Source: Desulforamulus hydrothermalis Lam5 = DSM 18033
GTDB taxonomy: Bacteria > Bacillota > Desulfotomaculia > Desulfotomaculales > Desulfotomaculaceae
DNA: 64,000 nt
Direction of reading: 5' to 3'
Assembly: GCF_000315365.1 (NCBI RefSeq)
Contig: NZ_CAOS01000001.1
Span: forward strand, 1,456 to 65,455
A program made the position numbers and the translations under genes. Shown piece after piece: positions 1 through 64,000 of this stretch. Within the stretch, counting starts at the first letter, position 1; each line of letters opens with the position of its first letter. A model generated the notes under the pieces. That model had not been told where the DNA came from. It searched no databases and saw only the letters and a program-made list of their open reading frames with translations.

Positions 1-19
1 GCAACCGGCAGCATCCACT

Positions 20-54
20 GGCCACGCGTCGACTAGTCAGGGGAGGGGGGATCA
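20..54 (+). other. Arbitrary-PCR primer sequence, copy 1 (artefact)
   Basis: Twenty fixed bases (GGCCACGCGTCGACTAGTCA, 20-39), ten variable bases (40-49) and GATCA (50-54). The same three-part layout recurs at 197 and 425. The fixed part carries MluI, SalI and SpeI sites in a row and closely resembles the tail used in arbitrary-primed and RACE PCR. This is a laboratory sequence left in the assembly, not genomic DNA. Confidence 0.9.
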
Positions 55-196
55 GTTTCAACACGGGTAGTAGCTAATTTATCGGCCTTATCATCTTCTT
101 TAAATGCTCGCAGGAAACGGTGTACACTGGATAAAGAGCCGTTATAGCCTTTTTGAACCAATTCTTTGTGGATTCTTGTACCAATATAGCCTTTAT
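55..196 (-). pseudogene. istA: IS21-type IstA transposase, internal fragment
   Basis: Read on the minus strand, one frame gives an open stretch beginning KGYIGTRIHKELVQKGYNG and continuing SLSSVHRFLRAFKED, which fits the region after the HTH in IstA, before the DDE core. It is bounded on both sides by primer sequence, so it is a PCR product placed here during gap closure. With the piece at 232-424 it comes from a third IS21 copy, different from the two complete ones in this window. Confidence 0.65.
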
Positions 197-231
197 GGCC
201 ACGCGTCGACTAGTCAGGGGGGGGGGGATCA
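197..231 (+). other. Arbitrary-PCR primer sequence, copy 2 (artefact)
   Basis: Same layout as the copy at 20: the 20-base fixed tail at 197-216, ten bases that are all G at 217-226, then GATCA at 227-231. Confidence 0.9.
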
Positions 232-424
232 AGTTGTTTTTCATACTTTCTGGCCTTAAACTCCGGCGGATTAACATCTCTTAGGTACTTTCTAACGGTG
301 TTCCTTGATACTCCCACTGTTTTGGCTATTTTCCTGATGCTAACCCCCTGGGCATACAGAGCTTTAATACGTTGCCATTTGTACATACTGACCACCTCTT
401 TTGCATCCCCCTTTCGGGGGATAT
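232..424 (-). pseudogene. istA: IS21-type IstA transposase, N-terminal fragment
   Basis: The minus strand encodes an IstA N-terminus beginning MYKWQRIKALYAQGVSIRKI and followed by AKTVGVSRNTVRKYL, a helix-turn-helix of the kind that opens IS21 transposases. The frame runs into primer sequence at 231. Its order relative to the fragment at 55-196 is right for one gene, with some residues missing between them, so a real istA probably lies in this gap. Confidence 0.75.
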
Positions 425-459
425 GGCCACGCGTCGACTAGTCAATCAGCAGGGGATCA
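425..459 (+). other. Arbitrary-PCR primer sequence, copy 3 (artefact)
   Basis: The 20-base fixed tail at 425-444, ten variable bases (ATCAGCAGGG) at 445-454, and GATCA at 455-459. Natural-looking sequence resumes after it. Confidence 0.9.
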
Positions 460-1750
460 GGGGTCAATTCTATTTTACGATCTATAACCGGCATTGACGC
501 TGCAGTTTGGACTAGGACAATGCTGGATTTTTCGGCACCATAAGAGGATGACCTGCAACAGGGGTGCTGGAAAATCCCGACGGAGGCAGGTGCCGTTGCA
601 CCAGCAGGAAGCCGTAGCAGCGGGGAGCAGCGGCAAAGGCGCAGTACAATGGAGAGACATGGGAGAGTCACCTTCAGTTGTGCACCAAAGGCGGAAGCCT
701 CCCGGCCCCAAGCTTGGGGCGGGAGGTTTGGAGGGTTGGGGTTGACCGCGGCAGCTGCCGCTTGGGTGGGCAGCCCGCTTCTCGGTGCAACCGTAAAGCC
801 GCTGCAGCTGCAGCAGGACCCCAGAGCAATGCGAGCACTTTGCCGCAGACCGATGACCTCGGAGGCTACCCCAAAGTCGGTCTGCGGCAAGGTGCGGCCT
901 TAGACCCAAGAGGAATACCCCGGTAGGCCGGAGCTGGTTGGTGGAGTGCAGTGCAGCGTGAGGGAGTGGAGCGGGGCTTGCGTCAAAGGGTAAGAGGAAT
1001 GCCCTAGATTGGGCCGCTGGCCCGGCGGAATGAGCGGTAGCGGAACGGAACGGAGGCAACGAGCGGAGGCCTGACCCCAGAGCTGGACTGCCACGAGGCA
1101 GGGCTACAGAAGGACACATGAACGTTGGGGGGATCTGATGGTTTTCGTGGATAGGGTGAACGCATGAATAGAGGGCCTGGTGGCGGGCTGACCTGCACGG
1201 ACCCCAGAAAATGGCCCGCACAGGACCCGTAAGAAGGCAGTCACCGGGAGCGGGGGAGGGGGTAAGTAGAGGGTTTAAATAAACCTTTCATACCCCGTTC
1301 TCGGTGTCTGCGGACCTGTGAGGGCCTTTGTGCCGACCCGATAGTTTTAGCCAGCGGAGGCTGGCACGAAGGCTAGGACCCAGAGGAAAGGCAGGGTGCC
1401 AGACCCCAGAGGCCTGACCCAATAGCAGAAGGCACGCTGCCGCAGGTGACCGGGACCCGTAAGCCCGGCGAGCACTCTGGGGGGAGCCGTGACCCCAGCG
1501 ATTCGCCCGTGAGCGGCTGCCGCCAGTGTGCGGCTATAAGACCCCAGAGGAGAGGCAGGGTGCCGGACCTCTAAGGCTTGACCCGAAAGAAAAGGCACGC
1601 TACCGAGGGTGGCCCAAAGGGGCAGCTGCCCCTTGTTCATCGTGGCAACGTCCAGGCCTAATCACATCATCAGTAATAGAAATCAATAGTACCCTAGATG
1701 CCCCCGAACCCTTGACACCAAGCCTATCCAGCAGTAAAATAATACCAAGT
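460..1750. repeat. GC-rich dispersed repeat tract, left copy
   Basis: No convincing gene. The tract is GC-rich and crowded with GACCCC/CCCCAAAG motifs, the reverse complement of the GGGGTC/CTTTGGGG motifs of 14700-16680. About 130 bp around 1348-1478 are close to the reverse complement of 15953-16084. A 14-bp perfect inverted repeat lies at 840-853/877-890, with CCCCAAAG in the loop. Open frames here lack ribosome sites and protein-like composition. Confidence 0.75.
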
Positions 1751-1833
1751 CGACCGGACATTTGTTCCTGTCGGCTTTTTTCATTTGTACGGAGCGGGCC
1801 TGCTACCGATAAAATTAAAAGGAGGAATGGACA

Positions 1834-2058
1834 ATGGCAGTGGTAAAACAACCCTATGCCTGCAGCATTAAGCTGAGATACCAAAAGGGTGTTAACGCCA
1901 GCGGTGATCCTATTTTTGTTAACACTACCTATTCCAAAGCAAAGGTTACAGCCACCGACCAGGCTCTCTATGATGTGGCAACGGCTATCAATACTTTGCA
2001 AAACAATGCCTTGCTGGGTGTATTTCGCGCCGATGACAGCGAGTTAATCAATCAGTAA
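1834..2058 (+). CDS. DUF1659 family protein
   Basis: A 74-residue protein starting MAVVKQPYACSIKLRY, recognised as DUF1659. The family has no known function but in Firmicutes usually sits beside DUF2922 and YvrJ genes, as here. An AGGAGG site lies about nine bases before the ATG. No signal peptide or membrane segment. It probably forms an operon with the next three genes; the trio is sometimes found beside cell-wall hydrolases, and an M15 peptidase follows here. Confidence 0.85.
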   Translation: MAVVKQPYACSIKLRYQKGVNASGDPIFVNTTYSKAKVTATDQALYDVATAINTLQNNALLGVFRADDSELINQ

Positions 2059-2107
2059 CGGTAAAAGCGGGGTAAAAGGATAACATAAAGAATAGGAGGG
2101 ATAAATC

Positions 2108-2326
2108 ATGGCCAAGACTTTAGAACTAATCTTTGTCAACATGGCTGGTGATAAGGTAACCATGCGTGTTACTGACCCCAGAGAGGACATCCAAGAGTCC
2201 GAGGTTAGAACCGTCATGGACGAGATTGTGGCAAGCGACGTCTTCACCAGTTCCGGCGGTAGCCTGACCGGCGTGGCCGGTGCCAGGCTTGTGACCCGAG
2301 ATGTGGCAGAACTGAACATTCTTTAG
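2108..2326 (+). CDS. DUF2922 family protein
   Basis: A 72-residue protein starting MAKTLELIFVNMAGDKVTMR, recognised as DUF2922. Function unknown. It lies 49 bases after the DUF1659 gene with an AGGAGG site before its ATG. Short and soluble; mostly beta-type composition with a Gly/Ser-rich turn (SSGGSLTGVAGA). A strong hairpin terminator follows at once, so much of the transcription may stop before yvrJ. Confidence 0.85.
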   Translation: MAKTLELIFVNMAGDKVTMRVTDPREDIQESEVRTVMDEIVASDVFTSSGGSLTGVAGARLVTRDVAELNIL

Positions 2327-2339
2327 ACGTAACCAGGGA

Positions 2340-2363
2340 GGGAGGCGGCTGCCTCCCTTTTTT
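2340..2363 (+). terminator. Rho-independent terminator after DUF2922 gene
   Basis: Perfect 7-bp stem GGGAGGC/GCCTCCC with a GGCT loop and six T. It sits inside the putative operon, so it may act as an attenuator. Confidence 0.8.
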
Positions 2364-2389
2364 GGGCCTATATCGAAGGAGGAAAAGCA

Positions 2390-2575
2390 ATGGAGGAACT
2401 TTTTAAACTAGCCTCGAATTACGGTTTCCCAATGGTGGTGGCGGGTTACCTGCTGCTCCGCCTGGAACCCACCATTCGGGATTTGCAAAAAAGCATTAAC
2501 CTCTTAAGCATCATCATCGCCCGGCAGAGCAATATGGATATGAAAGAGATTAATGAACTGATCAATAACCTCTAG
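2390..2575 (+). CDS. YvrJ family protein
   Basis: A 61-residue protein with one hydrophobic helix at its N-terminus (FPMVVAGYLLLRLE) followed by a charged helix, the YvrJ pattern. It probably inserts once in the membrane. An AGGAGG site precedes the ATG. Third member of the DUF1659/DUF2922/YvrJ set; resembles a very small holin-like protein and lies directly before a peptidoglycan hydrolase, but no lysis role is shown. Confidence 0.8.
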   Translation: MEELFKLASNYGFPMVVAGYLLLRLEPTIRDLQKSINLLSIIIARQSNMDMKEINELINNL

Positions 2576-2586
2576 GGGGTGTAACA

Positions 2587-2973
2587 ATGGAGCAGGCGAA
2601 GAAAGCTAAACCAGAGCAGCGTATCACGCCCCACTTTACAGAAGGTGAGCTTGCCTGTCGGTGCTGTGGTAGATTGCTTGTTCAATCCGAGTTAGTCCAT
2701 AAACTAGAAACCCTTCGCCAGCTAGTGAAAAAACCAGTGCTGGTGAATAGCGGCTACCGCTGCCCCGCTCACAATAGAGCTGTGGGTGGGGCAGTGAATT
2801 CCTATCACCTAAAGGGCATGGCCGCAGATATTCATGTGCCGGGGTTGGCTGTGGTAGAATTAAGCCGCCTAGCGGAGCAGGCGGGCTTTAATGGCATTGG
2901 TACCTACCCAAAGCAGAGTTTTCTTCATGTGGACGTTAGGGGGAACCGGGCCAGGTGGCAGGAATCATTTTAA
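2587..2973 (+). CDS. M15 family D-Ala-D-Ala carboxypeptidase-like protein
   Basis: A 128-residue peptidase of the M15A/Peptidase_M15_3 type. Zinc and catalytic residues are visible in SYHLKGMAADIHV (SxHxxGxAxD) and in HVDVRG near the C-terminus. A CRCCG cluster near residue 20 is typical of the family. No signal peptide, so export would need another route, such as the YvrJ protein just upstream (11 bases away) or lysis. It would cut peptidoglycan stem peptides. It could be the relic of a phage lysis module. Confidence 0.85.
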   Translation: MEQAKKAKPEQRITPHFTEGELACRCCGRLLVQSELVHKLETLRQLVKKPVLVNSGYRCPAHNRAVGGAVNSYHLKGMAADIHVPGLAVVELSRLAEQAGFNGIGTYPKQSFLHVDVRGNRARWQESF

Positions 2974-3074
2974 GCCAATACAAAATTCAAGATATTATAA
3001 ACCACGGGCCTCCTTATTGGGGGCCCCTTTGGTCTTTGAACGTGGTCAATGACATAAATCACAGCCATAGGAAT

Positions 3075-3129
3075 TATCACAAAAATGTTAACTACCTGTG
3101 ACATTCCTGTGATGTTGGTTCGTTAAGAT
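3075..3129 (+). promoter_or_regulatory. Triple 11-bp-repeat promoter A
   Basis: TATCACAAAAA, then TGTTAACTACC, TGTGACATTCC and TGTGATGTTGG in exact 11-bp steps, then TAAGAT (3124-3129) as -10, sixteen bases after the start of the third repeat. The same layout precedes four other genes. Direct repeats of 11 bp overlapping the -35 region are typical of OmpR/PhoB-type activators. Confidence 0.8.
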
Positions 3130-3164
3130 AAGCTCAAAGCAACAGGAAAGGGGGGAAACAAAAA

Positions 3165-3452
3165 ATGAAGTTAGCGAAAAAGAGTTTTGCGGTGCTGGCA
3201 GTTCTGGGGTTATTGGCGGTGGCTCTACCCTTAAATAGCGCCCTGGCTGCCCAAAATACTGTAGCAAAGCCAGCTGTGCAGCAATCCGTTCCGGTACAAC
3301 AGGGCTACTACAACTATTCCGGTTACTGGTGCCCCTGGTTTAACCACAATCCCAACTATCAGACAAACTATGATTGGTACCAAAATAACAGCAATAACTA
3401 CAACCCCAATTACAATAATAATGGTTGGCGGATGGGAGGATGGTGCTGGTAA
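3165..3452 (+). CDS. Small secreted Tyr/Asn/Trp-rich protein
   Basis: A 95-residue protein. Residues 1-29 form a clear signal peptide (KLAKK, hydrophobic core, SALAA cleavage site). The mature part is rich in Asn, Tyr and Trp, with YWCPWFNHNPNYQTNYDWYQ in the middle and GGWCW at the end. I recognise no family. It resembles the proteins at 3500, 4684 and 7787 in signal peptide, aromatic tail and promoter type. Expected outside the membrane; the two Cys could bind metal or form a disulfide. AGGAAAGGGG ribosome site upstream. Confidence 0.8.
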   Translation: MKLAKKSFAVLAVLGLLAVALPLNSALAAQNTVAKPAVQQSVPVQQGYYNYSGYWCPWFNHNPNYQTNYDWYQNNSNNYNPNYNNNGWRMGGWCW

Positions 3453-3499
3453 GGTGCCTACCTACAACAAAAAATGTTTGCAGAGAGAGGATGTTACAT

Positions 3500-4177
3500 T
3501 TGAAATTACCGAAAAAGCGTTGGTTTATGAGCTTCCTGGTACTTATTATGGCCGTAGGCCTAGTGGGGGCCGCCTATGCAGCTCCGGCTCAATCCTGGGT
3601 GGAGATGATGAAAAATGATCCCAATCCCATGAATATGAACACCAATACCAATACAACCCAGAGCAGCAAGCAAACTACCAGCACAGCGGCTAAGACTACC
3701 CAAGCAGCCGCCGTACAGGTAGCTCAGGTTTCCACAAACAACAGCCAGACTACTACTCAGAATAACAGCAATACCCAAAAAGTTCCCACCACCCAGAATG
3801 ATCTATATAACCAAATGTACCAGCTTTGCCTACAGACTGGTATGCCCAACTGCCCCATGTTAAACGGTAGCCAGATGACCCGTGAGCAAATGATTAAATA
3901 TTGCCTGGGTATGTATAACCAATACAGGCAACAGCAGCCAAACAGCCAAATTAGCCAACAAAACTGGCAGGCTATGCAGCAAATGTGCCAGCAATGGTAT
4001 AGTAAGTACTACCCTCAAAACCAAAAGAGCGCTGCAAACGCCGCTAGCACCCAGAGCACACAACAGTACAACAATAACTGGAACAACAATATGAACCAAA
4101 ACTGGTCCAATCATATGCAAAACAATGGCCAGTGGTCCCAGAGAGGCCATAACAACTGGGGGAACTGCGGCTGGTAA
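3500..4177 (+). CDS. Secreted Gln/Asn-rich protein
   Basis: The best start is TTG at 3500: it has AGAGAGG about eight bases upstream and gives an N-terminus (MKLPKKRWFMSF) like that of the preceding gene (MKLAKKSF), followed by a hydrophobic core and AAYAAP cleavage site. The mature part (~200 residues) is dominated by Gln, Asn and Thr, with a middle segment containing spaced Cys/Met (QLCLQTGMPNCPMLNG) and a tail ending NWGNCGW. Low-complexity, prion-like composition. Cotranscribed with the 3165 gene, 47 bases away. Function unknown; a secreted metal- or surface-binding polymer is one possibility. An ATG at 3491 is an alternative start. Confidence 0.75.
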   Translation: MKLPKKRWFMSFLVLIMAVGLVGAAYAAPAQSWVEMMKNDPNPMNMNTNTNTTQSSKQTTSTAAKTTQAAAVQVAQVSTNNSQTTTQNNSNTQKVPTTQNDLYNQMYQLCLQTGMPNCPMLNGSQMTREQMIKYCLGMYNQYRQQQPNSQISQQNWQAMQQMCQQWYSKYYPQNQKSAANAASTQSTQQYNNNWNNNMNQNWSNHMQNNGQWSQRGHNNWGNCGW

Positions 4178-4196
4178 GTAAATATGAACACACGAC

Positions 4197-4235
4197 GGGT
4201 TGTCCCTGCAGGGGGCAGCCTGTTTTGTTTATGTG
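4197..4235 (+). terminator. Terminator after the 3165-4177 operon
   Basis: Imperfect GC hairpin (GGTTGTCCC ... GGGGGCAGCC with a TGCA loop) followed by TGTTTTGTTT. Confidence 0.55.
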
Positions 4236-4261
4236 GTAAGGAACTAAATTGAAATAAGAAA

Positions 4262-4281
4262 AAGCCGGTGTGAACCGGCTT
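4262..4281 (-). terminator. Terminator of the minus-strand 62-aa gene
   Basis: AAGCCGGT/ACCGGCTT perfect stem with GTGA loop; on the minus strand it is followed by a run of T, twelve bases beyond that gene's stop codon. Confidence 0.7.
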
Positions 4282-4293
4282 GGGTGCGGGAGG

Positions 4294-4482
4294 CTAGCTG
4301 GGTATTTGGCGATCAGGCTTACCAAAGTGGCAGGCCTTTAGGTGCTTCATTTCGTGGGTCAATTGGTGCAGTTTCTTTCGGTAATTGGTTACCTTTGGAT
4401 GCTCCGGGCCAAATTCATGTACCAGAGCGGCCAGTGTCATCTGGGACTGTATTTTTTTCAAATTCATTTGTGCATGGGTCAT
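4294..4482 (-). CDS. Small helical hypothetical protein (62 aa)
   Basis: Minus-strand gene with a good AAGGAGG site eight bases before the ATG and its own terminator. Predicted two helices, His- and Lys-rich (FGPEHPKVTNYRKKLHQLTH), no signal peptide. Its length and two-helix layout recall Spo0E-like phosphatases, but the SxxxD signature is missing, so I do not assign it. A divergent copy of the triple-repeat promoter points at it, which would place it in the regulon of the secreted proteins. Confidence 0.65.
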   Translation of the reverse strand: MTHAQMNLKKIQSQMTLAALVHEFGPEHPKVTNYRKKLHQLTHEMKHLKACHFGKPDRQIPS

Positions 4483-4530
4483 GAAAGTATAACCTCCTTC
4501 GTGTTGTAGGGTTCAAAATATCATAGGTAT

Positions 4531-4586
4531 AGAATAGCGAAGGTTTTTCTCAGCAGTGTTACAACTGTGTAAACTTTTTGTGATTT
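4531..4586 (-). promoter_or_regulatory. Triple 11-bp-repeat promoter B' (minus strand)
   Basis: On the minus strand: ATCACAAAAA, GTTTACACAGT, TGTAACACTGC, then TGAGAAAAACC, with TATTCT (4536-4531) sixteen bases after the third repeat begins. Same geometry as promoter A, though the third repeat is degenerate. It drives the 62-aa gene and is back to back with promoter B. Confidence 0.65.
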
Positions 4587-4592
4587 AGCGAA

Positions 4593-4647
4593 TATCACAA
4601 AAATGTTAAAAACCTGTAACAGAGCTGTGACATTACTTGGATAAAAT
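4593..4647 (+). promoter_or_regulatory. Triple 11-bp-repeat promoter B
   Basis: TATCACAAAAA followed by TGTTAAAAACC, TGTAACAGAGC and TGTGACATTAC in 11-bp steps; -10 TAAAAT at 4642-4647, sixteen bases after the third repeat begins (4626). Drives the 4684 gene. Confidence 0.8.
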
Positions 4648-4683
4648 GAATGCAAATACTAAAAAGAAGGAGTGAGTTCCAAC

Positions 4684-4989
4684 ATGAATTGGACCAAGAA
4701 GGTATTGGGTTTGCTGGGGGTTTTAGCACTACTGACGGTGGCTCTGCCCCTTTCCAATGTCTTTGCCGAACCGGTGGTTACTAACGACCAGGCCGTGGTA
4801 CAAACCGCTGCAACCACCCAACAGTCTGCGCCCAACACCCAACAGCCAACAACCCAGCCCAATGCCCCATCAACCCAACCACAAATCACACAACCCCAGG
4901 CACCCCAGGGCTACTACTACTCTTGCTGCCCCTGGTATGGCTCTGGCAACTGGAACAGTCCCTCTAACTACAGAGGTTCATCCTGGTAG
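4684..4989 (+). CDS. Small secreted Pro/Gln/Thr-rich protein
   Basis: A 101-residue protein with a signal peptide (NWTKKVLGLLGVLALL... NVFAEP), a linker of Gln/Pro/Thr repeats, and an aromatic Cys-containing tail (GYYYSCCPWYGSGNWN) like YWCPW in the 3165 protein. ATG 4684 is chosen over GTG 4672 because AAGGAG at 4667-4672 would overlap the latter. Own promoter (B) and terminator (4999-5027). Member of the local secreted family; function unknown. The CCPW motif suggests metal binding or disulfide linkage at the surface. Confidence 0.8.
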   Translation: MNWTKKVLGLLGVLALLTVALPLSNVFAEPVVTNDQAVVQTAATTQQSAPNTQQPTTQPNAPSTQPQITQPQAPQGYYYSCCPWYGSGNWNSPSNYRGSSW

Positions 4990-4998
4990 GTTTTTTAG

Positions 4999-5027
4999 GA
5001 ATAGGCCCATTGGGTCTATTCTTTTTT
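4999..5027 (+). terminator. Terminator after the 4684 gene
   Basis: GAATAGGCCC/GGGTCTATTC stem (one G-U pair) followed by six T. It separates the secreted protein from the two-component operon. Confidence 0.8.
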
Positions 5028-5123
5028 CGCAAAAAAATACCAGGGAGGGTATAATAAGTTTGGTTTTCTTATCAACCCGCTAAAGAAAACGGACGCAGTA
5101 AGGACACGAAAGAGGTGGTTAGG

Positions 5124-5807
5124 GTGAAGAATATTTTAATTGCTGACGATGATGAGCGCATTCGGGAACTGGTGAAACTTTACTTGGAGGCCGAAGGGTT
5201 TGCGGTGGTGGAAGCCGAGGATGGCCAACAGGTGTTAGACATAGTGAAAAAGCAGCCCATCGACCTGGTGCTGTTGGACTTGATGATGCCTGTACTGGAC
5301 GGATGGATGGTCTGCAAAATGCTAAGACGGGAAAGAAAAATCCCCATCGTAATGCTTACGGCCAAAGGGGAGGAAAATGACCGGGTGCTGGGGCTTGACC
5401 TGGGGGCGGACGATTATATTACCAAGCCCTTTAGTACCAGGGAATTGGTGGCCAGGGTGAAGGCGGTGCTGCGGCGGGCCGAAGGGGGCAAGGGGGAGGC
5501 ACACATGATCTCCTACCCTGGCTTTAAGCTAAACCAATTGACCAGGGAGTTGGAGCTAGGGGGCAACAACGTTAATCTCACCACCAAAGAGTTTGAACTC
5601 TTGCTCACCCTGGCCAAAAACCCCGGCAGGATTTACAATCGAGATCAACTCTTGGAGCTGGTCTGGGGTTACGACTACTGCGGTGATTCCCGGACGGTGG
5701 ACACCCATATCAACCGGCTGCGGACTAAGCTGGAGAGTGAGGCTGGGCACAGCGTATTTATTAAAACCATACGGGGAGTTGGTTACAAATTCGAAAATGG
5801 TCATTAA
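5124..5807 (+). CDS. OmpR/PhoB-type response regulator
   Basis: About 227 residues. Receiver domain with the acidic pair DDD near residue 7, phospho-acceptor Asp in LVLLDLMMP, Thr in MLTAKG and Lys in DYITKPF. A winged-helix domain follows (NLTTKEFELLLTLAKNPG ... GVGYKF). GTG 5124 gives the usual N-terminus KNILIADDD with AGAGGTGG five bases upstream; GTG 5115 is possible. The kinase gene overlaps or abuts its stop. OmpR-type regulators bind 11-bp direct repeats, exactly the pattern found before the neighbouring genes, so it is the best candidate for their activator. The TATAAT at about 5051 may be its own promoter. Confidence 0.9.
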   Translation: MKNILIADDDERIRELVKLYLEAEGFAVVEAEDGQQVLDIVKKQPIDLVLLDLMMPVLDGWMVCKMLRRERKIPIVMLTAKGEENDRVLGLDLGADDYITKPFSTRELVARVKAVLRRAEGGKGEAHMISYPGFKLNQLTRELELGGNNVNLTTKEFELLLTLAKNPGRIYNRDQLLELVWGYDYCGDSRTVDTHINRLRTKLESEAGHSVFIKTIRGVGYKFENGH

Positions 5808-5833
5808 AAAGAAGTCTGGTCACCAAGCTATGG

Positions 5834-7249
5834 TTGGCCATTGTACTGCTGGTGCTGGCTGTCTTCGCCTTTTCCGTGGCCATTCAGGCCCACCAAATTA
5901 AATCCTTCTTTTATGACCAGCAGGCCCGCTTCTACATCTATGAAGCGGAGGAAGTGGCCACCTTTTTCCGAAAAGAAGAACGTCCCGAGGTTATTCAAGA
6001 ACGGCTGCAGATTTTGAGCCAGTTTCTGGGTGCCAGCATTTCTATTATGGATAAACAGGGAAAGATGGTGTATGACCAACCGGCCAGTGGTCAGCAAGCC
6101 ACGGATATTGGGGTGGACCCTGGTTTGTTAGAAAAGGTATTGTCGGGCCGCAACACAGTTTTTGCCGGTAAATTATCCGGTAGTGAGCAGGATATTTTCT
6201 TGGCTTCAGTGCCGCTCCGCAAGGATAATCAAGTGATTGGTGCGGTGGTTATCAATAGCCCCCTAGCCACCATTCGAGAACAAATCAACCGTATGTTGAG
6301 CTTTGCTGTGCTGGGGGCATTGTTGGGCATTGTGTTGTCTACGGTATTAAGCATGGTGATCTTTCTTCGTTTTATTAAACCTTTGGTGGAAATGGACAAG
6401 GCGGCCAAAGCCATTGCCGAAGGGGATTTTGGTAAACAACTTCAGGTCAACTCCGATGACGAAGTGGGGCGGCTGGCCCTTTCTTTAAACCGTATGTCTG
6501 CCCAATTAAAGGAAAAGATTGAGGCCATTGAACGGTTGGACCGTTTGAGACAGGAACTGGTCTCCGATGTTTCCCACGAGCTTCGTACCCCACTAACGGT
6601 GATTCAGGGCTTTGCCGAGGCCCTGCATGACGAGATGGTGAAATCCCCCACCCAAGAGAAGTTCTACCTGAGAAATATCATTGATGAATCCGGCAGGCTG
6701 AAGGATTTGGTCAATGATATTTTAAGACTAAAGTCAATGGAAGCAGGCCATGTGGAGGATATGGAATATGTGGTGTTAAACAAGCTGCTGAACATCACTG
6801 CTGAACGCATGAGGCAAATTGCCACCGCCAAAGAGGTAACCATTCTCACCAAACTGCCGGGGGAACCCATTACGGTCTTTGGCAATATCGACCGGTTAAA
6901 ACAGGTACTCACCAACTTATTGGATAATGCCATCAGCCATACTCCTTCTAGGGGAAAGGTTATGGTGGAATTGGGTGTGCAGGATAAATGGGCCTTTTTT
7001 GCGGTAAAAGACAGCGGACCCGGCATACCCCCGGAGGAATTGGAGAATATTTGGGAGCGGTTTTATAAGCTGGATAAGTCCCGCTCCCGGCGGGGTGCTG
7101 GGTGTGGCCTGGGGTTGGCCATCGTGAAAAAAATTGTGGAAGTACACAGCGGCAAGGTTACTGTGGCCAGCGAGGTGGGCAAGGGAGCGGTATTTACGGT
7201 TTTTTTGCCTCTGAATCAGCCACCAGAGGAAGGGGCAGATAGCCCGTAG
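5834..7249 (+). CDS. Sensor histidine kinase, partner of the 5124 regulator
   Basis: About 470 residues: N-terminal membrane helix, extracytoplasmic region of ~130 residues, second helix (AVLGALLGIVLSTVLSMVIF), HAMP, HisKA with VSHELRTPLTVIQGF, then the ATP-binding domain (NLLDNAISHT, DSGPGIP, GLGLAIV). The in-frame start is doubtful: TTG 5834 lacks a ribosome site and cuts into the first helix. If one A were removed from the run at 5806-5810, an ATG at 5797 overlapping the regulator's stop would give MVIKRSLVTKLWLAIV, a normal N-terminus. The signal is unknown; metal or envelope stress fits the neighbours. Confidence 0.9.
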   Translation: MAIVLLVLAVFAFSVAIQAHQIKSFFYDQQARFYIYEAEEVATFFRKEERPEVIQERLQILSQFLGASISIMDKQGKMVYDQPASGQQATDIGVDPGLLEKVLSGRNTVFAGKLSGSEQDIFLASVPLRKDNQVIGAVVINSPLATIREQINRMLSFAVLGALLGIVLSTVLSMVIFLRFIKPLVEMDKAAKAIAEGDFGKQLQVNSDDEVGRLALSLNRMSAQLKEKIEAIERLDRLRQELVSDVSHELRTPLTVIQGFAEALHDEMVKSPTQEKFYLRNIIDESGRLKDLVNDILRLKSMEAGHVEDMEYVVLNKLLNITAERMRQIATAKEVTILTKLPGEPITVFGNIDRLKQVLTNLLDNAISHTPSRGKVMVELGVQDKWAFFAVKDSGPGIPPEELENIWERFYKLDKSRSRRGAGCGLGLAIVKKIVEVHSGKVTVASEVGKGAVFTVFLPLNQPPEEGADSP

Positions 7250-7357
7250 GGAAATTTGGATGTTGTTGTAATATGATGGTGTTCCGGGAAAAACTAGGGG
7301 TTAAGCGGAATCTGAAACATCGGACAGAGAAAGGTAAAGAAGGAGGAGATCAATATT

Positions 7358-7468
7358 ATGGGCTGGGGTTGGGGCTATGGCATGATGGGAGGCTGGTTTG
7401 GTATGTTGCTGCCGTTACTTTTTATGGCATTGGAGGGTGAGGGTTTTTTCGTAAACTTGCAAGGTTAG
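7358..7468 (+). CDS. 36-residue Gly/Trp/Met-rich small protein
   Basis: Starts MGWGWGYGMMGGWFGMLLPL and ends in LEGEGFFVNLQG. An AAGGAGGAG site lies about eight bases before the ATG, which makes translation likely. It has a short hydrophobic middle and could be a membrane-edge peptide; many small Gly/Trp/Met membrane proteins near metal transporters look like this. It lies 108 bases after the kinase gene and may be cotranscribed with it. Function unknown. Confidence 0.5.
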   Translation: MGWGWGYGMMGGWFGMLLPLLFMALEGEGFFVNLQG

Positions 7469-7564
7469 TTCCTTTTTTCTAAATAACACGGGCTGGCCTC
7501 CTTAAGTGATAGTTACCGGGCAAATCTCTTGGTAATCTGCCCTTGCTATTTAGGTTAGCTTAGG

Positions 7565-7606
7565 AAGTTATCCTCACTGTTACAACATCCCAACTTTTTT
7601 GTGACA
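7565..7606 (-). promoter_or_regulatory. Divergent copy of the triple-repeat motif (C1')
   Basis: On the minus strand: TGTCACAAAAA, AGTTGGGATGT, TGTAACAGTGA, GGATAACTTCC, with the usual spacing but degenerate repeats. It points toward the kinase and the small Gly/Trp gene, in antisense. No minus-strand gene is seen there, so it may simply be a binding site. Confidence 0.45.
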
Positions 7607-7619
7607 TAAACCCGCTCTA

Positions 7620-7664
7620 TATCACAAAAAAGTTAAGTTCCTGTGACAGAGTGGTGATAAAAAA
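7620..7664 (+). promoter_or_regulatory. Triple 11-bp-repeat site C1
   Basis: TATCACAAAAA, AGTTAAGTTCC, TGTGACAGAGT, GGTGATAAAAA in 11-bp steps. The expected -10 position holds TACTGA, which is weak. It lies 80 bases upstream of C2 and may be an extra regulator-binding site for the 7787 operon. Confidence 0.65.
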
Positions 7665-7699
7665 ATGCTACTGACTGTTCGGTTCTGGAGGGAACGGCA

Positions 7700-7754
7700 G
7701 GTCACAAAAATGTTAAATGGCTGTGATAATGCTGTGATGTTGGGGCGTTAGAAT
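7700..7754 (+). promoter_or_regulatory. Triple 11-bp-repeat promoter C2
   Basis: GGTCACAAAAA, TGTTAAATGGC, TGTGATAATGC, TGTGATGTTGG (third repeat at 7733), then TAGAAT at 7749-7754, sixteen bases later. Drives the 7787 secreted protein and probably the ATPase behind it. Confidence 0.8.
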
Positions 7755-7786
7755 AGATTATGCAATGAATAGAAAGGTGGGAGAGT

Positions 7787-8266
7787 ATGTCTAAAAAACA
7801 TATCTTAATTTTTATGGCTTTGCTATTTTTGGCGGCCCAGCCCATTTCTAATGTGTTGGCAAATTTCTATTCCTACGAGAAAACCACCGCTGCCAAAATG
7901 CCAGAGCCTGATTATACAGTAACCCAGACTGGGGAGCAACCAGCTACCAAAGCAGGTTTGGTGACAGAAAAAATAACTAGCCAGCCAGCCCCAACCAGCC
8001 AGCAGCAAAAGGAAGCAAACCCGTCCCAGGGGGCTACTTCACCTAAAACCGTGGCTCCCGTTGCCCCTGCCCAGGTGAGTCAGCCAGCAGCCAAGCCTCC
8101 CCAGGTGCAGCATCACATGGAGTGGCAGATGGACCAGGCAGCCAGTGGGCATGGTGGTTCCTATTATTCGGGATATCGACAAATGGGTTCACCATACAAG
8201 ACAGATTATGAGTGGTATCAATATCACCGAGAATCCGAGGAGATGGGCAATAGACAGTACCCCTAA
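7787..8266 (+). CDS. Secreted Pro/Gln-rich protein with aromatic C-terminus
   Basis: A 159-residue protein with a signal peptide (KKHILIFMALLFLAAQP... NVLAN), a long Pro/Gln/Thr/Ala linker (about residues 40-110), then a tail with His, Met and aromatics (HHMEWQMDQ, GGSYYSGYRQMG, DYEWYQYHRE). The YxWYQ element recurs in the 3165 protein (DYEWYQ and YDWYQ). No Cys in the tail, unlike the others; His/Met may be the ligands. Promoter C2 in front, P-type ATPase 75 bases behind, so a metal-related envelope role is a reasonable guess. Confidence 0.8.
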   Translation: MSKKHILIFMALLFLAAQPISNVLANFYSYEKTTAAKMPEPDYTVTQTGEQPATKAGLVTEKITSQPAPTSQQQKEANPSQGATSPKTVAPVAPAQVSQPAAKPPQVQHHMEWQMDQAASGHGGSYYSGYRQMGSPYKTDYEWYQYHRESEEMGNRQYP

Positions 8267-8341
8267 TGGGCTAGCCCAATTTAGCCACATAACAACACTG
8301 TCCTATGTTCATAATAAATCCAAGAATGGAGGGAATATCCT

Positions 8342-10699
8342 GTGGCCACAGCCAAAAAGGAATTGGTCCTAGAACGATTAAATTGTGCTTCCTGTGCAGC
8401 AAAGATAGAAGATCAGATCAGTAAAATTGATGGAGTTAGCCAGGTCAGCCTAAATTTTGCCACCAAAAAGCTTACATTGGAAACCGAGCGGCTGGAAGAA
8501 TTGGAACGAATACTGGCAGAAATTCGGCAAATCGTTAAGCGGTTAGAGCCGGATGTACTGGTTACGGAAAAGAAGGTGGACTTTACCCACCGGAAAGCGT
8601 TTCTGTTGGTGGGGTTAAGCTGTGCCAACTGTGCTGCCAAAATTGAAACCCAGGTGCAAAAAATCCCTGGTATTCAGGGGGCGGTGGTGAATTTTCCGGC
8701 CAAGAAACTGGTGGTGGAACTGGCATCGGAAGGCAGTAATGCCGAGATTCTACGCCATATTAAGCATAAGGTTGATAGTATCGAACCGGGCGTAGAGGTG
8801 AAGGAAATTACCGCCGAGACAAAGGCCCCCTCACCCCAGGAGGAAAAGCTGGGCGAAAAAATGGAACTGCTGCGGCTGGCGGCCAGTGCGGTGCTTTTTG
8901 CGGTGGCCCTGATTTTCCAATTTTCCTTTACTACCGAGGCCATCCTGTATGCCATCAGCTATGTGCTGGTGGGCGGTGAAGTGCTGTTAAAGAGTGCCCG
9001 CAACATCAGCCGGGGGCAGGTCTTTGATGAAAACTTTCTGATGAGTGTGGCCACCCTGGGGGCCTTTGCTATCCGAGAGTTTCCCGAAGCGGTGGCCGTG
9101 ATGCTCTTTTACCAGGTGGGAGAATTATTCCAGGATATGGCGGTCAACCGCTCCCGCAAATCCATTGCAGCTCTGATGGATATTCGGCCCGATTACGCCA
9201 ATGTCAAGGAAGATGGCAATATTCGGCAGGTTAGCCCCGAAGAAGTGGCGGTGGGGGATATCATTGTGGTTAAACCCGGTGAAAAGGTGCCCCTGGATGG
9301 CAAGGTTATCGAAGGCCAGTCCCTGGTGGACACCTCGGCCATGACCGGCGAGTCGGTGCCCCGAGAGGTGGTACCCGGAGCCGAGGTATTGTCGGGCTTT
9401 ATAAATAAGAGTGGTCTGCTTACCGTAGAGGTTACCAAAGAATTTGGCCAATCCACCGTGGCGAAAATACTAGACCTGGTGGAAAATGCAGCTGGCCAAA
9501 AGGCCCCGACGGAGAACTTCATCACCAAGTTTGCCCGTTACTACACCCCGGTGGTGGTCTTTGGGGCCCTAGCCGTGGCACTACTCCCACCCCTTTTGAT
9601 TCCCGGTGCCACCTTTAGTGAATGGCTGTACCGGGCACTGGTGATATTGGTTATCTCCTGCCCCTGTGCCCTGGTGGTTTCCATTCCCCTGGGCTTTTTC
9701 GGGGGTATTGGCGGGGCTTCCCGTAACGGAGTACTGGTCAAGGGCGGTAACTATCTGGAGGCATTAAACAACGTAAAAATTGCGGTGTTTGATAAGACCG
9801 GTACCCTAACTAAAGGGGTCTTTAAGGTGACTTCGGTGGTACCCAGAGAGGGGTTGACCAGGGAAGCCTTGCTGGAGTACGCAGCCTATGCAGAAATTCA
9901 CTCCAACCACCCCATTGCCCGCTCCATTCAGGAGGCCCATCAGGGGAAGGTTGATGAGCAGAAAATAGAAACCTACGAAGAGATTTCCGGCCACGGGATT
10001 AAGGTGCGGGTGGCTGGCCAAGAAATATTAGCCGGTAATGTCAAACTAATGGATAAGGAAGGTATTGAACACGGCAAGGAAAAGGTACTGGGTACAGTGG
10101 TGCACCTGGCGGTGGATGGACAATATGCCGGGCACATCGTCATTTCCGATGAAGTGAAAGAGGATTCCGCCGGGGCCATGCGGCAGTTGAAGGAACTGGG
10201 TGTAGAAAAGCTGGTCATGCTCACCGGCGATAGCCGGGAGGTTGGTCAAGCGGTAGGAAACTCCCTGGGCTTGGATGAAGTCCATGCGGAGCTGCTGCCC
10301 CATCAAAAGGTGGAGCAGGTGGAACGCCTGAGCCGGGAGAAGGGCCCAAAAGATAAACTGCTTTTTGTGGGAGACGGCATCAATGATGCACCGGTGCTGG
10401 CCAGGGCAGACATTGGTGTGGCGATGGGGGGCTTGGGTTCGGACGCTGCCATCGAAGCCGCCGATGTGGTGTTGATGACGGACGAACCCACCAAGTTGGC
10501 AGCTGCCATTAAAGTGGCCCAACGAACCCGCAGCATTGTCTGGCAGAACATCATCATGGCTATGCTAGTGAAGGGCATCTTCATCGCCCTGGGTGCCGGT
10601 GGCGTGGCCACCATGTGGGAGGCAGTTTTTGCCGATGTGGGCGTAGCTTTGGTGGCTATTCTTAACGCCATGCGGGTAATGCGGTATCAAGCGACATAA
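8342..10699 (+). CDS. P1B-type heavy-metal ATPase (Zn/Cd/Pb type)
   Basis: 785 residues. Two N-terminal HMA-like domains with NCASC and SCANC metal sites, membrane helices, TGESVP actuator loop, CPC in the channel helix (ISCPCALVVSIP), DKTGTLTKG phosphorylation site, GDGINDAPVLA hinge. The last helices carry the Lys (AMLVKGIF) and Asp (FADVGVAL) that mark the Zn/Cd/Pb-exporting subgroup (ZntA/CadA). It exports divalent soft metals at the cost of ATP. GTG start with GGAGGG upstream; no promoter of its own, so it depends on C1/C2 and the triple-repeat regulator. Confidence 0.93.
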   Translation: MATAKKELVLERLNCASCAAKIEDQISKIDGVSQVSLNFATKKLTLETERLEELERILAEIRQIVKRLEPDVLVTEKKVDFTHRKAFLLVGLSCANCAAKIETQVQKIPGIQGAVVNFPAKKLVVELASEGSNAEILRHIKHKVDSIEPGVEVKEITAETKAPSPQEEKLGEKMELLRLAASAVLFAVALIFQFSFTTEAILYAISYVLVGGEVLLKSARNISRGQVFDENFLMSVATLGAFAIREFPEAVAVMLFYQVGELFQDMAVNRSRKSIAALMDIRPDYANVKEDGNIRQVSPEEVAVGDIIVVKPGEKVPLDGKVIEGQSLVDTSAMTGESVPREVVPGAEVLSGFINKSGLLTVEVTKEFGQSTVAKILDLVENAAGQKAPTENFITKFARYYTPVVVFGALAVALLPPLLIPGATFSEWLYRALVILVISCPCALVVSIPLGFFGGIGGASRNGVLVKGGNYLEALNNVKIAVFDKTGTLTKGVFKVTSVVPREGLTREALLEYAAYAEIHSNHPIARSIQEAHQGKVDEQKIETYEEISGHGIKVRVAGQEILAGNVKLMDKEGIEHGKEKVLGTVVHLAVDGQYAGHIVISDEVKEDSAGAMRQLKELGVEKLVMLTGDSREVGQAVGNSLGLDEVHAELLPHQKVEQVERLSREKGPKDKLLFVGDGINDAPVLARADIGVAMGGLGSDAAIEAADVVLMTDEPTKLAAAIKVAQRTRSIVWQNIIMAMLVKGIFIALGAGGVATMWEAVFADVGVALVAILNAMRVMRYQAT

Positions 10700-10701
10700 G
10701 A

Positions 10702-10732
10702 AACTTCCCGGCTAATCACCGGGAAATTTTTT
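10702..10732 (+). terminator. Terminator after the metal ATPase
   Basis: TTCCCGG/CCGGGAA stem with a CTAATCA-type loop and six T. Confidence 0.9.
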
Positions 10733-10822
10733 GTGCATAGCCTAGTTGCTTTAAATTGAGAAGAATAGGCAGTCTGTTGTAGAAATTACTTAAAGATTTG
10801 GCGAGCGGGGAGGACTTAACAC

Positions 10823-11155
10823 ATGAATATAGAGCTAACACCGGAGGCCCGTCAGTATATCTTGGAAAAGATCGGCGGTAAGGTTACCCTTCAATGTATG
10901 GTGGAAGGGGGCTGACGCTGCAGTACCCACGGGGGAGCTATCAATAGCCACACTCCCACCGTGCGTGGGGGGGCACCTTCAGCTCAGCAGCAAACCTTTC
11001 AGTCCCAGGAAGTCCAGGGTATCACCGTTTATATAGATCCACAAATACGCCTGGCAGAACCAGACCAACCGCTGGTGCTTCATTATGCCGGTTGGTGGAT
11101 TTTTCGTTCCCTGGAGTTGTCCAATGCCGTCTGTGCTTGGCCTGGGGAGGAATAG
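10823..11155 (+). CDS. HesB-like selenoprotein (CC/Se motif), in-frame UGA
   Basis: A 110-residue frame starting MNIELTPEARQYILEKIGGK with GGGGAGG nine bases upstream. Codon 31 (10913-10915) is TGA; the frame continues open on both sides and reads GGU-RCSTHGG, matching the GG(C/U)xC site of the HesB/IscA-like CC/Se family. After the UGA comes a hairpin suitable for a bacterial SECIS. The C-terminal half is ordinary protein (GITVYIDPQIRLAEPDQPLV) and ends just before a terminator. Sec and Cys side by side suggest redox or metal/cluster chemistry. Automatic annotation would cut it into a 30-residue stub and a 3' frame from 10961. Confidence 0.8.
10926..10969 (+). promoter_or_regulatory. Candidate bacterial SECIS hairpin
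   Basis: Begins 11 bases after the UGA. Outer stem CCCACG/CGTGGG (10926-10931/10964-10969), middle stem GGGAG/CTCCC (10933-10937/10953-10957), apical GCTA/TAGC. The apical loop lies about 26 bases after the UGA, within the usual distance for SelB-bound SECIS elements. The loop lacks the usual GU at its tip if the inner stem forms, which is a weak point. Confidence 0.6.
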
Positions 11156-11160
11156 AGGTC

Positions 11161-11214
11161 AATGAAAAAGCAACCTGTGTAGCACTGGGAAGTGGCACAG
11201 GTTGCTTTTTCATT
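11161..11214. terminator. Bidirectional terminator
   Basis: A 19-bp perfect inverted repeat (11161-11179/11196-11214) with A and T tracts at its ends, between the converging selenoprotein and chemotaxis-receptor genes. Confidence 0.9.
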
Positions 11215-11218
11215 TTTG

Positions 11219-12793
11219 TTATATTTTAAAACCATTGGCAGCGGCCTTTAAGGCATCGGCCAGTTTGGTTAATTCTTCGGTGGCGGAGGAAACCTCCTGC
11301 AGGGCCGCTGTTTGTTCTTCGGTGGTGGCAGCCACATTTTGTACGCCAGCGGAAATCTGCTGCACGGCGGCGGATAGTTGCTGCACCTGGCCCGACAAGC
11401 CTCCGATGGTATGCAGTAGTGAGCTAAAGCGACCGCTCGCTTCATGAATGACTTCGGCACCGTTTTTGATATTGGCAGTACCTGTGTCCATTGAAGCCAC
11501 AGCCGTTCCGGAGTCGGTGTGGATTTGCTCAATGTGTGTACGAATTTCTCCGGCGGCAGCGGCCGACTGCTCTGCCAGTTTGCGTACTTCCTCCGCCACC
11601 ACGGCAAAGCCTCTGCCCTGGTCTCCGGCTCGGGCGGATTCGATGGCGGCGTTTAAAGCCAGCATATTGGTCTGGTCGGCGATGTGGGTAATTAACTCTA
11701 CAATCTGATTGACTTGGCTTAGTTCTTGCACCAGTTTTTGCAACATTTGGGAGGCGTGTTGGCCAGAAGTAGCAATGACCTCAATTTGTTGGGTGATCCC
11801 CGCCATACCTTGCTGGACTGCCTCGGCGGTGCTGGCTGTCTCCTGGGCCACTGTCGCCACCTGGTGGGTGTTGTGGGCAATCTGATCTGCGAAAGCAGAA
11901 ATTTCAGAAATGGTGGCAGAATTGCGGCTGGCGGCGGTAGCGGTGTGCTGGGTTTGCTGGGATAAACCAGCCGCAGCGGTGGTTAGGCTGTCCGCCGTAT
12001 GGATCAGGTGCCCCGCTAAGGCCCGGAGATTTGCTCGCATTTGGTTAAAGGAACGGGCCAGTGTGCTTAGTTCATCCCGGTTTTTCACCGGTAAGTCTCT
12101 GCCGCTTAAATCACCAGAGGCGATCTTGGCCGCTTCCTGGGCCATTTGTTGCAAAGGATGGGCAATCAGCCTTCCCATGAACAGGGCCAGCAGGACACCG
12201 GCCAGCAGGGTGACGAGGGTTAGCAGAATTACAAAGCGATTTACGCTATCCACTTTCTGCTGGACACTGCGTTGGGCCTCTTGGGCTTCCTTATCCTCAA
12301 ACTTGACCAATTGTTCCACCGCCCGGTGGAAATTATCGGCTACCTGCTGGTTGCTGTGGATATACATCCGAGCTTCTTCTAACTTACCGGACTGAACCAG
12401 GGAAACAATCTCCTCTGAGTATTGATCATAAGCTGCCATCGATTGCTCAATTTGCGTGGCCAGTTGCCGTGTCTGGTCATGCAGGGCTAATTTTTTAACT
12501 TCTTTAATCGAACGGTCGGTTTGACCATCCAGGGCTGTGAATTTTTCCAGATGCTCTTGGTTGCCAAAAATCACATAGGTTTTGAGAGCGGCTTCGGTAA
12601 CTGCAAAGGAAACCTGAACATTCTTTGCTTCTTCCGTTAACTGCAACTCCCTGTCAATAAAGTTCGTAAAGGTTTGCTCCACATTTTCTAGTTGCCTGTA
12701 GGAAATGCCACTCACCAGTAGTAAAAGTAACAACACCACACCAAAGCCGGATAATAGTTTGAACCGAATTCCCAAGAGAATCCCTCCACTCAT
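11219..12793 (-). CDS. Methyl-accepting chemotaxis protein
   Basis: About 520 residues: membrane helix near the start, four-helix-bundle-type periplasmic domain (~160 residues), second helix ([19 protein letters not shown]), HAMP, then the long signalling coiled coil whose tip contains [19 protein letters not shown] and [15 protein letters not shown]. It would couple an extracellular signal to CheA/CheW. TTG at 12775 has GGAGGG six bases upstream and gives [12 protein letters not shown]; the ATG at 12793 encodes that ribosome site as residues, so TTG may be the real start. A triple-repeat promoter (D) precedes it, tying chemotaxis to the secreted-protein regulon. Confidence 0.92.
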
Positions 12794-12811
12794 AAAATAC
12801 CAATATTTTCT

Positions 12812-12867
12812 ATACTAGCACCCTAATTTCACAGCCATGTCACAGCAATGTAACATTTTTGTGATAT
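12812..12867 (-). promoter_or_regulatory. Triple 11-bp-repeat promoter D (minus strand)
   Basis: On the minus strand: TATCACAAAAA, TGTTACATTGC, TGTGACATGGC, TGTGAAATTAG (from 12833), then TAGTAT at 12817-12812, sixteen bases later. Identical geometry to promoters A, B and C2; drives the chemotaxis receptor. Confidence 0.8.
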
Positions 12868-12869
12868 TT

Positions 12870-13090
12870 CTAGCACTTTTAGAGATTGGGGTCGGCAGAT
12901 AGACACCGGCATTGGGCGCAGGATTTGTGCTAGAGAAATGGTAAATCCGACTCCGGTATTTATCGGTTTAAGGTTCTTGTGGAGGTTATTCTCTTGATCC
13001 TTCTGGGGTAGTAAACCTATAGGCTGCTTTACATAGCTTGCATATCTGTCATGAAAAACAACGGTGTAAAACAACAACGACATTGGCTTG
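12870..13090. other. Intergenic stretch with GC-repeat remnant
   Basis: No gene seen. GGTCGGCAGATAGACACCGG at about 12891 resembles GGTCGGCAGACACCGGCAG near 14740 on the other side of the CBASS-like pair, a trace of the GC-rich repeat family on both flanks. Confidence 0.4.
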
Positions 13091-13119
13091 TTGCCGTATA
13101 CTAAAAATTACTATATAAT
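13091..13119 (+). promoter_or_regulatory. Promoter of the CD-NTase operon
   Basis: TTGCCG (13091-13096), 17-base spacer, TATAAT (13114-13119); about 30 bases before the start codon. Confidence 0.6.
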
Positions 13120-13150
13120 TATTTACCAACTAGACAGGAGGTATTTTGCG

Positions 13151-14026
13151 ATGTCAATATCCGATAAGTTTAGTACACTAATTGATAACCTTAAGATTAC
13201 GAATGGGGACACCATTTCTAGCCGATATAAGGCCATTACGAAAAGACTGAACACTGATTTTTGGAATTCTTCCTCAGAGATAAGCCATAGCAGATATGTA
13301 GGCTCAGTGGGTAGGGGTACTGCTATTAGGGGTGTAAGTGACGTTGATATGGTCATGGAATTGCCAAGTGATGTTTACTGGCAACATGATGCCTATAAAA
13401 GTAATGGCCAATCGGCCCTTCTACAAGCTGTTAAGGAAAGCATAAAGAAAACCTATCCTAATACTCATAATGTTGGGGATGGACAAGTTGTGGTTGTGAG
13501 TTTCACTGACGGGATTAAATTTGAGGTTATACCAGTATTTTTAAATCGTGAAGGAACCTACACTTATCCAGATGCTAACAATGGCGGAGGTTGGAAAGTA
13601 ACCGACCCAGTAGCCGAAATTAATGCCATTAATGATGCAAACAACACCTACAATCAAAAAGTAAAGCACCTAGCCAAAATGGCCAGAGCATGGAAGGAAA
13701 AGTGCAATGTACCTGTTCCGGGCATATTGATTGATACCCTGGTTTTTAATTTTATGAAGAAATGGGAATACAATGATAAATCGTTTTTGTATTATGATTT
13801 TATGACCAGGGATTTCCTAAAGTATTTATCCGAACAAAACCCTAGCCAGGGTTACTGGCTAGCCCCTGGAAGTAACCGAAGAGTGTATGGAAAGGGTAAA
13901 TTTGAATCAAAGGCTAAAAGCAGTTACAACGATGCTCTTAGGGCCATAGAATATGAAAATGCCAAGAAAGAGTACTCAGCTAACCAAGAATGGAGGAAAA
14001 TATTCGGGAACTATTTTCCGAGTTAA
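13151..14026 (+). CDS. CD-NTase (SMODS-type cyclic oligonucleotide synthase), CBASS-like
   Basis: A 291-residue nucleotidyltransferase. The active site shows GSVGRGTAIRGVSDVDMVM (GS motif plus DxD) and a third acidic residue in FEVIPVF; a helical second domain follows (KHLAKMARAWKEK). This is the layout of DncV/OAS-like CD-NTases, which make cyclic di- or trinucleotides after phage infection. ATG 13151 has AGGAGG nine bases upstream. The next gene, a two-TM SLATT protein three bases away, would be the effector. No E1/E2/JAB or HORMA/TRIP13 genes, so a minimal (type I) system. Confidence 0.85.
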   Translation: MSISDKFSTLIDNLKITNGDTISSRYKAITKRLNTDFWNSSSEISHSRYVGSVGRGTAIRGVSDVDMVMELPSDVYWQHDAYKSNGQSALLQAVKESIKKTYPNTHNVGDGQVVVVSFTDGIKFEVIPVFLNREGTYTYPDANNGGGWKVTDPVAEINAINDANNTYNQKVKHLAKMARAWKEKCNVPVPGILIDTLVFNFMKKWEYNDKSFLYYDFMTRDFLKYLSEQNPSQGYWLAPGSNRRVYGKGKFESKAKSSYNDALRAIEYENAKKEYSANQEWRKIFGNYFPS

Positions 14027-14029
14027 AAC

Positions 14030-14631
14030 ATGGATAAATACAGTTTATTGAAAAGCCTGGCTGAGAAGGGGTATAACATTGGTTTTGGAGCCAGAAAGAC
14101 CTTTTTGTCCTATGGCATTTATAGCAAAATTCCTAGATTTTTAAGCCTGTGTACTGTCTTTGTGGGTGTCTACCAGATGACGACACGCTATAAAAACCTG
14201 AACCCCGGAACTCAGGAGATTGTTTCGGTTATTATTATCTGTATAGGTATTTTAGCCCTAATACTAGATGCCGGAAGTAAGGATAAAGAACATTACAATC
14301 AGGTTGGTAAACAATTGGCCAGTCTTTATAACGAACTCCAGACCATGTACAATACAGTAAAGAATATGGATGATCATGCAGACTTTTCTCCGTTCGAAAA
14401 AAGGATGAAGGAAATCGAAGCAGAGGTTCATCGTATCGCCATATCGACCAAGTGCCATTTACCCATATTTTTACCAACCTTTACTTTTTCTATGGTGGCA
14501 CCCAAATTGATTGGATTAATGAGCAGTTACACTTCACCATCAAGGATAAATTTCCATTTTTACACTACGAAGCAATCGTCCTATATGGGTTAGTTTTATG
14601 GTTTATCTATTTAAAGGTGTTTCATAACTAA
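14030..14631 (+). pseudogene. SLATT-domain two-TM effector, frameshifted
   Basis: Two membrane helices (FLSLCTVFVGVYQM and IVSVIIICIGILALIL), then a helical cytoplasmic part, the SLATT pattern known as partner of SMODS nucleotidyltransferases. The frame from ATG 14030 ends at 14593, but its last ~45 residues are unlike protein. From about 14458 another frame reads HFTHIFTNLYFFYGG, then IDWINEQLHFTIKDKFPF and ends at 14631; one extra T in the run at 14458-14460 would join them. Either a sequencing error or loss of function. It would form pores or otherwise damage the membrane on sensing the cyclic nucleotide. No ribosome site of its own: translational coupling. Confidence 0.75.
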
Positions 14632-14636
14632 ATGAA

Positions 14637-14667
14637 ACAAAGGCACTCCAGGTTGGGGGGCCTTTTA
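14637..14667 (+). terminator. Terminator after the CBASS-like pair
   Basis: AAAGGC ... GCCTTT hairpin with an imperfect GC-rich inner stem followed by TTAGTTTTC. Confidence 0.6.
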
Positions 14668-14699
14668 GTTTTCATCAGAGTAAGCATGATAGGGCCATC

Positions 14700-16680
14700 T
14701 TCAAGGAAATTTCTGGGGTTGGCATAAAGGTTCTTTTCTGGTCGGCAGACACCGGCAGCGGGATGTTGCGTTTGTGGTGGTCCACAGTGATACCTACCCC
14801 CGCTCCCGGTGACTGCCAGCTTATAGGTCCTGTGTATGTCATTCTCCTGGGTCTGTCCGGGTCCGGCCGCCAACAGGGCTGCTTTGTTTTGTATTGTCTG
14901 AAAGGAAGCTACAGCCCTGCTAGCCGCCTTAGCTTTGGGGTCTCGGCCTCCGCCCATTGGCTGCATTCCGTTCCGCTACCTTTCCCTCCGCCGGGCCAGC
15001 GGACTTGCTCTGGGGTAACCCTTTGGGGTCCAGCCCGCCAGCCCCGCTCCGTTCACTGCCGCTCCACTCCACTACGCCAAAGTGCTCCGGCTATCGGGGT
15101 ATTTCTCTTGGGTCCTAAGCCGCACACTGGTGGGAATTCCTTTGGGGTAAGTCTCTGGAGTTATCGAATTCCCACCAGAGTGCTCGCCGGGCTTTGGGGT
15201 CTCGGCCTCCGCCCATTGGCTGCATTCCGTTCCGCTACCTTTCCCTCCGCCGGGCCAGCGGACTTGCTCTGGGGTAACCCTTTGGGGTCCAGCCCGCCAG
15301 CCCCGCTCCGTTCACTGCCGCTCCACTCCACTACGCCAAAGTGCTCCGGCTATCGGGGTATTTCTCTTGGGTCCTAAGCCGCACACTGGTGGGAATTCCT
15401 TTGGGGTAAGTCTCTGGAGTTATCGAATTCCCACCAGAGTGCTCGCCGGGCTTTGGGGTCTCGGCCTCCGCCCATTGGCTGCATTCCGTTCCGCTACCTT
15501 TCCCTCCGCCGGGCCAGCGGACTTGCTCTGGGGTAACCCTTTGGGGTCCAGCCCGCCAGCCCCGCTCCGTTCACTGCCGCTCCACTCCACTACGCCAAAG
15601 TGCTCCGGCTATCGGGGTATTTCTCTTGGGTCCTAAGCCGCACACTGGTGGGAATTCCTTTGGGGTAAGTCTCTGGAGTTATCGAATTCCCACCAGAGTG
15701 CTCGCCGGGCTTTGGGGTCTCGGCCTCCGCCCATTGGCTGCATTCCGTTCCGCTACCTTTCCCTCCGCCGGGCCAGCGGACTTGCTCTGGGGTAACCCTT
15801 TGGGGTCCAGCCCGCCAGCCCCGCTCCGTTCACTGCCGCTCCACTCCACTACGCCAAAGTGCTCCGGCTATCGGGGTATTTCTCTTGGGTCCTAAGCCGC
15901 ACACTGGCGGGAATTCCTTTGGGGTAAGTCTCTGGAGTTATCGAATTCCCACCAGAGTGCTTGCCGTGCTTACGGGTCCCCCGGTCACCTGCGGCAGCGT
16001 GCCTTCTGCTTTTGGGTCAAAGCTTTGGGGTCAGGCACCCTGCCTTTCCCTGGGGTCAAGCCTTCGTGCCAGCCTCCGCTGGCCAGTCTTTCGGGTCGGC
16101 ACAAAGGCTTCCTGCTGCTGAAGCACCTAGCCGTTGCCCTTGCATAGAGCGGTGCTAATCCTCACGCTGGCCGCTGCCAGCAGTTTTTTACCCAGTTCAA
16201 AGGATAGTCCATCGCTGAAACTCCCTGCATAGGGCCGGCGGCTGCCGGCCATTAAGATGTCCCTCTTTGGGGTAATCCTCTGGGGTCGGGACATGGTGCA
16301 AGTCAACCCTTTGGGGTCTTTCATCGGAAAACCCACCCCCTATCCCCCTCCCGTTGGAGGGGGCATCGGTCATCTCCCGCTTTTTCCATGATACTCCGCC
16401 TTTGCCGCTGCTCCCCGCTCCATACCTTAGTGGTCACTGTGGCTTTTTCGGCTCCGATGGGTTTTGGCGGCGAGCAGGCCGCCAAAACCAAAGCTAGTGT
16501 AGTGCATGGTGCAGCGGCAATGCCGGGCCTATCAAGGGCCGCTCCAAAAATTTTTATTAACCAAATGAGAGCGGGCCTTTGGGGTCCGGTTAATAAAAAT
16601 TTTCTCCACTTTCCGGCTGACGCCTCACCCTTGACAGCCCCGGCACCGGCTCCGTCCTGTGCAAGAAAAACGGGAGGTTA
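14700..16680. repeat. GC-rich dispersed repeat tract, right copy
   Basis: No supported gene. Contains the 259-bp tandem array and many CTTTGGGGT/CTCTGGGGTC motifs. Several lie in loops of unrelated stems: 16257-16263/16288-16294 (ATGTCCC), 16059-16070/16098-16109 (AGCCTTCGTGCC), 16547-16562/16588-16603 (AT-rich, 16 bp perfect), and once per 259-bp unit (CTGGTGGGAATTC). Long open frames here repeat every 259 bases and have no ribosome sites. Confidence 0.8.
14933..15968. repeat. Four tandem copies of a 259-bp unit
   Basis: Units start at 14933, 15192, 15451 and 15710 and are almost identical; the fourth differs by T to C in CTGGTGGG and diverges near 15960. Each contains a 13-bp inverted repeat (CTGGTGGGAATTC/GAATTCCCACCAG) around CTTTGGGGTAAG, and the double motif CTCTGGGGTAACCCTTTGGG. 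259 is not a multiple of three, and the frame stays open across a unit only by chance. Confidence 0.9.
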
Positions 16681-16686
16681 TCAAGT

Positions 16687-17004
16687 ATGTTGAGAAAAGT
16701 GCTGTCCAAAGTAGAAGAAGGTCGTTTTTCCCGCGCCCTGGTGGGCCTGCAGCAAGGCTGGCAGTTTGAAGTCAGGCACCGGGTGTTTGTCCAGCGTGGG
16801 GTGGATGTGTCCGGCTACGTCAAATATGCAGGCAAGAAGTACGGCGTCACCATCCAGCCCACTGGCTGCTTTTGCAGCTGCGAGGATGCCCTGGTCAGAA
16901 GGGTGCTGTGCAAGCACATCGCCTTTGTGGCGATGGCCGAGCTGGCCTACTACGCCGCCGAGCGCAGTGCCCACCGCCAGCCGGAGGAGGTACGGCCCAC
17001 CTAG
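16687..17004 (+). CDS. SWIM zinc-finger protein
   Basis: A 105-residue protein with the SWIM signature CSCEDALVRRVLCKH (CxC...CxH) near residue 62-76, which binds one zinc and usually contacts DNA or protein. GGGAGG lies about ten bases before ATG 16687. No other domain, so it is a stand-alone SWIM protein, unusual since SWIM is normally attached to helicases or transposases. It sits at the edge of the GC-rich repeat tract, has the same high GC, and might interact with it; that is a guess. Confidence 0.75.
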   Translation: MLRKVLSKVEEGRFSRALVGLQQGWQFEVRHRVFVQRGVDVSGYVKYAGKKYGVTIQPTGCFCSCEDALVRRVLCKHIAFVAMAELAYYAAERSAHRQPEEVRPT

Positions 17005-17223
17005 AAGGTGGGCTTTGCCCCCTGCGGGGGTAGCTTTTGCTGCTCCCGTTAGTTGGGGAGCGGCTGCGGAGATTGAGCAGTTGCTATTGCTGGGGGCAGT
17101 GGCCCCCAAAGGGACCGGGAGCGGGGCAGTAGCCCGCCCCGGTATGGGCGGCAGTTGCCGCCTAAATAAGGGGTTGCATCAATCTTGAATTGCTTTAGAA
17201 TTCCGTTAGTTATAAGCAAATGA
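17005..17223. other. Intergenic stretch before the UPF0175 gene
   Basis: GC-rich first part without gene signal, then an AT-rich leader. TATAAT at 17224-17229 is a likely -10 for the gene at 17254; the -35 is weak. Confidence 0.4.
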
Positions 17224-17253
17224 TATAATAGATAAAAAACGGGGAGTGATGAA

Positions 17254-17523
17254 ATGCAAGAAGGTAAGCTAACCTTAAAAATCCCCGACAGCCTGCTAAT
17301 AGCTGGATTTCGTCTGAAAGAACTACAAGCTGATGCAGCTCAAAGACTGGCCCTGTCTTACTACGCTGATGGAATACTTTCCTTTGGCCAAGCAGCAAAA
17401 ATGTGCGATATGACCGCCTGGGAATTTTCCAATTTACTAGCCCACAAAAAAGTCCATATCAATTACGACTTGGAAGATATCGAAAAGGAATTAGAATTGG
17501 GCAAGGAGTTGGGATACATTTAG
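17254..17523 (+). CDS. UPF0175 family protein (antitoxin-like)
   Basis: An 89-residue protein with LALSYYADGILSFGQAAKMC and WEFSNLLAHKKVHINYDLED, the hallmark of UPF0175. Members carry a HTH-like fold and often act as antitoxins to PIN toxins. No PIN gene follows here, so it is an orphan or a solitary regulator. GGGAGTG precedes the ATG. Confidence 0.8.
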   Translation: MQEGKLTLKIPDSLLIAGFRLKELQADAAQRLALSYYADGILSFGQAAKMCDMTAWEFSNLLAHKKVHINYDLEDIEKELELGKELGYI

Positions 17524-17609
17524 TTAGCTATGATGCCTCCCCTGTTAGGTTACGGGTTGGCCGTTGCTACGGCTGATACCTTACTGAGTAGGGCGAGTGG
17601 AATTAAAAT

Positions 17610-17705
17610 ACCCCTCCTGATGGAGGGGTGAGAAGGGTAAATACTTTTGCTTCTATTTTGGAGGTGACACCCCCTAACCATCGGTCAGGGGGCGTTTTCT
17701 TTGGG
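17610..17705 (+). terminator. Two hairpins after the UPF0175 gene
   Basis: CCCCTCC/GGAGGGG with TGAT loop near 17612-17629, and CCCCCT...AGGGGG followed by CGTTTTCTTTGG near 17670-17703. The second has the form of a terminator. Confidence 0.6.
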
Positions 17706-17720
17706 TTTGGGATGCCTACC

Positions 17721-17768
17721 GCTTGCCAACGCTTTGCCAACCATTTGCCAACGGTTTGCCAACGGTGA
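17721..17768. repeat. Four to five direct repeats of (T)TTGCCAAC
   Basis: TTGCCAACGC, TTTGCCAACCA, TTTGCCAACGG, TTTGCCAACGG in about 11-bp steps. Could be a regulator operator or iteron-like site; no adjacent gene explains it. Confidence 0.7.
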
Positions 17769-17779
17769 GCAAGTTTTAC

Positions 17780-18250
17780 TAAAAAACATCAGGTAATAGC
17801 AAGTCTTCATAAGTTAAAATGTTTCCTTCACACCCCGTATTTCCTAGCATTACGGGCAACGATAGATTATGATAAGTTATTATGGGAAATTCCATTTCAA
17901 GATACGAGCCACGTTGAGTGCGTGGTATTGATGACAAATGTAAAAAACAAATAAGCGCCTGAAAAACGGCTTGAATACAGGGTTTTCCGGTGATTTGCCA
18001 TCTGCCGAAAATGTGTTTTTTGGCGGCGGAGATGCCGGGAAGCACTGTATTTTTATGTGCGTAACTGTTCGCGGAAACACATCCACAGCCTTTCGGGGCG
18101 GATTTTGGCGAGCGGGGTTGTGTAGACGGAAAAGACGAAAATTGAAATGATTTAATGTGTTCGCGGGAACATGTCTACTTGCATAAATTTATTTTAAAAC
18201 CTAATAATGCACACCTTTCTGCAACTTACAGGAAGATGTGCATTATTAAT
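17780..18250. other. Non-coding border of the lower-GC cassette
   Basis: No supported gene. Base composition changes here from the host-like part to the cassette. TGTTCGCGGAAACA (18066) and TGTTCGCGGGAACA (18158) form a repeated GTTC-N4-GAAC near-palindrome. Frames on the minus strand have no ribosome sites. Confidence 0.4.
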
Positions 18251-18709
18251 TTAATACAGTTTGCGGACTTTTTTAAGATTTTCTTTTACAGGCCGTATAT
18301 CTTCCGGTATATCCTCCATTTTAATTGTATTAAGTACTGCGCAAGTACCGGCTTTTTTTGCTGTTTCATAGTACCAGCATTTATATTTCAAAAGGTCAAG
18401 CGTTTCCTGCAACTGGGCAATTTGTTTTTCGACAGCTTCTTTCTGCTTTTTAAATATTTCAAGCCTTTGGCCGATTGTTGCATCGCCTTCCATAGTCAAG
18501 TCAATGAGGGTTTTAATATCTTTAATTGGCATGCCGGCTTTTTTTAAGCATTCAATTATCATCAGCCATTGAAAATCTTCATCTTTAAACATTCTGATGC
18601 CGCTTTCGCTCCGTTCAACAAAGGGCAGTAATCCTTCTTTCGCATAAAAGCGTAAGGTGTGCGGGGAAATATTTACTTTTTTAGCGATCTCACCAATGGT
18701 GTAGTACAT
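18251..18709 (-). CDS. MerR family transcriptional regulator
   Basis: A 152-residue protein beginning YYTIGEIAKKVNISPHTLRF, the MerR HTH, then a dimerising coiled coil (residues ~75-115, KKQKEAVEKQIAQLQETLD). Its C-terminal part has a few Cys, as in aldehyde/thiol-sensing members such as AdhR, but no metal-binding pattern I can assign. Divergent from the flavodoxin gene with a typical MerR promoter between them. It probably activates the reductase cluster. Confidence 0.9.
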   Translation of the reverse strand: MYYTIGEIAKKVNISPHTLRFYAKEGLLPFVERSESGIRMFKDEDFQWLMIIECLKKAGMPIKDIKTLIDLTMEGDATIGQRLEIFKKQKEAVEKQIAQLQETLDLLKYKCWYYETAKKAGTCAVLNTIKMEDIPEDIRPVKENLKKVRKLY

Positions 18710-18798
18710 AATTTACCTCCAAAATACGACAAATTATCGTTAAATAATTATTAAGGAAAATTTTACTTAAAAATGCAAAACAAATTTTAAAAAAACTC

Positions 18799-18829
18799 TT
18801 GACTTAGAGTCAACTCTCAGGTTTATTAT
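18799..18829 (+). promoter_or_regulatory. MerR-type promoter and operator
   Basis: TTGACT (18799-18804), a long 19-base spacer holding the inverted repeat AGAGT-CA-ACTCT, and TATTAT (18824-18829). The long spacer and central palindrome are the hallmark of MerR-controlled promoters. A second inverted repeat CACATAC/GTATGTG lies at 18838-18855. Confidence 0.75.
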
Positions 18830-18889
18830 GATGTTACCACATACGGGTGTATGTGTCAACTGATGAAATGAAATCGAGGAGGTGTGAAA

Positions 18890-20282
<1,393 letters not shown>

Positions 20283-20357
20283 GTTATTAATTGGTACAGT
20301 TGAAAGGACCTTTAAAAGAGCTCTTTCAACTGTAAATTTAGGAAGGAAGGAGAGAAA

Positions 20358-22316
20358 ATGAGAAAAATCGTAATTACAGGACTGATTTTGTTCATGGCGT
20401 TGCTGATTGCTGCCTGCGGCAGTACAGAAGAGTCTTTGAGTGAGGCGGCAATGGAAGATACAGTAATAACAAAGACATCGAATATGAATTCCCAGGAAGC
20501 AGAGCAGAATGTCATGATTCCGAAAGCGATTGAAGAAATTCCTGATGGGTATTTTAAAGCATCAGAGCAGCCTGGAACGTTAACGGATCTATATTACGAT
20601 ACCTATGAATCCTTTTCTTATGATGAAAAATCAAAACCACTTAAAAAACATGCGGTTGTATATCTCCCCTATGGCTATAGTAAGAATCAAAAATACGATG
20701 TGTTCTATCTGATGCATGGCGGCTGGGGCGATGAGACCACGATACTCGGAATCCCGACCCAACCATCCTCCTTTAAGAACGTCATTGATAATGCGATTGC
20801 TGCAGGCGAGATCAAACCGCTGATCATAGTATGTCCGACTTATAATAATACAAATGAAAATGGACTGGATTCTGCCAACTTTTCTCTGGCGATGCAGCTA
20901 ACGAGGAACTACCATAACGAGTTATTAAATGATCTGATCCCTGCGGTGGAAGGAACGTACAGCACCTATGCCGCAAGTACATCTGCAGAAGATCTGATCG
21001 CTTCCCGTGATCACCGGGGATTCGGCGGATTTTCCATGGGATCGGTCGCAACCTGGCGGACATTCCAATACGGACTTGATTACTTTCACTATTTCCTGCC
21101 GATGAGCTGCGGCACAACTCTGGATGACAAAGAGATCTTTGCTGCAGCTGACGGACATGATCCGAATGATTACTTCGTCTTTGTGATGACAGGAACCGAT
21201 GATTTTGCGTACACCTACGACAAAAACAGAACGGATCTGATGCGAACATCCGCCTATTTTACCGATGTCGATGATAAGGCGAGCGGCAATTTTGCTTTTC
21301 ATGTTAAAAAAGGATATTCCCATGGCGGAAACGCTGCGATGGAATACACCTATAACGGGATGAAAGCATTCTGGAGCGGTAAGGAGGAGACACAGGAGAA
21401 ACAGCAGGGGGTTCGGTCAGTCTTGGGAAATGATCAATCCTATAAAGCTTTCACTGCAGATACAAGGATCAAAGATGTGATACAGGATCCAGCTTTCGGA
21501 AATTTCGGAAGGCTTCTCTTTCCGACAGATAAAGGGTACTATGGCGGGGATACTCTTGGAAAACTCTCCCTGACATGGTATAGCAACATTAACCCGGACA
21601 GAACGGTGGAAATCGCAAATTACCTTAAAGAACGCGTCCTGTCGGGAGATACTGTTTTCTATGATATTTATTCAGATGAAGAAAAAGCGCAGGATCCTGA
21701 CAAAGAGGATACAGGGCTGTTCTTTTTCCGCGGCAATAAAGGCGCAAAAACAGCAATTGTCAATGCAGGCGGGGGATTTGTATTTGTCGGTGCGATGCAG
21801 GACAGTTTTCCGCATGCTCTTGAACTCAGCAAAAAGGGGTATAACGCATTTGCTTTAATTTATCGCCCAGGTTCACAGACAGCCTGTGAGGACCTTGCAA
21901 GGGCAATTGCTTTCCTGCATGAGAACGCCGACGAACTCGGAATAGACATGCAAGACTATTCTCTCTGGGGAGGGTCTGCCGGAGCGCGTATGGCAGCATG
22001 GCTTGGAAGCTACGGTACTGAGAGCTTTGGAGAAAAGAGATATCCGCGTCCTGCGGCTGTCATTATGCAGTATACCGGTTTGTCGGAAGTGACGGGAAAG
22101 GAACCCCCGACATTTGCATGCGTGGGAACGAATGACGGAATTGCATCTTACAAAACGATGGAAGACAGAATCAACAGGATTAAGGCAAATGGAACCGATG
22201 CGGAAATAGAGGTCTTTCAGGGACTTTCACATGGATTTGGGCTTGGGGAAGGAACCGCCGCAGAAGGCTGGATAGATAATGCTATAAAATTTTGGGAAAA
22301 ACACATGACAAGATAA
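20358..22316 (+). CDS. Lipoprotein with two esterase domains
   Basis: 652 residues. Signal peptide with lipobox (LLIAAC, Cys about residue 20), so anchored outside the membrane. First half is an esterase D/feruloyl-esterase-like hydrolase: YLMHGGWG oxyanion loop and nucleophile in GFSMG. Second half is an alpha/beta-hydrolase with NAGGGFVF and GGSAG, and LSHGFGLG for the catalytic His, like acetyl-xylan/BD-FAE esterases. Two complete hydrolases in one chain suggest removal of ester groups from plant polysaccharide or similar esters. GGAAGGAAGGAG precedes ATG. Confidence 0.88.
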   Translation: MRKIVITGLILFMALLIAACGSTEESLSEAAMEDTVITKTSNMNSQEAEQNVMIPKAIEEIPDGYFKASEQPGTLTDLYYDTYESFSYDEKSKPLKKHAVVYLPYGYSKNQKYDVFYLMHGGWGDETTILGIPTQPSSFKNVIDNAIAAGEIKPLIIVCPTYNNTNENGLDSANFSLAMQLTRNYHNELLNDLIPAVEGTYSTYAASTSAEDLIASRDHRGFGGFSMGSVATWRTFQYGLDYFHYFLPMSCGTTLDDKEIFAAADGHDPNDYFVFVMTGTDDFAYTYDKNRTDLMRTSAYFTDVDDKASGNFAFHVKKGYSHGGNAAMEYTYNGMKAFWSGKEETQEKQQGVRSVLGNDQSYKAFTADTRIKDVIQDPAFGNFGRLLFPTDKGYYGGDTLGKLSLTWYSNINPDRTVEIANYLKERVLSGDTVFYDIYSDEEKAQDPDKEDTGLFFFRGNKGAKTAIVNAGGGFVFVGAMQDSFPHALELSKKGYNAFALIYRPGSQTACEDLARAIAFLHENADELGIDMQDYSLWGGSAGARMAAWLGSYGTESFGEKRYPRPAAVIMQYTGLSEVTGKEPPTFACVGTNDGIASYKTMEDRINRIKANGTDAEIEVFQGLSHGFGLGEGTAAEGWIDNAIKFWEKHMTR

Positions 22317-22454
22317 GAAGCATGTGTTTATGAAGAAAACCAGCATGATACTTGCATCCATGCGCATCATCGAATATACATACAAATCCATTTTGAGTTA
22401 TTTCCAAGCATTAAATTTCACCAATATGTTAATTTGCAAAGGAGATAGATAGTG

Positions 22455-22704
22455 ATGAATAACGATAAATTTGAACAAGAATTAATTTCCCTTTCTAAAG
22501 AAAAGTGGAGCTGAATGTCAGAAGGTAAAGCAGATTCCTTGGACTCTCTCTTCCACGAAAAAGCTGTCTTTGTTCATATGGGCGCAACAATGTCCAAGGA
22601 ACAAGAACTTGATGTCATTCGAAGCGGCAGGATTCATTACAAAAATGTGGATATTAAGAAGTATCGGTACCGTTCATTGGAGAGACAACAGCGATTCTTT
22701 TAAG
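22455..22704 (+). pseudogene. SnoaL/NTF2-like protein, broken
   Basis: Begins MNNDKFEQELISLSKEKWS then TGA where the family has Trp, followed by MSEGKADSLDSLFHEKAVFV and HMGATMSKEQELDVIRSG, typical of small SnoaL-like proteins. It then runs into a foreign-looking frame after VDIKKYRYR and stops, while family members go on another ~60 residues. At least one nonsense change and one frameshift or deletion. Confidence 0.65.
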
Positions 22705-22910
22705 ACGATGAATTGAAAGGTACAAGCGAAACCGCCATCACGCTGAGCTTTCTGGTGGCAAATTGCGAGAAGATCATGAGAGATCATCTTTTTGGCTTCA
22801 TCGCATTTCTGAAAAGATTAGTGTTGGAATGGACCGAAACAAATGCTAAATAGTTCGGCTTGCTTGAAGAAACCATGGAGTTTTTCAGGAAGCCTTAATA
22901 GGGAAGGAGA
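22705..22910. other. Degenerate stretch after the SnoaL pseudogene
   Basis: A short frame reading ETAITLSFLVANCEKIMRDH can be seen but has no start or ribosome site. I do not recognise it; probably a gene remnant. Confidence 0.3.
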
Positions 22911-22916
22911 AAAAAC

Positions 22917-23534
22917 ATGAAAGTATTATTAATAAATGGAAGCCCAAATGAGAAAGGATGTACATATACGGCTTTGAGCGAAGTAGCAAAAACTTTGACA
23001 GTACAAGGAATTGAAACAGAAATTATCCATGTGGGAAATAAGGATATCAGAGGATGCATAGGATGCCGCAAATGCAAAACCACAGGCAAATGCGTGTTTA
23101 ATGATATTGTAAATGAAACAGCGCCTAAGTTTGAGCAAGTGGATGGCATTGTAATTGGATCGCCTGTATATTACGCATCGGCAAACGGAACGCTTATATC
23201 TTTTTTAGACCGTCTTTTTTATAGTGTGCTGGCTGATAAAACCATGAAGGTAGGAGCGGCGGTTGTATCGGCAAGGAGAGGCGGATGCTCAGCCACCTTT
23301 GATGAAATCAATAAATATTTTACAATTTCAGGCATGCCAATTGCTTCAAGTCAATATTGGAACAGTGTTCATGGATATACGCCAGATGATGTCCGAAAAG
23401 ACGAAGAAGGACTACAAACAATGCGCACACTAGGCAAAAATATGGCATTTTTAATCAAGAGCATATCATTAGGAAAAGAAAAGTTCGGCTTACCGGAAAA
23501 AGAGCAGCGAATTGCTACCAATTTTATTCGATAG
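22917..23534 (+). CDS. NADPH-dependent FMN reductase / iron-sulfur flavoprotein-like
   Basis: 205 residues. MKVLLINGSPNEKGCTYTAL is the FMN phosphate loop, then a Cys cluster (GCIGCRKCKTTGKC) as in iron-sulfur flavoproteins and related reductases, and VIGSPVYYASANGT for the isoalloxazine loop. The compact Cys spacing suggests an Fe-S cluster or redox Cys. GGGAAGGAG ribosome site. Second flavin enzyme of the cluster. Confidence 0.88.
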   Translation: MKVLLINGSPNEKGCTYTALSEVAKTLTVQGIETEIIHVGNKDIRGCIGCRKCKTTGKCVFNDIVNETAPKFEQVDGIVIGSPVYYASANGTLISFLDRLFYSVLADKTMKVGAAVVSARRGGCSATFDEINKYFTISGMPIASSQYWNSVHGYTPDDVRKDEEGLQTMRTLGKNMAFLIKSISLGKEKFGLPEKEQRIATNFIR

Positions 23535-23608
23535 AAGAACTTGAAAGAGAAAGGTTTCTGTATTGCATTCAGTGCAAACAATGGGAAAGACGAGGAAGGT
23601 GATTTTAA

Positions 23609-24016
23609 ATGGCAGATTTAAACAACAGCGTAATATTTCCCAAAGGAGAAAAGCTGGAGAGCAACAATTTCAGCGGCAATGTATGGCTGAATATGATTGT
23701 GCCACCCCACTCAAAACTTGGCTGTCCTATCGGCAATGTTACATTTGAACCGGGCTGCCGGAACAACTGGCATAAGCACCCCGGAGGGCAAATTCTGCTT
23801 GTTACGGGCGGCCGAGGCTGGTATCAGGAGGAAGGAAAAGAAGCCCGTGAGCTTCGCGCAGGCGATATCGTTGAAATTCCATGCAATGTTAAACACTGGC
23901 ATGGCGCGGCGAAGGATAGCTGGCTCGTTCATCTGGCAATAGAAGCAAATCCGAAAGCCGGTCCCGTTGAATGGCTGGAACCGGTAGACGATGAAGCCTA
24001 TGAGAAGCTGAAATAA
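23609..24016 (+). CDS. Cupin-domain protein
   Basis: 135 residues. Metal-binding cupin motifs: GCRNNWHKHPGGQILLVTGG (motif 1) and GDIVEIPCNVKHWHG (motif 2). Resembles the cupins paired with carboxymuconolactone decarboxylases and quinone-related oxidoreductases. Ribosome site GGAAGGTG. Probably a metal-dependent small enzyme of the same island; substrate unknown. Confidence 0.88.
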   Translation: MADLNNSVIFPKGEKLESNNFSGNVWLNMIVPPHSKLGCPIGNVTFEPGCRNNWHKHPGGQILLVTGGRGWYQEEGKEARELRAGDIVEIPCNVKHWHGAAKDSWLVHLAIEANPKAGPVEWLEPVDDEAYEKLK

Positions 24017-24031
24017 TCAGGAGGTGTGCCT

Positions 24032-24748
24032 ATGGACAGACCGTATATCATATGCCACATGGTAATGTCACTGGACGGAAAGGTCACCGGAGATTTTTTG
24101 GGAAAAAGCGAATACGGTAAATTTATTGAGGACTACTATAGGATACACAGGGAATACGGCGCAGACGGCTTCCTCTGCGGCAGGGTGACGATGGAGGGCA
24201 GTTTTCCCCAACCGCCAGTTTCCCCGCATAAGTACGACGGCCCGCCCATTGCGCGGGAGGATTATATCGCACATAAAGCGGCGTTTTATGCGGTTGCAGT
24301 AGACCCGAAGGGAAAGCTCTGGTGGAATGGTCGTGCAATTTCCGACCCGGACGAAGGCTATGATGGCGCGCATATCATAGAGGTGCTGACAGAAAGCGTT
24401 CCAGACGCCTTTCTGGCGCATTTACGGGACAAGGGTGTTTCCTATATCTTCGGCGGGAAAACCGAGCTGGAGCTTGCACTTGTCCTCAAAAAGCTTAAAA
24501 ATTTGTTCAGCATTGAAAAACTGCTGCTGGAGGGCGGCGGAAATGTCAATGGATCCTTTTTGCAGGAGGAGCTGATTGATGAAATCAGCCTTGTGGTAAT
24601 ACCAGCAGCCGAATGCAGTGAAAATGCTATCCCGCTTTTCAAAACAGGAAAATATGGCGCAAAAACTGCATCAGCAAAGTCCTTTCATCTGAAAGAAGCA
24701 AAAAGACTAAACGATGATGGCCTTTGGCTAATCTATTCAAAAAATTAA
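24032..24748 (+). CDS. RibD-like dihydrofolate reductase family protein
   Basis: About 238 residues: YIICHMVMSLDGKVTGD at the start and LLLEGGGNVNGSFLQ near residue 170, the RibD C-terminal reductase pattern with NADPH-binding Gly. Stand-alone, without a deaminase domain, so probably not riboflavin synthesis but an NADPH reductase. AGGAGG seven bases before ATG 24032; GTG 24026 is an alternative. Confidence 0.85.
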   Translation: MDRPYIICHMVMSLDGKVTGDFLGKSEYGKFIEDYYRIHREYGADGFLCGRVTMEGSFPQPPVSPHKYDGPPIAREDYIAHKAAFYAVAVDPKGKLWWNGRAISDPDEGYDGAHIIEVLTESVPDAFLAHLRDKGVSYIFGGKTELELALVLKKLKNLFSIEKLLLEGGGNVNGSFLQEELIDEISLVVIPAAECSENAIPLFKTGKYGAKTASAKSFHLKEAKRLNDDGLWLIYSKN

Positions 24749-24763
24749 AAAAGGAGAATTGAT

Positions 24764-25933
24764 ATGTATAATTTTGTATTTCAAAACACAACTAAAATCT
24801 ATTTTGGAGAAAACCAGTTGGAGCATTTGGGCGAAGAATTAAAGCAATACGGCACCCGTGTGTTGCTGACTTATGGGGGAGGATCCATCAAAAAAATCGG
24901 CCTTTACGACAAGGTTATGGATGAATTGAAAAAGACAGGGCTTACTGTTTTTGAACTTTCCGGCATTGAGCCAAATCCCCGGCACACCACCGTCAATAAG
25001 GGCGCGGATATATGCAAAAAGGAAAATATTGACGTGCTTCTTGCCGTCGGAGGCGGTTCCACCATCGACTGCACAAAGGCAATTTCCGCCGCCGCATTTT
25101 ACGACGGAGATAGCTGGGATCTGGTAACGCATAAGGCTCCAGTCACAAAGGCGCTGCCTATTGTAACGATATTGACTTTGTCCGCTACCGGCTCGGAAAT
25201 GGACTCAGCTGCGGTCATCAGCAATCTGGACACAAACGAAAAGTACGGTCTTATCCATCCTCTGCTTCAGCCGAAGGTGTCCTTCCTTGACCCGGCCAAC
25301 ACCTATTCGGTAAGTGCTTTCCAGACGGCCTGCGGTGCCGCGGATATCTTGTCCCATATTTTTGACTGCTTTTATTTTACAGCATCAAAGAAAATGGACA
25401 TGGTGGACCGCGTTATGGAGGACGTAATAAAAACCGTAGTCAAATACGCCCCCATTGCCGTAAAGGAACCGGAAAACTATGAGGCAAGAGCCAACCTCAT
25501 GTGGGCATCCTCTTGGGCGCTGAACGGCTTCTTAACAACCGGGGGATTTCAGGCCCCCAGCTGCCATGCCATGGAGCACGAGCTCTCTGCCTTTTATGAT
25601 ATTACCCACGGGCTTGGCCTTGCAATCCTTACTCCCCGCTGGATGGAATATATTTTGGATGAATCCTCCGCGCCGCAGTTTAAGAAATTCGGTGTCAATA
25701 TATTTGGAGTCGACGAGTCGCTTTCCGATATGGAAGGGGCAGAACGTGCTATCGAGTGCCTGAGCGATTTTCTTTTCAAGACGCTGGGCCTGCAAAGCAC
25801 CCTTACCGAAATCGGCATTGATGATAAAAAATTTAAAGTCATGGCGAAAAAGGCCTGCAGAGGGGATGTATTGCAAGGGTTTAAGGCTTTGACTCCGGAA
25901 GATGTGGAGAATATCTTCAGGATGTGCTTGTGA
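24764..25933 (+). CDS. Iron-containing alcohol dehydrogenase
   Basis: 389 residues, of the YqhD/butanol dehydrogenase type. GGGSTIDCTKAI for NAD(P) binding, TLSATGSEMDSAAVI, and metal ligands in the His-containing region (FDCFYFTASKK, CHAMEHELSAFYDITHGLGL). Interconverts aldehydes and alcohols. 15 bases after the RibD-like gene, with AAAGGAG. Together with the AKRs it points to aldehyde detoxification. Confidence 0.93.
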   Translation: MYNFVFQNTTKIYFGENQLEHLGEELKQYGTRVLLTYGGGSIKKIGLYDKVMDELKKTGLTVFELSGIEPNPRHTTVNKGADICKKENIDVLLAVGGGSTIDCTKAISAAAFYDGDSWDLVTHKAPVTKALPIVTILTLSATGSEMDSAAVISNLDTNEKYGLIHPLLQPKVSFLDPANTYSVSAFQTACGAADILSHIFDCFYFTASKKMDMVDRVMEDVIKTVVKYAPIAVKEPENYEARANLMWASSWALNGFLTTGGFQAPSCHAMEHELSAFYDITHGLGLAILTPRWMEYILDESSAPQFKKFGVNIFGVDESLSDMEGAERAIECLSDFLFKTLGLQSTLTEIGIDDKKFKVMAKKACRGDVLQGFKALTPEDVENIFRMCL

Positions 25934-26072
25934 GGAGGAGTAAAGTCTGAAAGAAATTCTTTCATCCCGTTTTGTGCATTGAGCGAAGCGAAAGGAAGAT
26001 TTGATAACAGCGAAGCACAGAAAACTTGGAAAAGATAGAGAAGAGAATTTTTTAGAAAAAGAGGGGAATGAC

Positions 26073-26903
26073 ATGTCTACATGGTTAATTACTGGTTGTT
26101 CGAGCGGCCTCGGTCGCCATCTTGCTCAGGCTGTGCTGAAACGTGGTTATAACGTAGTCGTTACTGCGAGGAAGCTTTCGGCTATTCAAGATATTGTGGC
26201 TTCCTATCCTGATACAGCATTGGCTCTCCAATTGGATGTGACTGATCATACACAGGTTGATCAGGTGGTGCAACAGGCAGAGGCTCGCTTCGGCGGAGTG
26301 GATGTTCTTGTTAATAATGCAGGACATGGTTATCGTGCTGCTGTGGAAGAAGGAGATGAAGTTGAAGTAGATGAACTTTTCGCCACCAACTTCTTCGGCC
26401 CTGTAGCACTGATTAAGGCAGTGTTGCCTGGTATGAGGACAAGACATCACGGTACAATCGTGAATGTCTCTTCGATTGCTGCCCGTGTTACTGCACCGGG
26501 ATCTGGCTATTACTCGGCAACAAAATGTGCCCTTGAAGGATTATCTGATGGGCTTCGCAAGGAAGTTAGCCCCCTTGGTATTAAGGTTATTGTGGTTGAA
26601 CCCGGTGAATTCAGGACAGATTTCTCTGGTCGCTCATTGAAACAGTCTAGGACTGTCATCGCTGATTACGCTGAAACTGCCGGACGTCGTCGAATAGAGA
26701 ATGATACCACCGATGGTCACCAAATTGGCGATCCTGCAAAGGGAGCACAGCTTATTATCAAGGCTGTCGAAGCTTATAATCCGCCATCTTTGCTATTATT
26801 AGGAAGCGATGCTGTTCGAATTGTCAAGGGGGCGCTTGATGAAGTTCGTGCTGAAGTGGAAGCTTGGGAAAAGGACAGCATTGCTACAGATTTCCCGTCT
26901 TAA
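26073..26903 (+). CDS. Short-chain dehydrogenase/reductase
   Basis: 276 residues. TGCSSGLGRHLA dinucleotide loop, NNAGHG, and catalytic Ser with YYSATKCALEG (YxxxK). Classical SDR, similar to oxidoreductases with Rossmann fold that prefer NADP. ATG 26073 preferred to 26001 because the protein starts with the Rossmann strand (STWLITGCSSG); GAGGGG precedes it. Confidence 0.9.
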   Translation: MSTWLITGCSSGLGRHLAQAVLKRGYNVVVTARKLSAIQDIVASYPDTALALQLDVTDHTQVDQVVQQAEARFGGVDVLVNNAGHGYRAAVEEGDEVEVDELFATNFFGPVALIKAVLPGMRTRHHGTIVNVSSIAARVTAPGSGYYSATKCALEGLSDGLRKEVSPLGIKVIVVEPGEFRTDFSGRSLKQSRTVIADYAETAGRRRIENDTTDGHQIGDPAKGAQLIIKAVEAYNPPSLLLLGSDAVRIVKGALDEVRAEVEAWEKDSIATDFPS

Positions 26904-26938
26904 ACAGGTTATCGATAAGTAACTAAGGAGTTTCGTGA

Positions 26939-27943
<1,005 letters not shown>

Positions 27944-27984
27944 CGAAGCAGGTGTTATTAAATTTGATGAATTAATGATATTTC

Positions 27985-28024
27985 GCCTTGAATCAATAAA
28001 GCCTGATTCAAGGCATTTTCTTTT
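27985..28024 (+). terminator. Terminator at the end of the reductase cassette
   Basis: 11-bp perfect stem GCCTTGAATCA/TGATTCAAGGC followed by a T-rich tract. It ends the cluster just before the IS element. Confidence 0.9.
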
Positions 28025-28153
28025 CTATTCGACAAAAAGTAACAATAATTACTTGACTTGTGCAAAAACTCTGTAAAAAATTAACAAAATAATATCAGGC
28101 TCAGATTTTACCGATGTAACAGGTGCCTAAGCCACTACAAAGGATAAAATGAG

Positions 28154-28541
28154 ATGCCTGATAGATTAATTTTAAGCCAACAAAACGAAGTAAACAACTA
28201 CATTTTGAAAGATTTGAAGCTACCATTAAGCAAACCACAAGTGCAACACTTTGAAATGCTTGTATCAGGCATTATAGGATGCTCAGACAAAAGAACTATT
28301 TCCAATATTGTTCGATCATCCTTTATTCCGAAAGACAGGAGTTGTACCCAGAAATTCCTGAACTCCTCTCCTTGGGACGAGAACCTTGTCAACTTAAGAC
28401 GTAAGCAATATACAGAAACGCTTTTGAAGCAAGAACTTAAGAAAACGGGAGACCCACTGTTTGTCATCCTTGATGATACCATCAACAAGAAAAGCAAAGA
28501 CAGCAAGCACATCTCGGGTATGGGATATCACTATTCCCACA
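28154..28541 (+). pseudogene. IS4-type transposase, 5' part
   Basis: N-terminal part of the transposase including the first catalytic Asp (FVILDDTINKK). It reads up to MGYHYSH, where the IS21 element is inserted; the frame then runs 23 bases into IS21. The 3' part continues at 30718. Removing the IS21 and one copy of CCACA rejoins the frame as YHYSHTTGKQEW. Confidence 0.85.
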
Positions 28542-28612
28542 TGTCAACGCCGACTTTATTTTGACCCACCATCGCCGGTTTAGAATTGACCCACCCGGCG
28601 ATTTTTTGTTGG

Positions 28613-29380
28613 TTAGGTGGTAGAGGGGGAGCCGTAGGCTCCAGTCCTCATCTTCTCACGAAGTCGGTAACTATTCCCCCTAATATTGACGATGTGGGAA
28701 TGGTGTAAGAGCCGATCCAGGATAGCCGTAGCAAGTATCGGATCGCCCATCAGTTCCCCCCATTCACCGAAACTCTTGTTGCTGGTCAACAGAATACTCC
28801 CTCTCTCGTATCTTGCACTTACTACCTGGAAAAAGAGGTTAGCTGCCAAACTGTCAAACGGTAAGTAACCAATTTCGTCAATAATCAGGAGCTTTGGTCG
28901 AATATAGATGCGTAGGCGTTTATCCAGCCTGTTTTCCGTGTAAGCTTTTCGCAGATCTTCGATGAGTTGCGAGAGACTGACAAAGTAAACGGATATCCCT
29001 TGCGAGATGGCTTCTACAGCCAACGCCACCGCCAGATGACTTTTTCCTACTCCGGGAGGCCCTAAGAACAAGACATTCTCGTGTCGGGTTACAAAAGTCA
29101 TCGTGGCCAGCTCTCGAATCAACCGTTCGTCAATGCTGGGTTGGAAAGCAAAATCGAACTCCTCCAGCGTTTTTCGGTAAGGCAAGTGTGCGAGTTTGGT
29201 GCGTACCTCCATATTCCGTTTTTGACGTTCCGCTATCTCTGCATCTAGAAGCATGTTGAGAAAGGACAGATAGGTGGGCTGTCCATGACTTGCCGCTTCC
29301 AAATGGGCATCCAAGAGTAGAGCCGCTTGCTGAAGCCCAAGTTCCTCGAGACGTAGCCGTGCTTGTTCCAGTTCAATCAT
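28613..29380 (-). CDS. istB: IS21 ATP-binding helper IstB, copy 1
   Basis: 255 residues, AAA+ ATPase: Walker A GPPGVGKSHLA, Walker B LLIIDEIGYLPFD. Helps IstA choose and join target DNA. Overlaps the istA stop by four bases. Complete. Confidence 0.93.
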   Translation of the reverse strand: MIELEQARLRLEELGLQQAALLLDAHLEAASHGQPTYLSFLNMLLDAEIAERQKRNMEVRTKLAHLPYRKTLEEFDFAFQPSIDERLIRELATMTFVTRHENVLFLGPPGVGKSHLAVALAVEAISQGISVYFVSLSQLIEDLRKAYTENRLDKRLRIYIRPKLLIIDEIGYLPFDSLAANLFFQVVSARYERGSILLTSNKSFGEWGELMGDPILATAILDRLLHHSHIVNIRGNSYRLREKMRTGAYGSPSTT

Positions 29381-30600
29381 GCTCCCACCCCCGTCAGCTG
29401 CTCATAGACATCCAGCGAACGCACTTCCACTTGCTGCGATGAAATCTGTCGGGCTTGCGGACGTGGATAGGCATATCCTTGAGCAGTCGTAAGACCTGCA
29501 TACTGGTTTTCACAAAAAACAGTTGCACGGGATCGATAGACCTTTTGGTGTCGAGCAATACATGTGCCGTCGGCCCAGATTTCCACCCACCCATTCACTT
29601 CTCGCACGGTACCCTCACGTCCACTGTACCTCCATGGAACCCCATATCGTACACCATCGTAGCTAACAAATCCGTCTCGGCTGACCTGTCTTGGTTCATG
29701 CAAGTATTTTTCCCATCGTTCAGCTGAAGGGATAGGCGACAGATTTTCCTCACGGAGTCGGTCGATGGGACGTTCGCCGGTTGTTCCATGAATACGGCGG
29801 TTAATCCGCTCGCACCAGTGTAGGGCTTGTTGATTGAGATCCTGTAAATCAACGAAGCGTTTGCCAGGAAGAAAGTTGTTTTTTACGTATTGAACGCCTC
29901 GTTCCACTTTTCCCTTTGTTTCGGGGCGTCGAACTTTGCATACTTTTGGAACAAGCCCAATCGCTGCAGCAAAGTCGGCAAAAAGCGGATGCCAGCGAGG
30001 TTTTCGATCATCTCCCATGCCCAGTACGACGGTTTTCATCTGGTCGGTCAGCATTACCTTTGGGATGCCCCCAAAATATTCAAAAGCATGAATCAAGCAA
30101 CGAAGAAAGCTGTGAATGTCACAACGCTTAGTGAACTCTATATAGGTGGAACGAGAGTACCCCAATACCATGACAAATACCGGCACTTTTCGGACTGTAC
30201 CGTCCAAATCTACGTAATCACACAGTCCCCAGTCGACCTGTGCATATTCACCAGGTTTCGTCTCGTAACGAAGAACAGCGGGAACTTGTTTGGGAGGACG
30301 GAAGTCCTTCACATAGTCTTTCAAGATGGTACGTCCCCCGGTATACCCCTTTTCTCGTAGAAGATCGAATAAAACCTCGCAGTTATAGATACCTTCTTGA
30401 AGACGTTCCTGCAGGAACGGTTTATACGGATCAAGCTTGGAACCACGAGATTTACGGGTTCCCTTTTCGGGGGAGAATTCACCCCGGAGATATCGGCGAA
30501 CTGTATTTCGAGAATTCCCCGTTAGACGGGCAATTTCACGAATACTCTTGCCTTCTGCCCTCATGGTATGTAACGATATCACTATCCCACTCCTTAGCAT
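29377..30600 (-). CDS. istA: IS21 transposase IstA, copy 1
   Basis: 407 residues. HTH near the start (IREIARLTGNSRNTVRRYL), DDE core with Asp in AQVDWG, MLTDQMKT and Glu in KGKVERGVQYVK. C-terminal part (YGVPWRYSGREGTVREV) is the beta-barrel. Forms the transposition complex with IstB downstream. Complete. Confidence 0.93.
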   Translation of the reverse strand: MLRSGIVISLHTMRAEGKSIREIARLTGNSRNTVRRYLRGEFSPEKGTRKSRGSKLDPYKPFLQERLQEGIYNCEVLFDLLREKGYTGGRTILKDYVKDFRPPKQVPAVLRYETKPGEYAQVDWGLCDYVDLDGTVRKVPVFVMVLGYSRSTYIEFTKRCDIHSFLRCLIHAFEYFGGIPKVMLTDQMKTVVLGMGDDRKPRWHPLFADFAAAIGLVPKVCKVRRPETKGKVERGVQYVKNNFLPGKRFVDLQDLNQQALHWCERINRRIHGTTGERPIDRLREENLSPIPSAERWEKYLHEPRQVSRDGFVSYDGVRYGVPWRYSGREGTVREVNGWVEIWADGTCIARHQKVYRSRATVFCENQYAGLTTAQGYAYPRPQARQISSQQVEVRSLDVYEQLTGVGA

Positions 30601-30717
30601 GTGTCTCCCTCCGAAGATTAACTTGGCCGTTAATTACGAAGGGGATATATTCGCTAAGGGTGGGTCATTTTCTTTCCGGCGAACCTGGGTCAATTATATC
30701 CCGGCGGTGACACCACA

Positions 30718-31556
30718 CTACAGGCAAGCAAGAATGGTCTCACAATGTTCAAGGTCTCCACTGTGTTGCAGGTAACCTTTCCGTTCCTTTTGACTACGAG
30801 TTATACCTTAAGAAAGGTTACTGCAGTGAAACTGGTACCGCATTCAAGAGTAAAGTTGAGATATCAATGAATCTTTTGAGACAGTTGGATTTACAGAAGA
30901 CCTATCCGGCATATTTCCTCATAGATTCCTGGTATACATCTCCCAAACTCATTAATGAAGCAGCCAAGCTTGGTTTCCAAACCATAGGAGCTCTGAAATC
31001 CAATAGGATATTTTATCCGGCAGGTATACGGCAAAGCCTTAATGAATTCGTGAAGTACATTACTGATTATGACCTTGACCTTGTTACAGTCAAGGAAAAG
31101 CAGTATAAAGTGTACCGTTATGAAGGCAAGATGAATGACCTTGAGAATGCCGTGATCCTAATAACCTGGGATGTCAGTTCTCCAAACAGTGAACCCAAAT
31201 ATCTTTTAAGCTCTGATGTAAGTCTTGATTCCCAAACCATCATGGAGTACTACAGCAAGCGTTGGGAGATTGAGACAAGCTTCAGATACTTGAAAGACAG
31301 ACTTGGCTTTGACCACTACCAGATGCGCTCCATTAAGGCAATTAAACGCTTTTGGCTGGTCCAATATATTGCTTACGGCTATATTGAGTTTTATAGGTAC
31401 AAGAATTCTTCTATTTTCAAACTTGAAAACCTTGGGACGACCATTGATCATCTCAAAGCATTCAATTTGAGGAACTTGGTTGATTATGTTTACAACTGTG
31501 GCAAGGAAAATGTCGATCTTGCATTGGTTCACAAGATCTTAAGACTTGTTGCATAA
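30718..31556 (+). pseudogene. IS4-type transposase, 3' part
   Basis: Continues the gene broken at 28541. Carries the second Asp (FLIDSWYTS) and the catalytic Glu in YYSKRWEIETSFRYLK. Reading from the target duplication gives TTGKQEWSHNVQGLHCVAG in frame. An ATG at 30867 opens an artificial shorter frame. Confidence 0.85.
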
Positions 31557-31603
31557 TTTTTTCCATTTTATGGGATAAAATTTGCACAAGTCAAGAATAA
31601 TTA

Positions 31604-31936
31604 CTAAACAGAAAGGCGGAATTTACATTGCACCATATTTCGCAAAGAAAAAATGAAGCAATATCCATGAGCGAGAACAAGACAAATTCGGCATGACAAC
31701 ACCTGCCGGACTTAAATTGTAGTTGAGCGTATGGCGGGTGCTGCCGTGTAGGTTGGAGCTGACGAGGTTGATATTGTATGGTATGGACTTCATGCAATAT
31801 CAAGCGGTTCTCTGCCAATATACATAAGGCAAAAGCTATACGCCGGAAAAGATTCCATCCCCGTATAAAAAAGCAATACAGCGCAAAAAGCGATGACGAC
31901 CATACTGGCAGGGCGCTGCTTGATAGAATAGTTTTT
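31604..31936. other. Unassigned stretch between IS element and prophage
   Basis: No frame with ribosome site and protein-like composition. It contains broken frames in several phases, so it could be remnants of the cassette or of an attachment region. No tRNA or att repeat recognised. Confidence 0.4.
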
Positions 31937-31980
31937 GCGGCCGAGTTTACGAATTTCAGTAAACTCGGCCGCTTTTGTCT
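31937..31980 (+). terminator. Strong terminator before the prophage
   Basis: 14-bp perfect stem GCGGCCGAGTTTAC/GTAAACTCGGCCGC with loop GAATTTCA and TTTTGTCTTT. It insulates the prophage early genes from upstream transcription. Confidence 0.9.
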
Positions 31981-32055
31981 TTGCGCCTTTTTGCCTGGGT
32001 GCCGCAGTCCTCCCGCCTCCTTTCCCTGAGCTTTCGGGAAAGGAGGTGGAAACGG

Positions 32056-32454
32056 ATGGACAAGGAGTATTTCATTGAACTGAACGGCAGGAAGATTCCG
32101 GTCGGCAAGGAAGTATACGATGCCTTCAAGCGCCCTGCTTGGAGAGAGCGCAAGCGCAGTCAGGTTCGCAAGGAAAAGGAGCTGTCGCTCGAGGCGTTTT
32201 CGGAGGCCGGGTTTGAGTTTCCTTCCGGTGAGGCGCTTGTTGACGAGATCGTCGAGGACAAGCTTTTGCTGGACATGCTGTTCAAGGCGTTATCGGAATT
32301 GACGGACGATGAACGTTTTCTGGTCAATGAGCTGTTTTACAACGGCAAATCGGAACGCGAGCTGTCTAAAGAAACCTGTGTGCCGCGAAAGACGCTCGCC
32401 TACCGCAGAACTAAAGTGTTGGAGAAACTGCGCAGGCTGATTGAAAAAATGTAG
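32056..32454 (+). CDS. Phage sigma-70 region-4-like protein
   Basis: About 132 residues, starting MDKEYFIELNGRKIPVGKEV. The C-terminal part (ELTDDERFLVNELFYNG, SERELSKETCVPRKTLAYRR) is a sigma-70 region 4 HTH. AAAGGAGGTGG precedes ATG 32056. Such proteins start the early module of Clostridia prophages and ICEs. Acts as transcription activator or alternative sigma. Confidence 0.82.
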   Translation: MDKEYFIELNGRKIPVGKEVYDAFKRPAWRERKRSQVRKEKELSLEAFSEAGFEFPSGEALVDEIVEDKLLLDMLFKALSELTDDERFLVNELFYNGKSERELSKETCVPRKTLAYRRTKVLEKLRRLIEKM

Positions 32455-32536
32455 AAAAAATTTCGCCCACCCGTCCCTTCACTTTCCTTTGGATTGTGAG
32501 GGGGTTTTTCTTTTCCTTGAAACGGAGGTGAAGGAC

Positions 32537-32728
32537 ATGAGAAAAAGCGTAAATGCCGCTTTGACGCAAAGCGAAGAAACGACGGAAGAACTGGTAGGCA
32601 TCCTGACCGCCATCAGCGTGGTGTCAAAGCGGCTGGCAAGAAAGCTGGCGATGCTTGAAAAGCCGCCTGACGAAGGGAGGGAGAAAACGGATGGAACAGC
32701 CGAAGCCGCTGCTGCCCATGCCGATTAA
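32537..32728 (+). CDS. Small phage hypothetical protein
   Basis: 63 residues, MRKSVNAALTQSEETTEELV then ISVVSKRLARKLAMLEK, helical. GGAGGTGAAGGAC ribosome site. Its 3' end overlaps the helicase start (32691). Function unknown; common at this place in such prophages. Confidence 0.65.
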   Translation: MRKSVNAALTQSEETTEELVGILTAISVVSKRLARKLAMLEKPPDEGREKTDGTAEAAAAHAD

Positions 32729-34163
32729 AGCCGCGCCGTATAAGCATCAGATCGACGCTTTCAATTTCGTATGCGGCAAGTTCGGCCTGATTCCGGCGAG
32801 CGGGATGGCATCTTCCGGCGCGGCTCTGCTCATGGAAATGGGCACCGGCAAGACAATCACAAGCATCGCGGTCGCCGGCGCTCTGTATCAGGCGGGCAAG
32901 ATCCGCAGGGTTCTGGTGGTGGCTCCGCTTTCCATCCTTGGTGTTTGGGATGAGGAATTTGCTAAGTTTGCAAACTTTGATTACACATTAGCAGTGCTGT
33001 CGGGAAGCAGTACAAAGAAAGCCGACACCCTTCGGCATATGCGGGGTACGCCCTTGCAGGTGGCGGTCATCAACTACGAAAGCGCGTGGCGGTTGGAAAA
33101 AGAGCTGGCCGCATGGAACCCCGACATGATTATTGCCGACGAAGGCCACAAGATTAAAACCCATAACATTGCGGCGTCCAAGGCCATGCACCGTCTTGGC
33201 GCGCGGGCAAAGTACAGGCTGCTGCTCACAGGGACGGTCATTACCAACAAAGCCATCGACGTATTCAGCCAGTATAAATTCCTCAACCCGGCAATATTTG
33301 GCCAGAGCTTCTATGTATTCCGCAATAGGTACTTTGACATGGTCGGCTACGGAAACCACACGCCGGTACTGAAAAAATCAATGGAGCAGGATTTGATGAA
33401 AAGGCTCCACAGCGTCGCGTTCCGGGCGACCAAGGCAGAATGCCTGGATTTGCCGGAAACCACCGACATTGTGCGGCATGTGGAGCTGGAGAGCGCCGCC
33501 ATGAAGATTTACAGGGATCTGGTCAGTGACAGCTATGCGGAGCTGGGTAAGGGAGAAGTGACGGCCACAAATATACTGACGCGCCTGCTCCGGCTGTCGC
33601 AGATAACCGGCGGCTTTATCGGAAGCGATGACGGTGGGAAAATCGAGCAAGTCAGTGATGCCAAGTTGAAAGCTCTTGAAGATATCCTTGAAAGCAGTAT
33701 TCAAGAAGGACATAAGCTGGTTGTTATAGCAAGGTTTATCCCTGAAATTCATGCCATATGCAGGTTGCTGGAGAAGAAGAACATCGATTATGTGTGTATT
33801 TATGGTGCAACTAAGGATCGCCAAGAGCAAGTAAACCGGTTTCAATATGATCCCGACTGCATGGTGTTTGTAGGCCAGATTGCAACCGCTGGACTCGGTA
33901 TTACGCTGACCGCTGCAAGCACAATGGTATTTTACTCCCTTGATTATTCCATGTCGAATTTCGAGCAGACAAAGGCCCGCATCCATAGAGTTGGACAGAA
34001 GAATGGCTGCACATATATCTACCTTATTGCCAAGGGTACTGTGGATTCAAAAATCCTGACTGCCCTACGCAATAAGGCAGATCTTGCAAAAATGCTGATA
34101 GACGACTACCGCAAAGGAGCAAATCCTTTTGCCTCAGAGGGAGGTGAAAGCTATGAGCGATAA
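32691..34163 (+). CDS. SNF2/DEAD-type phage helicase
   Basis: 490 residues. Walker A MEMGTGKTITSIAVAG, DEAD-like IIADEGHKIK, motif III LTGTVITN, helicase C domain with ARIHRVGQKNGC (motif VI). SNF2-like, ATP-driven DNA translocase used in phage replication or recombination. GGGAGGG precedes the ATG. First large gene of the replication module. Confidence 0.9.
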   Translation: MEQPKPLLPMPIKAAPYKHQIDAFNFVCGKFGLIPASGMASSGAALLMEMGTGKTITSIAVAGALYQAGKIRRVLVVAPLSILGVWDEEFAKFANFDYTLAVLSGSSTKKADTLRHMRGTPLQVAVINYESAWRLEKELAAWNPDMIIADEGHKIKTHNIAASKAMHRLGARAKYRLLLTGTVITNKAIDVFSQYKFLNPAIFGQSFYVFRNRYFDMVGYGNHTPVLKKSMEQDLMKRLHSVAFRATKAECLDLPETTDIVRHVELESAAMKIYRDLVSDSYAELGKGEVTATNILTRLLRLSQITGGFIGSDDGGKIEQVSDAKLKALEDILESSIQEGHKLVVIARFIPEIHAICRLLEKKNIDYVCIYGATKDRQEQVNRFQYDPDCMVFVGQIATAGLGITLTAASTMVFYSLDYSMSNFEQTKARIHRVGQKNGCTYIYLIAKGTVDSKILTALRNKADLAKMLIDDYRKGANPFASEGGESYER

Positions 34164-34569
34164 TGCGATGTTTGAACTTGCTGACCGCCTGAAGGAGCTG
34201 CGCGAGGCAAAAAAGGCCGCGGAAGAGGAACTAAAAAGCATTAATGCAGAGATTGACGATGTTGAATACCGCCTGTCTGAGTTAATGATCAGCAGTGAGA
34301 CGCAAAACTTCACAAGAGCAGGAACAATGTTCTGCCTTTCAACGACAACAAGAGCCAGTGCTGCCGCAGGCATGAAGGAGGAACTGTTTGACGCACTACG
34401 CAGTAAAGGCTTTGGAGAACTCATCTATGAAACAGTCAATGCAAATTCCCTGTCAGCATTTGTTAAAGAACAGATTGCGGAGAATGGGGACGAGCTTCCG
34501 GACTGGCTGAAAGGCCTTGTGAATGTCTTCGAAAAGACAACAGTAACTGTGCGGAAAGCAGCAAGGTAA
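34153..34569 (+). CDS. Phage coiled-coil hypothetical protein
   Basis: 138 residues. N-terminal helix with coiled-coil character (LADRLKELREAKKAAEEELK), C-terminal region ANSLSAFVKEQIAENGDELP typical of Clostridia-phage proteins next to a SNF2 helicase. Its start overlaps the helicase stop. Function unknown; possibly a partner of replication or of nucleases (Gam-like). Confidence 0.7.
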   Translation: MSDNAMFELADRLKELREAKKAAEEELKSINAEIDDVEYRLSELMISSETQNFTRAGTMFCLSTTTRASAAAGMKEELFDALRSKGFGELIYETVNANSLSAFVKEQIAENGDELPDWLKGLVNVFEKTTVTVRKAAR

Positions 34570-34690
34570 ATAGCTTCAGAAAGCAATGCTCCAATATCAA
34601 TGTTCAAGGAATAACTGTTCGAAGAACAATGCTTCAAAGAACAATGATATAGATTACATTCCAAATTCATATTTACGGAGGTATAAAAGC

Positions 34691-35443
34691 ATGAAAAACA
34701 ATGAACTCGTAACTATTAACGAAAATACAGGTTTTCTTCAGCTCGCTGATTTCAATCTTGACGAGGCAATGGCATCAGAACTTGACGGTCTTGACATGAC
34801 TTTTGAGCGCATAAAAATCCCGTCCGCAGGCAGCACAGTATTCGAAGTACCCGGGGAAAATCCCGGAGAACCTGATACTGTCAAGGAATTCTCAGCGGTA
34901 ATTCTTTATCATCATCCACTTTATGCATACTACAAGGACAAGTATACCGGAGGTAGTAACCCACCGGATTGCGGAAGCTTTGATGGTATAACCGGCGAAG
35001 GAGACCCCGGAGGAAGCTGTGCCAAATGCCCATATAATCAGTTCGGTTCTGGGGAAAACGGCAGCAAAGCTTGCAAGAACCGCCGCAGGATATATGTACT
35101 GCGTGAAGGGGAGATTTTCCCGTTGATACTCTCATTGCCAACAGGATCGTTGAAAGAGTTTTCCCGCTATATCAAAAGGCTGCTTTCTAAAGGCAGAAAA
35201 TCAAACAGCGTAGTTACCCGCTTTTCTTTGAAAAAGGCGACTAACTCAAGCGGTATCACCTATTCACAGGCTCAGTTTGCTGTAGATCGGGATCTGACCG
35301 CTGACGAATATGCGTTGATATCCAAGCTTTCCGAGCAGGTCAAAGCATTCAGTACCCGAGTCGGCCATGACACTGAACCTGCCGGTGAAGAGGTAATAAA
35401 TGTAGACCCTAAATCAGGTGAAATTACTGAGCCGCTTAAGTGA
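34691..35443 (+). CDS. Phage hypothetical protein with Cys cluster
   Basis: About 250 residues. A central Cys set (CGSF..., CAKCPYNQFGSGENGSKAC) could bind zinc; the rest is beta-rich. Found next to DNA polymerase in many Clostridia prophages, sometimes named ssDNA-binding or replication accessory. Ribosome site GGAGGT before ATG 34691. Function not proven. Confidence 0.7.
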   Translation: MKNNELVTINENTGFLQLADFNLDEAMASELDGLDMTFERIKIPSAGSTVFEVPGENPGEPDTVKEFSAVILYHHPLYAYYKDKYTGGSNPPDCGSFDGITGEGDPGGSCAKCPYNQFGSGENGSKACKNRRRIYVLREGEIFPLILSLPTGSLKEFSRYIKRLLSKGRKSNSVVTRFSLKKATNSSGITYSQAQFAVDRDLTADEYALISKLSEQVKAFSTRVGHDTEPAGEEVINVDPKSGEITEPLK

Positions 35444-35500
35444 TCAAAGGCCCTATCGGAGAGTAACTTCCATCTCCGATAGGGCGGAAAGGAGAACCGC

Positions 35501-37423
35501 ATGGGATACAAATGTGTTTATATGCTGTCTGAAATAAAAGAGTATCTGAAAAACACTGTCCTATTTGCTTTCGACTTTGAAACGTCACCCCGCGATAAAT
35601 GGAGGAACGATAAAAGTGCAGCTCTGGATGCTCATAAAGCAGATATTACAGGGATCAGTTTTTCAGTATCAGAAGGGACTGCTATATATGTTCCACTTAA
35701 ACATCGTAGCGGGCGAAATGCAGAGAACCAGGCGGCAATATGGGATTATCTGAAATTACTATTCGAATCAAAAGATGTAATAAAAGTTGCTCATAATCTG
35801 GCTTTTGAGTCTATGTTCCTTTACGCAAGAGGCATTGTCCTTCAAAAGCCTTGCTATGACACGATTGCAGCATCACAACTTACATTAAAAAGCAAGTGGG
35901 AGTTCAGAAGTCTTGCTGACAGCGGACTTAAAACGCTTGCGCCTGCACTCTGCAAAGCAGAAATGACAGAATTCTCAACGGTTACTGACGGCCGCTTTTT
36001 CGATGAATTGAACCCTCAGGATGAGAAGACTGTCCGCTACGCTTGTGCTGACAGCGACTACACTCTTCGCTTGTATCATGTTTTCAATCAGTGGTTTGAT
36101 AGATTTTTACCCAAACACAGAACCATTGTGGAAGAGGTAGAATCGCCTACATCAGTGTATGTCGGGATAATGAAGTATAACGGCATATTGGTGGATAAGT
36201 CAGCCATGCTGAAGAAACAAGCGGAAGCCGCAGAAAAGATTGTCAGTATCAGAAAAGAGATTGCCGGAATTATCGGCAATGTAGAGATTGGGGCAAATGC
36301 TTCAACTTCAGCATTTAAAAAATATCTTTTTGTGGATCTCGGTCTTCCGGTAATGAAAACGACCGCAAAACATCAGGAAGCTGCCGATGATGAAACCATG
36401 ATCCTGTTAAAAGAATGGTGTGAATCCAACAGGCCTGAACTTGCTCGCTTATTTGAACTGGTGCAGGAATACCGCAAGTGGGGAAAACTCAAATCCACCT
36501 ATATAGACGGGTATCTTCGATTTATTGATGAGGATACCGGCAGGATTCATCCGGACCTTATGCCATTGGGGACAGAGACAGGCAGATTTGCGTCAAGAAA
36601 CCCGAATATGCAGAATTGCCCGCAGAAAGATAATGACCCAATAGGCATACGGAAATTTATCATTTCGCCAGCCGGAAAGGTTCTTTTATCCCTTGACTTT
36701 TCACAGATAGAACTGCGCGTCGGAGCGTTTTATTGCAGGGACAAACGTATGCTGGAAACCTATCGTACTGGCGGTGATATCCACGCTCAGACCACTTCTG
36801 TTATTTACCGCATTCCTTTTGAAGAGGCAGCAGACAAAAATGCTCCGCATTATAAAGAGCGCAGGACCATTGCAAAGAACTGTAATTTTGGTGTGTTCTA
36901 TGGCCTGTTTCCTACTGGCTTACAGAGGACACTTAAATTTAAAGCAGGCCTGAACCCGACTTTGTCCGAATGTGAGACCATCATTCAAAACTTGAAAGCC
37001 GGATACCCTGGTCTTGCCAAATGGCAGGATGAGGTTAAAAAGCGGGCTGCTGTAAGCTGCTATACAGAAACATGGCTGGGCAGGCGAAGATACCTGCTGG
37101 GAATTCGGTCATCAGATTGGGGCAAGAAGTCGTTTGCCGAGCGGTGCGCATTAAATACACCTATTCAAGGTACAGCGGCAGATATTCTAAAGCTTGCCTG
37201 TGGGCGCATCATCAGTGGACTTCCCGAAAGGCTTTGGCTGAAACCTATACTGCAGATACATGACGAGCTGGTTTTTGAATTACCGGAAGACAAGGTGGAC
37301 GAAGCAGTTGCTTTAATAAAAGAGTGTATGGAAACACAACCCTTCCCTGAATTTGATGTACCTATTGTGGCAGAGGCTTCGGTAGGGAGAAATTTTGGAG
37401 AAATGAAAGAAATGGAGGATTGA
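35501..37423 (+). CDS. Phage family A DNA polymerase
   Basis: 640 residues. N-terminal 3'-5' exonuclease-like domain (FAFDFETSPRDKW, ACADSDYTLRLYH). Polymerase motif A LSLDFSQIELRVGAFY, motif B RRTIAKNCNFGVFYG, motif C ILQIHDELVFELP. Replicates the phage genome. AAAGGAG before the ATG. Confidence 0.95.
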   Translation: MGYKCVYMLSEIKEYLKNTVLFAFDFETSPRDKWRNDKSAALDAHKADITGISFSVSEGTAIYVPLKHRSGRNAENQAAIWDYLKLLFESKDVIKVAHNLAFESMFLYARGIVLQKPCYDTIAASQLTLKSKWEFRSLADSGLKTLAPALCKAEMTEFSTVTDGRFFDELNPQDEKTVRYACADSDYTLRLYHVFNQWFDRFLPKHRTIVEEVESPTSVYVGIMKYNGILVDKSAMLKKQAEAAEKIVSIRKEIAGIIGNVEIGANASTSAFKKYLFVDLGLPVMKTTAKHQEAADDETMILLKEWCESNRPELARLFELVQEYRKWGKLKSTYIDGYLRFIDEDTGRIHPDLMPLGTETGRFASRNPNMQNCPQKDNDPIGIRKFIISPAGKVLLSLDFSQIELRVGAFYCRDKRMLETYRTGGDIHAQTTSVIYRIPFEEAADKNAPHYKERRTIAKNCNFGVFYGLFPTGLQRTLKFKAGLNPTLSECETIIQNLKAGYPGLAKWQDEVKKRAAVSCYTETWLGRRRYLLGIRSSDWGKKSFAERCALNTPIQGTAADILKLACGRIISGLPERLWLKPILQIHDELVFELPEDKVDEAVALIKECMETQPFPEFDVPIVAEASVGRNFGEMKEMED

Positions 37424-37427
37424 TGTT

Positions 37428-38216
37428 ATGAATAACTTACAGGTTTTTAAGAATACAGAATTTGGAGAACTTAAAGTACTCGTTATTGATGGAAAGGAAT
37501 ACTTCCCTGCGGCAGATTGCGCGAGGATGCTTGGATACTTAGATCCCTACGATGCAATTAAGAGACATACAAAGGGGTCGGTGAAACACCGAGTCCTTAC
37601 AAGTGGCGGTGAGCAGGATATAAAATTTATTCCGGAAGGAGATCTTTTCCGATTAATTGTTAAATCAAAGCTTCCTGCTGCTGAACGCTTTGAAAGATGG
37701 GTCTTTGATGAAGTCTTGCCTACGATAAGAAAACATGGAGTTTATGCTACAGATAAAGTTATCGAAGAGATGATTTCTAATCCGGAGTATGGTATCAGGA
37801 TTTTCTCTGAACTAAAGGCAGAACGCGACAGACGGAAAGCTTTAGAAATAGAGAATGCAAAGAATAAACAGATTATCAGCGAGCTAAAGCCCAAGGCGAG
37901 CTATTATGATCTCATATTGCAAAATAAAAGCCTTGTTCCGATCAGCAAGATTGCCAAGGATTACGGAATGTCTGGCCGCGCTTTCAATAAGCTGCTTCAT
38001 GAACTTGGGGTACAGTACAAAATGGGAAACTGCTGGCTTTTATATCAGGAGTACGCCGATCAAGGATACACGCAGTCCAAGACCCATGCTATTGATGCAG
38101 AAAGAAGCGTAATGCACACATATTGGACACAAAAAGGAAGGCTATTTATCTATGACCTTCTTAAAAACAAGAAAGGTATATTGCCTGTAATCGAACGTGA
38201 ACAAAAAAGCGCATAG
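37428..38216 (+). CDS. Phage antirepressor (BRO-N + KilA-C)
   Basis: 262 residues. N-terminal BRO domain (KVLVIDGKEYFPAADCARML, HRVLTSGGEQDIKFIPEGDL) and C-terminal ANT/KilAC HTH (ISKIAKDYGMSGRAFNKLL). Typical lytic-switch antirepressor, but placed inside the replication module, so its target may be local. Confidence 0.9.
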   Translation: MNNLQVFKNTEFGELKVLVIDGKEYFPAADCARMLGYLDPYDAIKRHTKGSVKHRVLTSGGEQDIKFIPEGDLFRLIVKSKLPAAERFERWVFDEVLPTIRKHGVYATDKVIEEMISNPEYGIRIFSELKAERDRRKALEIENAKNKQIISELKPKASYYDLILQNKSLVPISKIAKDYGMSGRAFNKLLHELGVQYKMGNCWLLYQEYADQGYTQSKTHAIDAERSVMHTYWTQKGRLFIYDLLKNKKGILPVIEREQKSA

Positions 38217-38231
38217 GCAGGGGGTAATACC

Positions 38232-38657
38232 ATGAGTATCAGCAAGTTTAACGCGGAAGGATATTACGACCCCACACCTTATGAAGCACTGCTTAGGATT
38301 GAGCGAGAGGCCAGGAAAGCGCCTTACAGACCGATGGTATTTATCTGCAGCCCATATGCTGGTGATATAGAACGTAATATCCGTAAGGCTCAGGGGTACT
38401 GCCGCTTTGCAGTGAGCAGGAATTGCATACCTATTGCTCCGCACCTCTTGTTTCCGCAGTTTATGGACGACGATGATGAACAAATGCGGGATCTGGGCTT
38501 GTTCTTTGGCATGGTGCTGATGTCAAAGTGTTCAGAAGTGTGGGTATTTGGCAGAAAAATTACTAAAGGGATGTCCATTGAGATTGAAAAGGCAAAGCAG
38601 CGCAGCATTCCGATCCGGTATTTTAATGAACAATGCGAGGAGGTACGATGTAAGTGA
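38232..38657 (+). CDS. DUF4406-like (DUF7768) nucleotide-related protein
   Basis: 141 residues. MVFICSPYAGDIERNIRKAQ and EVWVFGRKITKGMSIEIEKA show the nucleoside deoxyribosyltransferase/SLOG-like Rossmann fold common in prophages. Likely binds nucleotides; no activity shown. Overlaps the next gene by four bases. Confidence 0.8.
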   Translation: MSISKFNAEGYYDPTPYEALLRIEREARKAPYRPMVFICSPYAGDIERNIRKAQGYCRFAVSRNCIPIAPHLLFPQFMDDDDEQMRDLGLFFGMVLMSKCSEVWVFGRKITKGMSIEIEKAKQRSIPIRYFNEQCEEVRCK

Positions 38658-40378
38658 GCATCTCATTCCCTAAAGAACTGGCTAACCGGAAGCAATGGAT
38701 ATGCTGGCGTCTGGAACCAAACACAAAGGACGGAAAAGACAGTAAAATCCCTTACAATCCCTTAACCGGCAGAAAAGCCTCAAGCACTAACCCAAACGAC
38801 TGGTCGACCCTTGACAATGCGGTTGCGGCAAAAGAACAATACCTCTATACCGGATTGGGTTTTGTATTCGCAAAAAGCGGAGGCTTAGTAGGGATAGACA
38901 TAGATCACTGCCGCGACAAAAACACTGGGGAATTAAACGATACCGCCAAGGCTATCCTTGAGCGGTTTCCGTCCTATACGGAAATCAGCCCTTCAGGAAC
39001 TGGGCTTCATATTTTCTATAAAGGGGAGATGCCTGCCAAGGGCAATAAAAACACAAAAACCGGCGTTGAAATGTATGCCCACAGCAGATATTTCACAATG
39101 ACTGGCGAACGACTGCCAGGGACTCCTGATTACATTGCTGAAGATAACGGGGCACTGGCCTGGATACATGAGAATTATATCAAAAGTAAAAAGCGGAGAG
39201 GAAAAAGCAAGAAAGACAGTAAGGTGGTTAAGCTAGAGCCGCTTACAGACGAAGAAATTCTGGAGAAAGCCCGGACAGCCGAAAACCATAAGGAATTTAA
39301 CCTGCTATGGGAAGGAAAATGGCAGGAAGCAGGGTATCCCAGCCAGTCCGAAGCCGACCTTGCCCTTTGCTGTATGCTGGCTTTCTGGTCAGGCAAAAAC
39401 AAAGAGCAGATGGACAGGCTGTTTAGAAATTCCGGGTTATTCCGGGAAAAGTGGGATACGGTACATCATGCAAGTGGAGCAACATATGGGCAGGAGACAC
39501 TGGATAAGGCCATTGAAGTCACAGAGAACGTATACAGCCGCGAGAGCGAGTCGGTTATCTTTGAACATGAGGGCAGGTATTACCGCACCAGAGGCGAAAG
39601 CGTGTATCCTATAACAAACTTTATCATCCAGCCGGTGGAGATGATTGTATCAGAAGATGAAACGCAAATGACCGCCGATCTTATTACAATCCGCGATGAA
39701 GTATACCGCCAGACCTTTATGACTACCGACTTCAATAACATCCAAAAGTTTAAAAATATCTTGAACCGCCGGACAATATCCTTAGGCTATTTTGGCTCAG
39801 AAGGAGATTTGGAACTGCTGAAAGGTTATATATCCGAAATGGAGTGGGTACAAAAAACAGGGGTCAAGGCTCTTGGAATTTATGAGCATGGCGAGCGGAT
39901 GGTATATGTTTCAACGGATGGTGCCATTGAAGCCGGAGGCAACATTGTTGAAGATATCGTGCAGCTTGATAAGTATAAAAGCATAACAACCGATATTCTA
40001 ATCTTTGAGCCATTGACAAAGGAACAGCTTGTTATGCTTGGAGAATGGATCCTCAGCTATAACGAACCTATAAAAACGGTGTCAGTGATGGCATGGGTAG
40101 CAGGATGCTTTATTAAACCGCATCTTAAAAAATCGGGCATTAAATTTCCGCATTTATTGCTTGTCGGAGAACAGGGCAGCGGAAAAAGTAATACATTGGA
40201 GCGGGTTATTCTGCCGGTATTTTCATGCAGTAAAATCCGCGCGGCTACACAGGTTACTGCATTTACACTGATGAAGGAATCTGCATCATCGAATCTGATA
40301 CCGCAGCTGATGGATGAATTCAAACCTTCAAAGATAGACAAGTGTGACCGTCAAGTACTTTTGAACAAATTTCGCTAA
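38654..40378 (+). pseudogene. Phage primase-helicase, 5' part (split by IS21)
   Basis: Prim-pol-type N-terminus (ELANRKQWICWRLEPN, LVGIDIDHCRD with catalytic Asp) and helicase Walker A LVGEQGSGKSNTLERV. The true coding sequence ends at 40342, where IS21 copy 2 enters at FKPSKIDK. Removing the IS and one ACAAG rejoins the gene as SKIDK-LRLNALYNHLRDAY. Phage replication by this protein is therefore interrupted. Confidence 0.9.
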
Positions 40379-40392
40379 ATAATTTTTAGCAT

Positions 40393-41148
40393 CTAATTAT
40401 TTCCAAAAATGGTTTTGCGATGTTTGATTCGGTAGCTGTCACCACTTAAATGAACCACCTCACTTTTATGGATTATGCGATCCAAAATTGCGGTTGTAAT
40501 TGCCGGATCACCGAGCAACTCTCCCCAGTCTTCAGGACCTTTGTTAGAGGTAATTATCAGAGAGGTTTGGCCATAGAGCCGGTTGACCAGTTGGAAGAAC
40601 ATATTGGCTTCATTGCGATCCATGGCCATAAACATCAGGTCATCAATTATGACCAAGTCTGAGGAAATTATCCGTTTGATCCTAACCCGGCCGCTGCGGG
40701 TGATTTCCTGAGTCTTAAACAGGTGAATCAGGGCATCCATCTGAATAAAGCTGACTTTATACCCCCGGCGAATAGCCTCAATACCCAAGCCAATAGCCAA
40801 ATGGGTTTTTCCGACTCCAGGAGGCCCAAGCAATATGAGATTGTATGCCTGCTCAACCCATAGTAATTCCTTCAGTTGTTGTAACTGCTTTTTACTTAAG
40901 GATTGTTGTTCAGCCGGATTGAAGGATTCGAGAGATTTATATTCCGGGAATGCCGCCCATTTCAACCGCTTTTCCTGGTGTTTTTCTTCCCGTTTATGCA
41001 GCTCATACTGGATGAGTTGATGTAGAAACTCCCGGCAGGTAAGTTGTTTGGCCTCTGCGTCTATTAAAAAATCATCAAGAATCTTTGCTGTTTCAGAAAA
41101 ATTCAACAACTTCATTTGCTGTTTTAATTCAGCGGTTACTCCTGGCAT
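40393..41148 (-). CDS. istB: IS21 helper IstB, copy 2
   Basis: 251 residues with Walker A GPPGVGKTHLA and Walker B LVIIDDLMF. Overlaps the istA end. Complete. Confidence 0.93.
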   Translation of the reverse strand: MPGVTAELKQQMKLLNFSETAKILDDFLIDAEAKQLTCREFLHQLIQYELHKREEKHQEKRLKWAAFPEYKSLESFNPAEQQSLSKKQLQQLKELLWVEQAYNLILLGPPGVGKTHLAIGLGIEAIRRGYKVSFIQMDALIHLFKTQEITRSGRVRIKRIISSDLVIIDDLMFMAMDRNEANMFFQLVNRLYGQTSLIITSNKGPEDWGELLGDPAITTAILDRIIHKSEVVHLSGDSYRIKHRKTIFGNN

Positions 41149-42763
41149 ATCAGGCCTCCATTCATAATTTGTTGATAAATTTTAATATCTCGCACCTGAG
41201 GTTTGGTTTTCAGTTTGCTTCGGTCTGTTTCGTCTAAAGGCTTAATTTCTGGTGAAACATCTTTATATACGGGTTTTCCCAAAGTATCCTGTTCTTTAAA
41301 ATGCTTTACAGCGTCAACAAAATCTGTTGCACTAAATAACTTGTGTTTCAAACAATATCCCAGCGCCTTTGCAATTACCTGCGTGCTTAAATCCGTGATA
41401 TTTTGCTGGATTAATTGCAACTGATCCCGGATATATCGTGGTTTTTGTTCCCGGATTTTTTCGAGAAATGCTCTGGCCTGTGAAGGGTCGTTAAAAAGGT
41501 TAGCTACACTGTCAATATACTTGTCAATTCCCTTGGAACGGTCCCGGCTGTGATTATTATTTTTAATCAGCTTGCCTTTTTCATGACATATATTGTGCCT
41601 GGCCAGTTCCTGGCGGTAGCTTGGTCATAAATTACCAGGACATTATCATCAACTACTTCGACCAAGACTTCTTTATCCATGCCGTCGTATGTTCCCAACG
41701 GAACCGAGTAGCGATTGCCGTTGTACCAAACAGTATTGTCTTTTCGAACTCGTCTTGTTATACTATTGGTACAACTTATTTCCATTTTTTCAAGAACCGG
41801 TCGAAGGTGTTGTTTTTCGAGTACGAACACTTCCGCCGGTATTTTCTTTGTCGTGTTATGCTTCTTTCCGTTACCTGTCCGTTCTAGCCAGGCCAAGCAA
41901 TCTTCGTTTAGCTTGTCCAGGTTAAAAAACATCCGATGTTTAGCAAAGTTCTTTTTTACGTATCCCACTACGTTTTCTATCCGTCCTTTGCTCTCTGGGT
42001 CCTGTTTACGGCACATGTAGATTTGAAAACCCCGTTTTTTCGCATAAGCGGCAAATTCATGCGTCATAATCAGGTCTCCGTAGTTTTCGCTGACCAGGAT
42101 AAGATGATCTTGGTCGTAGACAATCTCTTTTGTCATACCACCAAAGTATGCAAAAGCATTTTCATGAATCTGGATAACATCTGCCGTTGTAAAGGGCCGG
42201 TCAAGCCACGCCACGTATTTATACCGGGAATGGGACAGCACAAAGGTAATGAACCAAAGTTTGATTAGATTCCCTTTGATATTTTTAAGTTTGGTCTCAC
42301 CAAAATCAACCTGCATCTGATAACCCATGGGCGGGTCTTCGACGGCTTCGTACTGCCTTTTATGTATGGTTTTCGGGATATCATGCTCCTTTCTTAATCT
42401 AGATACATAATTTCTTACGGTACTCTCACAGACATCTACCTCCGGGTGCCTTTCTAATAACCAGTCCAGTACCTGAGCTGCTGAAAAATCCGGATATTCC
42501 TTAAGCCACGATAAAATTTCTCCACCAACACAGTCCAGCTTTTTCTGCCGGGTCTTCAATTCTTTAATGGCCTTCTCTAATTCATCTGGCTCAAGCCTTT
42601 CGTACTTGTACACGGTATTTCTGGAAATGCCTAAATGTCTGGCTATCTGTGATACATTTAATCCTAACTCCTTAAGCCGGTGTATTTCTAAATACATGCT
42701 CCACCTTTCCGCAATTTTCATTATACCCTCTCCCAATGATGATTGAATTGCCAGTTCAATCAT
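41136..42763 (-). pseudogene. istA: IS21 transposase IstA, copy 2, frameshifted
   Basis: N-terminal HTH (VSQIARHLGISRNTVYKYE), DDE core with QVDFGETKLK, VYDQDHL and Glu in SKGRIENVVGYVKK. The main frame stops at 41567, but another frame carries on as ELARHNICHEKGKLIKNN, then to the 41136 stop with IAKALGYCLKHKLFSATDF, normal for an IstA C-terminus. One C missing near 41623 explains it. A few residues of the N-terminus may be extra (start near 42700 also possible). Confidence 0.85.
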
Positions 42764-42839
42764 ACAGGAAAGGTATATTGTGGTAAATACTGTTCATTTT
42801 TATTTAGCGGAATCTGTTAATTATATTTTAGCGGTTACA

Positions 42840-43711
42840 ACAAGTTAAGGCTAAATGCCTTATACAACCATCTTCGTGATGCATATGACGGGCATGAAGG
42901 TGTCCGTGGCCGGGCGGATCAAAGTGCTGTTACTTATGAACTGTTGGCGCCTATTATTGTAGCTGGTGAGGAATCGCCGGATGAAGCGGCTATTAGGGAA
43001 CGAAGTATAGAATTGCTTTTCAGTAAGAAGGACTTAAAACCGGCCAGCCATAGGCAAGCATTTTATAAGTTGTGTGCAAAAGCGGATCTGCTTGGCAGCT
43101 TCGGCCGGAGCCTGCTGGATATAGCACTCAGGGTATCGCCCGATGAGGCGGAGAAATGGTATGAGGAAGCAAAGTCAGAGATATCTGATGAGTTTCCATC
43201 CCGTATCGTCAATAACCTTGCATGCTGCTATGCCGGATTGAGCCTAGTAAACAAACTGTGTGAATTCCTTAATGTAACGTGGTCTGAAGTGTTTCCCATT
43301 AACAAAGGTGCATGTATTCGATATCTTCAGAACGGTGTGCAGGAGTACTTACTGGATGGCGGCAGTAATAATAAGACCATTGTAGAACAGACGCTGGAAA
43401 TCATGGCCCGGATGAAACTGGCTCCGAATCAAGACTACACTTTTGATAAAGATGGCAAGGTTATCGGGATTCGTTTCTGTGATGTATATGACCGCTATAC
43501 CAAGTACAGACGCGATTATGCAATCACAGGTGAATGTCTTCCATATAACCAGTTTTTGAAGCAATTGAGGCAAAGTGACTTTTTTATAGAGAGCAATAAA
43601 ACGATGCGTTTCGGAAATGAAACAAAAAAAGCGTGGGCTCTTGATTTCTCGATACTGAAAGAGCGATGCGATGTGAGCGGCTTTGAGATCACAGATATTG
43701 AGCCTCTTTAG
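42840..43711 (+). pseudogene. Phage primase-helicase, 3' part
   Basis: Continues the gene interrupted at 40342: LRLNALYNHLRDAYDGHEG, then helical C-terminal regions with a winged-helix-like tail (DYTFDKDGKVIGIRF). The first ATG in frame is 42944, but the coding sequence really begins at the duplication. Confidence 0.88.
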
Positions 43712-43717
43712 TATCGA

Positions 43718-43995
43718 AAAAGGTAACAAGGTAACAAAAAGGTAACGCCCGAAACGCTGATGAATAGCCACTTGTTACCGATGTTACCTTTGTTACCTCA
43801 ACTTTATATATACGCGCGAGAGATGAAATTATTTTTTGAAAAAATAAAAAATAAAAAAAATATAAATATTTGTGTCTATACCTTCCCCCAAAAAGAGGTA
43901 ACAAGGTAACAAAATCCGCAAATGCGCTTGTAAAGCGGGTTTGAGAAGTTACCTTTTTAGAAATACCGGGGTAACAAGAGGGGAAAAAGTAACAT
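43718..43995. promoter_or_regulatory. Candidate phage replication origin (GGTAAC iterons)
   Basis: Ten GGTAAC copies: plus strand at 43722, 43730, 43741, 43897, 43905, 43970; minus strand (GTTACC) at 43774, 43783, 43792, 43948; a variant AGTAACA near 43989. Neighbours are spaced 8-9 bases in pairs/triplets. Between the groups lies a very AT-rich tract (about 43825-43872). Iterons plus AT-rich DNA between helicase and nuclease genes is what a replication origin looks like. Confidence 0.65.
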
Positions 43996-44014
43996 TTTTG
44001 GAGGATGAGCGGTT

Positions 44015-44317
44015 ATGTCTGAAAAGAGTATTGTGACTAAAATCCTGCGGTACTTAAAGACAGTACCGGGGTGTTTCTGCTGGAAGGAACATGGCGGTAT
44101 GTACGGGACAGCGGGAATACCAGACATTATTGCCTGTGTAAATGGGCGGTTTATAGCTTTTGAAGTAAAAACCCCATCGGGAAAGACAACAAAACTGCAG
44201 GAAGCAACCATCAAAAAAATCCTCAATGCCGGAGGAGTGGCAGCGGTTGTCCATTCGGTAGATGAGGTGAAGGTTATTCTGGAAAAGCATGGCCTTCTGC
44301 AAAGAACGAAGACATAA
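44015..44317 (+). CDS. VRR-NUC domain nuclease
   Basis: 100 residues. PD-(D/E)XK nuclease fold: GIPDIIACVNGRFIAFEVKT, with Asp and the ExK pair. Single-domain phage VRR-NUC proteins process DNA junctions or replication intermediates. GGAGGATGAG upstream. Confidence 0.92.
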   Translation: MSEKSIVTKILRYLKTVPGCFCWKEHGGMYGTAGIPDIIACVNGRFIAFEVKTPSGKTTKLQEATIKKILNAGGVAAVVHSVDEVKVILEKHGLLQRTKT

Positions 44318-44408
44318 CGAACAAGGAAACAAGCACTGCAAAGCAATGCAAAAAAGCACACTGCTTCAAAGATCAAGGTTTTTTATCTTGATTTTTTGGA
44401 GGTGCGAT

Positions 44409-44864
44409 ATGCTGATTGCATGGCAGTATTTAGATAAAAAAGCGGCTGCTGTTGAAGCTTTGAAAGATTACAGCAGCATGCAGTACATTATCGAACACAG
44501 TGATGAGGATATATATGAAATTGAAACCCGTATGACAAGCCCTCATAGTGCAAAGATTACCGGAGTTCCGGGCAAACACAATCCCAAAAGCGGCGAAGAA
44601 CGCCTTGCTGCTTGCCTTGACGAGATTGATGTGTTGAAAGAACGTTACAGGCGGGCATTGGAATATATGGAGTGGTTCAAGCCTGCTTGGGAAGCTCTGT
44701 CGGAGGAAGAACAGTTTATACTGACAGAATTTTTTGTTAATGATGTGAGTAAGACAGAAGCTGTAGCAAACATCGGAGAGAAGCTGTTTCTTGAAAGAGC
44801 ACAGGTATACCGCAGGAAAGACAAGGCGCTTAATCATCTTGCACTGCTTTTATATGGGAAGTAG
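44409..44864 (+). CDS. ArpU/DUF1492-like phage transcriptional regulator
   Basis: About 151 residues. C-terminal sigma-4-like HTH (LSEEEQFILTEFFVNDVSKT, ERAQVYRRKDKALNHL). Such regulators control late genes in Firmicute phages. TTGGAGGTG upstream of ATG 44409. Confidence 0.8.
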   Translation: MLIAWQYLDKKAAAVEALKDYSSMQYIIEHSDEDIYEIETRMTSPHSAKITGVPGKHNPKSGEERLAACLDEIDVLKERYRRALEYMEWFKPAWEALSEEEQFILTEFFVNDVSKTEAVANIGEKLFLERAQVYRRKDKALNHLALLLYGK

Positions 44865-44898
44865 TTTAAGATAACATTAGCTGCATGTTAAATAGGAA

Positions 44899-44940
44899 AC
44901 CCACTTAGATAGAGCGATCTACCTAAGTGGGTATTTTTTA
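44899..44940 (+). terminator. Terminator after the late regulator
   Basis: ACCCACTTAG/CTAAGTGGGT stem with an inner TAGA/TCTA and T-rich tail. Confidence 0.9.
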
Positions 44941-45012
44941 TGGCCTACTGTATTGCGCTTAAAGTAAGCTCGTAGGATCTGTTATTTATAGTATACGCTC
45001 TTTAATAAGAAA

Positions 45013-45083
45013 ATCAATTAGATTTGAAAAAATGAACTAATTGATGCATAAATCTTGACAATAGGCATATAATATAGTATCAT
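45013..45083 (+). promoter_or_regulatory. Promoter and operator of the toxin-antitoxin pair
   Basis: TTGACA (45055-45060), 17-base spacer, TATCAT (45078-45083). Just upstream a 9-bp inverted repeat ATCAATTAG/CTAATTGAT (45013-45021/45037-45045), a good site for autoregulation by the antitoxin. Confidence 0.7.
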
Positions 45084-45106
45084 TGTATCACAAAAGAGGT
45101 GATGCA

Positions 45107-45517
45107 ATGAATCAGCACTATAATCAGAACTATACCCGGGATCAGATTGATGAGATTTTGGCAATGATACAAGACTGTATAAGAGAGGGCAGATTTATTA
45201 TATCAAAAAATGAGAATAGACAAGAAAACATAGATTTTATAAATGAATATAACTTAAATAGTAGAAGGCAAAAAGAGATTTTACTAAAAATAAAAACAGA
45301 AGATTTCTGCCATTCATTGCAAAATACAAAAATAGGATTTGAACATGAGGTTTTATATGTATTTTGTCCCCAGGTTACGTTATTTAACTTTGATGGTATC
45401 GAGGAGCTAGTTGATATATATACGAAATTTAATCTAATTGATAGTGAGAGTGGAAAACGAGTGGTTGTCATATCGTTTCATAAGCGAAACAAGCCGATTG
45501 ATTATCTTTTCCGATGA
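45107..45517 (+). CDS. MqsR-like toxin of a Panacea toxin-antitoxin pair
   Basis: About 136 residues. IDEILAMIQDCIREGRFIIS at the start and KRVVVISFHKRNKPIDYLF at the end resemble MqsR/RelE-type mRNA interferases. GAGGTGATGC before ATG 45107. The next gene is a zinc-finger/Panacea antitoxin. It would arrest translation when freed. Family assignment comes mostly from the pairing and the C-terminal pattern, so moderate certainty. Confidence 0.65.
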   Translation: MNQHYNQNYTRDQIDEILAMIQDCIREGRFIISKNENRQENIDFINEYNLNSRRQKEILLKIKTEDFCHSLQNTKIGFEHEVLYVFCPQVTLFNFDGIEELVDIYTKFNLIDSESGKRVVVISFHKRNKPIDYLFR

Positions 45518-45556
45518 TCAATCAGAAAGTTTGAGAGTTTGAAAGGAGGTCGCCTT

Positions 45557-46555
45557 ATGAATAGGAATAAGACATTTTGCGAGGAATGCAGAAGAGATGT
45601 CGAATACATGGTAGAAACAGCAACAATTAAGGGTAAACTTAAAGGCGAAGAATATGAGTATACTGGAAAGAAGGCTGTTTGTACGGAATGTGGGAGCGAA
45701 GTCTATGTAGCGGATATAGAGGACGAAAATCTAAAGGCTTTGTATGACACGTACCGTCAAAAAAACGGCATTATTTCGCTGGAGAAGATATTAGAAATAC
45801 CTCAGAAATACAATATTGGCAAACGTCCGCTGTCATTGCTTTTAGGCTGGGGAGAAATGACTTTTTCGAGATATTGTGAGGGTGATATGCCTACAAAACA
45901 GTATTCGGATATTCTTCAAAAGATTTATGATGATCCAGCGTATTATAAAGAATTGCTGGAGAAAAATAAGGATAATTTAAAATCTCCGCAGGCATATGAA
46001 AAAAGTAAGCGGAAGGTACAGGAACTGCTTGGAGAGGGAAAAAATGCAGGTTCAAAGCTGGACTCGATTATACAATATCTGCTTTATAAGTGCGAGGACA
46101 TAACTCCTTTAGCTTTACAAAAGGCACTATATTATGTCCAGGGTTTTTATTATGCTTTTGAAGGACGGTTTCTTTTTGAAGAAGACTGTGAGGCATGGGT
46201 TCATGGACCGGTTTACAGAGATGTATATAACAGGTATTCATCTTATCGGTTTGACCCAATTGAGAGTGTTGAAGTTTTCGATGAATCAGTTTTTACAACT
46301 TCTGAAAAAGCAATACTGGATAGTGTTATTAAAAACTTTTGCTGTTATAGCGGAAAAATATTAGAAGAATTTACGCATCTGGAGAAGCCATGGCGGCGTA
46401 CCAGGGACGGTTTGCCGGTGGATGCGCATTCTAATCGTGTAATACCCAAAGAATTGATCGGGGAATATTTTGTTGCTGTGAAAGAAAAATTTAACATGCT
46501 TACTCCTGGAGATATAGAAGTATACTCGAAAGCTATCTTTGAACAAATAAACTGA
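45557..46555 (+). CDS. Panacea-domain antitoxin with zinc finger (SocA/MqsA-like)
   Basis: 332 residues. N-terminal zinc ribbon (CEECRRDVEYM..., VCTECGSEVYV), middle HTH (IGKRPLSLLLGWGEMTFSRY), C-terminal Panacea/DUF4065 domain (LALQKALYYVQGFYYAF, CEAWVHGPVY). Binds and blocks the toxin before it and likely represses their promoter. GAAAGGAGG before ATG 45557. Confidence 0.88.
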   Translation: MNRNKTFCEECRRDVEYMVETATIKGKLKGEEYEYTGKKAVCTECGSEVYVADIEDENLKALYDTYRQKNGIISLEKILEIPQKYNIGKRPLSLLLGWGEMTFSRYCEGDMPTKQYSDILQKIYDDPAYYKELLEKNKDNLKSPQAYEKSKRKVQELLGEGKNAGSKLDSIIQYLLYKCEDITPLALQKALYYVQGFYYAFEGRFLFEEDCEAWVHGPVYRDVYNRYSSYRFDPIESVEVFDESVFTTSEKAILDSVIKNFCCYSGKILEEFTHLEKPWRRTRDGLPVDAHSNRVIPKELIGEYFVAVKEKFNMLTPGDIEVYSKAIFEQIN

Positions 46556-46577
46556 TATTTTTAGCTTCCTTTTAGGT

Positions 46578-46670
46578 GAGATATTTATGAGATGCAAAAC
46601 ATAGAAATCCAATATATAATGATATCATGAAAAAATGCCATTAAAACGCATAAGCCCTTCGGGGCTTTTT
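46578..46670 (+). promoter_or_regulatory. Repeated late-promoter-like element 1 with terminator
   Basis: GAGATATTTATGAGATG, ten bases, AAATCCAATATATAATGATA, then a short leader and the terminator AAGCCCttcgGGGCTT (46652-46667). The same element recurs at 46941. The TATAAT-like core would be a -10. Placed where ArpU-type regulators act. Confidence 0.6.
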
Positions 46671-46699
46671 CTTATGACATAAAACGGGAGTGAAGAAAG

Positions 46700-46942
46700 A
46701 TGTACGATAATTGTTTTGGCAGTAACGGAAAGAATGGCTGCAATATCCTGACTGTACGCAAGTGTCAGCAAGATAAATGTTCCTTCTATAAAAGCACCCA
46801 GGAGTTAGAGGAAGATAGAAAAAAGGCTTATCTTTTGCTTGCAGCTTTATCACCCGATATGCAGCGGTATATTTCGGATAAATATTATAATGGCAGGATG
46901 CCATGGGCAAATAGCAAATATGCTTTTCAGTATTCAAGATGA
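46700..46942 (+). CDS. Small Cys-rich phage protein
   Basis: 80 residues; N-terminal Cys set (CFGSNGKNGC, CQQDKCSFYK) then a helix (ELEEDRKKAYLLLAALSPDM). Possibly zinc-binding. Ribosome site GGGAGTG. Function unknown; lies between two copies of the promoter-like element. Confidence 0.65.
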   Translation: MYDNCFGSNGKNGCNILTVRKCQQDKCSFYKSTQELEEDRKKAYLLLAALSPDMQRYISDKYYNGRMPWANSKYAFQYSR

Positions 46943-47042
46943 GATTTTTATGAGATGAAATTCATTATAAATCCAAATATAATGGTATTGTGAAAAATTA
47001 TGGATAAGCCTTCATGGGATGAACCTGTGAGGGCTTTTTTTA
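46941..47042 (+). promoter_or_regulatory. Repeated late-promoter-like element 2 with hairpin
   Basis: GAGATTTTTATGAGATG, ten bases, AAATCCAAATATAATGGTA, then AAGCC ... GGGCTT hairpin with T tract (47006-47041). Directly before the HNH and terminase genes. Confidence 0.6.
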
Positions 47043-47064
47043 TACCCGTAAAGGAGGTGGCCAG

Positions 47065-47424
47065 ATGCCAAGAAAGCCAAAAAGGCCTTGCTCCTTTCCA
47101 GGCTGTCCTGAACTGACGGACGGAAGGTACTGTGACATGCATCAAAGGCAAGAGGATGCTTATTACAACAAATACGAACGAGATCCCCAAACAAGAAAAC
47201 GCTATGGTCGGAGATGGAAACGCATCAGGGACAGATATATCTCAGAGCATCCGCTTTGCGAGGAGTGCCAAAAGTACGGAAGGCTTACACCAGCCGAAGA
47301 GGTACATCATATTATCCCTTTATCCAAAGGCGGAACCAATGCAGACAGTAACCTTATGAGCCTGTGCAAACAATGTCACTCATCGATTACTGCTCGCGAA
47401 GGAGAACGATGGGCAAGACGGTAG
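47065..47424 (+). CDS. Phage HNH endonuclease
   Basis: 119 residues. Zinc Cys pairs (CSFPGC, CEEC, CKQC) and HNH box EVHHIIPLSKGGTNADSNL. Works with terminase in DNA packaging of HK97-type phages. AAAGGAGGTGG before ATG. Confidence 0.95.
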   Translation: MPRKPKRPCSFPGCPELTDGRYCDMHQRQEDAYYNKYERDPQTRKRYGRRWKRIRDRYISEHPLCEECQKYGRLTPAEEVHHIIPLSKGGTNADSNLMSLCKQCHSSITAREGERWARR

Positions 47425-47544
47425 GGGGGTCAAAATCTCTGGTGAAGTAGTTTTGTGCAACGGGCGGGGGGTCACGCGCGAAAAATCGCAGTTTCAAACG
47501 GGGTATATCCCCTGTTTATTTTTACATGAATCGAGGTGATGTGT

Positions 47545-48096
47545 ATGGCAAAGGACGGTACCAACCGCGGCGGGGCACGTATCGGTGCAGGACAGAAGAA
47601 AAAGCCTCTGGCGGATAAGATTTTGGAAGGAAATCCCGGCAGACGAAAGCTCATGGTAATGGAGTTTACGGATGCTGCGGAACTGGAAGGAGGGAGCATG
47701 CCGCCACCAAGGGATTATCTTGCCGCAAAGCAGAAGAACGGAAAAACAACACTGGCGGTGGAAATATACGAAAAAACATGGCAGTGGCTTAAGGAACGCA
47801 GGTGTGTTCACCTTATCCCTGCGCAGCTTATAGAGCAATATGCCCAGAGTGTGGCGCGGTGGATCCAGTGCGAGGAATGTATCACCGAATTTGGCTTTCT
47901 TGCCAAGCATCCGACGACTGGCAATGCCATCCCGTCACCTTATGTGGCGATGAGCCAAAGCTTCATGAAACAGGCAAATAACCTGTGGTATCAGATTTAC
48001 CAAGTTGTGCGGGAAAACTGTGCTACCGAATACAAAGGGGCCACTCCCCACGACGACGTGATGGAAAAACTCCTGACAGCCAGGAGGGGTGGCTGA
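47545..48096 (+). CDS. Terminase small subunit (P27 family)
   Basis: About 183 residues; MAKDGTNRGGARIGAGQKKK and KILEGNPGRRKL at the start, HTH-like part later. Recognises the packaging site. GAGGTG before ATG 47545. The large subunit is about 6 kb downstream, separated by methyltransferases and accessory genes. Confidence 0.88.
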   Translation: MAKDGTNRGGARIGAGQKKKPLADKILEGNPGRRKLMVMEFTDAAELEGGSMPPPRDYLAAKQKNGKTTLAVEIYEKTWQWLKERRCVHLIPAQLIEQYAQSVARWIQCEECITEFGFLAKHPTTGNAIPSPYVAMSQSFMKQANNLWYQIYQVVRENCATEYKGATPHDDVMEKLLTARRGG

Positions 48097-48278
48097 TGAG
48101 TAATATAAAGTTAATCTTCCTTAGAGAACTTAGAAAATATAAAGACCATTTAACGAAGCAGCAGTTTAAGACTCTGCGGGGACAAGTATTAAACGGAGAT
48201 TGTGAGGGCGCAAAAAAGGGTCTTAAGAAAATATTGAACAGGAGAATGCAACATGAACATACAAAAAATATCTGTTGA
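48096..48278 (+). CDS. Small basic phage protein
   Basis: 60 residues, MSNIKLIFLRELRKYKDHLT, basic and helical. Start overlaps the terminase stop (TGATG). In this place related prophages often have a short protein of this kind; function unknown. Confidence 0.65.
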   Translation: MSNIKLIFLRELRKYKDHLTKQQFKTLRGQVLNGDCEGAKKGLKKILNRRMQHEHTKNIC

Positions 48279-49551
48279 CAAACTTAATCCTGCAGAATAC
48301 AACCCGCGCAAGGATTTAAAACCTGGCGATAAGGAATATGAAAAGCTAAAACGGTCAATAGAGGAATTTGGCTATGTGGAGCCTGTTATCTGGAACCAAA
48401 AAACAGGTAATGTGGTAGGCGGGCATCAACGCTTAAAGGTTTTGCTGGACTTGGGACAGACTGAGATAGATTGCGTCGTTGTAGATCTTGACCTGCAGAG
48501 AGAAAAAGCGCTCAATCTTGCTCTTAATAAGATTCAGGGAGAGTGGGATGAGAATAAACTGGCTGAACTGATGGCTGAGTTGGACGCAGGTGCATTTGAT
48601 GTTTCGCTTACAGGGTTTGACGCTTCTGAAATAGACGAACTGCTTAACCGATGGTACTCCAAAGAGGCGATACAAGACAGCTTTGACATAGATAAAGCGC
48701 ATGAGGAAATTGTGCAGCGCGAACCTGTAACGAAGCGGGGCGATATCTGGCTTCTCGGGAATCATCGCTTGATGTGCGGCGACTCTACTAAGGATGAGGA
48801 TTTTGAGAAGTTGATGGAAGGGTGTCACGCACAGATGGCAGTGACTTCCCCTCCATATGGGGTAGGCAAAGAATATGAAAAGGCCGGGATTGAACCATGG
48901 TTCGAGACAGTACGCCCAGTGATTAGAAACCTGTGCAGGTATGCAGATATTGTCTGCTGGAACCTGGGCGACCTTTACGCCACCGGCTCACAGTTCATTG
49001 AGCCTACCAGCGTATACAGCGTGAATATGTTTTTAGACAACGGCTACCGCCCCATATGGATCCGCATCTGGAAGAAGCAGGGGCAGAATTTCGGCGTTGG
49101 ACCCTATCACCTTGTGTCCAATAAGCCGGTTCAGCAGTATGAATATATTTCAGCCTTCAGCAAAAACGGCGAGGCTGAGGAATACAACGATCAGGAGTAT
49201 GTGTGGCTTTCGGCGTTTGCCGGGCACAGTTATAAATTTGTGAAACGGCTTACAAAGGAAGAACGTAAGAAGTGGGGCTATGCGGGCATATGGGAGATGA
49301 CGACTGTACGGGCAAACAAGGAACATCCGGCAATGTTCCCTGTGGAGCTTCCATGGCGGTGCATCAAAATGCACAGCGACAAAGGCGGTATTGTGCTTGA
49401 ACCGTTTTCCGGCAGCGGCACCACTATAATTGCGGCTGAACAGACTGAGCGTAAATGCTATGCGATGGAGTTATCTCCTATTTACTGTGATTTAGCTGTT
49501 AAGCGCTGGGAGGACTTCACCGGTGAAAAAGCCGTCAAATTGGAGGGTTAA
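48253..49551 (+). CDS. ParB-N / DNA methyltransferase fusion, copy 1
   Basis: 432 residues. N-terminal ParB-like domain (NPRKDLKPGDKEYEKLKR, GHQRLKVLLDLG) and C-terminal adenine/cytosine-N4 methyltransferase with TSPPYG (motif IV) and LEPFSGSGTTIIAA (motif I), so class beta. Methylates phage DNA, perhaps against host restriction. No restriction enzyme nearby. Confidence 0.92.
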   Translation: MNIQKISVDKLNPAEYNPRKDLKPGDKEYEKLKRSIEEFGYVEPVIWNQKTGNVVGGHQRLKVLLDLGQTEIDCVVVDLDLQREKALNLALNKIQGEWDENKLAELMAELDAGAFDVSLTGFDASEIDELLNRWYSKEAIQDSFDIDKAHEEIVQREPVTKRGDIWLLGNHRLMCGDSTKDEDFEKLMEGCHAQMAVTSPPYGVGKEYEKAGIEPWFETVRPVIRNLCRYADIVCWNLGDLYATGSQFIEPTSVYSVNMFLDNGYRPIWIRIWKKQGQNFGVGPYHLVSNKPVQQYEYISAFSKNGEAEEYNDQEYVWLSAFAGHSYKFVKRLTKEERKKWGYAGIWEMTTVRANKEHPAMFPVELPWRCIKMHSDKGGIVLEPFSGSGTTIIAAEQTERKCYAMELSPIYCDLAVKRWEDFTGEKAVKLEG

Positions 49552-49556
49552 GATTT

Positions 49557-50812
49557 ATGGATATACTGAAAATACCAGCAAGAAAAAATTAAAACCTTCG
49601 AGATATAACCCGCGGAAGGACTTAAAGCCGGGCGACCCTGAATATGAAAAACTACGCCGGTCTATTGAAGAGTTTGGATATGTAGAGCCGGTCATATGGA
49701 ACAAACGAACCGGGAACATCGTCGGCGGGCATCAGCGGTATAAGGTACTGACAGCTTTGGGGTATAAAGAGATCGACTGTGTTGTAGTTGATTTGGATGA
49801 ACAGCGGGAAAAGGCGCTCAATGTCGCTCTGAATAAAATCAGCGGCGAGTTTGATATTCCGCTTTTGACCGACCTGCTTATGGACTTAAATGAAGATGGC
49901 TTTGACGTTTCTCTTACAGGATTTGACGCTGCAGAAATCGACGAGTTGTTCCGTGATAAAACAGCCGCCAATGTCAAAGAAGATAATTTCGATGCGGAAA
50001 AGGCAGCAGCAGAGATTAAAACTCCGGTTACCAAAAGGGGTGATATATGGATGCTTGGCAGCCACCGTCTGATGTGTGGTGACAGCACCTTGCTTTCAGA
50101 TGTGCAGAAGCTGATGGCTGGCCAAAAGGCGAGGTTTGTTTTCACCGACCCGCCCTGGAACGTGGATTACGGTTCGGATACCAGGCATCCGAGCTGGAAG
50201 CCAAGGCAAATTTTAAATGACAAGATGAGCACCGAAGAATTCGGCGCTTTTTTATTGCGCGCTTTTAATTGTATGAGGAAGGTTTCTGAAGCCGGATGCA
50301 TGACATATGTGGTAATGAGTGCCCAGGAATGGGGCAGTTTGATGAACGTCATGCGGGAGGCAGGGTATCACTGGTCAAGCACAATCATATGGAAAAAGGA
50401 CAGCCTTGTACTATCCAGAAAGGACTATCATACCCAGTACGAGCCGATCTGGTACGGCTGGCTTGAAGGGACGCGCCTTTGCCCGCTTAAAGACCGCAAA
50501 CAGTCGGATGTTTGGGAGATACCTCGCCCCAAAGTGTCGGAAGAGCACCCGACCATGAAACCGGTTTCACTTGTGGCAAAGGCCATGCTCAACAGTTCCC
50601 ATACTGGAGATTTAGCCCTTGACCTGTTCGGCGGATCCGGTACGACAATGATTGCAGCGCAGCAGACCGGGCGGGTTTGTTTTATGATGGAGCTTGACCC
50701 GAAATACTGCGATGTGATTGTAAAGCGCTATGTTTCACAATTTGGAGCAGATTTAGTATTTCTGCTGTCAGGTGGCAAAAAAATTCCTTACGCTGAAACA
50801 CAGATTGCTTAA
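49557..50812 (+). CDS. ParB-N / DNA methyltransferase fusion, copy 2, frameshift near start
   Basis: About 420 residues, paralogue of the preceding gene; TDPPWNVDYG (motif IV) and LDLFGGSGTTMIAA (motif I). ATG 49557 reads MDILKIPARKN and stops at TAA right after an A6 run (49583-49588); one more A, or a -1 slip on A-AAA-AAT, joins it to LKPSRYNPRKDLKPG. The continuous frame also opens at GTG 49523, but its first residues do not look like the family. Confidence 0.85.
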
Positions 50813-50853
50813 AAATGTCCTTGCTTTCCCCTCAAAACAGAGCGTTAATGTAC

Positions 50854-50882
50854 CCCACCAAAAAGGAAAGGTGGGATTTTTT
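50854..50882 (+). terminator. Terminator after the methyltransferases
   Basis: CCCACC/GGTGGG stem, loop AAAAAGGAAA, then A and six T. Confidence 0.85.
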
Positions 50883-50928
50883 ATGGGAATCAGAAATGGT
50901 TTAGCTTATTTGAGGGGAGGTGAACGGC

Positions 50929-51621
50929 ATGAGCAATAATAGCTTTCGTTTTTCACAGAAGGTTGTCGGTCAGGAGAGGAAAGCCATTGCCACAGTCATT
51001 GCTGAAGCTCTTGAAGGCGGGGTGCGCTATGCCGGAGCGCCGGGTTTTGCGTATGAGGTAAACGACGGGAGCACTGCTGGCAGCTGGACGGTAGACAGGG
51101 ACAGTGTGGTTCACTCGCCGAAAATCAGTCTTGATGAAATCAAAAGCATCCGTCCCGTTATTGACGCGCTGAATATGGCGGGCTTATCTGCAGAGGGAAC
51201 CATGACAATTACTCTTTCTTTGGAGGGCTTTGGCGAGACAAGCCTTGAAAACCTTAGAAATATGCTGGCCAGCAAAGAGACGTTGATTAAGAAAGCACTG
51301 TCGCTTGACCGGGAACTTGAAGTATTCGCTGAAAATGATGAGATTGCTTTCCCTTTTTGGAACGCGACCCTAAATGCCGACGAGGTGCAGACGTATATCA
51401 CGCTTGTAAAGCAGATGGCAGAACAGGCAAAAGCTCAGAAGCGTGTGCTGCGCATTGAAAAACCGGCAGATAATGAAAAATATGCTTTTCGCTGTTTCCT
51501 GCTTAGGTTGGGATTTATAGGAGATAACTTCAAAACCGAACGCAAGGTGCTACTTTCAAGGCTGTCCGGCAACGGGGCGTACCGGAAAGGCAGAGCAAAG
51601 GCGGTGGATGAGAATGAATGA
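50929..51621 (+). CDS. Phage/ICE hypothetical protein (amidoligase neighbour)
   Basis: About 230 residues, SNNSFRFSQKVVGQERKAIA at the start; C-terminal NEKYAFRCFLLRLGFIGDNF has the same pattern as the amidoligase C-terminus (NEKFAMRTYLNRIGLIGDEF). So the two proteins share a terminal domain. Often called a virulence-related protein. GGGGAGGTG upstream. Function unknown. Confidence 0.75.
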   Translation: MSNNSFRFSQKVVGQERKAIATVIAEALEGGVRYAGAPGFAYEVNDGSTAGSWTVDRDSVVHSPKISLDEIKSIRPVIDALNMAGLSAEGTMTITLSLEGFGETSLENLRNMLASKETLIKKALSLDRELEVFAENDEIAFPFWNATLNADEVQTYITLVKQMAEQAKAQKRVLRIEKPADNEKYAFRCFLLRLGFIGDNFKTERKVLLSRLSGNGAYRKGRAKAVDENE

Positions 51622-52177
51622 TTTTTATAGCACCGCCTTCTTTGTCAAGCATCCGTTTAGGATTGAGGATCTAAAGGTGCCGCATCGGTATGAGACGAGG
51701 AAACGATTTGCAGTTGTAAAAACCATTGAGCTTTCAAAGATTGACTATGACAACTTCGTTGCCGACCTATGCGTTGACCGCACATTTATTGAGGAAAACA
51801 AAGGGCTTTGCAGAATTGACGAGGATGGAGTATGGCTTTGCTTGCTGGTTAAGCAGCGGGGACGGTCTGATGGAGTGTTGGTAATGCCGGATGGTAGAGA
51901 TTATCCAAAGTATGCCGCATATTATCCTGGAGAGGAGGGACGAGCTATGAGTGCAAGAGGCTTTCCTTCAAAAGAAACAGTCTTTCGCCTTAAAGAGCAG
52001 TATCCGCCGGGAACACGCGTTGAGCTTATCTACATGGATGATCCGTATTCTAAGCTGAAACCGGGAGACCAAGGAACAGTCTCTTATGTGGATGATATCG
52101 GAACTGTTCATATTGACTGGGACTGCGGTTCTTCTTTGGGTGTAGCTTATGGTGTAGATATGATCAGAAAGCTGTAA
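51608..52177 (+). CDS. DUF4314-domain protein
   Basis: 189 residues. N-terminal unknown part (FRIEDLKVPHRYETRKRFAV) and C-terminal DUF4314 (YPPGTRVELIYMDDPYSKL ... GTVHIDWDCGSSLGV). Starts inside the preceding gene (51608 or 51614). Belongs to the amidoligase neighbourhood; function unknown. Confidence 0.8.
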   Translation: MRMNDFYSTAFFVKHPFRIEDLKVPHRYETRKRFAVVKTIELSKIDYDNFVADLCVDRTFIEENKGLCRIDEDGVWLCLLVKQRGRSDGVLVMPDGRDYPKYAAYYPGEEGRAMSARGFPSKETVFRLKEQYPPGTRVELIYMDDPYSKLKPGDQGTVSYVDDIGTVHIDWDCGSSLGVAYGVDMIRKL

Positions 52178-52318
52178 ATGTACACAAATTAAGATGCGGA
52201 AAATCGTCCAAAATCCAGCGGAAACTCATGCAGAATTGCCTTGCTATCCTGTGTTTTCAATGGCCTAATGTACACTGCCAAAGGGCAAAAAACACAGAGA
52301 AAGCGAGGAGAAAGCGCA

Positions 52319-53219
52319 ATGCTTACAACGAGATTTGGAATCGAGGTAGAATTGACGGGGATTACAAGAAAACAGGCGGCAAAAACTGCAGCAGCTTTTC
52401 TTGGAGGGAGGATTGAATCCAGTGGAGATTATTACGATACCCAAAAGGTTATTGCACCGGATGGACGGATATGGAAATTCATGAGCGACGGAAGCATCCG
52501 GACTCAGAAAAAGGAAAGCGGCCGGATTGTAGCGGCAGGCCGGGAATATAGCGTCGAGTTGGTAAGCCCGATACTGACATACCGCGAAGACATTGAAACC
52601 CTGCAGGAATTGATAAGGAGGCTTCGCAAGGCTGGAGGTTTTGCAAACACAAGCTGTGGAATTCATATCCATATAGACGGTGCAGACCACACACCGCGAA
52701 GCATCCGTAATTTTATCAACATTATCGCCAGCAAGAATGACCTTTTCTATAAAGCATTGCAGATTGAGCCGGACAGGATGCGGTTTTGTAAAAAGATGGA
52801 TGCGACACTGGTTGAGAAGATGAATCGGCGTAAGCCCAAAACCATGGCGGCGATTGAGAGCATCTGGTACGAAGGTTACAGCGAAAGCCGAAGCACCCAT
52901 TACCATAATAGCAGGTACCACTTTTTGAACCTGCACAGCTTTTTTAACGGCAATGGGACAATTGAGCTTCGAGGCTTTAACAGCGAACTTCATGCGGGAA
53001 AAATTAGAAGCTACATAGTGCTTGCCCTTGCGATTAAACCATCAGGCATTAACCCAAAAATGCGCTTCCAGCAAGAAACCACAGGTTGAAAATGAGAAGT
53101 TTGCCATGCGGACATATCTCAACCGCATAGGACTTATTGGTGATGAGTTCAAAAACTGCCGGGAGCATCTTTGCAAACACCTTGATGGTAACGCTGCATG
53201 GCGGTTTCGGGCAGCATAG
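52319..53219 (+). pseudogene. Amidoligase, frameshifted near the C-terminus
   Basis: Glutamine-synthetase/GAT-like amidoligase (PF12224 type): TTRFGIEVELTGI, VELVSPIL, GIHIHIDGADHT, IELRGFNSELHAGKIRSY. It would ligate amino groups to acidic peptides or proteins. The ATG frame ends at 53089, but from the A3 run at 53036-53038 another frame reads NHQALTQKCASSKKPQ, then FAMRTYLNRIGLIGDEF, ending at 53219; one A too many breaks the gene. AGGAGAAAG precedes ATG. Confidence 0.85.
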
Positions 53220-53280
53220 ATAGACAAGCGCAGGGGTGGATCCCCGCCTCTGCCTTGGTAAATACAAGGAGGATGATACG

Positions 53281-53748
53281 ATGAGCAAAGAAAAAGGAAC
53301 CATATATTTAGCATACGGAAGCAATCTGAACTTAAGGCAGATGGCATACCGCTGTCCAACGGCAAAAGTGCTGGGGAGTGCAAAACTCACAGGATACCGG
53401 CTGTTATTTAGAGGCGGGAATGGTGGTGCAGTAGCAACAATAGAAAAGCAAAAAGGTGAAAGTGTACCGGTACTGCTCTGGAGAATCATGCCTAATGATG
53501 AGGAGGCGCTAGACAGATATGAAGGTTATCCGCATCTATACCGGAAAGAAACGGTTAAGGTACGTTTCAAAGGGCAGTGGGTACCCGCAATGGTGTATAT
53601 CATGAATGAAGGTAGACCTTTGGGAGCACCGGGTCGTTACTATTACGAGGTGATTCGGCAGGGCTATATAGATGCGGGTTTTGATATTTCGTTTCTCAAT
53701 AAAGCGGTACGCGATTCAGTTTCAGATGCAGAGAAGTCTGAAGTGTAG
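53281..53748 (+). CDS. Gamma-glutamylcyclotransferase (GGCT/AIG2-like)
   Basis: 155 residues. YLAYGSNLNLRQMAYRCP (substrate loop), catalytic Glu in DRYEGYPHLYRKE. GGCT enzymes remove gamma-glutamyl groups. Next to an amidoligase it fits the known pairing in which one enzyme adds, the other removes or recycles an amide-linked amino acid. GGAGGATG before ATG 53281. Confidence 0.92.
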   Translation: MSKEKGTIYLAYGSNLNLRQMAYRCPTAKVLGSAKLTGYRLLFRGGNGGAVATIEKQKGESVPVLLWRIMPNDEEALDRYEGYPHLYRKETVKVRFKGQWVPAMVYIMNEGRPLGAPGRYYYEVIRQGYIDAGFDISFLNKAVRDSVSDAEKSEV

Positions 53749-53751
53749 AAC

Positions 53752-53946
53752 ATGGGTAACAAAAATCTGATAACAGAAAAGATTTACAGACAGATTACTG
53801 CCATACGGGACAGCGGTGCCTGTAATATGTTTGATTTGCCAAGAGTAGAGGAAGAGGCATATAAAATGGGGTTTTATGAATTAGTAGTATTTCTTAATGA
53901 ACACAAGAAAGAATATGCCGAGTTTATCCTGACAGGCAAACGATAA
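53752..53946 (+). CDS. DUF5049 protein
   Basis: 64 residues, ITEKIYRQITAIRDSGACNM and MGFYELVVFL, as in DUF5049. Four bases after the GGCT stop. Small regulatory-looking protein; function unknown. Confidence 0.8.
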   Translation: MGNKNLITEKIYRQITAIRDSGACNMFDLPRVEEEAYKMGFYELVVFLNEHKKEYAEFILTGKR

Positions 53947-53987
53947 CGTTTATAACGTAACAAGTTTCATAGAAATCCACTAAGGAG

Positions 53988-54017
53988 AGGAACTTCATCC
54001 ATGAGGTTCCTTTTTTC
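53988..54017 (+). terminator. Hairpin before the large terminase
   Basis: GGAACTTCAT/ATGAGGTTCC stem followed by six T. It overlaps the first codons of the frame that opens at 54001, which argues that terminase starts later. Confidence 0.7.
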
Positions 54018-55650
54018 TTGCTCAATTTTAGGAAAGGAGGCGGCAAAGCTGCGGAAGTTAAAACGATATAAATCAACCAAGTTTATGGCGGAAGGTTCTC
54101 GATATGACAAGGAAGCGGCGGATGCCGCTGTTACTTTTATAAACTGCCTGAAGCATACCAAGGGTGAATGGTATGGAATGCCTTTTGAATTAATTGACTG
54201 GCAGGAACAGATTGTCCGGGATATATTCGGAATCTTGAAACCTAACGGATACAGGCAGTTTAACACTGCCTATATAGAAATTCCAAAAAAGCAGGGTAAG
54301 AGCGAACTTGCAGCGGCAATTGCTTTATATCTTACCTGTGGTGATTTCGAGCATGGTGGCGAGGTTTATGGATGTGCGTCTGATCGTCAGCAGGCATCCA
54401 TTGTTTTCGATGTTGCAGTAGATATGGTGGAACAGTGTCCGGCATTAAAGTCTCGAATTAAACCAATGCTGTCGCAGAAGCGGCTGGTATATAAACCGTT
54501 AGGCAGTTTTTATCAGGTGCTTTCAGCGGAGGCATATACGAAACATGGGCTAAACGTCCATGGTGTGGTATTTGACGAACTTCATGCCCAGCCAAACAGG
54601 GATCTTTATGATGTAATGCTTCACGGATCTGGCGATGCAAGAAAACAGCCGCTGTTTTTCCTGATTACAACTGCTGGCACAGACCGCAATTCCATCTGCT
54701 GGGAAGTGCATCAAAAGGCTGAGGATATTCTTCAAGGACGTAAGATAGATCCGACTTTCTACCCGGTTATCTACAGCGCAGCCGATACCGATGACTGGAC
54801 AAGTGAAAAGGTATGGAGAAAGGTTAACCCGTCACTGGGCATTACAGTCGACATCGAAAAATTGAGGGTGGCTTGTGAAAATGCCAAGCAAAATCCTGCA
54901 GAGGAAAATTTATTCCGTCAGCTCCGCTTAAATCAGTGGGTGAAACAATCGGTGCGCTGGATGCCAATGGATAAATGGGATAAGTGTGCGTTTCCTGTTG
55001 ATGCAGAAAAATTGCGCGGCAGAACCTGTTACGGAGGACTTGACCTGTCATCTACTACCGATATTACCGCCTTTGTGCTGGTGTTTCCACCGCTTGATGA
55101 ATCTGACAAATATCAGATTCTACCTTTTTTCTGGATACCGGAGGAAAATATTGCCCAGCGTGTGCGGAGAGATCATGTGCCTTATGATGTCTGGGAGAGG
55201 CAGGGCTTTTTATATACCACTGAGGGTAACGTTGTGCATTATGGCTTTATCGAAACCTTTATTGAGGAACTCGGAATGAAATATAACATTAAGGAAATAG
55301 CCTTTGACCGCTGGGGCGCAATTCAGATGACGCAAAACCTTGAGGCTTTGGGGTTTACGGTTGTTCCATTCGGTCAGGGTTTCAAGGATATGTCGTCGCC
55401 TACAAAAGAGTTGATGAAGCTGACATTGGAAGAACGCATCGCCCATGGCGGTAATCCAGTACTGCGGTGGATGATGGACAATATCTATGTCAAAACTGAT
55501 CCCGCCGGAAACATTAAGCCGGATAAAGAAAAATCCACCGAGAGAATAGATGGCGCGGTTGCGCTCATTATGGCGCTTGACCGCGCGTTAAGGCATGGAG
55601 GAGAAAATATCGGTTCAGTCTATGATGAGCGTGGGCTTTTAATACTCTAA
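54001..55650 (+). CDS. Terminase large subunit
   Basis: About 530-549 residues. Walker A-like EIPKKQGKSELAAAIAL, Walker B GVVFDELHAQP, nuclease domain with GGLDLSSTTDITAFVLVF, EIAFDRWGAIQM and ERIDGAVALIMALD. Cuts and packages DNA with the small subunit. The frame begins at ATG 54001 within a terminator; a start at CTG 54049 (AAAGGAGG eight bases ahead, then RKLKRYKSTKFMAEG) fits better. Confidence 0.93.
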   Translation: MRFLFSCSILGKEAAKLRKLKRYKSTKFMAEGSRYDKEAADAAVTFINCLKHTKGEWYGMPFELIDWQEQIVRDIFGILKPNGYRQFNTAYIEIPKKQGKSELAAAIALYLTCGDFEHGGEVYGCASDRQQASIVFDVAVDMVEQCPALKSRIKPMLSQKRLVYKPLGSFYQVLSAEAYTKHGLNVHGVVFDELHAQPNRDLYDVMLHGSGDARKQPLFFLITTAGTDRNSICWEVHQKAEDILQGRKIDPTFYPVIYSAADTDDWTSEKVWRKVNPSLGITVDIEKLRVACENAKQNPAEENLFRQLRLNQWVKQSVRWMPMDKWDKCAFPVDAEKLRGRTCYGGLDLSSTTDITAFVLVFPPLDESDKYQILPFFWIPEENIAQRVRRDHVPYDVWERQGFLYTTEGNVVHYGFIETFIEELGMKYNIKEIAFDRWGAIQMTQNLEALGFTVVPFGQGFKDMSSPTKELMKLTLEERIAHGGNPVLRWMMDNIYVKTDPAGNIKPDKEKSTERIDGAVALIMALDRALRHGGENIGSVYDERGLLIL

Positions 55651-56051
55651 ATTTCTTCTATAGTTCGAACAATCCGCATTGAAGCCGTACCGGTTTTTTC
55701 ATAACAGGATGCTGAAGTAAAGTATTTAGCGGGTGTAGCCTTAGGTAAGTCTTTTTGAACGCTAGGTTCATAACCAAATGGTGCAAGAATCGACTTTACC
55801 ATACGACCGATGACAGTTCTTGTGAAACCGTCCCTTAAGTCTATGGTGGGGTTATTGCTATTATCAAAAAAGCTCTCGACTTCGCTGACACAAGCTGATA
55901 ATGCTGGCTTGCCTGCATTTGAAGCATCTATCATAGCAATTATGTTTTCTTCTTTCGAGAGAATGTTGAAAATAGCAATTGCATCAGGATTATTGGCAAA
56001 TTTTGAGCAATTAGGATTTTCCTTGAGAAAATCATTAAAAGTAGCTTTCAT
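55647..56051 (-). CDS. Reverse-strand moron-like protein
   Basis: 134 residues, MKATFNDFLKENPNCSKFAN, alpha-helical, no family recognised. It is the only minus-strand gene in the structural module and converges on terminase. GAAAGGGG before its ATG and a palindromic operator ahead. The place suggests a moron expressed in the lysogen (superinfection exclusion, defence or toxin control), but nothing in the sequence proves it. Confidence 0.7.
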   Translation of the reverse strand: MKATFNDFLKENPNCSKFANNPDAIAIFNILSKEENIIAMIDASNAGKPALSACVSEVESFFDNSNNPTIDLRDGFTRTVIGRMVKSILAPFGYEPSVQKDLPKATPAKYFTSASCYEKTGTASMRIVRTIEEI

Positions 56052-56078
56052 TATACAAATCCCCTTTCAGGTAGTTAA

Positions 56079-56108
56079 TTTTACATATGTAATATAACAT
56101 ATGTAAAA
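56079..56108. promoter_or_regulatory. Palindromic operator of the moron gene
   Basis: TTTTACATATG (56079-56089), eight bases, CATATGTAAAA (56098-56108). The left half also contains the self-palindrome TTACATATGTAA. About 28 bases upstream of the minus-strand start codon; looks like an autorepressor site. Confidence 0.75.
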
Positions 56109-56158
56109 TTAGATGTCAATGAGTTATTTATAAAAAGTATTATCGGAGAGTGATGCCT

Positions 56159-57481
56159 ATGAAAATCTTTTCCCGTTTGTTCAAAGCAAGGGATAAGCCG
56201 AAAAACAGCCTGTTCGGTAATGCATATAGCTTTTTCTTCGGCGGCACATCCAGCGGAAAAGCTGTCAATGAGCGGACTGCAATGCAGACAACTGCAGTGT
56301 ATGCCTGTGTAAGGATACTTGCAGAAGCCATCGCCGGGCTTCCGCTTCATGTGTACCGCTATAAAGAAGACGGTGGCAAAGAAAAAGCGTTGACCCACCC
56401 GCTCTATTATTTACTCCATGACGAACCAAACCCTGAGATGACTTCATTCGTGTTCCGAGAAACACTGATGAGTCATCTTCTTTTATGGGGAAATGCTTAC
56501 GCTCAAATTATTAGGGATGGTTCCGGACGAGTGCTGGCGCTTTATCCACTTTTGCCAAACAAAATGACGGTAGACAGGGCTCCAAACGGAGAACTGTTTT
56601 ACACTTATCGGCGCGACAGCGATGAGAGTAGGGTTAATCCAAAAGCAGGCCTTATATACCTACGAAGTGATGAGGTTCTTCACATCCCGGGACTCGGTTT
56701 TGACGGACTGATCGGATACTCCCCTATTGCTATGGCCAAGAACGCCATAGGCATGGCTATTGCCTGTGAGGAGTATGGTGCATCCTTTTTTGCCAACGGA
56801 GCAAATCCGGGTGGCGTTCTGGAACATCCCGGCGTATTAAAGGATCCGGCAAAGGTGCGAGAAAGCTGGAATGCTGTTTATCAAGGAAGTGCCAATGCTC
56901 ATCGCATTGCAGTTCTGGAAGAGGGAATGAAGTTTCAACCAATCGGCATTCCACCCGAACAGGCACAGTTTTTAGAGACAAGAAAGTTTCAGATAAATGA
57001 AATTGCTCGGATATTCCGAGTACCTCCCCATATGGTTGGAGATCTTGAAAAGTCAAGCTTTTCAAACATCGAACAACAATCTCTGGAATTTGTTAAATAC
57101 ACGATTGACCCGTGGGTGGTGCGTTGGGAACAGGCTCTCCAAAAAGCGCTGCTTTTACCATCAGAGAAGCGGGCATACTTTGTCAAATTCAATGTAGATG
57201 GCCTTCTGCGCGGTGATTATGCAAGCCGCATGAATGGTTATGCTGTAGCTCGCCAGAACGGCTGGATGTCTGCTAACGATATCCGCGAGCTTGAGGACAT
57301 GAACCGGATTCCGGCGGAGTTGGGTGGAGATCTGTATCTTGTTAACGGTAACATGACCAGGCTTGCCGATGCAGGTGCCTTTGCAGGCAAAAACAATGCT
57401 AAAACGGAGGGATCAAAAGTTGAACAAATCACAAAAACCAAAACCGGTTCGCCGCTTCTGGAACTGGATACAAAACGATGA
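56159..57481 (+). CDS. Phage portal protein (HK97 type)
   Basis: About 440 residues; TTAVYACVRILAEAIAGLPL, SHLLLWGNAYAQIIRDGSGR, and FRVPPHMVGDLEKSSFSNIE mark the HK97-type portal, which forms the twelve-fold DNA gate. Starts are ATG 56153 or 56159. It overlaps the protease gene. Confidence 0.94.
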   Translation: MKIFSRLFKARDKPKNSLFGNAYSFFFGGTSSGKAVNERTAMQTTAVYACVRILAEAIAGLPLHVYRYKEDGGKEKALTHPLYYLLHDEPNPEMTSFVFRETLMSHLLLWGNAYAQIIRDGSGRVLALYPLLPNKMTVDRAPNGELFYTYRRDSDESRVNPKAGLIYLRSDEVLHIPGLGFDGLIGYSPIAMAKNAIGMAIACEEYGASFFANGANPGGVLEHPGVLKDPAKVRESWNAVYQGSANAHRIAVLEEGMKFQPIGIPPEQAQFLETRKFQINEIARIFRVPPHMVGDLEKSSFSNIEQQSLEFVKYTIDPWVVRWEQALQKALLLPSEKRAYFVKFNVDGLLRGDYASRMNGYAVARQNGWMSANDIRELEDMNRIPAELGGDLYLVNGNMTRLADAGAFAGKNNAKTEGSKVEQITKTKTGSPLLELDTKR

Positions 57482-58148
57482 TGGCAGCCGGACATTATAT
57501 ATTGACGGCCCAATAGCTGAAGAAAGCTGGCTGGGAGACGAAGTAACTCCCAAGCAGTTCAAATCAGAGCTGTTGTCCGGAGAGGGTGATATAACGATCT
57601 GGATCAACAGCCCTGGCGGAGATATATTTGCAGCAAATCAGATTTACAACATGCTTATGGATTACAAAGGCAAAGTGACGGTAAAGATTGACGGTATTGC
57701 AGCCAGTGCCGCTTCGGTCATAGCTATGGCCGGAGGTGACGTCTTTATGTCACCAGTCAGCATGATGATGATTCACAACCCTATGACAATAGCCATCGGT
57801 GATACAGAAGAAATGGAGAAAGCTATCGCAATGCTGGAAGAAATAAAGGAATCCATCATCAACGCTTATGAATTGAAAACCGGACTTTCCAGGGCAAAAA
57901 TATCGCACCTAATGGATGCAGAAAGCTGGTTTAACGCAAGAAAAGCGGTGGAACTTGGCTTTGCCGATGGAATCTTGTTTATGGAGGATGAATCATTCCC
58001 ATCCGAATTTGAAGTATCAGGAGGAATGATCTTCAGCAGGCAGGCAGTAACAAATTCCATCCTGCAAAAGCTTAAACCAAAAGAAAAACCAAAAGGAACA
58101 CCAATTGAGTCGCTTGAAAAGCGGCTTTTTCTACTTTTACCCCACTAA
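57420..58148 (+). CDS. ClpP-like phage head maturation protease
   Basis: About 242 residues from TTG 57420 (CGGAGGG eight bases ahead). INSPGGDIFAANQIYN, active-site Ser in GIAASAASVIAMAGG and His in MMMIHNPM. Processes the capsid/prohead. It starts inside the portal gene. Confidence 0.93.
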   Translation: MNKSQKPKPVRRFWNWIQNDDGSRTLYIDGPIAEESWLGDEVTPKQFKSELLSGEGDITIWINSPGGDIFAANQIYNMLMDYKGKVTVKIDGIAASAASVIAMAGGDVFMSPVSMMMIHNPMTIAIGDTEEMEKAIAMLEEIKESIINAYELKTGLSRAKISHLMDAESWFNARKAVELGFADGILFMEDESFPSEFEVSGGMIFSRQAVTNSILQKLKPKEKPKGTPIESLEKRLFLLLPH

Positions 58149-58172
58149 ATCTGCGATTTAGCGGGGACCCCA
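58140..58172 (+). repeat. GC hairpin between protease and capsid genes
   Basis: CCCCACTAAATC TGC GATTTAG-CGGGG. No T run. A hairpin of similar type lies at 59735; both could control mRNA stability in the head module. Confidence 0.6.
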
Positions 58173-58198
58173 AATAAAACCGTAAGGAGGATTTGATT

Positions 58199-59401
58199 AT
58201 GAGCAAAATACTGGAACTGCGTGAAAAACGGGCTAAAGTATGGGAAGCTGCTAAAGCTTTCCTCGACAGCAAACGCGGGAACGACGGACTGCTTTCACCG
58301 GAGGATACCGCGACTTATGAAAAAATGGAAGCCGACGTTATTGCGCTGGGCAAAGAAATAGAGCGTCTTGAGCGTCAGGCTGCCATAGATTTGGAACTGT
58401 CAAAACCGTTGAATATTCCTATTACAGACAAACCCACTTCCATATCTGGCAACAATGAAAAAACCGGACGTGCCAGCGATGAGTACAGGCAGTCTTTCTG
58501 GAACATGATGCGCGGCAGGCGCAAATATGACGTACACAACGCGCTGCAGATCGGAGAGGACACCGAAGGTGGATATCTTGTTCCCGACGACTTTGAGCGT
58601 ACTCTTGTGGAAGCACTGGAGGAGGAGAATATCTTTAGGCAGATTGCCAATGTTATTACCACGTCCAGCGGTGACAAGAAAATTCCAGTGGTGGCAAGCA
58701 AGGGTACTGCATCCTGGGTGGATGAGGAAGGCCAGATTCCCGAAAGCGACGATTCCTTTGCTCAGGTATCCATCGGCGCATATAAGCTGGCTACTATGAT
58801 CAAGGTATCAGAGGAATTGTTAAACGATAGTGTATTTAACCTTGAACAGTATATAGCCAAAGAATTCGCCCGCCGAATCGGAGCAAAAGAGGAGGAAGCA
58901 TTTTTTATCGGCGACGGATCTGGCAAGCCAACCGGTATCTTGGCGGATAACGGCGGTGGCGAGATAGGAGTAACTGCGGCGAGTGCAACAGCCATTACCC
59001 TTGACGAGATCATGGACTTGTTCTACAGCCTAAAGTCTCCGTACCGCAGGAACGCTGTATTCATTATGAATGATTCGACAATTAAAGCTATAAGGAAGCT
59101 CAAAGACAACAACGGTCAGTATCTCTGGCAGCCTTCTGTAACTGCTGGAACACCGGATACTATCCTCAATCGTCCAGTTAAAACTTCTGCATTTATGCCA
59201 GCCATTGCCGCCGGAGCAAAAACGATTGTATTCGGCGATTTTTCTTATTACTGTGTGGCAGACCGCCAGGGCAGGGTTTTTAAGCGGCTTAATGAGTTGT
59301 ATGCTGCTACCGGACAGGTAGGATTCATGGCAACCCAACGTGTAGATGGCAAGCTGGTGCTGACAGAAGCAGTCAAGATACTGCAGCAGAAATCAGCTTA
59401 A
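58199..59401 (+). CDS. Phage major capsid protein (HK97 type)
   Basis: About 400 residues. N-terminal coiled-coil scaffold (LELREKRAKVWEAAKAFLDS ... KEIERLERQ) that the protease removes, then the HK97 fold: EGGYLVPDDFERTLVEALEE, SWVDEEGQIPESDDSFAQ, KEEEAFFIGDGSGKPTGIL. AAGGAGG before ATG 58199. Confidence 0.95.
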   Translation: MSKILELREKRAKVWEAAKAFLDSKRGNDGLLSPEDTATYEKMEADVIALGKEIERLERQAAIDLELSKPLNIPITDKPTSISGNNEKTGRASDEYRQSFWNMMRGRRKYDVHNALQIGEDTEGGYLVPDDFERTLVEALEEENIFRQIANVITTSSGDKKIPVVASKGTASWVDEEGQIPESDDSFAQVSIGAYKLATMIKVSEELLNDSVFNLEQYIAKEFARRIGAKEEEAFFIGDGSGKPTGILADNGGGEIGVTAASATAITLDEIMDLFYSLKSPYRRNAVFIMNDSTIKAIRKLKDNNGQYLWQPSVTAGTPDTILNRPVKTSAFMPAIAAGAKTIVFGDFSYYCVADRQGRVFKRLNELYAATGQVGFMATQRVDGKLVLTEAVKILQQKSA

Positions 59402-59421
59402 TGAAAACGGAGGGCAGCGGC

Positions 59422-59730
59422 ATGGAGCTTTTGGAGAAGGTCAAAGCAAACCTCATATTGCAACACAACGAAGATGATGCACTTTTACAAGAGTATATCA
59501 AAGCCGCAGTGGCCTATGCAGAAAGTTACCAGAAAAAGCCGGAAGGATATTATGCCGAAAACCCAATGCTGCCTACTACTGAGCAGGCTGTCATTATGCT
59601 GTCGAGCCATTTTTATGAAAGCAGGGATGGCTCGACGGCTGGCTTTTTTGGGGATAGTGTGCAGGCAGGACAGCAGGTATGGAATACAGTTAACCTTTTG
59701 TTGCGGCTTGACCGGGATTGGAAGATATAG
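59422..59730 (+). CDS. Phage head-tail connector (gp6-like)
   Basis: About 102 residues: LLEKVKANLILQHNEDDALL, IKAAVAYAESYQ, small helical protein of the HK97 gp6/SPP1 gp15 type. Joins portal and tail. GGAGGG before ATG 59422. A 12-bp hairpin (CCCCGCAAAGTC/GACTTTGTGGGG) follows at 59735-59762. Confidence 0.88.
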   Translation: MELLEKVKANLILQHNEDDALLQEYIKAAVAYAESYQKKPEGYYAENPMLPTTEQAVIMLSSHFYESRDGSTAGFFGDSVQAGQQVWNTVNLLLRLDRDWKI

Positions 59731-59734
59731 GGGC

Positions 59735-59762
59735 CCCCGCAAAGTCATCCGACTTTGTGGGG
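59735..59762 (+). repeat. GC hairpin after the gp6-like gene
   Basis: CCCCGCAAAGTC ATCC GACTTTGTGGGG, 12-bp stem with one G-U pair; no T run. Resembles the hairpin at 58140. Confidence 0.7.
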
Positions 59763-59837
59763 AGAGGACGAACAACGGAATGAATGAGCTTTTCGCGCTT
59801 GCGCGGAAACGAATGATATGGAGTTTGTGAGGACGAT

Positions 59838-60173
59838 ATGAGCTTTGGGAAAATGAGAACTTTTGTGGATATTATCTCAACCAAGCCGGTTAAGGACAGT
59901 GAGGGTTTTGCTGAAAAAGGTGATGTTATTCTTGCTTCGGTAAGGGCATACAAGGAAGATAGGCATGGCAGTGAAAAATGGGCAAACAGGGCGGCGTTTT
60001 CGCAGGCGTCTGCCCTGTTCCGCTTCCGTAGGATCCCTAACCTTGAAATTACTACAGATCTTGTACTCGTTTGCCGCGATGGCCGGTACAACATTATAAG
60101 TGTTGAGGACGTAAAAGGACGCGGAATGTATATTGAGGTGCTTGCGGAAAAAGTGAAATCAAGCAAAGCATAA
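59838..60173 (+). CDS. Phage head closure protein (SPP1 gp16-like)
   Basis: 111 residues, beta-rich: MSFGKMRTFVDIISTKPVKD, FRFRRIPNLEITTDLVLVC. Head completion / head-tail adapter. GAGGACG before the ATG. Confidence 0.88.
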   Translation: MSFGKMRTFVDIISTKPVKDSEGFAEKGDVILASVRAYKEDRHGSEKWANRAAFSQASALFRFRRIPNLEITTDLVLVCRDGRYNIISVEDVKGRGMYIEVLAEKVKSSKA

Positions 60174-60190
60174 GAGGAGGTGGCTGCAAC

Positions 60191-60622
60191 GTGGCTAAGG
60201 TGGAAGTTAAAATGCCGGAACAGTTCTTGCTCAAGTTATCCAGACTTGGAGAAAGAACAGACGAAATCATACCTAAGGTGCTGGAAGCAGGCGGGGAAGT
60301 GGTTCTTTCAAAAGTGAAGTCCAATCTTCAGTCAGTTATCGGGAGCGGCACTAAATATCCGTCCAGAGCAACCGGTGAATTGGTAAATGCTTTGGGACTC
60401 TCTCCTGCCAAACAGGACAGGGATGGAAACCACAACATAAAAATCGGCTTTACTGAACCAAGGAAGGATGGGGAAAGCAATGCGAAGATTGCTAATATTA
60501 TTGAGTATGGCAAGTCCGGGCAGCCTCCAAGGCCCTTTTTGAAACCGGCAAAATCAGCTACAAGGAAGTCCTGCATCGAAGTAATGAAGTCAAGACTGGA
60601 ACAGGAGCTGGGTTGTATATGA
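60191..60622 (+). CDS. HK97 gp10 family tail-connector protein
   Basis: 143 residues: GTG start, KMPEQFLLKLSRLGERTDEI, IIEYGKSGQPPRPFLKPA (gp10 signature). Links head and tail tube. Its stop overlaps the next ATG. Confidence 0.9.
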   Translation: MAKVEVKMPEQFLLKLSRLGERTDEIIPKVLEAGGEVVLSKVKSNLQSVIGSGTKYPSRATGELVNALGLSPAKQDRDGNHNIKIGFTEPRKDGESNAKIANIIEYGKSGQPPRPFLKPAKSATRKSCIEVMKSRLEQELGCI

Positions 60623-60963
60623 GTATATTGTCAGAATTAAACTCGTTATTGGATGGTTTGGGTATCCCCATTGAAACCGGGGTATTTAGCGGTGTACCGA
60701 CAGATGAGTACCTTGTCATTACTCCGATGACAGATACATTTGAAGTTTTTGCAGACAACCGGCCTCAGGTAGAAACCCAGGAGGTAAGGTTGTCTTTATT
60801 TATAAAGGGAAACTACACTGCCCGTAAAAACGAAATAGTGAACACATTGCTTCAAGCAGGCTTTACCATTACCGACAGGCGGTATATAGGCCATGAGGAC
60901 GATACCGGCTATCACCACTATGCCATTGATGTGGCAAAAGAGTATGAAGTAAAGGAGGAATGA
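60619..60963 (+). CDS. Phage tail terminator/completion protein
   Basis: About 114 residues: SILSELNSLLDGLGIPIETG, TPMTDTFEVFADNRPQ, DTGYHHYAIDVAKEYEV. ATGA overlap with the gp10 gene. The place and pattern fit the minor tail (tail terminator) protein of this phage type. Confidence 0.85.
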   Translation: MSILSELNSLLDGLGIPIETGVFSGVPTDEYLVITPMTDTFEVFADNRPQVETQEVRLSLFIKGNYTARKNEIVNTLLQAGFTITDRRYIGHEDDTGYHHYAIDVAKEYEVKEE

Positions 60964-60968
60964 AAAAC

Positions 60969-61568
60969 ATGGCCACAATCGGACTGGACAGGTTATATTA
61001 TGCCAAAATAACTGAGAATGAAAACGGAGAAGAGACATACGACACGCCTGTTCCGCTGGCTAAGGCTATTACGGCAGAGCTTTCTGTGGAGCTGGCAGAG
61101 GCGACACTTTATGCCGATGACGGGGCGGCAGAAGTGGTCAAGGAATTTCAAAGCGGCACACTGACTCTTGGTGTTGCAGATATCGGAGTAGACGCTGCTG
61201 AGGTTTTGACGGGAGCCACTCTTGATGACAATAATGTGCTGATTTCTGCCAGTGAGGATGGTGGCACCCCTGTGGCAATCGGCTTTAGGGCCAAGAAAGC
61301 TAACGGCAAGTACAGGTATTTTTGGCTTTATAGGGTAAAATTCGGCATTCCGGCGACAAATCTGCAGACGAAGGGCGACAGCATTACCTTTTCGACACCC
61401 ACCATTGAAGGGACAGTCATGAGACGTAACAAACCAGATGGCCAGGGAAAGCACCCTTGGAAGGCGGAGGTCAGCGAAGACGATCCCGGTGTATCGCCTG
61501 AAACTATTACCGGCTGGTATACGGAAGTTTATGAGCCGGTATTTGCTGTGGGAGGAGGCAGTGAATGA
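60969..61568 (+). CDS. Phage major tail protein (phi13 family)
   Basis: About 200 residues: ATIGLDRLYYAKITENENG, GVADIGVDAAEVLTGATLDD, TPTIEGTVMRRNKPDGQGKH. Tail tube subunit. AAAGGAGG before ATG 60969 region. Confidence 0.93.
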   Translation: MATIGLDRLYYAKITENENGEETYDTPVPLAKAITAELSVELAEATLYADDGAAEVVKEFQSGTLTLGVADIGVDAAEVLTGATLDDNNVLISASEDGGTPVAIGFRAKKANGKYRYFWLYRVKFGIPATNLQTKGDSITFSTPTIEGTVMRRNKPDGQGKHPWKAEVSEDDPGVSPETITGWYTEVYEPVFAVGGGSE

Positions 61569-61951
61569 TGCAGGATAATGACAGAAGCGCGATTATCAAA
61601 ATCGGCGATGAAGAATATCAGCTTATTCTAACCACTAAAGCGACAAAGGAGATTGCAAAAAGGTACGGCGGTCTTGAAAACCTCGGCACGAAACTGATGA
61701 AAACCGAGAACTTCGAGATGGCTCTTGACGAAGTGGTATGGCTGATTACACTGCTGGCTAACCAGAGCATTTTGATACACAACCTCAAAAATCAGGATAA
61801 GCGTGAACTCCTGACTGAAGAGACAGTGGAACTTCTCACATCTCCTTTGGAACTGGCAGCATATAAAGACGCTATCATGGAAGCAATGTTCAAGGGTACC
61901 AAAAGAAATGTTGAAAGTGAGGATGATTTAAAAAACACAACGGCCGAGTGA
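61568..61951 (+). CDS. Tail assembly chaperone, first part
   Basis: About 127 residues: IIKIGDEEYQLILTTKATKE, LLTSPLELAAYKDAIMEAM. Matches the small protein between tail tube and tape measure that works as chaperone (gpG-like). The next gene overlaps it by GTGA. Confidence 0.85.
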   Translation: MQDNDRSAIIKIGDEEYQLILTTKATKEIAKRYGGLENLGTKLMKTENFEMALDEVVWLITLLANQSILIHNLKNQDKRELLTEETVELLTSPLELAAYKDAIMEAMFKGTKRNVESEDDLKNTTAE

Positions 61952-62139
61952 GCGATGAGGAATTGTTCACTCGGCTTTTATATTACGGCACTGTCCAGCT
62001 CAACCGTTCAGAGGATGAAGTATGGCTAATGCCTATTGGGTACCTGCTTGATTTATGGGAGTGCCATAAGCAGTTTTTAGGGCTGGCGAAACCAAAGCGT
62101 ATGCTTACCATTGATGATGTGATACCTTACGGAATTTAA
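61948..62139 (+). CDS. Tail assembly chaperone, second part
   Basis: 63 residues: SDEELFTRLLYYGTVQLNR, YLLDLWECHKQFLGLAKPK. GTG start inside the GTGA overlap. In many phages the second chaperone is made by a -1 frameshift; here it can start on its own by coupling. Confidence 0.8.
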   Translation: MSDEELFTRLLYYGTVQLNRSEDEVWLMPIGYLLDLWECHKQFLGLAKPKRMLTIDDVIPYGI

Positions 62140-62166
62140 AAATTTTGCAGGAAAGGAGGCGGTTAT

Positions 62167-64000
62167 GTGGCAGACAATTTTGGCCTGAAGATCGGGATTG
62201 AAGGCGAAAAGGAATTTAAAAACGCCATTCGTGAGATCAACCAAAGTTTTAAGGTACTGGGTAGCGAAATGAACCTGGTTGCATCTCAGTTCGACAAGCA
62301 GGATAAGTCAGTTGAAGCTGTTACTGCAAGAAACAAGGTGCTTAACAAAGAGATCGAATTGCAGAAAGAAAAAATAGCTACTTTGGAGAAAGCGCTTGCC
62401 AATGCCGCCTCATCTTTCGGAGAAACCGACAGACGTACTCAGTCGTGGCAAATACAGCTTAATAATGCAAAAGCCGAACTGAACAAAATGGAGCGCGAGC
62501 TCGAACAGTCTGCTGAAAGTGCAGACGAGCTTGGGGACGAATTGAAGGAAAGTGGAGACAATGCCGAAAAATCCAGCTCGAAATTTGAGAAGCTGGGCAG
62601 CGTTCTTAAAGGTGTTGGCGCGGCTATGGGTGCTGCAGCGGCCGCAGCGGGCGCGGCTGCCATCAAGCTGGGAAAAGAGGTCGTGGAGCAGTTTGGTGAG
62701 CTTGAGCAGAACCTTGGCGGTTCTGAAGCTGTGTTTGGAGAATATGCTGCACGTATCCAGAAAACAGGAGAAGAAGCTTACAAGAACCTGGGCTTGTCCC
62801 AATCCGAGTACCTTGCCACCGCCAACAAAATGGGCGCACTGTTTCAGGGTGCTGGTGTCGATCAGCAAAAAAGTCTGGAGCTTACTGAGAAGGCCATGCA
62901 ACGGGCGGCAGATATGGCTTCGGTTATGGGTATTGACATGCAGACTGCCATGGAATCCATCGCTGGCGCAGCCAAGGGTAACTTTACCATGATGGATAAT
63001 CTGGGTGTCGCCATGAACGCCACTACCATTGAAGCTTATGCTCTTGCAAAAGGGCTGGACTTTGCCTGGAATAGCGCAACCAATGCCGAAAAAGCCGAGA
63101 TCGCCATGCAGATGTTTTTTGAAAAAACCGAACAGTATGCTGGCAACTTCGCAAGAGAGTCTACCCAGACCATCAGCGGTTCCATTGGTCTTTTACAAGC
63201 CTCTCTAAGTTCGTTTATAGCAGGACTTGGCAATGCGAACGCTGATATGACGAACCTAACACAAAATCTTGTGGATGCCTTTCAGGCTGTAGTTAAAAAT
63301 ATCGTACCGGTTTTGGAAAATATAGTGGCTGCTCTGCCGGAGGCAACCGGTGCGATTATCTCAGCAGTCAAAGATCTGCTTCCCGTGCTGTTGCAAACTG
63401 TAACTGAATTGTTCTCTCAGGTGCTTCAAACTCTCTTGAGCCTGCTGCCGGAGCTGATTCCAGCAGCAGTAGATGCGGTCATGACCATTGTCGGAGCACT
63501 CATTGATAACCTGCCTTTACTCATTGATGCAGCGGTGCAGCTAATCACAGCGTTGGTAATGGGGCTTGGAGAAGCATTACCGGAGCTAATTCCAGCAGCG
63601 GTTCAAGCAGTGATCACCATTGTGCAAGGGCTGCTGGATAATATGGACAAAATCCTTGAAGCTGCTTTTACATTGATTCAGGGACTGGCGCAGGGACTTT
63701 TAAATGCATTGCCAGAACTAATTGAAGCACTGCCGAGGATAATTACAACAATCATTGACTTTGTGACGAACAATATGCCGAAGATCATAGAATTGGGAAT
63801 TACGCTTATCGTACAGCTTGCTGCCGGGCTTGTGAAAGCCATTCCAGAACTAGTAAAGTCTTTACCTCAGATTGTTGCGGCTATTATAGAAGGTTTGGGC
63901 AAGGCGGTTGTTTCAGTGGTTGAGATTGGTAAGAACATTGTAAAAGGCATCTGGGAAGGTATTAAAAGCCTTGGTAGCTGGATTAAGGATAAGGTTTCCG
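62167..64000 (+). CDS. Phage tape measure protein (partial)
   Basis: Over 610 residues and open at the window end. GTG 62167 (AGGAGG ahead) reads VADNFGLKIGIEGEKEFKNA. N-terminal coiled coil, then AMQRAADMASVMGIDMQTAM and ETAS-like TMP core (GNFTMMDNLGVAMNATTIEA), then long hydrophobic repeats with LPELIPAAV units. It sets tail length and may form a pore on DNA injection. The 3' end lies outside. Confidence 0.93.
   Translation, partial: MADNFGLKIGIEGEKEFKNAIREINQSFKVLGSEMNLVASQFDKQDKSVEAVTARNKVLNKEIELQKEKIATLEKALANAASSFGETDRRTQSWQIQLNNAKAELNKMERELEQSAESADELGDELKESGDNAEKSSSKFEKLGSVLKGVGAAMGAAAAAAGAAAIKLGKEVVEQFGELEQNLGGSEAVFGEYAARIQKTGEEAYKNLGLSQSEYLATANKMGALFQGAGVDQQKSLELTEKAMQRAADMASVMGIDMQTAMESIAGAAKGNFTMMDNLGVAMNATTIEAYALAKGLDFAWNSATNAEKAEIAMQMFFEKTEQYAGNFARESTQTISGSIGLLQASLSSFIAGLGNANADMTNLTQNLVDAFQAVVKNIVPVLENIVAALPEATGAIISAVKDLLPVLLQTVTELFSQVLQTLLSLLPELIPAAVDAVMTIVGALIDNLPLLIDAAVQLITALVMGLGEALPELIPAAVQAVITIVQGLLDNMDKILEAAFTLIQGLAQGLLNALPELIEALPRIITTIIDFVTNNMPKIIELGITLIVQLAAGLVKAIPELVKSLPQIVAAIIEGLGKAVVSVVEIGKNIVKGIWEGIKSLGSWIKDKVS

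Follow-up and report, generated by a model that had tools for sequence, protein, structure and literature searches.

Several described systems resemble, each in part, the hairpin arrays considered here. The CxC...CxH finger is shared by the SWIM proteins (ZSWIM, MuDR-type and SWIM-SNF2), and RNA hairpins of the ANTAR and CsrA types have a conserved loop, which is short, on changing stems. Defence genes travel between bacteria in genomic islands. Among palindromic repeats, the REP/REPIN-RAYT systems offer the likeness of short imperfect intergenic palindromes around one dedicated gene, with occasional lone copies (PMC3116915, PMC3733652), and attC sites that of palindromes conserved in structure and variable in sequence, with fixed stem irregularities and a link to accessory gene gain (PMC2727003).

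As a case study, we analysed a window of 64,000 nucleotides (the whole stretch of DNA under study) from Desulforamulus hydrothermalis Lam5, contig NZ_CAOS01000001.1, positions 1,456 to 65,455. The original prediction had been that unrelated inverted repeats in this window enclose the same loop motif, that a protein or an RNA reads the loop, as in recombination hotspots or structured RNAs, and that the family has no name; for the last point, no earlier description was found in the open-access PMC literature.

Two inverted arrays and a small SWIM gene

The right-hand array of the window (Table 1) has 21 motif sites, every one on the plus strand, and homologous arrays with 86-92% identity are held by genomes G004 and G006. 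The loops of its hairpins carry two CTTTNGGGTC copies, 13-14 nt apart, on stems that are unrelated to each other. A better preserved copy of the opening hairpin was recovered in locus L039 by the hairpin scan described below. Each 259-bp unit contains several CTTTGGGGT sites and one hairpin, whose CTGGTGGGAATTC arms are present in all four units (unit four with one arm change), and the number of units varies between species, G004 and G006 having fewer. Close to the gene, the outer stem of the leader domain encloses the AT-rich hairpin, the stem of which varies among relatives with its pairing kept; the same layout is found upstream of the SWIM gene in L130, L128, L141, L136 and L039.

All five hairpins first given as examples exist, within a base or two of where they had been placed; the one given as 840/877 is a genuine hairpin that belongs to the second, inverted copy of the array and is not a scattered site. 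Four of the five beat their shuffles when folded as DNA, namely the hairpin of the first 259-bp unit (z -6.7), the minus-strand hairpin of the left-hand array (z -5.4), the AT-rich hairpin (z -3.0) and the hairpin with AGCCTTCGTGCC arms at 16058-16110, which has one mismatch (z -2.6), but the shortest example, taken alone as 16250-16300, folds no better than shuffles (z -0.9). In G004 this short hairpin keeps its stem and has an altered loop.

Table 1. Features of the window discussed in the text (window coordinates)
Feature	Position	Strand	Remarks
Left-hand array, inverted relative to right-hand array	488..2174	-	cut at 487 by assembly junk
Module hairpin GCACCTTGCCGCAGACCGA	835..895	-	loop CTTTGGGGTAGCCTCCGAGGTCA
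Rest of bracketed segment	2200..12900		sensor kinase, heavy-metal P-type ATPase, chemotaxis protein, others
SMODS nucleotidyltransferase	13088-14026	+	Pfam 1e-55
SLATT_6 effector	14030-14593	+	Pfam 3.4e-63
Right-hand hairpin array, noncoding	14716..16686	+	leads into SWIM gene
Opening hairpin, imperfect, GCAGACACCG...CGGTGACTGC	14744..14817	+	read from sequence
Four 259-bp units in tandem	14932..15978	+	TRF, 99% match
Module hairpin, unit 1	15122..15183	+	loop CTTTGGGGTAAGTCTCTGGAGTTATC, A-A mismatch at CAC/GTG
Module hairpin, unit 2	15381..15442	+	
Module hairpin, unit 3	15640..15701	+	
Module hairpin, unit 4	15899..15960	+	
Module hairpin GGCAGCGTGCCT / AGGCACCCTGCC	15993..16044	+	loop TCTGCTTTTGGGTCAAAGCTTTGGGGTC
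Module hairpin AAGCCTTCGTGCC / GGCACAAAGGCTT	16058..16110	+	loop ends CTTTCGGGTC
Hairpin ATGTCCC / GGGACAT	16257..16294	+	loop TCTTTGGGGTAATCCTCTGGGGTC
Leader domain	16532..16634	+	outer stem TCAAGGG (16532-16538) / CCCTTGA (16628-16634)
AT-rich hairpin, 16-bp arms	16547..16603	+	CTTTGGGGTCC adjoins 3' arm
SWIM zinc-finger gene, 105 aa (CxC...CxH)	16687..17004	+	RBS GGGAGG

The left-hand array has 12 motif sites on the minus strand, from 817 to 2174, and is 85% identical to L062 and 99.7% identical to G003; at the place in G003 that matches window position 488, an AT-rich hairpin is found and then a SWIM gene. The first 487 bases of the window (contig C1 1456-1942), with three GGCCACGCGTCGACTAGT copies at window positions 20, 197 and 425, are assembly junk that starts at contig base 1 and consists of unrelated pieces joined by the primer-like GGCCACGCGTCGACTAGT. 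The genes called there are therefore unreliable and the left-hand array is cut artificially, and because the match stops at window 488 through an assembly artefact, this end is unusable as support for a breakpoint. Elsewhere, in L200 (~3100-3250; G003 ~2329.2 kb), an array remnant stops at the start of an apparent group II intron (GTGCGCC...), after which reverse-transcriptase-like and recombinase-like frames follow.

The product of the gene that follows the right-hand array matches Pfam SWIM above cut-off (1.9e-6), and C63, C65, C75 and H77 are invariant in an alignment of 26 family members. Its AlphaFold2 model (mean pLDDT 94.6) had no Foldseek match at E 0.001 or better; in VIA-align the top row was ZSWIM8, with Z 8.1 over 90 residues against 4.8 for the next row, a structural match of a predicted model that supports the SWIM fold and says nothing on function. 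The CxCx(n)CxH pattern, the Pfam match and the fold match to ZSWIM8 agree in placing it among SWIM proteins, and no NCBIfam model covers the 105-aa family. No catalytic domain was recognised in the protein and the unit encodes no nuclease or recombinase, so that any cutting or joining would be carried out by other host enzymes.

Using protein searches, we found the family in 26 of 113 genomes and 16 of 55 genera of the class, which are anaerobic bacteria, with a patchy distribution and often several copies. Outside the class a single carrier (L039/G200) was found among 398 genomes sampled from the phylum; over 12.3 kb its contig shares 97.7% identity with G004, and it is therefore likely to be mis-binned or recently transferred. 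A phage origin was also considered, and viral contigs gave two weak SWIM matches. A 768-aa frame in L154 (4907-7213, minus strand), without a Pfam match, overlaps a C-terminal SWIM fragment, as if fused or interrupted.

Loop motif, strand and stems across the class

In the window, 19 copies of the motif CTTTGGGGT were counted where 0.87 would be expected, nearly all of them within 14.9-16.6 kb, and CTTTGGGGTC occurs 23 times genome-wide, 11 of them in the array locus, against 2 for the reversed pattern. Exact CTTTGGGGT sites of the genome that lie outside both arrays mostly look coding (contexts read by eye), and the motif is thus array-specific and local, not genome-wide.

Hairpins were collected with a scan that combined a Watson-Crick stem score of at least 8, a loop of 20-32 nt and a doubled half-site, at a score of at least 23, the threshold of 18 being too loose (185 hairpins against 154 in the control); at threshold 24, real sequence gave 86 and reversed DNA 5. 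The scan recovered 84 hairpins at distances of up to 2.6 kb from a SWIM gene, some of them identical copies, and all 84 lie on the strand of the gene. Another 8 module hairpins came from elsewhere (0.94 Mb), and two of these are themselves real arrays or copies. The bare motif C[TC][TCA][TAC]NGGGTC is distributed 205:1 by strand in the stretches around SWIM genes. SWIM genes of other genera have the same kind of hairpin nearby, with different stems. Removing duplicates and adding more loci left a class-wide set of 91 different hairpins, among which 52 inner 8-mers can be told apart. In 75 of these hairpins the starts of the half-sites are separated by 13 or 14 nt, and 65 stem mismatches share one position, beside the CAC/GTG step. 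The variable stems defeated alignment with MAFFT, and pairing was therefore counted by script, with no covariance model.

Starting from the loop, 75 of 258 double-motif modules are flanked by a stem of at least 7 bp, compared with 1.25% (maximum 3.1%) when the flanks are re-dealt and with 1 of 192 on reversed DNA. The prediction of a conserved loop on a changing stem is correct and statistically strong. The claim that the motif belongs to the loop holds in part: 103 of 205 copies lie between hairpins, so that the motif is array-wide on one strand and not strictly a loop motif, but it is also concentrated in loops (78 copies), a further 24 copies lying just 3' of an arm.

Could such arrays be repeats with no selected role, in which tandem duplication and template switching have spread palindromes and motifs? 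The tandem 259-bp units of varying copy number would fit, as would fast divergence: between L039 and G004 the array blocks are 91-92% identical, with indels, against 96-100% for most other blocks, and this fast evolution is seen in one pair of close relatives. However, genera that differ in their stems agree in loop, mismatch position, spacing and strand, and the SWIM gene is well conserved; we consider this explanation very unlikely.

One exact hairpin type is shared by 11 genomes, of which 10 are SWIM-positive, and G044 has a lone 76-bp hairpin copy, 100% identical, 24.5 kb from its array and in inverse orientation. This lone copy, and the clustering of the palindromes round one gene as REPs cluster round RAYT genes (PMC3116915), would be expected of REP-like miniature palindromes that a Y1/HUH transposase of the host mobilises in trans, with the SWIM protein as co-factor or passenger. 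Y1 transposases are indeed found in 13 of 13 SWIM-positive genomes tested, but genomes lacking a SWIM match carry them just as often (24 of 26), and the genes, lying elsewhere than in the clusters or arrays, do not track them. Moreover, the unpaired foot tag of REPs (GTAG or CGTC at one end of the palindrome) is missing, any GTAG, GGAG or CGTC string lying near either foot in just 13 of 103 hairpins, and the loop rather than the foot is conserved, the orientation uniform and dispersed copies few, which makes such an origin improbable.

Dispersed CTTTGGGGTC clusters in G004 were considered as the same element and rejected, since 209 kb yielded 2 module hairpins and the reversed control 1; they are intergenic repeats in tandem, spaced by sequences such as CTGTTGTTGGA or GCTATTCG. 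In the same genome, L066 4797-5998, L068 12994-13160 and L075-L077 carry tandem intergenic CTTATGGGTATTYCTTTGGGGTC repeats with spacers like CTGTTGTTGGA or TTGGCTGTTGGC, a related motif and not a loop-type hairpin; some have inverted partners and some adjoin apparent rRNA genes. Identical CTTTGGGGTC contexts at L050 1519 and L057 586, flanked by TTCGAAGTTCGATGTTCGAAGTTCG simple repeats and in one case near a contig end, are a separate repeat family. A further kind of hairpin, which lacks the motif (GGCGCACATCGGAGCGGGGC / GCCCCGCTCCGAAGTGCGCC, loop like ATAAACAGCGGAAAATCTACC), was seen in L128 (reverse strand 2200-2300) and also in L150, L151 and L117, that is in several genera and with a similar stem mismatch.

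A leader RNA or a DNA element

The main rival to a role in DNA is a large structured RNA or mRNA leader, in which the array would be co-transcribed with the SWIM gene and the SWIM (or another) protein would bind the CUUUNGGGUC loops, autoregulating the gene or building an RNP. For this speak the motif strand, which is always that of the gene, the leader domain kept across genera just upstream of the RBS, and the structure matched by the SWIM model, which is ZSWIM8 in an AGO2-miRNA complex and a weak guide to function. RNA stems under selection are expected to accept G-U much more readily than A-C on the strand that is transcribed. Outside the conserved position, however, the stem mismatches of the 91 hairpins comprise 6 G-T and 6 A-C contexts (small numbers); G-U is not favoured over A-C, and RNA-specific selection is therefore unsupported. 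The sense strand outfolds the antisense strand in only 14 of 28 stretches, and no Rfam family reached its gathering score in the window or in four related loci (best sub-threshold E 0.12). Arrays also run on downstream of the SWIM gene, occur without the gene nearby and are found as lone hairpins, and no sigma-70-like promoter was detected in 14500-17300, which is weak evidence. RNA folding of the motif sites was uninformative, their unpaired probability (0.23) equalling the background (0.23).

Together, the absence of a G-U bias, the 14 of 28 folding result, the lack of an Rfam match, the arrays past the gene and the lone hairpins favour a DNA-level role, on small numbers, and we regard the leader RNA as rather unlikely; a role as RNA may still be left room by the constant strand and by the leader domain conserved before the start codon. 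Of the two options raised at the outset, the structured RNA has thus retained strand consistency in its favour and lost ground on mismatches, folding and Rfam, and a protein that reads the loop is plausible, the adjacent SWIM protein being the candidate suggested by gene neighbourhood.

Proposed island borders and comparison with known systems

Pairs of arrays within 60 kb of each other were found on 11 contigs (G000, G003, G004, G006, G025, G030, G033, G034, G044, G047 and G100). Opposite-strand pairs are 11:0 outward, with the minus-strand member on the left and the plus-strand member on the right, and no inward pair was seen; the 11 pairs fall in six genera, so that the effective number is smaller and six of six corresponds to ~0.03 two-sided. 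The left members of the pairs of G000, G003, G030 and G044 have no SWIM match, and both members of the G047 pair were called by the SWIM gene and not by motif hairpins. Same-strand neighbouring arrays also occur (G033, G006), and G027 and G031 have a single array with no partner within ~69 kb upstream. A link with the replication terminus was considered and rejected: no dif-like match was found in the genus, and the dif site of G031 lies 2.3 Mb from its SWIM locus.

In the window, the SMODS and SLATT_6 genes (13088..14593) form a CBASS-like cargo adjoining the right-hand array, for which no match was found at the corresponding place in G004. The cargo between the arrays of G025 is similar to the remaining bracketed segment of the window (2200..12900), and two-component systems, metal ATPases and chemoreceptors are included in the cargo of G025, G004 and the window. 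In other genomes the arrays enclose or adjoin an MspI-type system and GmrSD (G047), DUF1156/DUF499 with helicases (G034), type I restriction (G024), PglZ/BREX (G100) and type III restriction with DrmD-like helicases, DISARM-like (G030, G006); some islands hold ordinary genes, and no recombinase is common to the islands. Using PADLOC at 1e-15, we obtained 328 matches on the array side (126 proteins), 140 on the other side (101 proteins) and 32 in the control set (126 proteins), family counts that are redundant and form a contrast rather than a matched test, the control proteins coming from few of these genomes, away from SWIM genes, and the sets not being genome-matched. A Peptidase_M15 gene, in some cases with a peptidoglycan-binding domain, recurs in islands near arrays (7 of 126 array-side proteins; L149 3675-4241, L154 14361-14930, L150 10097-11026, L119 6772-7161 and L116 6924-7310).

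The window's genome and G003, two species whose other shared stretches are ~97% identical, agree at 99.75% over a 10.3-kb segment that extends into the array; this segment looks like a recent exchange and may reflect ordinary homologous recombination. The recombination hotspot of the original prediction gains indirect support from the borders of variable islands, the fast divergence of the arrays and the inverted pairs.

The location of the arrays between cargo and neighbouring genes would also suit insulators, that is bidirectional terminators or structural barriers isolating acquired islands, with the SWIM protein as a nucleoid-type protein, and in many arrays the hairpin that comes first is flanked by A-rich sequence on the 5' side and T-rich sequence on the 3' side. 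Yet intrinsic terminators do not usually have loops of 25 nt, the number of terminator-like sites in the window's array (6) does not stand out from shuffles (4.8), and the conserved loop and one-strand rule would stay unexplained; we judge insulation to be quite improbable.

The anatomy, the strand rule, the phylogenetic spread, the partner gene, the outward pairs and the defence and metal cargo are established, and of the anatomy and the association of the arrays with the SWIM gene we are highly confident. The reading that we put forward, the likeliest of those considered but tentative and one that may well prove wrong, is a lineage-specific DNA element in which the SWIM protein reads the motif and the fast-evolving arrays serve accessory islands as borders for recombination. 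The element would combine the small SWIM zinc-finger gene with the arrays on its flanks, in which each imperfect palindrome has a variable stem, usually one CAC/GTG mismatch and a loop with two CTTTNGGGTC half-sites. The SWIM protein would bind these half-sites on the strand in its folded form, as lagging-strand single-stranded DNA or a cruciform; the palindromic, repetitive arrays would be recombinogenic and so become borders where accessory genes are gained, lost or exchanged, and single hairpins could be copied to new places. The stronger version, a new genomic-island platform in which SWIM recognises the doubled CTTTNGGGTC in the loops of stem-variable hairpins and outward arrays delimit a segment for the capture of defence and metal genes, we regard as doubtful. 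The predictions of the DNA element are clear, as they name a protein, a 10-nt motif, a strand and a loop. Here a repeated, oriented DNA structure with a conserved small protein of its own is found at the edges of different islands, across many genera of a single class, and the hairpins offer a natural case of selection on a loop whose stem is free to change.

Compared with REP/REPIN, the conserved part here is the loop, in place of the GTAG/CGTC foot tag, on stems of ~8-22 bp with loops of ~25 nt in one orientation, and the partner is a 105-aa SWIM protein without the HUH/Y1 domain of RAYT (TnpA_REP). In attC sites the terminal structure is variable, whereas here the loop is conserved, and the unit contains no integrase gene; the attC core pair RYYYAAC / GTTRRRY (R''/R') was found in 0 of 103 hairpins, and no cassette gene lies between successive hairpins in the arrays read. 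Unlike ZSWIM, MuDR-type and SWIM-SNF2 proteins, the protein is stand-alone, at ~105 aa. The ~25-nt loop with its doubled 10-mer, on stems in which no RNA-type evolution was seen, sets the hairpins apart from those of the ANTAR and CsrA types. In the broadest sense the hairpin arrays are another bacterial palindromic repeat; they may work like REP/RAYT or attC and are a member of neither, and what looks new, against the open-access literature, is the combination of a loop-conserved doubled motif, a SWIM partner and outward pairs at island edges.
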